This document shows, piece after piece, positions 1 through 32,623 of a DNA stretch of 32,623 bases (the stretch's first letter is position 1; every line of letters begins with the position of its first letter). A model generated the notes under the pieces. The model saw nothing but the letters and a program-made list of their open reading frames with translations, did no database searches and was not told the DNA's origin. The position numbers and the translations under genes were made by a program. Source of the stretch: Pseudolactococcus hodotermopsidis (GTDB lineage Bacteria; Bacillota; Bacilli; Lactobacillales; Streptococcaceae); NCBI RefSeq assembly GCF_011170085.1, contig NZ_BLLI01000017.1, forward strand, positions 1-32,623, given 5' to 3'.

Positions 1-83
1 ATAGATTCAAAGGTTGGACGTTTAACGCCAACTAGACGTTTAAAATGGCTATCGCTGAGTTTGCTGAGGGATTCATAGTTCAT
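1..83 (-). CDS. IS5-family-like transposase, N-terminal fragment (runs off the window)
   Basis: The ATG at 83 opens a frame that runs to the window edge. The 27 readable residues include NYESLSKLSDSHFKRLVGVK followed by a PTFES-like stretch. This resembles the N-terminal helix-turn-helix (HTH_Tnp_4 type) of IS5-group transposases, in which a 'F+RL.GV...TF' pattern is typical. No ribosome-binding site precedes the ATG. A TATACT box ends exactly six bases before it, so the mRNA would start at or next to the AUG. The family call rests on a short stretch. Confidence 0.5.
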   Translation of the reverse strand, partial: MNYESLSKLSDSHFKRLVGVKRPTFES

Positions 84-89
84 GACTAT

Positions 90-95
90 AGTATA
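90..95 (-). promoter_or_regulatory. -10 box for the edge transposase, leaderless spacing
   Basis: On the minus strand TATACT occupies 95-90 and the predicted transcription start (seven bases on) is 83, the A of the ATG. No Shine-Dalgarno sequence is visible. This is the same geometry as at udk, the HAD gene and the PLP-enzyme homologue in this window. Confidence 0.4.
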
Positions 96-105
96 ACAAA
101 TTTTT

Positions 106-958
106 TTATTTTTGGGAGAAGTCTAATTTTACATTCTCATTAACATCAAACTTCGGAAGTTTTGAGGGTAAATATCTCTTTTCAACTTGTTCTTCTTTTA
201 TTTGCAAAACAGTCTCAGCTGTCATTTTTTCATCAAGTAGAAAGCGAAAAATATTTGCTAATGTTGTATCAGTCTTTAAAAATTCTTCTTTATTCATTTC
301 CCTATATTTTTGAGAAGTCCACGAGTTATGTAAGAACAAAATACCTAGTGCATTCTTTCTCAAGACTTGTCTCACATCGAATGAATTATTAAAATAAATA
401 TTTTTATATGCCTCTTGAGCATAACCAAAACCTAGAGTAGTTTCAAGAAATGCTTGGCTTTCTTCAAATTCGATTGAAGTAACCTTGGGATTATTAACTA
501 ACAAAGGGTCAATAATACTATTACCAAGATAGTTCCAAGCCGTTTGTTGACCAGTCGCTACTCTCATCTTCAACTTACTTATCTGCATATCTCTATAACA
601 AGAAATAAGTGGATTATACGGTTTAGATACAGAAATCAAAGCTAAATTAGCCCCATTAATTACAAAATCATTTTTTCTTTGAAACTTCTCTCCCCCCTCC
701 AATATAAATCATATCAACATCAGTAAATATCCCACATGTTCTGATAAGACCAAAGAAGTTATAACATCACTTTGAACTGTCAAACCAAAATCTTCAAATT
801 AAACTAGACGGAATTTCTACATCATGAATATATGTTTCTAAATTTTTCCGATTTAAAACAATAATTTCAAAATCAGGTTCAAACTTTTTCAATGTTTCTA
901 AGCAAAGTTTCAAATAACCTGGGAGTTTTCCCTCTCAAAAATAAAATAACTTTTCCAT
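106..958 (-). pseudogene. Decayed capsular-polysaccharide glycosyltransferase (Gly_transf_sug/DXD type)
   Basis: A good ribosome-binding site (GGAG, about seven bases before the ATG at 958) starts a reading frame of the PF04488-like sugar-transferase type. The N-terminus reads MEKLFYF, a stop, then EGKLPGYLKLCLETLKKF and an F-E-I-I-V-L-N segment, as in family members that start IHYxWxGGK. The lesions are: TGA at 935-937 where the family has a Trp codon; a frameshift just before the in-frame TGA at 794-796; a lost base just before the GIFTDVDM stretch, the expected donor-binding DxD motif; and one extra base in a run of six C at 692-697. Past that run an open frame of about 198 codons continues to the stop at 106. 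Four lesions mean the gene is dead. Its 3' end may be replaced by the neighbouring insertion sequence. Confidence 0.75.
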
Positions 959-1096
959 GATATTTCTCCGCTTTATTCGTATTCTTATCACCTTGATAAA
1001 AAATTACTACTATGTTACCAATAAAAGCTTAGCTAAATCATTGTCTTTCTTTAATTTAAATATATTCCTTATTTTCGAATATTATTTAAGACAACA

Positions 1097-2122
1097 CTAA
1101 ATTTCCCATTTCATAACCGATTTTCCCCAAGAACTAGCTAAATCTTCCTCAAAGAATGTATAAATATCCATAATCGTTGTAATTTTTCTCTCAATTCCGA
1201 CAAGATTTTCAAAACGTTTTCGTGCAGTTTCGTATTTTGAAAGAAAATTAATCGTATCTTTAAAATCCTCTACTCCCGAACGAGAAGAACCTGAGAGAGT
1301 CAATCCTTTCTCAAGTATCATTCGTGTACGAACTTCAATTGGATTTTCAGAAACTCCCATCAAAGCAATTGAACCTTGTGGTTTGATATGATCAATGATT
1401 TGGTCTAAGGCATACTGACTCCCTTTTCCGCCAGCACATTCCAAAGCATTAGAAACTTTCAACTCCTCTGGAATCGCATCAATCGTGAAAGTTTCATCAA
1501 CAAACGAAAACATCTCAAGTTTCCCTTCCTCTTTACCAAAAACATATAATTTAGAGTTTGGATAAAGACTTTTCAATAAAATGGAAACAATGTAACCTAA
1601 ATTGCCATCACCCCAAACACCGAATATTTTTTTATCAGAATTTTCTACTCGCTCAAGTCGTTTGATACCGTGCATAGCTACACTAATCAGCTCAGTATAG
1701 GCAGCAACATTTGATGGCACATCAGGCAACACCCGAACTAAGCGATCTTTTCGTGCAAAGACATACTCTTGCATCAATCCATCATAACCAGATGACCTAA
1801 ACTTGGATGTTGACAGATAATTCTCTTGAACAATATCATCATGCTCAAAAGGTGTATTGGGAACGATAATCACACGCTCTCCAACCTCAAACTCGCCTGA
1901 ATAATCTTTGACAACCTCCCCCATACCTTCATGGATAAGCGCCATAGGCAATTTTTGGTTAAGAATTTCCTTGTCACGTAAACCATTAAAATAACGCTGA
2001 TCCGCATGACAAATCGAAAGGTTCGTCGGTCGAACAATTACCGTATCCCCAGTAACTTGCTCATCAACCACGACTTTCTCAATTTGTTTCGGTGAAACTA
2101 AACGATATACACTATTTAACAT
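1097..2122 (-). CDS. tarJ: Ribulose-5-phosphate reductase TarJ (CDP-ribitol pathway)
   Basis: This zinc-dependent medium-chain dehydrogenase (341 residues, matching staphylococcal TarJ) reduces D-ribulose 5-phosphate to D-ribitol 5-phosphate with NADPH, giving the substrate for TarI. Visible residues are Cys38 and the pair His64-Glu65 as zinc ligands, Glu144 as the likely third ligand, and a Rossmann GDGNLG loop at 171-176. The start at 2122 follows the tarI stop by a single base and has GAGGG eight bases upstream. A longer in-frame start at 2167 would overlap tarI and add an N-terminus that the family lacks. It is the last intact gene of the polymer operon, and I see no clear terminator after it. 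Call from family recognition; pairing with tarI is strong support. Confidence 0.88.
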   Translation of the reverse strand: MLNSVYRLVSPKQIEKVVVDEQVTGDTVIVRPTNLSICHADQRYFNGLRDKEILNQKLPMALIHEGMGEVVKDYSGEFEVGERVIIVPNTPFEHDDIVQENYLSTSKFRSSGYDGLMQEYVFARKDRLVRVLPDVPSNVAAYTELISVAMHGIKRLERVENSDKKIFGVWGDGNLGYIVSILLKSLYPNSKLYVFGKEEGKLEMFSFVDETFTIDAIPEELKVSNALECAGGKGSQYALDQIIDHIKPQGSIALMGVSENPIEVRTRMILEKGLTLSGSSRSGVEDFKDTINFLSKYETARKRFENLVGIERKITTIMDIYTFFEEDLASSWGKSVMKWEI

Positions 2123-2123
2123 G

Positions 2124-2828
2124 TCAATGTCCCTCGGAAAGAATTGCGTTAGCAATTCGCAAATCATACGGCGTTGTGACTTTCATATTTGAGTTATCCC
2201 CCTCCACCATAGCAACTTTTTCTCCCGATAATAGGACAATTTTTGCCGAATCACTGAGAATCACTTTTTGTTCACTAGAGAGTTTGGCATAACTTTCAAT
2301 GAATGTCATAATGTTAAAACTCTGAGGCGTTTGACCTTGATACATCTCATCACGAACAGGGATTTCAGTGACTTCCTTGCCATTTCCACGAACAATTGTA
2401 TCGAAAGCAGGCACAACAGTATCAACTGCCTTGTATTTTTCAAGTGCTTTGATATTATCATCAATGATTTTTTTAGACACAAATGGGCGAACCGCATCAT
2501 GTACAACGATAGAATCAGTTTCGCTAATACCATTCGTTTCCTCGATAAATTCCAATGCCTTTTCAAGCGTATCATTACGCTCAGAGCCACCCTCAATGAT
2601 ACGAATACGTTCATCAGTTACACCAAATTTCTCGAAAATTTCTTTGGTATAATCAACCCAAATTTTGGGTGTCGAAACGATAATGAGTTCAAACTGATCA
2701 TTTAAAATGAATTTTTCGACCGTATGAACAATGATTGGTTTACTGCCAAGCTTTAAAAACTGTTTAGGTAAAGGTGTGTTACCCATACGTTTTCCAATAC
2801 CACCTGCCATAATGTGTGCGTAAATCAT
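2124..2828 (-). CDS. tarI: D-ribitol-5-phosphate cytidylyltransferase TarI
   Basis: Makes CDP-ribitol from ribitol 5-phosphate and CTP. It belongs to the IspD/TarI nucleotidyltransferase family (234 residues). The N-terminal CTP-binding loop reads AGGIGKRMG (residues 8-16) with the conserved PKQF at 21-24. Further on are VVHDAVRPF near residue 110 and a late MKVTTPYDL segment. IspD (isoprenoid pathway) is the main alternative; it is disfavoured because tarJ follows at once and the context is teichoic acid synthesis. The start at 2828 overlaps the upstream stop (ATGA) and is preceded by GGTGG, so translation is probably coupled. A start three codons earlier is possible but lacks good spacing. 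Confidence 0.88.
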   Translation of the reverse strand: MIYAHIMAGGIGKRMGNTPLPKQFLKLGSKPIIVHTVEKFILNDQFELIIVSTPKIWVDYTKEIFEKFGVTDERIRIIEGGSERNDTLEKALEFIEETNGISETDSIVVHDAVRPFVSKKIIDDNIKALEKYKAVDTVVPAFDTIVRGNGKEVTEIPVRDEMYQGQTPQSFNIMTFIESYAKLSSEQKVILSDSAKIVLLSGEKVAMVEGDNSNMKVTTPYDLRIANAILSEGH

Positions 2829-3721
2829 GATTTCCACCAGCCTTCTCTATCATTTTCCTTAAGATAGTTAATATAACTAATCAAATCAACAGGTATTTCT
2901 AATTTTCTTTCCTGTCCAGAAATTGAGAGCATTCTTTCCAGTACTTCAGGATTATCTGCATTTAAAACAATTCCAGATATTTTGTTATATTTCATAATAT
3001 TTTGAAACGTTTCAAAATTATAACTTATCAAAAATTCTTCTAAAAACTTTTTAAGTCGGACATCTTCAAATAATTTTGTTCGCAGAATAGGATCTGCTCT
3101 ATATAAAAGATTTATTAGTGAAAAAATCTCATTATACAGTTCCGATTGATAATAAATTTTTATATTTCTTGGAAGTCTTTCAAAAAATAAATCGCTAATA
3201 AAGCTTTCATCTTTTAAAATCAAATAATCAAAATCAACAATATCTTTTGTATTAGAAATCATATCAATTACTTCAGATTCTGATACTAATACCCCAATTT
3301 GTAATATTTTATTTTTTGATTTCAAATCAACAATATCTCTTAAGATACTGTTCATTAATTCAGCCTCTTCACATGAATATTCAAGGTAAGCTGATGTAAT
3401 TGTTTTTTGTTTAAGATGTTCTAAAAGTCCATCAATTTCAATGGGAAATAAAGAATTTATTGCATAGTGAATACCAATTTTATTCTTAATATAATCAACA
3501 GTTTTACCACCAATCCCAACATTAATCTTAGCAATACTAATCATTTTAAAAAAGCGACTCTCAACATAATAATTGTAATCAATATCATCGTTAGAGAAGA
3601 TAAAGTCCACCACATTATTATCTATTGCATACTCAACCATTTTTGAATAATCTTTCCAAGTAAGCGGAGATGTTGCCATACTTTTAACATTAATAATTGT
3701 CTTTACTGTCCTATCAGTCAT
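2825..3721 (-). CDS. Unknown protein, possible degenerate aldo/keto-reductase-like TIM barrel
   Basis: 298 residues, soluble, no signal peptide or membrane segment. I do not recognise it firmly. Alternating short hydrophobic strands and helices suggest a TIM barrel. A middle segment (NKILQIGVLVSESEVIDM) and a C-terminal one (KISGIVLNADNPEVLERML) are reminiscent of the 'IGVSN' strand and the 'GxxxPEQLEENL' end of aldo/keto reductases, but no Asp-Tyr-Lys-His catalytic set is evident. The gene is tightly packed: its first eight bases overlap the end of the upstream polymerase gene, GGAGG lies six bases before the ATG, and its stop overlaps the tarI start. This implies a role tied to CDP-ribitol or polymer synthesis (inference). 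It is AT-rich like the polymerase gene upstream. Confidence 0.7.
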   Translation of the reverse strand: MTDRTVKTIINVKSMATSPLTWKDYSKMVEYAIDNNVVDFIFSNDDIDYNYYVESRFFKMISIAKINVGIGGKTVDYIKNKIGIHYAINSLFPIEIDGLLEHLKQKTITSAYLEYSCEEAELMNSILRDIVDLKSKNKILQIGVLVSESEVIDMISNTKDIVDFDYLILKDESFISDLFFERLPRNIKIYYQSELYNEIFSLINLLYRADPILRTKLFEDVRLKKFLEEFLISYNFETFQNIMKYNKISGIVLNADNPEVLERMLSISGQERKLEIPVDLISYINYLKENDREGWWKS

Positions 3722-6488
3722 AAGATTCCTCCATTGCCATTAATTCTTGATAAAGCGCTTCACATGGATGTTCTGGGAAATTATAAAACGAATTCATTTT
3801 TTCTAAATATTTCGACTCTACTTGGTAATTATTTTGAATAATTTTTTGAAGTTTTTCCATAAAATCCGCTACATTATCTACAACATCACCAAATTCAAAA
3901 CCAAGGTAAAATTCGCGGTATGAGTGATTACCTGCAAGAAATTCATCTCTATCTAGTTCATAGTAAACAATCGGTGTTTTATTAGCAACTGCATCAAAAA
4001 CAAAAGAGGAAAAATCAGTTACAAATATTAAATAGTTAGCTGAATCAACAGTTTGTTCCTCAAGAATATGGATATTTTTTTTACCTTCAATAAGTGGTTG
4101 TAAAATTTCCATTGCACCTGAAAAAATAGGGTGTAACTTGATATCTAGATCCAATTTATTAGATTCTAAGAATTTATTAAGCGATTTAGAAGATATTATT
4201 TTTGTTAGAGATTTGTAATACTGGCTATGGATGAATAGTTCAATATCAATACTTCTATTACCATTTTCATCAAATTTATTTAAATCGCCAACAAAATTAT
4301 CTCTCCAACTTGGGGCAAACAAAATGCGATTTACTTTATTCTCTTTATTGATTGGCATGTCAAATCGGCTCATCCCAACTTGTAAAAGACTTGAATCATC
4401 ATAATGAAGTTCTTTTGTAAAAACTTCCCGTTCATAGTCAGAGGAAATAACAATTTTATCTATATAAGTTCTTTCTACATCATAGGTTTGCGGTGCTTTA
4501 GCATGAAGTACTCCATGCTGAAGATAAATATATTTAAACCTTAAAACATCTGTCAAACCAATCATTTCCTTTCGGGAAAAAGGTACTACTGTTGCAAAAT
4601 ATTCATTGTAGGAAGCTAAGATAACTGACGTTCTTACCATCAATTTTCTATGCTCTCCACTACCATACTGAACAAATTTCATTCCAGTCATATCAATTTT
4701 TTGATCCATCATATATTTTCCTAGATACAAAAAATCTTTATGATAAATATAATAACGCTCAATTTCATCATCTTTTTTACAATCATTCATATATTGAAAA
4801 AACGCATTGTCAATTGTGTTAAAATTATCAACATACAACCAAACATTCCTAGCATTATCAATAACACTTATAGCGTAATCTCTCAAATCTTTAATATTTT
4901 TCAATGAATGCACTGTTTTATCTTCGTAATCTTCAAAACTTTCATTTTTTGAAAGCTTTGAAAGAATAAAATGGAAATTTTTTAACCATTGAATTCTTAT
5001 ATCATAAACTGTTGACTCTGCCAAAACGGCACTCGAATCATCAAAATCAAATATTTTATCATTAATATCTAAAATTCTATTTTTAATATTATAATATTTT
5101 TTAATATTAAATGTTTTACCGTTTATTTTATAATAAAAATAAATTTCAATTTTATTTTCTAAATTTAACTCTCCCAGATCAAATTCAAATTTATAAGCTG
5201 GAAATAGGTTCGAGATTTCTCTTTTACGATAACGCCCCGAAATACTTTCCCATGTTGATAATTCAATCTCAAGACCATTCACAGATGCAAAAACATTGAT
5301 GTTGACTAATTCTGCTAATTTCATCTTTAAGAACGCATATAAAACTAGCTTATTATCCACAATTTTAAAGTCAGAAATAACAGTTTCAAAATTTTCTTCT
5401 TGATAGAACTTTACACCATTTTTTCTAAAATCAATATTATCAAAAACAGCAACCTTCAAACGCTCTTCTTTCATCAAAAAAAGAGACATCCTATGGAAAA
5501 AGTCCATGGTTGAATAGTCTAGTATAATCTCATCATCAATCAATCGTAATAAGTCTCTCAAACGTATTTCCCATTTACGATATTTTTCTTTTGACAAATG
5601 GTAGGGGAATAATTTATTTGACAGACTTTCATATCGCCAAACAATTTCATTTAATGCTATGCTCTGAACTTGTTTAGGAACTTCTAAACCATTCTCAATA
5701 TAGGGTGCAAACTGCTTAGTCATATTATCCAAAATCAAATCTGCACTATAAACTGGTGATTGAAATTTATTGATAGTAGAATATTCAGAAAATCGATAAT
5801 TATAATGCGCACTCGCGACAAAGCCAATTTTATTATTTCGACCCAAAATACTCGAAATGAAAAGCATATCTTCACCGTACGGAACATTGACATCAAATTT
5901 ATTTAAATTATCATTTTTAATTGCAATATTAAGTGTCATAAAATAACTCATGTAATTATTTTTATTTTCTTCATAAAGCCCCGTCTCTTTAAAGAATTTA
6001 TTTCTTGGATGAGATTTATAAGTCTTATTCCCCTCATTATCAACATACATAAAAAAACGTGAGAAAAAAACAATATCAATCTCTCTGTTATTTTTTTTAA
6101 AAAAAGTATAAACATCTTGAAGCGTTGTTTCCGAATATGTGTCGTCCGCATCTAAAAACATAATATATTCACATGTAGCATGACTTATTCCATAGTTTCG
6201 AGCATTCGAAACACCTTGTGCCTCACATAAGATATAACGAAAAGTCTCTGGATAAATCATTGAAAATCCTTTTGCAATGTTTACGCTAGCATCTGTTGAA
6301 TTATTATCAACTAAAATTACTTCAATTTTCAAATCTTTTGTTTTTTTTTGATTGATTAAAGACTCACAAGTTTCCAAAAGCGTTTTACCAGCGTTGTAAA
6401 ACGGTATGATGACACTAATACCTCGAGAAAAAACTAAATATTTTTCTCCTCCTTCTTCAATATTCTGATTTCTTATTTTAAAACCCAT
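3714..6488 (-). CDS. GT2 glycosyltransferase fused to CDP-polyol phosphotransferase (TagF/TarL type)
   Basis: 924 residues. The N-terminal GT-A domain has ISVIIPFYN at 24-32, DNNSTD at 61-66 and LDADD at 112-116, the usual GT2 nucleotide and metal sites. A central region of roughly 360-480 looks beta-rich and has no clear family. The C-terminal third is a glycerophosphotransferase (PF04464) with QHGVLHAK, FAPSWRDN, a KLHP motif and TDFSSFVFD, the expected catalytic His and donor-binding set. It probably extends a polyol-phosphate chain on the cytoplasmic membrane face and adds sugar to it. Closeness to tarIJ favours ribitol phosphate as substrate (inference). The ATG at 6488 has AAGGTGG five bases upstream and is preferred over the GTG at 6497. 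The gene is very AT-rich: only 5 of the 60 bases at 5041-5100 are G or C. Confidence 0.85.
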   Translation of the reverse strand: MGFKIRNQNIEEGGEKYLVFSRGISVIIPFYNAGKTLLETCESLINQKKTKDLKIEVILVDNNSTDASVNIAKGFSMIYPETFRYILCEAQGVSNARNYGISHATCEYIMFLDADDTYSETTLQDVYTFFKKNNREIDIVFFSRFFMYVDNEGNKTYKSHPRNKFFKETGLYEENKNNYMSYFMTLNIAIKNDNLNKFDVNVPYGEDMLFISSILGRNNKIGFVASAHYNYRFSEYSTINKFQSPVYSADLILDNMTKQFAPYIENGLEVPKQVQSIALNEIVWRYESLSNKLFPYHLSKEKYRKWEIRLRDLLRLIDDEIILDYSTMDFFHRMSLFLMKEERLKVAVFDNIDFRKNGVKFYQEENFETVISDFKIVDNKLVLYAFLKMKLAELVNINVFASVNGLEIELSTWESISGRYRKREISNLFPAYKFEFDLGELNLENKIEIYFYYKINGKTFNIKKYYNIKNRILDINDKIFDFDDSSAVLAESTVYDIRIQWLKNFHFILSKLSKNESFEDYEDKTVHSLKNIKDLRDYAISVIDNARNVWLYVDNFNTIDNAFFQYMNDCKKDDEIERYYIYHKDFLYLGKYMMDQKIDMTGMKFVQYGSGEHRKLMVRTSVILASYNEYFATVVPFSRKEMIGLTDVLRFKYIYLQHGVLHAKAPQTYDVERTYIDKIVISSDYEREVFTKELHYDDSSLLQVGMSRFDMPINKENKVNRILFAPSWRDNFVGDLNKFDENGNRSIDIELFIHSQYYKSLTKIISSKSLNKFLESNKLDLDIKLHPIFSGAMEILQPLIEGKKNIHILEEQTVDSANYLIFVTDFSSFVFDAVANKTPIVYYELDRDEFLAGNHSYREFYLGFEFGDVVDNVADFMEKLQKIIQNNYQVESKYLEKMNSFYNFPEHPCEALYQELMAMEESYD

Positions 6489-6541
6489 ATTTTCCACCTT
6501 GTTTCATTAAATTTTTATAGTACATTTTATAACTCTGTTTT

Positions 6542-8020
6542 TCAAATCGGATACCAATGTAAATCAATAAATCCATTAGGATGAGCTGTCAATTTCCAGC
6601 TCCCTTCTTCTTTTATTATTGAAATAAAGTTGACATCTATTTTATCTGAAAAATCATCTCCAGTCATTCTTTTTCTAGTTTCATCAAATTCAAAAATTAA
6701 TTTCCACCAGCCTTTTGGTCCCTTGGGCGCTATCAGATTTAGATAATCTAATTCAAAAATAATTTCAAAATCACTAATAATTTTTGAAAAATAGACTTCG
6801 ATTTCTTGACCCTCTATCACTGTTTGAGAAAATAGATTTATGTTAAGAAATTCATCTTTTGGAATACTCATATTTGGCACAACGATAATTCTAAACTTTT
6901 TTTCAGAAAACTCACATTTTTCTACAACGAAAGAATAAGTAAGATCTAAATCCAAGGAAGGAAAGTATTCGATTTTCCTAAAATAAGTTTCGTTTTCCTT
7001 ATATATATAACTCTGTTTACCTTTTGTAAACACATTTGCCCTTTTCTTTTTTAAATTTTCAATTTCCGAAAAAGATAAACCAAATTGACTACTAAGAATA
7101 ACTTTATTCCGAATATCCTTATCAAATTTTGAAAAATCCAATTCAAATTTAGCATAACTTATGACATTTTTTATCAGTTCCTCATCTACCATGGGTAAAC
7201 TTCTAAATTCATATGAAAAAAATTTATACCACAATTCTTTAAAATAAATATTTTCTGGATTAATAGCAATTTTTTGGTTTAAAAATTCATTGACTTTATG
7301 AGCGTTCTGATGATACATCTCTTTTGACCACTTTTTAGCAGTCAAACCTTGTTCCGCAATAGAAGTACGCCAATAATAGTACTCGTAGTCATTTAAAATA
7401 ATTGTTTTAAGAGAACTTTGAGTCAATAGTTCCATACCAAAAATTCTATCCTCTCCCCAGTGAACTGACTCATTGAAATAAATACAATTATTAGCTATTA
7501 ATTCTCTTTTTATAACTTTAATCCCTGGTGCATTTTCACTATACATCCAGTGTTGAATAATATCACTATCCCTCATTACCAAACTATTACCATGAGCAGA
7601 CCCTCTTGGAACAGATCGACCATCAGGAGAAAAACGCTTCAGATAAGCTAAATCAAAATCTTCCTTTAAGATATGATTGGCTATTTTTTCAAAAGCATAT
7701 TTACCATAATAATCATCACCATCCAAAAAAGTAACATATTCTGAACGAGCAAACGACAGCCCAACATTTCTAGGTTTACTTGGTCCACCAGAATTAGTCA
7801 GCAATGTATAAGCCTTCATATTTTCGTTATCACGCTCATACTCTTTGATAATTTCAAACGTCCCATCAACTGAACAATCATCAATAATTATAACTTCAAA
7901 TTTACTTTTATCAAAAGTCTGATTAACTAACGAATTCAAAGTTTGCTTAATAATCGGCTCTTCATTCTTTTCATCTAACTTATTTAAATTATACGTCGTT
8001 ACGATAACACTTAATAACAT
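6542..8020 (-). CDS. GT2 glycosyltransferase, TarS/TarP-like (polymer decoration)
   Basis: 492 residues. The N-terminal GT-A domain starts LLSVIVTTYN, with IIDDCSVDGT and FLDGDDYY. Between them is NSGGPSKPRNVGL, close to the 'NSGG.s.PRN.G' stretch of the wall teichoic acid GlcNAc transferases TarS and TarP. The C-terminal half is a beta-rich extension without recognised motifs, as expected for the oligomerisation or substrate-binding part of such enzymes. Likely role: adding a hexose or N-acetylhexosamine to polyol-phosphate repeats; the sugar cannot be told. The ATG at 8020 has GGAG six bases upstream and is preferred over the ATG at 8044, which overlaps an upstream gene remnant. A gap of 53 bases separates its stop from the start of the next polymerase gene. 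Confidence 0.8.
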   Translation of the reverse strand: MLLSVIVTTYNLNKLDEKNEEPIIKQTLNSLVNQTFDKSKFEVIIIDDCSVDGTFEIIKEYERDNENMKAYTLLTNSGGPSKPRNVGLSFARSEYVTFLDGDDYYGKYAFEKIANHILKEDFDLAYLKRFSPDGRSVPRGSAHGNSLVMRDSDIIQHWMYSENAPGIKVIKRELIANNCIYFNESVHWGEDRIFGMELLTQSSLKTIILNDYEYYYWRTSIAEQGLTAKKWSKEMYHQNAHKVNEFLNQKIAINPENIYFKELWYKFFSYEFRSLPMVDEELIKNVISYAKFELDFSKFDKDIRNKVILSSQFGLSFSEIENLKKKRANVFTKGKQSYIYKENETYFRKIEYFPSLDLDLTYSFVVEKCEFSEKKFRIIVVPNMSIPKDEFLNINLFSQTVIEGQEIEVYFSKIISDFEIIFELDYLNLIAPKGPKGWWKLIFEFDETRKRMTGDDFSDKIDVNFISIIKEEGSWKLTAHPNGFIDLHWYPI

Positions 8021-8036
8021 TTTTCTCTCCACTCTT

Positions 8037-8189
8037 TCATTCATAAGAAAAGCATTCTATATCAATATAATGTGAAAGAATTTGTAGAACTTTCACTACA
8101 TCTAAATCCTCAATCAAAAACTCCGCATGCACCTGTAAATTAGAATTATTTAAGTCTTCCCATATTACTTTATTTTTAAAGGTAGACTC
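8037..8189 (-). pseudogene. Orphan 3' remnant of an unidentified gene
   Basis: The 265-base gap between two glycosyltransferase genes holds an open stretch of 50 codons ending in a TGA that overlaps a downstream ATG (ATGAATGA). It has no start codon in a sensible place and no ribosome-binding site, yet reads like protein (VIWEDLNNSNLQVHAEFLIE, then LDVVKVLQILSHYIDIECF). Further upstream (8190-8309) shorter protein-like pieces in other frames, such as SDFSKLFEKNKES and EYDKIVSVLYETT, are broken by stops. I read this as the wreck of a gene once coupled to the glycosyltransferase downstream. The family is not recognisable. Confidence 0.4.
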
Positions 8190-8245
8190 CTAAAGTTCTT
8201 TGCACAAGTTATATCAAAAGAGTGGTTTCATATAAAACAGAAACT

Positions 8246-8251
8246 ATTTTA
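8246..8251 (-). promoter_or_regulatory. Possible extended -10 element inside the polymer cluster
   Basis: On the minus strand the sequence TGATAAAAT gives an extended -10 (TG one base before TAAAAT), with a start predicted near 8239. No good -35 is visible. It could drive the distal, AT-rich half of the cluster (GT2, fusion polymerase, unknown gene, tarI, tarJ) separately. Weak evidence in AT-rich DNA. Confidence 0.2.
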
Positions 8252-8309
8252 TCATATTCTACTCTCTTTGTTCTTTTCAAAAAGCTTTGAGAAGTCAGAC
8301 AAGATAATA

Positions 8310-11060
8310 TTACGATTTTCTTTGTAAAACTTTCAATATTTTAACATACCCTCTCCTTAATACATGATGTTTCACTCTACGCTTAGGTAATTCCTTAATT
8401 TCATTATAAACTCGCTCAGAATTTCGTTTGTCTTGATAAACGAAGAATTTATCCACACGGTTGGCATATTTTTCAGACATTTTACTACCGTTTTCGATAT
8501 AAGCAATGATTTTAGCTACTGTCTCATCTTGCTGAGAAAATACCTCACCGAAACCATTATGTTCATAACTAAACAGTTCTTCATCCTGCTCATATTCTGG
8601 TTCAACTGGTTGATAATAAATAACAGGCTTTCTGAGATAAGCAAAATCAAAAACAGCACTTGAAAAATCTGTAATCATGATGGCTGACTTTTCGTAAAGC
8701 TCATTATAGGTCATCTCATTAGCAATAATGTCAACATCATCTGGCACATCAAAATCAGCAACCTGAACTTGCATTTTAGGATGAACCTTAAAATACAGCT
8801 TATAACCATTTTCACGAAGATTATCCAGCAATACTTGATCATTTAAGAAATCATTGATTGACTGAAACAAGTCTGTCTTTTTAAAATCAGGATTGTAGCT
8901 ATCGTCATCATGACTGTACTTATTTCGCCAAGTCGGAACATAAGTTACAATTTTTTCGGGATTATTTTTTAGTAAATCATAGCGCGGAAAACCCGTTAAT
9001 TTAACTTGCTTGTCTGTAAAACCAGCCTCATCGCTAAGAAAAAGTTCAGTTTCTTTTTTAGTTACAGTAAACATCAAGTCAATATCTTTAGCTGTTGCAT
9101 TAAGATAAGAGTTGATGATACCATAATCTTTTGTTATACCATGTTGAAGAAAAACTTGCTGTGTACTAGACAAGGCTTGCGCAATTTTTTTAAATTGATA
9201 GGCTGGAATATTCGTTTTATAATTGACATATTCAAAAAATGTCGTACTTGAAATAACTTTTTCAGCAAACATCAACAAAAACTTGTACTCAAAGCTACCA
9301 TAAACAATTATCCTGCTACTAACACCTTCAAATTGTGGAAAATAGCTAGAATCTGGGATAACCATATATTTTTCAACGCCATCTTTTATGTTTGCACAAT
9401 ATCTAAATAGCGCCTCCGCATTATCACCAATCGCAGTTGGTCGATCAATAAAAAGCCAAATGCGTTTATTTCGATACTGCTCAAAATACTCCATAAAACG
9501 AGCAAATAAATAGCCATCCGCATAATTTCGTTTTTGAGATAACACACTATTTGCAAAAGAACTTCTATCTGAAATTTTCTGGATGTTAAAAGCATTTCCT
9601 AAATGACTTGTCGTAACAAGCGTCTCTTCACCAACATAAAGTCTATTTTTATCGTAAAAACGTGATGTCCAAGCATGAGTCATTTTTTGCGGTGCAACCA
9701 ATTTATTTTTATATTTAAAATAAACTTCAAAGCTATACGTTTTATTCGACTTCAATTTCGGCAAATCAAAGGCAATGACAAAATCCATAGCTGGGAAAAT
9801 TTCTCGTCCTAGAAAAGTTTTTTTGTCATTATGATAACTTTTTTGGACAGTAGCTTTAACCATTTTTTTATCAATTTTAGCAACTAATTCAATGTTATCA
9901 TAGGTTGGTTTTACAAAGAAACCACGTATTATAAATTTCTTGCTATTTTGCTTAATCCATTGAATTTGAATACTACCACCAAGAGTTTCAAAAAAATGTT
10001 CACCAAAGAAAAACTTAGGTTCAATATCGTTTATTACTTTTATAACACCATATTTCATTTCCTTAAAATAGGCTTTAAGCCAATAGGGAATATAGTTTTG
10101 ATCTAGCAAATCGTCATCAATATTTTGAATTAAATATCTTACATCTTCAATTGCAGCATCTATATCTAAGTCAATACCATGTTTTAATGGGTCATTGTTT
10201 GGAGACTTAAACCAATGAATATCATATAAAACACTGCTTTGTACCACTCTTGGAATTGTTTCCTGAGTAAAGAGATAGTCCTCAAACTCTTTCTTATAAT
10301 ATGCAATGCGTGCATATAAGGCTGGATTAGAATCTGCCGTGTCTATCGCGCTTGACTCATCAGCTCTTTTACGGAGATAATAGTATATTCTACCATTATT
10401 TAGCCAACCAGCATGGTTCGTTTTAAGTAAAATTTTGATTAAAAACTGCGCATCCTCAGAGATTTTTAAATTTTCATCAAAACGTTCTCCTTTAATTGCT
10501 GAAGTTCTAAACATAGCTGAATTGACATGTGAGAAGAAAACATGGCTTTCCTCAAGATTGATAATACGCGTTCTACCGCGATTAATCACTTTATATGAAT
10601 AATGAACATCATCATTTTTCTCAAATATTTTGATAGGCAAAAAGACAACATCAGGAGAAACCAAATCTTTCTCATCTGAATATTTGTCATTTTTCAAATC
10701 ATTTAAACGATAATCTTGTTGGTCAAAAAATCTCGTCAATCTCTCAACTTGATATTGATCATACTTGTCATCACCATCAAGAAAACAGAGGTAGGGAGCA
10801 GGTAAGTTTTTTTCACAAAACTCCAGTCCTGCGTTACGAGCCGCAGAAACACCTTTATTTTCTTGATAGATATAATAAATATTGGCATAGTGCTTTTGAT
10901 ATTCTTTGACAACCATTTCTGTATTATCTTCACTACCATCATTTACAATGATTAAATTAATTTCTGAAAAACCCATTGTCTGATTAATAACGCTTTTTAT
11001 CGCATCATCTAAATATCTACCAACATTGTAAGCTGGTATAATACAATTAACCTTTACCAT
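8310..11060 (-). CDS. GT2 glycosyltransferase fused to CDP-glycerol glycerophosphotransferase
   Basis: 916 residues, with the same architecture as the fusion encoded at 3714-6488. The N-terminal GT-A domain has VNCIIPAYN, IVNDGSEDN and CFLDGDD, with NKGVSAARNAGL between the last two. A beta-rich linker lies at about 360-480. The C-terminal glycerophosphotransferase domain has FLQHGITKDYG, YVPTWRNKY, FKVHPKM and ITDFSSAVFDF, followed by a basic tail (RRVKHHVLRR) that could hold it to the membrane. Likely a polymerase of glycerol- or ribitol-phosphate units with an attached sugar transferase. The ATG at 11060 is chosen because AGGGAG lies seven bases before it; the earlier GTG at 11087, inside the upstream gene, has no such site. 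Second copy of a repeated module. Confidence 0.85.
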   Translation of the reverse strand: MVKVNCIIPAYNVGRYLDDAIKSVINQTMGFSEINLIIVNDGSEDNTEMVVKEYQKHYANIYYIYQENKGVSAARNAGLEFCEKNLPAPYLCFLDGDDKYDQYQVERLTRFFDQQDYRLNDLKNDKYSDEKDLVSPDVVFLPIKIFEKNDDVHYSYKVINRGRTRIINLEESHVFFSHVNSAMFRTSAIKGERFDENLKISEDAQFLIKILLKTNHAGWLNNGRIYYYLRKRADESSAIDTADSNPALYARIAYYKKEFEDYLFTQETIPRVVQSSVLYDIHWFKSPNNDPLKHGIDLDIDAAIEDVRYLIQNIDDDLLDQNYIPYWLKAYFKEMKYGVIKVINDIEPKFFFGEHFFETLGGSIQIQWIKQNSKKFIIRGFFVKPTYDNIELVAKIDKKMVKATVQKSYHNDKKTFLGREIFPAMDFVIAFDLPKLKSNKTYSFEVYFKYKNKLVAPQKMTHAWTSRFYDKNRLYVGEETLVTTSHLGNAFNIQKISDRSSFANSVLSQKRNYADGYLFARFMEYFEQYRNKRIWLFIDRPTAIGDNAEALFRYCANIKDGVEKYMVIPDSSYFPQFEGVSSRIIVYGSFEYKFLLMFAEKVISSTTFFEYVNYKTNIPAYQFKKIAQALSSTQQVFLQHGITKDYGIINSYLNATAKDIDLMFTVTKKETELFLSDEAGFTDKQVKLTGFPRYDLLKNNPEKIVTYVPTWRNKYSHDDDSYNPDFKKTDLFQSINDFLNDQVLLDNLRENGYKLYFKVHPKMQVQVADFDVPDDVDIIANEMTYNELYEKSAIMITDFSSAVFDFAYLRKPVIYYQPVEPEYEQDEELFSYEHNGFGEVFSQQDETVAKIIAYIENGSKMSEKYANRVDKFFVYQDKRNSERVYNEIKELPKRRVKHHVLRRGYVKILKVLQRKS

Positions 11061-11083
11061 TTTAGTCTCCCTTAACAGCAATT

Positions 11084-12544
11084 TCACATAACACTTGCAA
11101 ATCTCTGCACCCCAATCTCAAAATACCCCTCAAAAATCACAACAAAACGACTTTTATTATTTTCATATCCTTTGGGCAAATTGACTTCAAAGTCTGTTTC
11201 TGATAATTTTCGATAGGTTAGCTCTTTTCTTGATTCAAAAGGCTGCGCTAAATCAAAAATTTCAAATCCAACAAGTTTTTTATATGAAAATACTTTGAGT
11301 TTTAATGTTCCCTCAATCAAACTTTCAGCTACTGCATAGGCTTCAAGTCTTGTTTTGGTCAATAGTGGCAAAAGTTGTGGATAATAATAAACCTGATTGC
11401 TCACTGTCTTCATGTTCAATTTCCGATTCAAGACCCAACGAACCGAAAAAAGGTAGATAAAGCGATACAAACCCGAAATATCGTTATTTTTCAAATAAAG
11501 CCAAGCTGTTTTCCGAAAATCATTTCTAAAATAAGGACTCGGGTCAAATTTAATATTGCCAAGATATAAATCTAGTTGCGCTTTGAAATCTTGCAAGCGT
11601 GCTTTACTAAACTTGTAACCAATATTTCTCTTAAGACAAAAATCATGAATCAACCACTCAATTCGCCGCGAAAGAAAGCGTTCTTTTGAGGTATCATCTG
11701 GAAATGTTTCGTTGATATAACTCAAAGCTCGCAGCCATGACATCATGAAATTTCGGTTAATTGCTTGACTCAGACTGGTATTATCCGCATCGCGATTGAG
11801 ATAAGTTGTCAATTCCTTACCTTGCGTGATTATCTTGGCAAAACGCATAGCTTCATAGAAAAAGGTCACATCATCTGCAACACGTTGATCAACAAAATGC
11901 AAGTTATGCTTGACAACAAGTGAACGTCGCAACATAATTGATTGCGGTCCTAACCAACCATAAAATTCAGTTGGTAATTCTTGGATTGAGCGATTTTTAA
12001 AGTCACCGTCAACATAATAAGGCTTACTTTTCAATGATAAATGCCCATCAACACTTTGAACAAGACCTGAAACAGCAAAATCATCACCTGATTCATCCAA
12101 TAAATCAGACAAATATTTTAATGCCTTATCATCATACCAGTCATCAGCATCCAATATAACTAAATATTCTCCTCGCGCATTGAGCAAGCCAACATTTCTT
12201 GGACCATGCGCACCACCTGTATTTTCATCTAGCTGATAAAGCTCAATATTCGGATTTTTAGTAAGATAAGGTTTAATAATAGCAATTGAGTTGTCCGTTG
12301 ACTTGTCATCAATAAACATAACCTGAATGTTAGCCATTCCAAGCGTTTGCGCCGTAAGCGAGTCCATCATCTTATTTAGATATGGCGCATTATTGAAATT
12401 CGCAATAATAACTGAAACTTTTGGATTAGGCGTGACAATTTCAGAAGTCGTCAGTTGGAAAGAAGCTACTTTATCTTGCCATGACTTATCAGCTAAATCA
12501 TATTGAAATGCTTGAAATTCTTGCGTTTTAGTCAAGTCTTTCAC
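11084..12544 (-). CDS. GT2 glycosyltransferase, TarS/TarP-like (polymer decoration)
   Basis: 486 residues. A lead of about 40 residues precedes the GT-A domain, which has VSVIIANFNNAPYL, FIDDKSTDNS, NTGGAHGPRNVGL and ILDADDWYDD. The N-x-GG...PRN pattern again matches the TarS/TarP group of wall teichoic acid glycosyltransferases. The C-terminal third is beta-rich with no catalytic motifs. It probably decorates the polymer made by the fusion enzyme encoded next; donor sugar unknown. The start is a GTG at 12544 with AAGGAGG ten bases upstream, slightly long but the best site present. The stop lies 24 bases past the preferred start of the next gene. Parallel to the 6542-8020 gene but clearly diverged. 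Confidence 0.8.
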   Translation of the reverse strand: MKDLTKTQEFQAFQYDLADKSWQDKVASFQLTTSEIVTPNPKVSVIIANFNNAPYLNKMMDSLTAQTLGMANIQVMFIDDKSTDNSIAIIKPYLTKNPNIELYQLDENTGGAHGPRNVGLLNARGEYLVILDADDWYDDKALKYLSDLLDESGDDFAVSGLVQSVDGHLSLKSKPYYVDGDFKNRSIQELPTEFYGWLGPQSIMLRRSLVVKHNLHFVDQRVADDVTFFYEAMRFAKIITQGKELTTYLNRDADNTSLSQAINRNFMMSWLRALSYINETFPDDTSKERFLSRRIEWLIHDFCLKRNIGYKFSKARLQDFKAQLDLYLGNIKFDPSPYFRNDFRKTAWLYLKNNDISGLYRFIYLFSVRWVLNRKLNMKTVSNQVYYYPQLLPLLTKTRLEAYAVAESLIEGTLKLKVFSYKKLVGFEIFDLAQPFESRKELTYRKLSETDFEVNLPKGYENNKSRFVVIFEGYFEIGVQRFASVM

Positions 12545-12579
12545 AACTGTCTTTCCTCCTTTCTTCGGCTTAAAGTCTA

Positions 12580-13689
12580 TTACAACTTATCTAGCATGAT
12601 ATTTTCAATAAGTGTCATAACACGTTGTGTTGATTTACCGTCTCTATACTTGAATACTTTATTATATAATTTTTCTCGCCTTTTGTCATCATCAGAAATA
12701 AATCTGATTTCATCTACTAGTTCTTGATTGTTTTTCGCAATCGCACCTGGAAATTCTTGATCATAATCAAAAAGAACACCAGGATTCGAGGAATACTCGG
12801 TCAAATCAGGAACATAGGCAATAATTGGGCGCTTTGTTACCAAAAATTCATAGATAATCGCAGAATAATCACTAACTAAAATATCAGTTATCGCAAAAAT
12901 TTTCTCAATAAATTCCTCTGACATATAAACAATATTTTGATTATTTTGATATTTGGAATTGGTAATCAATGGATGCGGTTTATAAATAATGGCATACTCA
13001 TTGCCCAATGATTTTTGAATGAAATCTAAGTCAATTTCAATTTCACGAAAGCCAGTCCCAACTCTACCACGAAAAGTTGGCGCATAAGTCACGATTGTTT
13101 TATTTTCTAACTGCGGATACTTTGCATAAAAATAAGATTCATTATCAGAAATACGCTGACCATTAAACAATTTATCTGTTTCTGGAATCCCCGTTATTTT
13201 AACATTTTCTTTTTTAATATTGAAAGCTTGCGCAAACGGGGCAACAAAAAATTCAGAATTAACAATCGTATAATCGTAGTTTTTAATCTGATAATCACGT
13301 GTCACCGTGTTACCAAATTTTTTAATAGCGCCTGAAGCATGCCAAAGTTGGAGAACTTTTACACCATTTTTGCGCTTAAATTTTGAGACAACAAAATTGT
13401 TAAAATCAAGCAAAACCAAGTGAGAGCGGTTAATCGCAAAAAGTTGCTTGATACAGGCAATGACGTAATCAAACTCACTTCTCAAACTCTGTGAGTAATT
13501 AAATAGAATATATTCTAATTCATATGCTCCCGATTTGACCAATTCTTGATTAACAATTTCAAAATCTTTCGTTAATTCGGTACTCTCGAGTGAAATAAAA
13601 GAGATCTTATTTGGATTTACTTTTTGTAAAAGCGAAAAAGGATAGAAAATTGACAAGATAATTGTCAAAATAATATTCTTAATTTTCAT
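12580..13689 (-). CDS. CDP-glycerol glycerophosphotransferase, TagB/TarB-like
   Basis: 369 residues of the PF04464 family. A short hydrophobic segment near the N-terminus (IILTIILSIFYPFSLL) would place it at the membrane. The motif LWHASGAIKKFG, with Ser-Gly where TagF-type polymerases have Gly-Thr-Pro, resembles the TarB primase group, which adds the first glycerol phosphate to the ManNAc-GlcNAc linkage unit. Other motifs are YAPTFRG, YKPHPLI and VSDYSAIIYEF. The primase role is inferred from motif type and from pairing with the TagF-like gene just upstream. The ATG at 13689 overlaps the upstream stop (ATGA) and has GGAGG seven bases before it. No tagA or tagO homologue lies in the window. 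Confidence 0.8.
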   Translation of the reverse strand: MKIKNIILTIILSIFYPFSLLQKVNPNKISFISLESTELTKDFEIVNQELVKSGAYELEYILFNYSQSLRSEFDYVIACIKQLFAINRSHLVLLDFNNFVVSKFKRKNGVKVLQLWHASGAIKKFGNTVTRDYQIKNYDYTIVNSEFFVAPFAQAFNIKKENVKITGIPETDKLFNGQRISDNESYFYAKYPQLENKTIVTYAPTFRGRVGTGFREIEIDLDFIQKSLGNEYAIIYKPHPLITNSKYQNNQNIVYMSEEFIEKIFAITDILVSDYSAIIYEFLVTKRPIIAYVPDLTEYSSNPGVLFDYDQEFPGAIAKNNQELVDEIRFISDDDKRREKLYNKVFKYRDGKSTQRVMTLIENIMLDKL

Positions 13690-14864
13690 CCAAATACCTC
13701 CTTTATCACTCTTTTTGTTGCCATACCATCTTGTAATTGATTAAATTTTTGATTAAATTCTGACAAGCGTTGGTAATCAAACACTCCAGAATTGATTGCC
13801 TCAAGCAAGTCATCTTCCGATTGGCAGATGTCATTTGGCAAGTCTTTAGGGACACTCAAATAGAAACCACGCAAGTCATTTTTGTACGTAGCAAAATCGG
13901 ACATATAAAAATAAATTGGACGATTAAGAATCGCATAGTCAAAGAAAACACTTGAATAATCGGTAATTAAAACATCGCTTATCAGATAAAGGTCACTAAT
14001 TTCGTCATTTGCTGGTAGCTCATAAACAAAGTCCGTCAAATCAGTTGGGACTTGAAATCTACTTGCAATCAAATAGTGAGGTTTGAAAAGAATCACATAC
14101 TCTTGCCCCAAAACTTCCCGCCATTTAGTAAAATCAACCTGCAACTCAAAGGTGTAACCTTTAAGATTGTAAGTATTATCTCGCCAAGTTGGTGCATATA
14201 AAATTACCTTTTTATCTGATGGTAACTGATACTTTGCCTTGATTTGCTTGATCTCTGACTCTGAAGCTGTCACTAACACATCATTACGTGGATAACCCGT
14301 TTCAATGATTTTTTCCCTTGGCAACTGAAAAGCTGACGTGAAAACTTCTGTTGAAAAAGGCGTGGCAGAAATTAAATAATCCCACAATTTACTGTCCTTG
14401 TCGTAAGACTGTGTCATCTCGCGATAGGACTGCTTGCTACGATAATAGGTCAAACCATTATCTGGCAAATCATGCGCCAAACGTTTCAAAGGTGTGCCGT
14501 GCCAAGTTTGCAAATAGATTTGGTCAGATTTTTTAACAAAATATTCTGGCATTTTAGCATTGACTACCCAGTATTTTGCTTTTGATAGGTAATAAAAATA
14601 CTGAATTGAGCCTTTTTTGACACGCTTAGCACCATCAATTTTAGTTTGTTCATTCATACCCCAAACAAATTGATACTCACAAAACCTTAAATCAGCTAGT
14701 AAGCCTTCAAAAATTGCCTTGGGATTATCCAAATAACCTCGACCATCAAAAGCAAGGAAGAAAACAGTCTTATCATTAGTTTTGACAAAAAGATTCATAG
14801 CAGACCAAAAAGAAGGTATCATTATTGCAAATACTTTCTTTCTGATGTAAGCTATGATTTTCAT
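13686..14864 (-). CDS. tagF: CDP-glycerol glycerophosphotransferase, TagF/TarF-like
   Basis: 392 residues, close to the length of single-domain TarF/TarL (about 390) and much shorter than Bacillus TagF. Motifs in order: TWHGTPLKRLAHD near residue 120, ETGYPRND, YAPTWRDN, FKPHYLI, and ITDYSSVFFDYAILNRP. These supply the catalytic histidines and the CDP-binding site. It transfers glycerol phosphate (or ribitol phosphate) from the CDP donor onto the growing chain at the inner membrane face. Whether it adds one unit (TarF) or polymerises (TarL) cannot be read from the sequence. The start lies two bases after the upstream stop; the nearest purine-rich site (GGGGA) is rather far, so coupling is likely. 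Confidence 0.85.
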   Translation of the reverse strand: MKIIAYIRKKVFAIMIPSFWSAMNLFVKTNDKTVFFLAFDGRGYLDNPKAIFEGLLADLRFCEYQFVWGMNEQTKIDGAKRVKKGSIQYFYYLSKAKYWVVNAKMPEYFVKKSDQIYLQTWHGTPLKRLAHDLPDNGLTYYRSKQSYREMTQSYDKDSKLWDYLISATPFSTEVFTSAFQLPREKIIETGYPRNDVLVTASESEIKQIKAKYQLPSDKKVILYAPTWRDNTYNLKGYTFELQVDFTKWREVLGQEYVILFKPHYLIASRFQVPTDLTDFVYELPANDEISDLYLISDVLITDYSSVFFDYAILNRPIYFYMSDFATYKNDLRGFYLSVPKDLPNDICQSEDDLLEAINSGVFDYQRLSEFNQKFNQLQDGMATKRVIKEVFG

Positions 14865-14866
14865 AC

Positions 14867-15304
14867 TTAGTTTTTTTCCCCGCTATATTTTAAGCCAATT
14901 TTAACAAAATCATTGAACGTCAAATTGGTCTCAAAAGAAGTGTCAACACTTTTCGTAATTTTTTGATACTGTTTCAAATTTGTTTTTTTTCCTAACGCCT
15001 TTATCAGCTTACCAAAGTCATCAGACTCTACTTCAAGAAGTTGAGCAAAGGCTTGCAATTCTCTTTGAGATACCCGAATCAAACTCCCTTTGTTCGGTAA
15101 TGATTTTAAAGTGAGAATTTTACCGTTGGTCAATTTAAACACCTTATCAGAAACAGCCAAATAAATAGTCTCTCGATTTTCCCCTTGCGGAAACTCCGTT
15201 TGATGCTGATTGATAAATTTTCGTACCTCATTAATCATCTTTGCCAGAAAAATTGGATTCCCAACATTTTTCAACTTGGCAAGTAACGACTGATTCTCAC
15301 GCAT
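14867..15304 (-). CDS. Hypothetical protein in the teichoic acid export/synthesis operon
   Basis: 145 residues, no signal peptide or membrane span, rich in Lys, Leu and Asn. I do not recognise a family. It looks alpha-helical at both ends, with a short strand-rich centre (TIYLAVSDKVFKLTNGKI). AGGAG lies five bases before the ATG at 15304, so it is probably translated. It sits between tagG (42 bases upstream) and the TagF-like gene (two bases downstream), so it is co-transcribed with both. A small cytoplasmic partner of the polymerase or transporter is conceivable, but nothing in the sequence shows it. Confidence 0.7.
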   Translation of the reverse strand: MRENQSLLAKLKNVGNPIFLAKMINEVRKFINQHQTEFPQGENRETIYLAVSDKVFKLTNGKILTLKSLPNKGSLIRVSQRELQAFAQLLEVESDDFGKLIKALGKKTNLKQYQKITKSVDTSFETNLTFNDFVKIGLKYSGEKN

Positions 15305-15346
15305 AACAACTCCTAGTCTAATTTTTACTGTACAATAACATTCATC

Positions 15347-16156
15347 TTACAGATAATCACGGAAAGATTCTTCATATCTGTAAAACAAATGCGTTCCTAG
15401 AACTAAGACAGCAATCGTAAATGCCCAAAAAAATAAGCCAGATGTTGATTTGTGATAAAACCAGTCTTTTGAAAACACCGCATCTCTAAAGCCTTCAATA
15501 AGGTAAGCAAAAGGATTCAGTAGGATGAATTTTCTAATATAACTCGGCACAGTATTGGATTGGAAATTCATCATGACACCCGAAATCATCATCCCCATTC
15601 GACCAACACTCCTCACTATTTGAGAATAATCTCTAAACAATGTTGTTATCGTTGCATTTAAGAGACTATAAGCCAAAGTAAAGATAACAAGCGCTAAGGT
15701 ATAGTAGATAAATTGAAGCCAATAAATCGTTGGTTGGTAACCTTTAGCAAATGAAATGCCAATAGCAATCACCATCATGATAAAAAACTCAAAAATACCA
15801 CTAAAAAAAGTAATCGTCGGCGAGATACTGACTGGGAATTTTAAGGCAGTGGAGAGATTAAGCTGACTGAGAATGCTATTTAAACTGCTAAGTACCGTAC
15901 CATTTGTAATTCCCCAGACAGCCATTCCTACCAATAACCAAGGCAAAAATGGTGCTTCGGTTGCACCAAAATCTCTCTTAAAAACATAACCAAAAATAAA
16001 ATAATAAATAGCAGCTAGGATAATCGGATTGGCATACTGCCAAATTCGTCCCAATGTATAGCTCGTATAATTATTTTTAGTATCATACTTGGTCATCCGA
16101 GCAATCAAAGGGAAATATCTTATCTGTTCACGTATATATCGAAAAACATTTTTCAT
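15347..16156 (-). CDS. tagG: Teichoic acid export ABC transporter permease TagG
   Basis: 269 residues of the ABC-2 permease family with about six hydrophobic segments, starting at IWQYANPIILAAIYYFIFGY and ending near FFWAFTIAVLVLGTHLF. A cytoplasmic N-terminal amphipathic stretch precedes the first span, and FRDYSQIVRSVGRMGMM lies in the permease core as in TagG and O-antigen exporters. With TagH it flips undecaprenyl-linked polymer across the membrane. The gene follows tagH by 18 bases. The upstream purine stretch (GAGATAGAA) is a weak ribosome-binding site, consistent with coupling to tagH. Confidence 0.88.
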   Translation of the reverse strand: MKNVFRYIREQIRYFPLIARMTKYDTKNNYTSYTLGRIWQYANPIILAAIYYFIFGYVFKRDFGATEAPFLPWLLVGMAVWGITNGTVLSSLNSILSQLNLSTALKFPVSISPTITFFSGIFEFFIMMVIAIGISFAKGYQPTIYWLQFIYYTLALVIFTLAYSLLNATITTLFRDYSQIVRSVGRMGMMISGVMMNFQSNTVPSYIRKFILLNPFAYLIEGFRDAVFSKDWFYHKSTSGLFFWAFTIAVLVLGTHLFYRYEESFRDYL

Positions 16157-16174
16157 TTCTATCTCATTTCAGAA

Positions 16175-17674
16175 TTATTCTGGTGTTATTGGCAAACTCT
16201 CAGTGGTCGTCTCCACAGGCACTGCTTGTCTTTCAAGTGATTTTGGTAGCTTGACAATGAAGCCTGGCGCTATCGCTAACTCCAAATCAAGTTCAGGATT
16301 TAGCGCCAAAACCTCTTGCATTGAAAGACCAAAAGTTGTTGCAATGCCACCAATTGATTCGCCTTCTTTCACAACATAGTCAAAAGTTTCAGGTCTCGTT
16401 TCAGGTCTTGTTTCAAACTCACTTTCCGCCACTGAAGACTCTTTTGCCATAAGGGGGGGAACTGGCTTTGGCACTTTTACTGGAGAGACAACTTTTGGTT
16501 TCATCAAACCTTCAAAAGTCCAACCTTTTACTGACATTACAATCGCCAACATCATCGCAAAAATACAGAGCATCATAATCATTTTACTCGGTATTGATAG
16601 TCTCGTCTTGAACTTATTTTTTGCAAGCGTTTTATCAATCGTCCGAAGTGATCTCTGACCTATTTCAGGAGTTGAAGCATTATCAACAACCTCCTTTCTG
16701 AGTATTTCTATTGAGTAGTCCATCTGTTCTTGTCGGCGTTCAATCTTATATTGCTCTTGTTGCTCATTGGGCAAGCGATTAAACCAATTGATAAAAGCTT
16801 GATACCTCGGCAATACATCAGCTGTTGCCCCATATTCTTTGACTTCACCGTAATGTAACCAGACAACTTTATCTGTCCATTTTTGAATTTGCCCAGCATT
16901 GTGGCTAACGACAAAAATCGTTTTTCCTTTTTCGCGAAATTCAAACATTTTATTGGCAGATTTTGCTGCAAATGTTGAATCTCCGACCGACAAAGCCTCA
17001 TCAATAATGAGAATATCTGGATCCTGATTGACTGCAATCGCAAAAGCAAGCTTTGAGCGCATCCCAGAAGAATAATCCTTAACTGGTCGATCAATAAATG
17101 GACCAAGTTCAGAAAATTCAATAATTTCTGCCATCTTGGCAGCAATTTCTTTTTTGCTCATGCCCATCATCGTCCCTTTTAGACGAATATTATCACGTCC
17201 AGTCAAGCCAATCTTAAGACCAGCATTAATAGCAATATAAGAAACTTCGCCATTAATTTCTAGCTCTCCAGTCGTTGAAGACAAGGTTTTATCAAGAATA
17301 TTTAACAAAGTTGACTTACCCGAGCCATTCAAGCCAACAATTCCTATCGCCTCACCGTCATAAACCTCAAAATTGATATTACGAAGCGCCCAGAAATCCT
17401 TGATTCCTGATTTTTTTTTCCCTATACTAAATTTCTCTTTGAATTTCTCATTTTGAGAGAGTTCAAATTTTTTCGAGATTAGACTTGCTTTTACTTTTAA
17501 CTTGGCATTACTTTTTTGATTTGTGACTTGTGGGCTTTTTTCTTGTACTGGAAACGGTTGTGACGTTGCCTGCGACTCAACAGTCGCTGTAATTCTCTGT
17601 TCTTCAGTACTAACACGTCGCTCCCGTTTATTTTTCCTCTCGCTATGTCGATTTTTTCGTCTATAATCAGCCAT
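16175..17674 (-). CDS. tagH: Teichoic acid export ABC transporter ATPase TagH with C-terminal LysM domain
   Basis: 499 residues. Residues 1 to about 58 form a basic, disordered extension (MADYRRKNRHSERKNKRERR and on). The ATPase follows, with Walker A GLNGSGKST, signature YSSGMRSKL, Walker B ILIIDEAL and switch VVSHN. After a linker, one membrane span (MIMMLCIFAMMLAIVMSV, about 370-388) leads outside to a short ETRPETRPET repeat and a LysM domain (YVVKEGESIGGIA ... LNPELDL ... GFIVKLP, about 430-478). Teichoic acid exporters often carry an extracellular C-terminal domain; a peptidoglycan-binding LysM may hold the transporter near the wall. The start has TAGGAA upstream and an extended -10 promoter, making this the first gene of the operon. 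Confidence 0.9.
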   Translation of the reverse strand: MADYRRKNRHSERKNKRERRVSTEEQRITATVESQATSQPFPVQEKSPQVTNQKSNAKLKVKASLISKKFELSQNEKFKEKFSIGKKKSGIKDFWALRNINFEVYDGEAIGIVGLNGSGKSTLLNILDKTLSSTTGELEINGEVSYIAINAGLKIGLTGRDNIRLKGTMMGMSKKEIAAKMAEIIEFSELGPFIDRPVKDYSSGMRSKLAFAIAVNQDPDILIIDEALSVGDSTFAAKSANKMFEFREKGKTIFVVSHNAGQIQKWTDKVVWLHYGEVKEYGATADVLPRYQAFINWFNRLPNEQQEQYKIERRQEQMDYSIEILRKEVVDNASTPEIGQRSLRTIDKTLAKNKFKTRLSIPSKMIMMLCIFAMMLAIVMSVKGWTFEGLMKPKVVSPVKVPKPVPPLMAKESSVAESEFETRPETRPETFDYVVKEGESIGGIATTFGLSMQEVLALNPELDLELAIAPGFIVKLPKSLERQAVPVETTTESLPITPE

Positions 17675-17719
17675 TATTATTCCTAAGCAATTTTAAATTT
17701 GGACACTTATTTATATTTC

Positions 17720-17725
17720 ATTATA
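17720..17725 (-). promoter_or_regulatory. Extended -10 promoter for the tagH operon
   Basis: The minus strand reads TGTGATATAAT, so TG sits one base before a perfect TATAAT. The predicted start is near 17713, giving a leader of about 39 bases with a ribosome-binding site. The -35 region (TAGATT at 17 bases) is poor, as is usual for extended -10 promoters. It is the only convincing promoter for the minus-strand polymer genes downstream. Confidence 0.6.
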
Positions 17726-17763
17726 TCACATAGCCTTTTAAAAATCTAGTTTTATTTCAAAAA

Positions 17764-17795
17764 AATACCGTCAAGACAGCACTTCTGACGGTATT
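17764..17795 (-). terminator. Rho-independent terminator after the hydroquinone reductase gene
   Basis: A 10-base-pair stem (AATACCGTCA with TGACGGTATT, 12-base loop) is followed on the minus strand by seven T. It closes the tagD operon just before the tagH promoter. Confidence 0.88.
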
Positions 17796-17804
17796 CTCGT
17801 TATT

Positions 17805-18851
17805 TTATTCGATTTCAAATTCAATCTCATCACGACCATGTGGCGCATGCCAGTTTGTCCACACGGTTAATTCAGGACCTTTTGGCAAAATAGCCTGATG
17901 TTCTTCTGTGGGATCGATATGTGTTGATAGAAAATAGTGTTTTTTAATTGCCTCAAAGTCAGTTGTATCGCCAAAACCATAGGTTTGGTACAGGTCACGC
18001 GCATAAGCCCAGAGATTTGGAAAATCAATCAGACGATTCCGATTGCAGTTAAAAGCTGAGTAATAAGCCACATCAAAGCGCGCAAGCGTAGTATAAAGGC
18101 GCACATCTGAATCCGTCAAACGATTGCCATGCAAATAACGGCGCTTGCTCAAACGCTCCTCCAGCCAATCCAAACGCGCAAAAAGTCGGTCATAAGCCTT
18201 TTCATAAGCCTCTTGAGAGCGCGCAAAACCCGCACGATAAACGCCATTATTGACCTCCAAAAAGATAATATCGTTAAGTTCACGAATCTCCTGTTCTAAA
18301 TCTTCTGGTAGCAAATCTGGCGCACCGGCTTTATGATATTTTTTCCACTCTTTTTCAAAATAATAAGTTAAGTTATGATAATCATTTTCCACAACTTTTT
18401 TGGTCGCAATATCAACCAAGGCTGGAACAGTCGGACGTTTACCGTCTTTGATATAGTCTGAGTCAGCATTTTCATAAACTTCACCAACATATCTAATGCC
18501 TAAAACAGGGTCAACATCTCCTTCGTCCAACGTAAACGACCAATCAATATGGTCAAGCGGTGGTCGCAAAGGGTCAGCCGTACCAAGTGAAATCGCCTCT
18601 TCTAGTCCCAAAATCTTACGGACAATCACGCTACGGTGCGCCCACGGACAGACTGGCGCCCAAAGTAAGCGATATTTTCCAGCCGCAACTGCTAGCTTAT
18701 CGGCGCCGTCGCCAAATTCGGCGATAAATTCATTGGTTTGCCGAACAAAGCGACCATTAGCCGCAACCTCAACCGACTTTTGAGTCGTGAAATCTTGAGC
18801 CGTCTGAAAATTGCCGTCTATATCATGAAGTGTCGTTTTATCTGCTGTCAT
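17805..18851 (-). CDS. Glutathionyl-hydroquinone reductase (Xi-class glutathione transferase)
   Basis: 348 residues. The N-terminal thioredoxin-like domain carries the catalytic motif APVCPWAHR with Cys68. KRPTVPALVD follows, then the pair ENDYHN and an all-helical C-terminal domain with RYLHGNRLTDSDVRLYTTLARFD, all typical of the YqjG/ECM4 group. The family removes glutathione from glutathionyl-hydroquinones in the cytoplasm. In a lactococcus, which can import rather than make glutathione, the natural substrate is unclear. The ATG overlaps the end of the amidohydrolase gene (ATGA), so the two are translationally coupled. A strong terminator lies 10 bases after the stop. GC is higher here than in the polymer genes (31 of 60 bases at 18661-18720). 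Confidence 0.88.
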   Translation of the reverse strand: MTADKTTLHDIDGNFQTAQDFTTQKSVEVAANGRFVRQTNEFIAEFGDGADKLAVAAGKYRLLWAPVCPWAHRSVIVRKILGLEEAISLGTADPLRPPLDHIDWSFTLDEGDVDPVLGIRYVGEVYENADSDYIKDGKRPTVPALVDIATKKVVENDYHNLTYYFEKEWKKYHKAGAPDLLPEDLEQEIRELNDIIFLEVNNGVYRAGFARSQEAYEKAYDRLFARLDWLEERLSKRRYLHGNRLTDSDVRLYTTLARFDVAYYSAFNCNRNRLIDFPNLWAYARDLYQTYGFGDTTDFEAIKKHYFLSTHIDPTEEHQAILPKGPELTVWTNWHAPHGRDEIEFEIE

Positions 18852-19996
18852 TTTTGTGCTAACCTTTCTAGTAGTGCGAACGCATTGTTCACATAGTAAT
18901 CAACGGCGACTGGGAGCATCTCGTCCTTGACTGTCATGTCGGAGAAATGGAGACCTGGACTGCCGATAGCGTTGCTACCGATAAAAGCAAAGACACCTGG
19001 TATCTGCTCTTGATAAGTCGCAAAGTCCTCGCCAGCATTGGAGGGTTCTGGCACCATAACATCATCATGCCATTTGCGTGTTTCGTTGAAGAGAAATTCA
19101 GATAATTCTGGGTCATTATAGGTCACATTGGGTCCTAGTATCCAATCAATCTCTGCATGTACACCATAGGCTGAGCTAACATTTTCTACGATGTCATAAA
19201 ATCTTTTCTTGGCAAGTTTCCTGTCGTCCTTATCAAAAGTCCGAATCGTCCCTTCAAAAATCGCCTCATCAGGCAAGACATTCCACGTATTTCCCGCCGT
19301 CATATGTGTCACAGAAACAACGACTGCATGCTGTGGACTGATGTTTCGGGCAACGATTTGTTGCAAACTAGCTATGATCGCAGAAGTTGCCAAAATGCTG
19401 TCAGCGCCCTCTTGCGGATAAGCGGCATGCGAGCCAACACCCTTAATCGTCACATAAAACTGGTCAACTGCTGCCATGATCCCTTTTTCACGAATGCCAA
19501 TCTGTCCAACTGGCAAAGTCGGCATATTATGATAGCCGATAATGGCGGAAACATCAGCAAGAACGCCTGTCGCAAGCACCTCATCAGCACCGATATGACT
19601 TTCCTCAGCATGCTGAAAAATCAGTTTAATCGTGCCATCTATCTCATGTTCACGGCTTTTGAGAATTTTTGCTGCACCAAGCAAACTGGTTTGGTGCAAA
19701 TCATGCCCACAAGCATGCATAACACCTGTGTTTTTTGACGTAAATGGCAGACCAGTATTTTCAACAATCGGCAAGGCATCAATATCTGCACGCAAGGCAA
19801 TCACTGGCTGACCCGAACCAATTTGCGCAACCAAACCAGTTTTTAAGCCAGTCTCCAAAATTTGAATGCCCAAATCTGTCAAATAATCTTTAAGATATTG
19901 CGTTGTTTTAAATTCCTGCCCTGAAAGCTCAGGATTTTCATGTATATAATGGCGAATTTTAATCAATTCATCATAATGTTCAGATGTGATTGTCAT
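18848..19996 (-). CDS. M20 family amidohydrolase/carboxypeptidase
   Basis: 382 residues, a cytoplasmic metallohydrolase of the M20D (hippurate hydrolase, N-acyl-amino-acid amidohydrolase) group. The metal-binding Cys-x-His is in HACGHDLH (residues 94-101), the catalytic Glu pair is at 131-132 (HAEESH), and a conserved His follows in YHNMP. The dimerisation segment contains GVGSHAAYP, and LHFSDM near the C-terminus supplies a last metal ligand. Which acyl-amino acid it cleaves cannot be told; N-acetyl-diaminopimelate deacetylase, indole-acetyl-amino acid hydrolases and peptidase-like relatives share all of these motifs. The ATG overlaps the tagD stop and has AAGGAG at good spacing. Confidence 0.85.
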   Translation of the reverse strand: MTITSEHYDELIKIRHYIHENPELSGQEFKTTQYLKDYLTDLGIQILETGLKTGLVAQIGSGQPVIALRADIDALPIVENTGLPFTSKNTGVMHACGHDLHQTSLLGAAKILKSREHEIDGTIKLIFQHAEESHIGADEVLATGVLADVSAIIGYHNMPTLPVGQIGIREKGIMAAVDQFYVTIKGVGSHAAYPQEGADSILATSAIIASLQQIVARNISPQHAVVVSVTHMTAGNTWNVLPDEAIFEGTIRTFDKDDRKLAKKRFYDIVENVSSAYGVHAEIDWILGPNVTYNDPELSEFLFNETRKWHDDVMVPEPSNAGEDFATYQEQIPGVFAFIGSNAIGSPGLHFSDMTVKDEMLPVAVDYYVNNAFALLERLAQK

Positions 19997-20427
19997 TCTT
20001 GCTCCTTATTTTCTTCTTGGTAATCTCGGGCAATTTCTTCCTTGATTTTCGTTGTTGACGTTACGCCTCGAGGGAAATACATGACTTTCAAATCTGGAAA
20101 TTTTAATTTTAAATTGTCAAATCTGCCACGCCAGTCATCACCCATTGCAAAAATATCAACGCCTAGCATATCAATATAAAGCGCCTTATCTTCCCAAGTT
20201 TGCTCAGGCACAACAAGATCAACATAGCGAATTGCCTCTAATACGAACTTGCGTGTATTGTAGTCTTGGTAGGCTTTTTTTCCTTTTTCGATATTAAAAT
20301 CATCCGTTGACAGCATAACAACTAATTTATCGCCTAAATCTCTTGCATTGCGCAACATCGAGATATGACTTTCGTGAACAATATCAAATGTCCCCGCTAC
20401 CATGACGATTTTTTCTTTATCTCTCAT
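19993..20427 (-). CDS. tagD: Glycerol-3-phosphate cytidylyltransferase TagD/TarD
   Basis: 144 residues. Makes CDP-glycerol from CTP and sn-glycerol 3-phosphate for the glycerophosphotransferases encoded further downstream. The nucleotidyltransferase signature is GTFDIVHESH (12-21), with histidines 18 and 21 in place but Ser20 where the canonical HxGH has Gly. RYVD (67-70), GDDW (96-99) and the C-terminal R120...STTKIK (124-129) complete the active site. The ATG at 20427 is preferred because AAGGTG ends six bases before it; the GTG at 20436 lies inside that site. It follows the PLP-enzyme homologue by 12 bases and overlaps the amidohydrolase gene. Separated from the other polymer genes by two unrelated genes and a terminator. 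Confidence 0.9.
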   Translation of the reverse strand: MRDKEKIVMVAGTFDIVHESHISMLRNARDLGDKLVVMLSTDDFNIEKGKKAYQDYNTRKFVLEAIRYVDLVVPEQTWEDKALYIDMLGVDIFAMGDDWRGRFDNLKLKFPDLKVMYFPRGVTSTTKIKEEIARDYQEENKEQE

Positions 20428-20439
20428 TTTTTTCACCTT

Positions 20440-21336
20440 TTATATTGATTTTTCAAAAGCTTGTGCCAATTCCGCTATCAAATCCGTTTTATTTTCAATG
20501 CCAATCGTGAGTTGAACGAGATTTTCTATCACTTCAGCATGTGCAAACTGTGTCAAATTTGCCAAAAAAATTGCCAAATCATAGTTATCAGCCAACTCAA
20601 AAGAAAGCTGTGCACCAATTCCCGTTGCTTGTGCTTCTTGAATATCTGCCTCATCTCGCGAATAATTCCCTGCGTAATACACGCGCTTGACAGCCTTATG
20701 CGCCTGCAGAAAATCAATCACAACTAACGTACTAACCTCACGTTGATCAAGTCTAGTAGCCAACATTTCAATGCCACCAATCAGCGCATTTTCATCGGCT
20801 TGTGCCAAAGGTTTAGCTGTCTTTTGCATCTGCTCAATTTTTTGAGCCAACACAACATTATCAGTCGCAAGAAAGCTCGCTACAATATCCGAACGACCAC
20901 TCAAATAAGCAATCGCTGAATAAATAACAAAATCTGAACCATATGACAACGTTTTTTGATAATAAGGTGTTAAAAAACTATTATCAACAGCAACCAAAAT
21001 ACCGTGTTTATGTGCTAAATCATTAATACGTTGAATATCTGTCACACGCCAAAAAGGAAAAGACGGCGTTTCAACAAAAATACCTTTTACAGTCGCAAAA
21101 TCATTCTCTGATAATTGATTAAAATCATCAACTAATTGAACCTCAAGTTGCTCCTGCTTCAAATACTCGCTAACTGTTTTATCAGGCTTACGATTAAACA
21201 TAATCTTATCGCCAGTTTTAAACAAGCTAATAAAGCTAAGCGTTGCTGCTTGACTAGCTGAAAAAGCATAAACAACCGCAGCGCCCTCAACTTTTGCTAA
21301 TAATTTTTCCAATTTTCCTGTTCGCTGTTTTATCAT
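20440..21336 (-). CDS. Truncated, catalytically defective Cys/Met-metabolism PLP enzyme homologue
   Basis: 298 residues against about 380 for cystathionine gamma-synthase/lyase. It begins at the position of the family's 'NPT...LE' element, so about 60 N-terminal residues are absent. Asp118-Asn119 (pyridine contact) survives in VAVDNSFLTPYY. The Schiff-base lysine motif (family S-x-T-K-Y-x-x-G-H-S-D) reads SAIAYLSGRSD, with Ala143 replacing Lys. The phosphate-binding S-G-M becomes SASQ (26-29), and the substrate-carboxylate Arg of LVRLSVGIE becomes Gln (LVQLTIGIE). PLP chemistry is therefore very unlikely. The frame is intact and shares an operon with tagD, so a non-catalytic role is possible. 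No ribosome-binding site; TATAAT lies six bases before the ATG. Confidence 0.82.
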   Translation of the reverse strand: MIKQRTGKLEKLLAKVEGAAVVYAFSASQAATLSFISLFKTGDKIMFNRKPDKTVSEYLKQEQLEVQLVDDFNQLSENDFATVKGIFVETPSFPFWRVTDIQRINDLAHKHGILVAVDNSFLTPYYQKTLSYGSDFVIYSAIAYLSGRSDIVASFLATDNVVLAQKIEQMQKTAKPLAQADENALIGGIEMLATRLDQREVSTLVVIDFLQAHKAVKRVYYAGNYSRDEADIQEAQATGIGAQLSFELADNYDLAIFLANLTQFAHAEVIENLVQLTIGIENKTDLIAELAQAFEKSI

Positions 21337-21342
21337 ATTTTT

Positions 21343-21384
21343 ATTATAAAACAGTAAAGTAAAAACAGGCTTACCATTATTATA
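21343..21384 (-). promoter_or_regulatory. Two candidate -10 boxes for the PLP-homologue/tagD operon
   Basis: A proximal TATAAT (21348-21343) has a predicted start at 21336, exactly the ATG, so the mRNA would be leaderless. A distal TGATATAAT (hexamer 21384-21379) is an extended -10 like that of tagH and would give a leader of about 36 bases that still lacks a ribosome-binding site. Neither has a convincing -35. Confidence 0.5.
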
Positions 21385-21398
21385 TCACGGATTTTAGC

Positions 21399-22400
21399 TT
21401 ATTTTATACCAGAAAGTTTAATCAAGGTTATATCTAGCAAAAACTTTTTATCAGCTTGACCAGATTTGATTTTAAAATCTGTGTCAATCAACTGATTAAG
21501 CGCCTGAGATAAAAATTCTTGACTCATTTTCCGAGCAGGTGCAAGCAAAAATTTCAGGCGAAAAGGATTGATTTTCAAAAACTCGATTATCTGCTTATCC
21601 GCATAATTTTTGTTCAGTAAAATTTTGATTTGGTAATATAAACGAAAATTATTGGTTAAAATCGCAAGTAATTTTATCTCATCCTCACCTTGCAACACCA
21701 AGTCGGAAACAAGCGCACGCGCCGTAGCAAGCTTTCCCTTTAAAATTAAATCAGTTAAATCAAAAATGTTATCAGACAAAGATTTTGGGACAGCTGCAAT
21801 CACATCATTTGGTGTGATGTCACGACCATTAGCATAAGTTTTGACCAAGTCAATATTTTGCTTGACAATCGCAAAATTAGCATTCGATTTCTCGATAATC
21901 AGATTAACAATATTGGGTTGTAAACCTGAATTGGCAACAAAATATTTTGTCAATTCTTGCGGTTTCAACTCACTTGCCTCTAGTTCAACAGCAACTTTGC
22001 GAAGTTTCTTGACAATTCGACGTTTGCCATCCAATTTGCCATGAAAGACGAAAATTGCTTTGGTTGAGTCTAAGGGATTATCCAGATAATCTTCTAAACG
22101 GGTCAGCTGTTTGTCATTGAAAACCGATTTTTTCGTTGTTGTCAAATCCCAAAGATTTTCAAAAACGACTAGCATTTCATCGCCAAAAAAGGGCAGACTT
22201 TCCAATTCTTCCAAGGCAAGATCGCCGTCAGATTCGCTCAAGTCAAAATATGCCTGTGATAAATCAGACGAGTCAAAATTCACTTTGTTCAATAACTGCG
22301 ATTTTAATTCTGAAATAATAGCCTTATTTTCTCCGAAAATAATTGTAAACTGAGGTAAATTTTCGGCTGAAATGCGAGATAAATTGTCAAATACTGTCAT
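21399..22400 (-). CDS. holA: DNA polymerase III subunit delta
   Basis: 333 residues, the usual HolA length. Clamp-loader subunit that opens the beta ring. Recognised from an N-terminal FTIIFGENK segment, the RRIVKKLRK region preceded by FVFHGKLDG, and a C-terminal helical collar ending FKIKSGQADKKFLLDITLIKL. As is normal for delta, there is no functional Walker A. The start is taken at 22400, second of two adjacent ATGs, because GGAG lies six bases upstream. It overlaps the end of ftsK by 14 bases, so the two are coupled. It ends 63 bases before the PLP-homologue start. Confidence 0.88.
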   Translation of the reverse strand: MTVFDNLSRISAENLPQFTIIFGENKAIISELKSQLLNKVNFDSSDLSQAYFDLSESDGDLALEELESLPFFGDEMLVVFENLWDLTTTKKSVFNDKQLTRLEDYLDNPLDSTKAIFVFHGKLDGKRRIVKKLRKVAVELEASELKPQELTKYFVANSGLQPNIVNLIIEKSNANFAIVKQNIDLVKTYANGRDITPNDVIAAVPKSLSDNIFDLTDLILKGKLATARALVSDLVLQGEDEIKLLAILTNNFRLYYQIKILLNKNYADKQIIEFLKINPFRLKFLLAPARKMSQEFLSQALNQLIDTDFKIKSGQADKKFLLDITLIKLSGIK

Positions 22401-24921
22401 CATTTTCTCCATTTTCAAGCTCGGCTAACTGATTAAAATCGGTCACTTCAGTATCTGCTGAGGTCATCAAAACCTGTCGCGGTTTTGTGCCAACAGCTGG
22501 TCCGATAACGCCCGCTTCCTCAAGTTCTTCCATGATGCGAGTTGCTCGATTAAAGCCTGTTTTCAGGCGCCGTTGTAACATTGAAGCAGAGGCTTTCTGA
22601 GTTTCAACGACAAGCTGTTTAGCCTCAACAAAGAGCGGGTCACCAGACGCTTTAGCACCACCCTCATTATCAAAAGGACGACCGCCATCTTCAGCAGTTT
22701 CACCAGGGTCAAATGTTTCATCATAGTCAGCACTAGCTTGATTTTTGATAAAGGCGACCACACTTGCCACATCATCATCCGACAGGAAAGCGCCTTGCAA
22801 GCGCAAGGCATGATTTTCATCAATCGGCTTAAAGAGCATATCACCACGACCAAGCAGTTTTTCAGCGCCAATGCTGTCAATAATCGTCCGCGAATCTGTC
22901 CCAGATGAGACAGCAAAAGCGACACGACTTGGGACATTGGCTTTAATCAAACCACTGATGACATCAACAGATGGCCGTTGCGTTGCTAAAATCATGTGAA
23001 TGCCCGCTGCACGTGCTTTTTGCCCAATACGAATAATCGCATCCTCAACTTCTTTTGAAGCAACCATCATCAGGTCAGAAAGTTCATCAACAACGACAAC
23101 AATCAAGGGCAACGTCTGTTCTTTTTCCTCGTTCAAGGCATTAAAGGCTTCGATTTTAGCATTATACCCCTCAATATTTCGTGAACCCGCACGACGAAAT
23201 AGCTCATAACGATTCTCCATCTCATCAACAACTTTTTGGAGTGCTCGCGCCGCCTTACGCGGATTGGTCACAACTGGAATCAACAGATGTGGAATATCGT
23301 TGTAAACATCTAACTCAACCATTTTTGGATCAATCATGAGAAGTTTGACTTGACTTGGCAAGGCTTTCATCAAGATACTTGTGATAATGCCATTAACTGC
23401 AACAGACTTCCCTGAACCAGTTGATCCCGCAACAAGCAAATGCGGCATTTTAGTCAAGTCAAAACTCTTAATTGAGCCATCAACTGCCTTACCAAGTGGC
23501 ACTTCTAGCAAGTTTTCTGAGTTTGTTTTAGCTTTTTCCCACATTTCACGGAATCCGACCATTGCAACTTCATTGTTCGGAATTTCGATACCAACAACCG
23601 ATTTACCTGGAATTGGTGCTTCGATTCGGACATCTTTGGCGGCAAGTGCCAACGCTAAATCATCGGTCAAATTGAGAATACGGCTGACTTTGACACCTGT
23701 GGCTGGCTTGACTTCATATTTTGAAACGGATGGTCCGACGACAGCTGACTCAACTGTGGCTTGAATACCGAAACTTTTGAATGTTTCTTCCAGAATCTTG
23801 ATATTTGTTTGCACATTTTTATGTTCGTTCGCTTGATTTTTGAGTGGTGTCGGTGCAAGTAAGTCTGCTGTTGGCAAGTTATAGTGTGAAAATTCATGAC
23901 TTGGTTCAAAGTAAATCGGCTGACCATCATCGGCAGTTTGCGTTTCATCAAGTCGTTCAGATTCAATTTCGGGAGATAAAATTTCTCCTGTTTCGGAATC
24001 AACAATTGGGATAAAGTTTTCTGGTGTCTTGAAAGGCAAAACATCAAACGGTATCCCCTCACCAGACAGCGCATCTTGAATCAAAACCTCGTCAAGTAAA
24101 TCCTCATGTGGCAAAGTTTCGGCAGGTTGCAGGGCACAAAGATCGCCTTCTTCTAATGTCGGCAGTTTGCGTTTAGACTGGAGTGCCGACACATTCAATT
24201 CTTCAGTTGCTTTAGTTTCGATAATTTTCTGTGCACGCTGAACTTTTTCAAGTCTTTTCAACTTTTTAGCTTCTCTCTTAGCCTCTTTCTTGGTGTTTTT
24301 TTCAATTTTTTTCGCTTCACGTATCATTTTACGATCTGATGAATACTCATCAAAACTGTCTTTTAATTCAACAAATGAATCGTGCCAATAGCTAGGAGAA
24401 ATGAAATAAGTACCTAAAAAGATAAGAATCGCTGCCACAGTAAAAACACCGATTGGCGAAATCAGGAATTTCAAAGGAGCATACAGCAAATGCCCAAACA
24501 TACCTGCGCCAACAAACTCAGTTACCCTAAGTTTTGTCAATTCTTTTAACAAAATTTTCCAAGTGTGTTCCGTTCCTGTCAATTTATCAAAATAAGTTTG
24601 ATAAATTAGCATAGCCGCCAAAAAGAAAAAAATAAAACTTTTCACATACTTTTGAAGGCTGACTAATAATTCTTTTTTGAAAGCTGACACAATCAGAAAA
24701 AGAGCAACAATAAAAAGCACTAGATAGGCAAGACTACCGACAAGAATACGAATAACATTATAGAAAAAAACACCAACTGCGCCCATTTTGGCAAGAACCA
24801 AAAGGTAAAATAAAGGCACAAAGATAAAGGCAAGAACTTTGAATGTTGCCTGACGTTGAACTTCTGATTTTTTAGGGATTTTTCGATTATTTTTTGTTTT
24901 TTTAGTCGTCTTTTTAGTCAT
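22387..24921 (-). CDS. ftsK: DNA translocase FtsK/SpoIIIE
   Basis: 844 residues. Four hydrophobic spans lie in the first 200 residues after a basic MTKKTTKKTK start, followed by a Lys/Glu-rich coiled linker. The motor domain follows: Walker A GSTGSGKS, LLMIDPKMVELDVYNDIPHL, Walker B VVVVDELSDLMM and ILATQRPSVDVI. The C-terminal gamma winged helix (GFNRATRIMEELEEAGVIG) reads the KOPS-type orienting sequences. It pumps chromosome ends through the closing septum. The start at 24921 is the first ATG after the -10; the longer frame to 24987 would run through the promoter and the divergent gene. The predicted mRNA leader is only four bases (AGUU) and holds no ribosome-binding site. Confidence 0.93.
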   Translation of the reverse strand: MTKKTTKKTKNNRKIPKKSEVQRQATFKVLAFIFVPLFYLLVLAKMGAVGVFFYNVIRILVGSLAYLVLFIVALFLIVSAFKKELLVSLQKYVKSFIFFFLAAMLIYQTYFDKLTGTEHTWKILLKELTKLRVTEFVGAGMFGHLLYAPLKFLISPIGVFTVAAILIFLGTYFISPSYWHDSFVELKDSFDEYSSDRKMIREAKKIEKNTKKEAKREAKKLKRLEKVQRAQKIIETKATEELNVSALQSKRKLPTLEEGDLCALQPAETLPHEDLLDEVLIQDALSGEGIPFDVLPFKTPENFIPIVDSETGEILSPEIESERLDETQTADDGQPIYFEPSHEFSHYNLPTADLLAPTPLKNQANEHKNVQTNIKILEETFKSFGIQATVESAVVGPSVSKYEVKPATGVKVSRILNLTDDLALALAAKDVRIEAPIPGKSVVGIEIPNNEVAMVGFREMWEKAKTNSENLLEVPLGKAVDGSIKSFDLTKMPHLLVAGSTGSGKSVAVNGIITSILMKALPSQVKLLMIDPKMVELDVYNDIPHLLIPVVTNPRKAARALQKVVDEMENRYELFRRAGSRNIEGYNAKIEAFNALNEEKEQTLPLIVVVVDELSDLMMVASKEVEDAIIRIGQKARAAGIHMILATQRPSVDVISGLIKANVPSRVAFAVSSGTDSRTIIDSIGAEKLLGRGDMLFKPIDENHALRLQGAFLSDDDVASVVAFIKNQASADYDETFDPGETAEDGGRPFDNEGGAKASGDPLFVEAKQLVVETQKASASMLQRRLKTGFNRATRIMEELEEAGVIGPAVGTKPRQVLMTSADTEVTDFNQLAELENGENDDSI

Positions 24922-24931
24922 AACTATCTTA

Positions 24932-24954
24932 ATTATAGCATAATTTGCTATAAT
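24932..24954. promoter_or_regulatory. Palindromic divergent promoter for ftsK and the HAD gene
   Basis: ATTATAGCA (24932-24940) and TGCTATAAT (24946-24954) form a perfect 9-base inverted repeat with a 5-base spacer. Each arm is an extended -10 (TGCTATAAT), one per strand. The predicted starts are 24961 (plus), the A of the HAD ATG, and 24925 (minus), four bases before the ftsK ATG. The two polymerase footprints overlap completely, so the promoters should compete. No -35 hexamers are recognisable. Confidence 0.65.
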
Positions 24955-24960
24955 ATGACT

Positions 24961-25749
24961 ATGGAAAATATAAATGACACTTATCACAGTCTTGCTTTTT
25001 TTGATTTGGACGGCACACTTTTAAACAGCCAAAGTCAGCTTGACACCGAAGTTATCAAGGCTTTACAACAGATTCGCCAAAACGGTGTCTTGCCGATCAT
25101 TGCAACTGGGCGCGGACATTTTGAACTTGAGGCGATTATGACACAATCTGGTATCACGAGCGCCATTAGCATGAATGGACAATTTATCGTTGTTGAGGGC
25201 GAGATGATTTATCACGAACCAATGGCGGTTAAGGCGATTGAGCGGCTGAAAACTCTCGCAGATGCCAAAAATCAAGCCATAGCGTTTTATGATAAGGAAA
25301 GCTATTGGGTATCTCAGATGACCGATTTCGTCAAAAGTGCTTATGGTTACACCGATGCGCCACTGCCGACTGTCAATAATAGTCGCTATTTGACTGATGA
25401 GGTCAACATGTTACTCGTTTTTACCGACCAAAAAGTGGATGTTGACTATTATCGTGAACGCGTGCCTGAGTTTAACTACTTTAAAAACACACCATTTTCG
25501 ATTGATATTATCAATGCTGGCACAAACAAAGGAACAGGTATCAAAAAAGTTGTCGAATTGCTTGATTTCACTGGCGAAACTTACGGATTTGGCGACGGCA
25601 CAAATGATTTTCATTTGCTAAAGGCGGTTAATCATGCAACAGCTATGGGAAATGCGGTGCCTGAACTCAAGGCTATCGCAGATTTTATTTCAACGGAGAA
25701 TACAAATCACGGCATTGTAACAGCCTTTAATCATTGGGGACTACTCTAA
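24961..25749 (+). CDS. HAD superfamily phosphatase (Cof type)
   Basis: 262 residues. The catalytic motif I is FFDLDGTLLNS (both Asp present), motif II lies in PIIATGRG, and motif IV is YGFGDGTNDFHLLK. A C2-type cap between about 85 and 190 places it in the Cof/YidA group, which hydrolyses sugar phosphates, flavin phosphates or similar. NKGTGIKKV supplies the motif III Lys. The substrate is unknown. The start at 24961 is favoured over the in-frame ATG at 24955, because transcription is predicted to begin at 24961 and no ribosome-binding site exists for either. It stands alone, divergent from ftsK, and ends before a two-way terminator. Confidence 0.88.
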   Translation: MENINDTYHSLAFFDLDGTLLNSQSQLDTEVIKALQQIRQNGVLPIIATGRGHFELEAIMTQSGITSAISMNGQFIVVEGEMIYHEPMAVKAIERLKTLADAKNQAIAFYDKESYWVSQMTDFVKSAYGYTDAPLPTVNNSRYLTDEVNMLLVFTDQKVDVDYYRERVPEFNYFKNTPFSIDIINAGTNKGTGIKKVVELLDFTGETYGFGDGTNDFHLLKAVNHATAMGNAVPELKAIADFISTENTNHGIVTAFNHWGLL

Positions 25750-25760
25750 GAATAATGCTA

Positions 25761-25800
25761 AAAAAGACTTGATTTTCAAATTTAAAAACCAAGTCTTTTT
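25761..25800. terminator. Bidirectional terminator between the HAD gene and pta
   Basis: AAAAAGACTTG (25761-25771) pairs with CAAGTCTTTTT (25790-25800) around an 18-base loop. The stem is bounded by A-tract and T-tract, so it works on both strands: for the HAD gene (plus) and for pta (minus), which converge here. Confidence 0.82.
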
Positions 25801-25804
25801 CTTT

Positions 25805-26788
25805 TTACATCAATGCTTGTGCAGCTGTGATAATTGATAATTTATAAACATCTTCTTCATTTGACCCACGTGACAAGTCTGAAACTGGTTTGTTCAAGCC
25901 TTGCAAGATTGGTCCAATAGCTTCAAAACCACCAAGACGTTGGGCTATTTTATAACCAATATTTCCTGATTGCAAATCTGGAAAGACAAACACTGTTGCA
26001 TTGCCTGCTACTTTTGAATCTGGGAATTTCAAACGACCAACTTCTGGGACAAAAGCCGCATCAAATTGCATTTCTCCGTCAATATCAAGGTCTGGACGTA
26101 ATTCTTTCGCAATTTTTGTTGCATCAGCAACTTTTGTCACATTGTCCGATGCACCTGAACCATTTGTTGAAAAACTAAGCATGGCAACACGTGGGTCGAT
26201 GTCAAACAGTTTAGCTGTATCAGCTGAATCAACAGCGATTTCTGCCAACTCTTGCGAACCTGGCTCAATATTAATGGCACAGTCGCTGAAAATGTATTTT
26301 TCTTTACCATAAGCGCGTACCATAAGGAAAGCGCCAGATGTGCGAGAAATACCTGGCTTCGTTTTAATAATTTGAAGTGCAGGTCGTACAGTATCCGCAG
26401 TTGAGTGGACAGCTCCTGAAACAAGTCCATCTGCCAAGCCCATGTAAACAAGCATTGTCCCAAAATAGTTGACATCAAGTAAAATATCACGCGCTTTTTC
26501 TTCTGTGACTTTACCTGCACGACGTTCAACAAAACTCGCAACCATGTCATCAAACTTATCATAGTTAGCAGGGTCAATAATCGTGAAAAGTGATGATTGC
26601 AGACCACGATCACGCAAAATAGTTGAAATGTCATCAACATTGCCCAAAAGAATCGGTGTAATCAGCTCTTCCACTTGCAAACGGTGTGCAGCGCCAATAA
26701 TACGCGGTTCAACACCTTCTGGAAAGACAATTTTCATGTTTTTTCCAGCAATTTTAGCTTTGAGACCTTCAAATAAGTCGTTTTTCAT
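25805..26788 (-). CDS. pta: Phosphate acetyltransferase
   Basis: 327 residues, the size of the short Pta class of Gram-positives. It converts acetyl-CoA and phosphate to acetyl phosphate and CoA in the overflow pathway to acetate. Family segments are visible: KIVFPEGVEPRI near the start, LVSGAVHSTADTVRPALQI in the middle, MLSFSTNGSG, and the C-terminal FPDLQSGNIGYKIAQRLGG and ALMpartner end (ITAAQALM). The ATG at 26788 has AGGAA nine bases upstream; an earlier in-frame start at 26806 has nothing. A strong promoter and a candidate cre site lie upstream. No ackA in the window. Confidence 0.93.
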   Translation of the reverse strand: MKNDLFEGLKAKIAGKNMKIVFPEGVEPRIIGAAHRLQVEELITPILLGNVDDISTILRDRGLQSSLFTIIDPANYDKFDDMVASFVERRAGKVTEEKARDILLDVNYFGTMLVYMGLADGLVSGAVHSTADTVRPALQIIKTKPGISRTSGAFLMVRAYGKEKYIFSDCAINIEPGSQELAEIAVDSADTAKLFDIDPRVAMLSFSTNGSGASDNVTKVADATKIAKELRPDLDIDGEMQFDAAFVPEVGRLKFPDSKVAGNATVFVFPDLQSGNIGYKIAQRLGGFEAIGPILQGLNKPVSDLSRGSNEEDVYKLSIITAAQALM

Positions 26789-26823
26789 TGTAGTTTTCCT
26801 ATTCATTTTTTAGTTTCAACAAC

Positions 26824-26852
26824 ATTATAGCACCATTTGCAATCTTTGTAAA
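26824..26852 (-). promoter_or_regulatory. Promoter of pta
   Basis: On the minus strand TTTACA (26852-26847) and TATAAT (26829-26824) are 17 bases apart, with TG one base before the -10. Predicted start near 26817, giving a leader of about 29 bases with a ribosome-binding site. This is the most complete promoter in the window next to that of the XRE regulator. Confidence 0.75.
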
Positions 26853-26860
26853 CGTTTAAG
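26847..26860. promoter_or_regulatory. Candidate cre site (CcpA operator) at the pta promoter
   Basis: TGTAAACGTTTAAG fits the cre consensus TGWNANCGNTNWCA except for the last two positions. It overlaps the -35 hexamer and is centred about 36 bases before the predicted start. pta is under CcpA control in several Firmicutes (known for Bacillus, where it is activated). The overlap here would rather suggest repression; the direction cannot be read from the sequence. Confidence 0.5.
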
Positions 26861-26871
26861 ATTGTGAATGT

Positions 26872-27516
26872 TCAGACAATATCTTTTTCATCATTTTCAG
26901 ATAAAATAGACGAAATTTTTGTGATGATAATATCAAGTCCCACCACATTGCTGACACCTTCTGGAATAATCAGATCAGCATAACGTTTGGTTGGCTCAAT
27001 AAATTGATGATACATGGGTTTGACGGCACTGAGATATTGGGTAATAACGTTATCCAAACTTCTACCACGTTCATCAATATCGCGCTTAATTCGTCGAATA
27101 ATCCGAACATCATCATCAGTGTCAACAAAAATCTTAATAGCCATCATGTCGCGCAACCGTTTATCCTCTAGCACCAAAATCCCCTCAACAATCATCACAT
27201 CAACTGGGTTCTGACGATAAGTCTCGTTGCTACGCGTATGCGCCGTATAGTCATAAATGGGAATATCAACTGCTTGTCCTGCTTGCAAGGTCTGAAGCTG
27301 CGCAATCAGATAATCCGTATCAAAAGCAAGCGGATGATCATAGTTAGTTTTGAGCCTCTCGGAAAAGTCAAGATGATTTTGATTTTTATAGTAAGAATCG
27401 TGCTGAATCATGGCAATACGTTCGGTTGGAAATTTGTTAAGAATTGCCTGACTTACTGACGTTTTACCAGAAGCTGAGCCGCCTGTCACACCGATAATAA
27501 TTGTTTTTTTCATCAT
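26872..27516 (-). CDS. udk: Uridine kinase
   Basis: 214 residues. Phosphorylates uridine and cytidine in pyrimidine salvage. The P-loop is [12 protein letters not shown] near residue 10. IQHDSYYKN follows, then [34 protein letters not shown] and [16 protein letters not shown], all in the order of the Udk family. Two adjacent ATGs (27516, 27513) are possible starts. A TATAAT box ends six bases before the first, and no ribosome-binding site is present. The first ATG is chosen because transcription is predicted to begin on it. Confidence 0.92.
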
Positions 27517-27522
27517 AAGTTC

Positions 27523-27528
27523 ATTATA
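27523..27528 (-). promoter_or_regulatory. -10 box of udk, leaderless spacing
   Basis: TATAAT (27528-27523 on the minus strand) is followed by GAACTT and ATGATG. The predicted start at 27516 is the A of the first ATG. No TG extension and only a loose -35 (TTGAGA at 19 bases), so strength is uncertain. Confidence 0.5.
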
Positions 27529-27578
27529 CCGCAAAATCAAGACAGATTCTCAAATTTGGCGAAAATAAAGTGAAAACT

Positions 27579-27608
27579 TTACAATTCACGACAAACGAGC
27601 ATATCCAT
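27579..27608 (-). other. Nine-codon open frame with a ribosome-binding site (MDMLVCREL)
   Basis: Just after the membrane-protein gene, GGAG six bases before an ATG opens a frame encoding MDMLVCREL, then TAA. The wording resembles the first residues of an ABC-transporter ATPase, so it may be the stub of a lost third gene of the XRE/membrane-protein operon. It could equally be chance or a leader peptide. Nothing further downstream supports a full gene. Confidence 0.25.
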
Positions 27609-27634
27609 GACGGTCTCCGTTTAAATTTCTAAGT

Positions 27635-28087
27635 TTATTGCCGATAACCCTTGCACCAAGAAAGGATAAAACTGGTTTGGACAATAACCATTGTCATCGT
27701 GATCAGGATAATGGCTGCTGAATAAATATCTGGCTGTAAATAGATGGAACCCTGAACGATAAAGTTGCCATGAATGATAAACAAGATAGCAACCGAAAAT
27801 GGCAAGCAAATAATGGCTGCTTGATAAGCTGCTTTCGTTGCGCGATTTGTGATGATTTGCTCGCGTTCATCAAGGTCTTTATGTGCTTGAATACCATTGA
27901 AAAGTTGGGCGATAGCCTCACGCAAATTTTTTGATTCGGAGCGTGCAATCTTCGTGACAACAAATAAACCAATGAAATAAGAAATGAGCAAAACGGAAAT
28001 AGAAAACTTATTTGGCGCTATAAGAAACCAACCAACTAGCACAAATAAAATATTGTTAAGCACACCTTCAATAACGACTTTTTTCAA
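27635..28087 (-). CDS. Small membrane protein, DUF2178-like, partner of an XRE regulator
   Basis: 150 residues with four hydrophobic segments in two pairs (about 8-25, 28-46, 90-108, 119-140). The cytoplasmic loop between the pairs contains DLDEREQIITNRATKAAY, a motif seen in DUF2178/DUF3796-type proteins that are encoded beside small XRE regulators. Function unknown; sensing or modulating the regulator is a common guess. The start is a TTG at 28087 overlapping the regulator's stop (TTGA), with AGGAGG eight bases upstream. The strong site and overlap imply coupled translation. Confidence 0.75.
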   Translation of the reverse strand: MKKVVIEGVLNNILFVLVGWFLIAPNKFSISVLLISYFIGLFVVTKIARSESKNLREAIAQLFNGIQAHKDLDEREQIITNRATKAAYQAAIICLPFSVAILFIIHGNFIVQGSIYLQPDIYSAAIILITMTMVIVQTSFILSWCKGYRQ

Positions 28088-28302
28088 ACTTCTTCCTCCT
28101 GTTTATCTGCCAGTAATGTAAAGATTTCCTCAATCTCACATTGAAAATGATGGGCAATATGTAACGCCAGTACCAATGATGGCACATAGCTTTCTTTTTC
28201 AAGCGCAACAATTGTCTGCCTTGACACACCAACGGCTTTTGCCAACTCGTCTTGTGTGAGGCGATCACGCGCCCTTAATTCCCGAACTCTGTTCTTTAAC
28301 AT
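28084..28302 (-). CDS. Small XRE-family transcriptional regulator
   Basis: 72 residues, a bare helix-turn-helix: LKNRVRELRARDRLTQDELAKAVGVSRQTI, then ALEKESYVPSLVLALHIAHHF and EIEEIF. This is the YozG/YgzD-like type, in which the protein is hardly more than the DNA-binding domain. The start at 28302 gives the usual MLKNR N-terminus; ATG 28311 is also possible and neither has a clear ribosome-binding site. A near-consensus promoter lies upstream with an inverted repeat around its -35, so autoregulation is likely (inference). Divergent from the ECF-like ATPase gene, whose promoter lies about 70 bases away. Confidence 0.82.
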   Translation of the reverse strand: MLKNRVRELRARDRLTQDELAKAVGVSRQTIVALEKESYVPSLVLALHIAHHFQCEIEEIFTLLADKQEEEV

Positions 28303-28333
28303 CGCTAACATCGCTTTCTTACTTACTAAATCT

Positions 28334-28371
28334 ATTGTAAAGCAAACTAGATTTTTTGTCAAGTTTAGTTT
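28334..28371 (-). promoter_or_regulatory. Promoter and putative operator of the XRE regulator
   Basis: TTGACA (28362-28357) and TACAAT (28339-28334) are 17 bases apart on the minus strand, with start near 28327. An inverted repeat, AAACTA (28344-28349) and TAGTTT (28366-28371), brackets the -35 and would suit a dimeric helix-turn-helix protein. Confidence 0.65.
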
Positions 28372-28406
28372 ACATTTGCTTGTACCTATCAATTTTTGAC
28401 GATTTT

Positions 28407-28415
28407 TGGTAAAAT
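28407..28415 (+). promoter_or_regulatory. Extended -10 of the ECF-like ATPase gene
   Basis: TGGTAAAAT has TG one base before TAAAAT, with start predicted at 28422, four bases before the ATG at 28426. There is no room for a ribosome-binding site. A TTGACG lies only eight bases upstream of the hexamer and is not a usable -35. Confidence 0.4.
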
Positions 28416-28425
28416 GAATATAACT

Positions 28426-29499
28426 ATGAAGAAAATTTTAGACTTAGAACCCCATCATTGCCAAATTCATGAAGGTGAGAGCCTTTTAATAAAAGGGGCA
28501 ATCGCTTGTGGTAAAACGAAACTTTTGCTTGAAATTGCTGAAAAATTACCGAAAAATCAGTTTGATTTTCTCTTTCAAGATATTGATGATAATTTCGTGA
28601 CAGGTACGGTTGCCGAAAATCTAGCTTTCAATTTGGAAAATGATGCTGTCGCTCATGATAAGATGGTCGCAATGGTACAAGCAACAGCTGAAAAATTTGA
28701 GTTGACCGATTTTTTGACTAAAGATGTCCGAGAAATTCCGACACGTCAAAAACAGATTTTGGCTTTAGCGCAGATTTTGATTCAGCCGACTGATATTTTA
28801 TTACTTGATGAACCTTTACTTTTGCCTTACAATTTTGACGATGAAACAACAGCTTATACTGGTACTTTGATTGTGACTGGTAATTTTGATGAGCGATTAT
28901 TTGACCATGTAATTCATTTAACTGACGAATCAACTGAAATTCCTAATGTCAAGTTGACGCGAAAAATCAATCCTCACAAGAAGATTCTTTCTGTTCATAA
29001 TTTGATTGAAGATTTGTCTTTTGTCATCTATGAGGGCGAAAAAGTTGCGCTTTCGATTGAATCTGATGTCCCACTTGCTGATATGTTGACTGGTTTTTTG
29101 CCAACAACTTCTGGTGAAGTGTATTTTTACTACGAAGCGATTGGTAACATGGAAATGAAGCGACTCGCTCGAAGAATTGGTTATGTCATGGCAAATCCTG
29201 CGGATATGATTTTTGTTAATCGTGTCTCAGAATATCATATTCCAGACGATTTACTAACGCTTTGTGGCCTTGAAACACTCAAGAATAAGAAAATAAGCGA
29301 GCTGACTTTCCGCCAAAAACGCTTATTTACAATTGCCACTATATTGATGTTAAAAACGCCGATTGTTATTTTTGATCAACCAGATTTTGCCTATTTCCCT
29401 GAGATTTTGGCTTATCTTGACCAAAAAGGGGTCAGCATTATTGCCTTGACTGAAAATGCTAAAATCATTGATTTAATGGATAGACAGGAGGTTTTCTAA
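28426..29499 (+). CDS. Degenerate tandem ABC ATPase, ECF-transporter (EcfA-like)
   Basis: 357 residues holding two ATPase halves. The first half has a P-loop GAIACGKT (24-31) and Walker B DILLLDEPLL, but its signature reads IPTRQKQ instead of LSGGQ. In the second half the P-loop is gone (VALSIESDVPLADML where GxxGxGKST is expected). NPADMIFVNRVSEY matches the 'NP...QIF..TVEEDV' region of EcfA, and ISELTFRQKRLFTIATIL stands for the signature. It pairs with the T-component gene directly downstream. One competent ATP site at most is likely. No ribosome-binding site precedes the ATG; the predicted leader is four bases. Another in-frame ATG at 28414 lies within the -10. Confidence 0.72.
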   Translation: MKKILDLEPHHCQIHEGESLLIKGAIACGKTKLLLEIAEKLPKNQFDFLFQDIDDNFVTGTVAENLAFNLENDAVAHDKMVAMVQATAEKFELTDFLTKDVREIPTRQKQILALAQILIQPTDILLLDEPLLLPYNFDDETTAYTGTLIVTGNFDERLFDHVIHLTDESTEIPNVKLTRKINPHKKILSVHNLIEDLSFVIYEGEKVALSIESDVPLADMLTGFLPTTSGEVYFYYEAIGNMEMKRLARRIGYVMANPADMIFVNRVSEYHIPDDLLTLCGLETLKNKKISELTFRQKRLFTIATILMLKTPIVIFDQPDFAYFPEILAYLDQKGVSIIALTENAKIIDLMDRQEVF

Positions 29500-29503
29500 T
29501 TCC

Positions 29504-30214
29504 ATGACAAAACGACTCCTTACACCCTTGAGTAAATTTATCGTTTTTATCTTGACAATGATAGCTGCTTTAATCACAAATGACACACGATTCTTAGCGA
29601 TTTTTGCAATGATTTCTTTCGTTTTTTATCGGCTCTCTAAACTTAAATATCATCCAATTTTAATCTTGCTAATTTTTAGTCATTTGACAATTCTTTTTGT
29701 GCTCAATCCCGATTATGGCACGCAACTTTATGATTATAGTATTACTTGGATCGATGAATTTAGTCTGCAAGAAATGCTGTATTTGTTAAATATTTTATTA
29801 AAAGATGTAATCATTCTCAACTTTTTCCAGATTTTTTTCCTAACCAGTCAGCCTGTTGAAGTCGCAGCTACATTGAATCAAGTTGGTTTTTCCTATCGAA
29901 TTGCCTATCAAATCAGTCAGAAATTGAGTTTTTTTTCAAACCTCAAATCAGATCTCGTTAAGTTACAAAATGCTGCTGCTGTGCAATACATTGAGATTTC
30001 AAAATTTAAACTTGTCACATTTTTGCTACAAGCAAAACACAAGAAAACCGCTGCTGCTCGCCATTTCGGAAAAAAAACAAAACGCACCTGGTATATCACG
30101 CGCAAGCTTGGAAAACTTGATCATCTCGCCATATTATTTGCGGCGCTTACTGTTTTAATCAGCATTGGTTTGATTTTCGTCAACGGCTCACGACTTTGGA
30201 ATCCGTTTAGATAG
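29504..30214 (+). CDS. ECF transporter T-component-like membrane protein
   Basis: 236 residues with hydrophobic segments near 10-25, 29-43, 51-66, 90-112 and 205-225, and a charged cytoplasmic region between the last two. This is the EcfT layout. The two coupling helices that in EcfT carry an Ala-Arg-Gly motif are present but altered: AAAVQYIEI and AAARHFGKK. It probably forms the membrane scaffold for the ATPase encoded just upstream (stop and start four bases apart, AGGAGG 12 bases before the ATG). No substrate-binding S component lies in the window, so the substrate is unknown. Confidence 0.72.
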   Translation: MTKRLLTPLSKFIVFILTMIAALITNDTRFLAIFAMISFVFYRLSKLKYHPILILLIFSHLTILFVLNPDYGTQLYDYSITWIDEFSLQEMLYLLNILLKDVIILNFFQIFFLTSQPVEVAATLNQVGFSYRIAYQISQKLSFFSNLKSDLVKLQNAAAVQYIEISKFKLVTFLLQAKHKKTAAARHFGKKTKRTWYITRKLGKLDHLAILFAALTVLISIGLIFVNGSRLWNPFR

Positions 30215-30222
30215 GAGATGTT

Positions 30223-31218
30223 ATGACATTAAAACTTGGTGTTATTGGTACAGGCTGGATTTCTCGCGCTTTTATTGATGCAGCGTTACTTTCAAAAAAG
30301 TATGATTTCACGGCAATTTACACACGAGATTTGGCAAACGGTGTTACTTTTACAGAAGATTTTGAACATGTTGCCATTTTCAATGATTTGGAAGAATTTG
30401 TCAAAACTGAGCTTGACGTGATTTATATCGCAAGCCCTAACGCTCTGCATTTTGAGCAAGCCAAAACAGCAATTTTAGCGGGGAAAAATGTGATTGTGGA
30501 GAAACCCGCTTTCTCAAATCCTGATGAATTTGAAGCAATTGTTCAGCTTTCAATCAAGCAACATGTTCTCTTTTTTGAGGCGGCAAAACATCTTCATGAA
30601 CCGTCATGTGACATCATTCGTGAATTTTTGAGCGACAAAACAATTATCGGGGCAGACTTTACATTTGCCAAATACTCATCGAAAATGCCTGCTCTTCTTG
30701 AAGGCGACCTGCCAAATAAGTTCAACAAATCCTTTAGTGGCGGTCTTTTAGCTGACCTCGGTGTCTACCTCTTATACGCCGCACATGCCTTTTTCGGTAA
30801 GCCAATTTATGCAGATTATACAGCAACTATGCTTGAGTCTGGTGTCGATATATCTGGAATTGGTGTACTGTCTTACGAAACTTTTAAAGTCGCTATTAAA
30901 ACTGGTGGCAACTATACCTCTTACTTGCCAAATGAGATTTATACAACTGACGGCACCTTGACAATTGATAATATCAGCACACCAACGCTTGCCTTTTTTA
31001 CTGATTTATCTGGTAACAAGACGCCATTAAACTTGAAATCACAACCACAAAACATGCTTGAAGAGGCACAAGATTTTGCGGCTATCTTAGACAATCCAAA
31101 CTCACGTGAGAATTTTGAACACTATGAGGAATGGATTAATATCGCGCGCGACGTAGCTGAAACAAGCTATGCCATGCGCCTGAAAGCAGGAATAATTTAT
31201 GATGCTGACCAAAAATAA
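30223..31218 (+). CDS. Gfo/Idh/MocA family oxidoreductase
   Basis: 331 residues. The N-terminal Rossmann fold starts LGVIGTGWISRAF (residues 5-17). VIYIASPNALHFEQAKTAI is the second strand-helix pair, with the family's EKP motif following in VIVEKPAFSN. The C-terminal domain contains GGLLADLGVYLLYAAHAFFG, the usual G-G-x-L-x-D-x-G-x-Y stretch. These enzymes reduce or oxidise sugars, inositols or biliverdin-type substrates with NAD(P); this one's substrate is not evident. AGGAG lies before the ATG, and the gap to the T-component gene is eight bases, so it belongs to the same transcript. Its end overlaps the helicase start by 20 bases. Confidence 0.88.
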   Translation: MTLKLGVIGTGWISRAFIDAALLSKKYDFTAIYTRDLANGVTFTEDFEHVAIFNDLEEFVKTELDVIYIASPNALHFEQAKTAILAGKNVIVEKPAFSNPDEFEAIVQLSIKQHVLFFEAAKHLHEPSCDIIREFLSDKTIIGADFTFAKYSSKMPALLEGDLPNKFNKSFSGGLLADLGVYLLYAAHAFFGKPIYADYTATMLESGVDISGIGVLSYETFKVAIKTGGNYTSYLPNEIYTTDGTLTIDNISTPTLAFFTDLSGNKTPLNLKSQPQNMLEEAQDFAAILDNPNSRENFEHYEEWINIARDVAETSYAMRLKAGIIYDADQK

Positions 31219-32293
31219 CCTTCCCAAAGTTTGGGCGGAGAGTTTAGAGCACTTACAAGATTTTACAGCTGTCCAAACTGAAAGTTTTCCCCCCATTTCA
31301 CAAGGAAAAAATGTTCTTGCGACCAGTCCGACTGGCACTGGTAAAACTTTTGCCTATCTTTTTCCCTTATTACCCAAAATCAAAAAAGGGCATGGTCAGC
31401 AACTGCTGATTTTAGCGCCAAATAGTGAGCTTGCTGGACAGATTCTTGAAGTTGTCAAAAATCTTGCAATACCGCTTGGTTTATCGGCAAATCTGATTAT
31501 TTCTGGGGCTAGCATCAAACGCCAAATTGAACGTATCAAAAAAGCGCCTGAAATTCTCGTCGCAACGCCTGGGCGTGCGCTTGAGCTGGTCAAGGATAAG
31601 AAACTCAAGATGACAGCAATCAACACAATTGTGCTAGACGAAGTTGACAATCTGATTGAGGACTCCCAATGGCGCTTTGTTAAACCGATTATCACGCGCA
31701 CGCCTAAGGACTATCAATTTGTAGCTGTTTCTGCTACGGCTCACGATATTTTTGACAAGATGAGCGATTTTGCAACAAATTTGGTTGAAGTCAATATCAC
31801 AGAAAACAAATCACAAGTCGCACATTTTTTCGTCAAGGTTGAAAATCGACGCAAAATTGATTTTCTCCGCCAACTGGCACACCTACCTGATATGCGTGGT
31901 CTCGTTTTTTTCAATCGCTTGGAAGATTTGGGAAATGCTGAGCAGAAATTGCAGTATCAAGATATTGCGGCGCATTCACTTGCTAGCGACATCAGTGGGC
32001 GTTTTCGCAAAGAATTGATTGAACGTTTTAAAAATGGACAGATTACTTTACTCCTTGCCACCGATATTGCGGCACGCGGACTTGATATTGACGACTTAGA
32101 TTACGTGATCAATTTCGACATTCCTGTCAATATTGAAAGCTATACGCACCGTACTGGGCGAACTGGACGCATGGGAAAAAAAGGCACGGTCATTAATATT
32201 GTCACAAATACATTTGACGAAAAAGACGTCAAAAAATACCATAAACAGACTGAAAAAATGCTCAAAGCTGGGCAATTTATTGAAAAAAAATGA
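31199..32293 (+). CDS. DEAD-box RNA helicase (short, YfmL/CshC-like)
   Basis: 364 residues, the core two RecA domains with no C-terminal extension. Q motif FTAVQTESFPPI (Gln26), motif I ATSPTGTGKT (41-50), PGR, motif II DEVD in place of DEAD, motif III SATA, ATDIAARGLDID and motif VI HRTGRTGRMG are all present. Short helicases of this group act in ribosome assembly or cold adaptation. The first ATG (31199) lies inside the oxidoreductase gene with AGGA upstream; a second ATG follows at once. The stop codon TGA forms part of the extended -10 sequence preceding the tRNA gene. Confidence 0.9.
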   Translation: MMLTKNNLPKVWAESLEHLQDFTAVQTESFPPISQGKNVLATSPTGTGKTFAYLFPLLPKIKKGHGQQLLILAPNSELAGQILEVVKNLAIPLGLSANLIISGASIKRQIERIKKAPEILVATPGRALELVKDKKLKMTAINTIVLDEVDNLIEDSQWRFVKPIITRTPKDYQFVAVSATAHDIFDKMSDFATNLVEVNITENKSQVAHFFVKVENRRKIDFLRQLAHLPDMRGLVFFNRLEDLGNAEQKLQYQDIAAHSLASDISGRFRKELIERFKNGQITLLLATDIAARGLDIDDLDYVINFDIPVNIESYTHRTGRTGRMGKKGTVINIVTNTFDEKDVKKYHKQTEKMLKAGQFIEKK

Positions 32294-32299
32294 TATAAT
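32291..32299 (+). promoter_or_regulatory. Extended -10 ahead of the tRNA gene
   Basis: TGATATAAT begins with the helicase stop codon and carries a perfect TATAAT at 32294-32299. The predicted start is near 32306, about 27 bases before the tRNA. No -35 is visible, so the tRNA may depend on this element, on read-through, or on both. Confidence 0.45.
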
Positions 32300-32303
32300 A
32301 ATA

Positions 32304-32326
32304 GGTGGCAATAAATTCTCGCCACC
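32304..32326 (+). other. Short hairpin between helicase and tRNA-Arg
   Basis: GGTGGC (32304-32309) pairs with GCCACC (32321-32326) around an 11-base loop. Only three T follow, so it is a weak terminator at best; a processing signal in the tRNA precursor is another possibility. The predicted tRNA start lies inside its first arm, so it would be complete only in read-through transcripts. Confidence 0.4.
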
Positions 32327-32332
32327 AAGTTT

Positions 32333-32404
32333 GTCCCTCTAGTATAACGGATATTACGAGCCCCTCCTAAGGGTTTGATGCTGGTTCGATTCCGGCGGGG
32401 GACA
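32333..32404 (+). tRNA. tRNA-Arg (anticodon CCU)
   Basis: The acceptor stem pairs GTCCCTC (32333-32339) with GGGGGAC (32397-32403), with discriminator A at 32404. The anticodon arm is AGCCC, loop CTCCTAA, GGGTT, giving anticodon CCU (reads AGG). The T arm is GCTGG, TTCGATT, CCGGC. The D arm (GTA...TAC) is weak but standard for this tRNA. CCA is not encoded. It reads the rare arginine codon AGG. Confidence 0.9.
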
Positions 32405-32415
32405 TTGAAAATGAT

Positions 32416-32440
32416 GATAATTGCTCACTTGGCAATTATC
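32416..32440 (+). other. Perfect 9-base-pair hairpin downstream of tRNA-Arg
   Basis: GATAATTGC (32416-32424) and GCAATTATC (32432-32440) surround a 7-base loop. No T-tract follows, so it does not look like an intrinsic terminator. It may be a processing or attenuation hairpin for the tRNA transcript, or a leftover of mobile DNA. Confidence 0.4.
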
Positions 32441-32533
32441 GGAAAAGTGTTGGGGTATAATTCAGTCATAACTTGGATTGCTAATTTTAGGCTCTATAAT
32501 AAATCGTGTGGGAAAAATTCCCAGACGATTTTT

Positions 32534-32562
32534 TTGCAAAAAAAAATCCTTCCTTCTATAAT
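32534..32562 (+). promoter_or_regulatory. Promoter of the edge transposase
   Basis: TTGCAA (32534-32539) and TATAAT (32557-32562) are 17 bases apart. Predicted start near 32569, leaving a leader of about 29 bases with AAGGAAA before the ATG at 32598. Confidence 0.5.
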
Positions 32563-32597
32563 GTGAGTTACTAAGCAACACAAAAGAAAGGAAAGAC

Positions 32598-32623
32598 ATG
32601 TTTAATTATATCCTAAGTAAGTA
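32598..32623 (+). CDS. Start of a putative transposase (runs off the window)
   Basis: The ATG at 32598 has AAGGAAA six bases or so upstream and opens MFNYILSK before the window ends. Eight residues cannot identify a family. The transposase call rests only on position inside the presumed insertion sequence and on its own promoter. Confidence 0.4.

Follow-up and report, generated by a model that had tools for sequence, protein, structure and literature searches.

One PLP-enzyme homologue without the PLP lysine is SPTLC1/LCB1, which we take to be a fold-type I protein. LCB1 (SPTLC1) is a subunit of serine palmitoyltransferase, and the available part of the source describes it as a homologue of PLP enzymes that does not have the PLP lysine (PMC3794620). 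For the cystathionine gamma-lyases, the part of the L. plantarum study available reports a CBS/CGL gene cluster in that species, as well as an engineered CGL variant, K194A, that was inactive and was crystallised with the substrate bound to PLP (PMC7483736). Our searches of open-licence papers turned up no report of an inactive cystathionine gamma family member; in the available part of PMC6522883, the one 'pseudoenzyme' mentioned is a reference to plant PDX1.2.

The window analysed here is the whole 32,623-nucleotide stretch of Pseudolactococcus hodotermopsidis DNA (contig NZ_BLLI01000017.1, positions 1 to 32,623). Its minus strand carries an open reading frame of 298 codons at 20440-21336, with an ATG start and zero internal stops, and the plus strand over the same interval is riddled with stops. 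The frame scores 182.9 bits with PF01053 (cut-off 27, E = 8.8e-54) along positions 56-325 of the 381 in the profile, a match far above chance that amounts to fold-wide sequence homology, and its PDB matches are cystathionine gamma-synthases and -lyases (best E = 5e-43). The original prediction of an open 298-codon frame of this family is therefore sound, with the minus strand, which it left unstated, now added. On the basis of Pfam, alignment and tree, we annotate the frame as a former cystathionine gamma-lyase/synthase-type gene (P0001) whose catalytic residues have been lost. The neighbours lie on the same strand, with tagD, a glycerol-3-phosphate cytidylyltransferase gene, directly downstream (19993-20436; 196.4 bits against a cut-off of 165.4), followed by an M20-type amidohydrolase gene that overlaps the tagD end (18848-19996), and with holA, encoding the DNA polymerase III delta subunit, on the upstream side (21399-22418). 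The amidohydrolase gene flanks one side of the locus and holA the opposite side in 12/12 genus genomes.

With respect to distribution, the gene was found in three of the 12 genomes sampled from the genus (presence called at E <= 1e-45): this one, G002 and G011. The G002 and G011 copies (395 and 389 residues) are full length, carry the Lys, the SLGG segment and the carboxylate Arg, and sit between holA and the same amidohydrolase gene as the window gene does. The remaining 9/12 genomes do not have the gene at the locus, their holA-amidohydrolase gap consisting of other sequence (G005, G008) or of ~30-220 bases. In the wider family, a match at E <= 1e-44 was seen in 5 of 335 genomes, a rare and patchy occurrence. 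As a separate observation, the gap in G005 and G008 (L084:1559-2881 and L085:1358-2491) holds a gene for a 261-residue protein, presumably endonuclease-like, beside a repeat array that reads as a repetitive frame, and the gap seems to take up foreign genes within the genus. Scans of viral contigs for further family members returned none, a scan of genome contigs returned a single distant homologue (L037), and all 1159 matching plasmid records were below 60% identity (29.5-31.9% among the best 15 of the 1159).

We built a tree from 31 proteins: the window protein, the paralogue from the same genome, and 29 relatives for which loci had been returned, a subset of all matches. In it the window protein joins those of G002 and G011 (support 100/95) on a branch of 1.14, compared with 0.17 and 0.086 for its sisters (about 7-13 times longer), a placement that the tree program flagged as unsure. 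It is 56/55% identical to the two orthologues, which are 79% identical to each other. Because the locus, the start arrangement and the clade support agree, the window gene is, as judged from these comparisons, an orthologue of the full-length cystathionine gamma-lyase/synthase-type gene in two sister species, and acquisition of a divergent paralogue is ruled out by locus, start structure and tree. The Schiff-base Lys is kept in 30/30 other family members of the tree, with no second inactive copy among them, and the dead form is known from this one genome only. The inactive form is thus not conserved in the orthologues, both of which are full length and carry the Lys. The original prediction had held that such close relatives would reveal this copy as only a recent casualty; the relatives are indeed of that kind, but the identity values and the branch length contradict a recent casualty as a simple reading.

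The best NCBIfam model of the intact G011 and G002 orthologues is the bifunctional cystathionine gamma-lyase/homocysteine desulfhydrase, with 397.8 and 387.3 bits against a cut-off of 594, and both fall short of all the NCBIfam cut-offs shown. The best NCBIfam score of the window protein is 177.6 bits against the same cut-off; since the intact orthologues also fall below it, we no longer read this failure as pointing to lost function. A cysteine synthase/cystathionine beta-synthase-like gene stands next to the orthologue in G016 and G018. Because of this neighbour and the best NCBIfam model, reverse transsulfuration appears to be the likeliest role of the intact gene, short of being settled. 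The genome also encodes a full-length family paralogue (G000:C21), 30% identical to the window protein, and a cysK-type gene (C31), and the two may have made the lost enzyme dispensable.

The losses in the window protein fall on the catalytic apparatus. The codon GCT at 20908-20910 (minus strand) encodes Ala143 at the position aligned with the family Schiff-base Lys (SAIAY against the family SATKY), and the codon at 20512-20514 (minus strand) encodes Gln275 in place of the substrate-carboxylate Arg (LVQLTIG against LLRLAVG); the phosphate loop has changed from SSGMAA to SASQAA. Alignment also places three larger in-frame deletions on the minus strand. One of 156 nt removes the N-terminal stretch behind the retained start (junction 21314/21315 in the DNA alignment, uncertain by some bases), one of 12 nt removes the region of the PLP-stacking Tyr, IYGGTY (junction 21192/21193), and one of 87 nt removes the SLGG active-site segment (junction 20543/20544); the C-terminal part is short of 29 residues. 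These alignments bear out what had been proposed for the Lys-to-Ala change, the altered phosphate loop and the Arg-to-Gln change, and also for the missing N-terminal stretch.

We compared a set of 12 PLP and substrate-carboxylate contact residues. The corresponding residues are named for the L. plantarum CGL structure in the available part of its report (PMC7483736), their numbers being mapped onto G011 by motif. In the window protein, 6/12 contacts are substituted, 4/12 deleted and 2/12 kept, the two kept being Asp175 (PLP N1) and Ser197 (phosphate) in G011 numbering. Those gone are both partner-subunit phosphate contacts, the phosphate loop, the stacking Tyr, the O3 Asn, Thr199, the SLGG Ser and the substrate Arg. 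Outside the contacts, five intact homologues agree at 135 positions; of these, 80 are kept, 25 substituted and 30 deleted. Loss of 10/12 contacts thus stands against retention of 80/135 other invariant positions (Fisher P = 0.006). The combination of lost catalytic residues and retained family positions is that of a pseudoenzyme. With the N-terminal arm, stacking Tyr, Lys, phosphate loop, SLGG segment and Arg gone, the ancestral reaction is not to be expected, and it is nearly certain that the original catalysis has been lost. A single-sequence AlphaFold2 model of the window protein was uninformative (pLDDT 37.9).

The frame itself is not broken in the manner of a pseudogene: there is no stop, and the five internal gaps that the window gene shows in the DNA alignment with G011 and G002 (156, 12, 3, 3 and 87 nt) are all multiples of three, for which the chance would be about (1/3)^5 if lengths were random. 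The same gap lengths rule out hidden compensating frameshifts. Besides these five private gaps, there is a 15-nt gap common to the window gene and G011, as well as a shorter tail in the window gene.

The start region is shared with the intact genes. TATAAT lies six bases ahead of the ATG at 21343-21348 (minus strand), an arrangement common to the window gene and the G002 and G011 orthologues. There is no Shine-Dalgarno sequence ahead of the window ATG or of the two intact orthologues. The window gene has no recognisable -35 box, and a consensus promoter scan called no promoter at its TATAAT. Since TATAAT lies six bases before the ATG and a Shine-Dalgarno sequence is missing in all three genomes, transcription of the window gene is apparently leaderless. 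The region 21349-21398 (minus strand) is the former place of an intrinsic terminator that precedes the gene in G002 and G011, and folding finds no stable stem here, with z = -0.08 (21345-21401 folded) compared with -3.76 in G002 and -5.13 in G011. The intact orthologues (loci L086 and L087) are likewise apparently leaderless and stand shortly behind this strong intrinsic terminator, the T-run of which falls about where a -35 box would be.

In codon models the omega of the window branch was 0.171 with three taxa (background 0.068) and 0.124 with five taxa (background 0.058), below 1 in both settings (P = 1.4e-4 and 4.7e-6, respectively), though the fits put 3-4.5 neutral substitutions per codon on the branches, which leaves synonymous sites near-saturated, and there are only three close taxa. 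Compared with background, omega is only weakly raised (P = 0.045 for three taxa and 0.13 for five), and the neighbours on the same branch have omega values of 0.054 (holA) and 0.089 (amidohydrolase). Since averaging along the branch could mask neutral drift late in its history, uniform and partial relaxation were compared with two background classes. The partial model, which relaxes about half of the sites, fits better than neutral drift at all sites of an open frame (2dlnL = 6.32), and 0/76 parametric null replicates generated under the uniform model reach this value; with two background classes, the uniform neutral phase itself gains only 1.0 lnL over a model of no change on the branch.

Far from the contacts, invariant positions have taken conservative replacements (mean BLOSUM62 of 0.48 vs -0.52 for neutral change, n = 21, P = 0.005), and near-contact replacements at invariant positions (n = 10) show no difference from neutral (P = 0.25). 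At positions where G011 and G002 agree, the far changes average 0.25 (n = 71), similar to the value of 0.21 that separates these two intact enzymes (n = 62), and some of the conservative replacements may be older than the loss. When the neighbourhood was defined blindly, we observed no significant excess of change near contacts, either at invariant positions (10/22 vs 21/91, P = 0.06) or where G011 and G002 agree (13/29 vs 71/200, P = 0.41). A stronger near-contact excess (21/38 vs 63/191, P = 0.016) was discounted, as its motif segments had been chosen with the alignment in view. As far as these comparisons reach, with a single lineage and synonymous sites close to saturation, uniform neutral drift explains poorly how well the reading frame, the TATAAT-ATG start and many non-catalytic positions have been preserved.

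Our preferred reading, put forward tentatively and as close to an even call, is that the gene would encode a translated, PLP-free and partly constrained product of a former lyase gene, that is, a single-lineage pseudoenzyme. The lineage has lost the active-site elements listed above together with the N-terminal arm, and the protein would still be made from its leaderless start, keeping part of the PLP fold without the cofactor. It may persist as a non-catalytic protein, perhaps a binding partner, and the translating frame may also bring ribosomes to the tagD start. The retained pseudoenzyme of the original prediction thus survives in part: catalysis is lost, the frame is kept and the partial-constraint model is preferred, but the inactive form is not found in the orthologues. 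Whether a cystathionine gamma-lyase-type enzyme could have turned into a cofactor-free structural or regulatory protein within one species or young clade, by stepwise in-frame removal of the active site with the leaderless start kept, is a more doubtful proposition, which we regard as possible and on the unlikely side.

The pseudoenzyme reading competes most closely with that of a functionless relic, in which the lyase became dispensable, selection was relaxed stepwise, and the frame stayed open partly by luck with no present role. We consider this possible, if less probable than a retained product. It would fit a gene that is the sole inactive copy among the 31 family proteins examined, that is rare and patchy and absent from the locus in most of the genus, that sits behind an eroded terminator on a long branch with a weak rise in omega, and that has a full-length paralogue elsewhere in the genome. 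A one-class model permits a short phase of 0.16 substitutions per codon, with 0.05 almost as likely, for which the probability of seeing no stop is 0.19 and 0.58, respectively. Such phases predict 13 and 4 changed invariant positions, yet 31/113 aligned invariant positions have changed, which corresponds to ~0.42 neutral substitutions per codon and a probability of no stop of ~0.02. The uniform model with two background classes likewise gives a neutral drift of ~0.49 substitutions per codon and a probability of ~0.012. The in-frame indels, the preference for partial constraint and the conservative far changes also speak against a relic. The earlier argument that a decaying gene would be expected to show stops therefore stands at the observed level of loss and with five of five indels in frame, but weakens to a probability of 0.19 or more if the neutral phase was shorter.

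A third explanation, which we regard as improbable, is that the amino acid sequence is irrelevant and that an open frame is needed to feed the tagD start or to stabilise the transcript. Between the stop codon of the frame and the two possible tagD starts there are 3 to 12 bases, and the tagD Shine-Dalgarno-like stretch comes right after the stop; because of this arrangement translation of the frame could feed the tagD start. The frame and tagD also share a strand, the start arrangement is kept, and tagD and the amidohydrolase gene overlap. Against this, the Shine-Dalgarno-like stretch is tagD's own, and a requirement for sense codons alone, with omega of 1 in the last phase, is precisely the null model whose replicates all fell short of the observed statistic; the conservative changes far from the contacts are a further point against it. 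Nor did the rho model reach its cut-off of 509.45 bits anywhere in this genome, which is 97% complete (best score 42.8; we take the weak hits to be ATP synthase subunits), so Rho polarity is ruled out as the reason for the open frame.

The proximity of tagD had also led to the suggestion that the pseudoenzyme is linked to CDP-glycerol supply, which the comparison of genomes does not support. tagD lies upstream of the gene in G011, downstream of it here, and on a different contig in G002, the genome of which is 70% complete, and G001, G004 and G005 have tagD without the lyase-type gene; no tagD match was found at E <= 1e-20 in the other six genus genomes. The gene is beside tagD in two of the three genomes that have it, on opposite sides, and the linkage is therefore not a conserved one. 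On this evidence, the connection with CDP-glycerol looks like chance. The lower half of the window is occupied by a teichoic-acid-type cluster, into which tagD fits. In this cluster (1097-14864), a gene for an IspD-family cytidylyltransferase adjoins an alcohol dehydrogenase gene, a pair we presume to be TarI/TarJ-like, suggesting CDP-ribitol. At least four proteins of the cluster, out of eight scanned, have a CDP-glycerol glycerophosphotransferase domain, fused in two of them to a GT2 domain, and a 298-residue protein encoded at 2825-3721, with few-base overlaps with both neighbours, has no Pfam match at E <= 0.001. Possibly, both polyol-phosphate supplies are brought together in one locus by this cluster and tagD further up.

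The originally proposed binding of PLP or an amino acid, with the protein serving as a sensor, is very improbable: the kept Asp175 and Ser197, and the substrate-bound PLP in the inactive Lys-to-Ala CGL crystal described in the available part of PMC7483736, would agree with it, but 10/12 contacts are gone, from those of the partner subunit to the substrate Arg.

If such a stepwise conversion into a cofactor-free protein did take place, the gene would capture pseudoenzyme birth midway, and the full-length enzymes of the sister species would serve for comparison. Pseudoenzymes are usually found once their function is fixed, and a single-lineage case with intact sisters at the same locus would make the route from enzyme to non-enzyme testable. 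The case would also bear on how far function may be read from the open frame of a solitary bacterial relic, and it illustrates that an intact frame matching a family well can be annotated as an enzyme that the protein cannot be.

Compared with the cystathionine gamma-lyases (L. plantarum CGL; MccB/YrhB-type), the window protein is homologous over profile positions 56-325, and the pairing of the orthologue with its neighbour in G016 and G018 resembles the L. plantarum CBS/CGL cluster as described in the available part of PMC7483736. In contrast to these enzymes, the window protein is without the Lys, the stacking Tyr, the phosphate loop, the SLGG segment, the Arg and the N-terminal arm, and it has 298 residues compared with 389-395 in the intact orthologues. 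With SPTLC1/LCB1 it shares the status of a PLP-enzyme homologue without the PLP lysine (PMC3794620, in the part available). LCB1 pairs with a related active subunit, whereas the family paralogue here is only 30% identical, and the inactive form is not common to the orthologues examined. L. plantarum CGL K194A has the same Lys-to-Ala change at the corresponding position and is inactive according to the available part of its report (PMC7483736); that protein carries an engineered single change, whereas the window protein is also missing nearly all contact residues. Lysine-less homologues of PLP enzymes are already known, and the present one is a private case that is useful through its intact sister genes.
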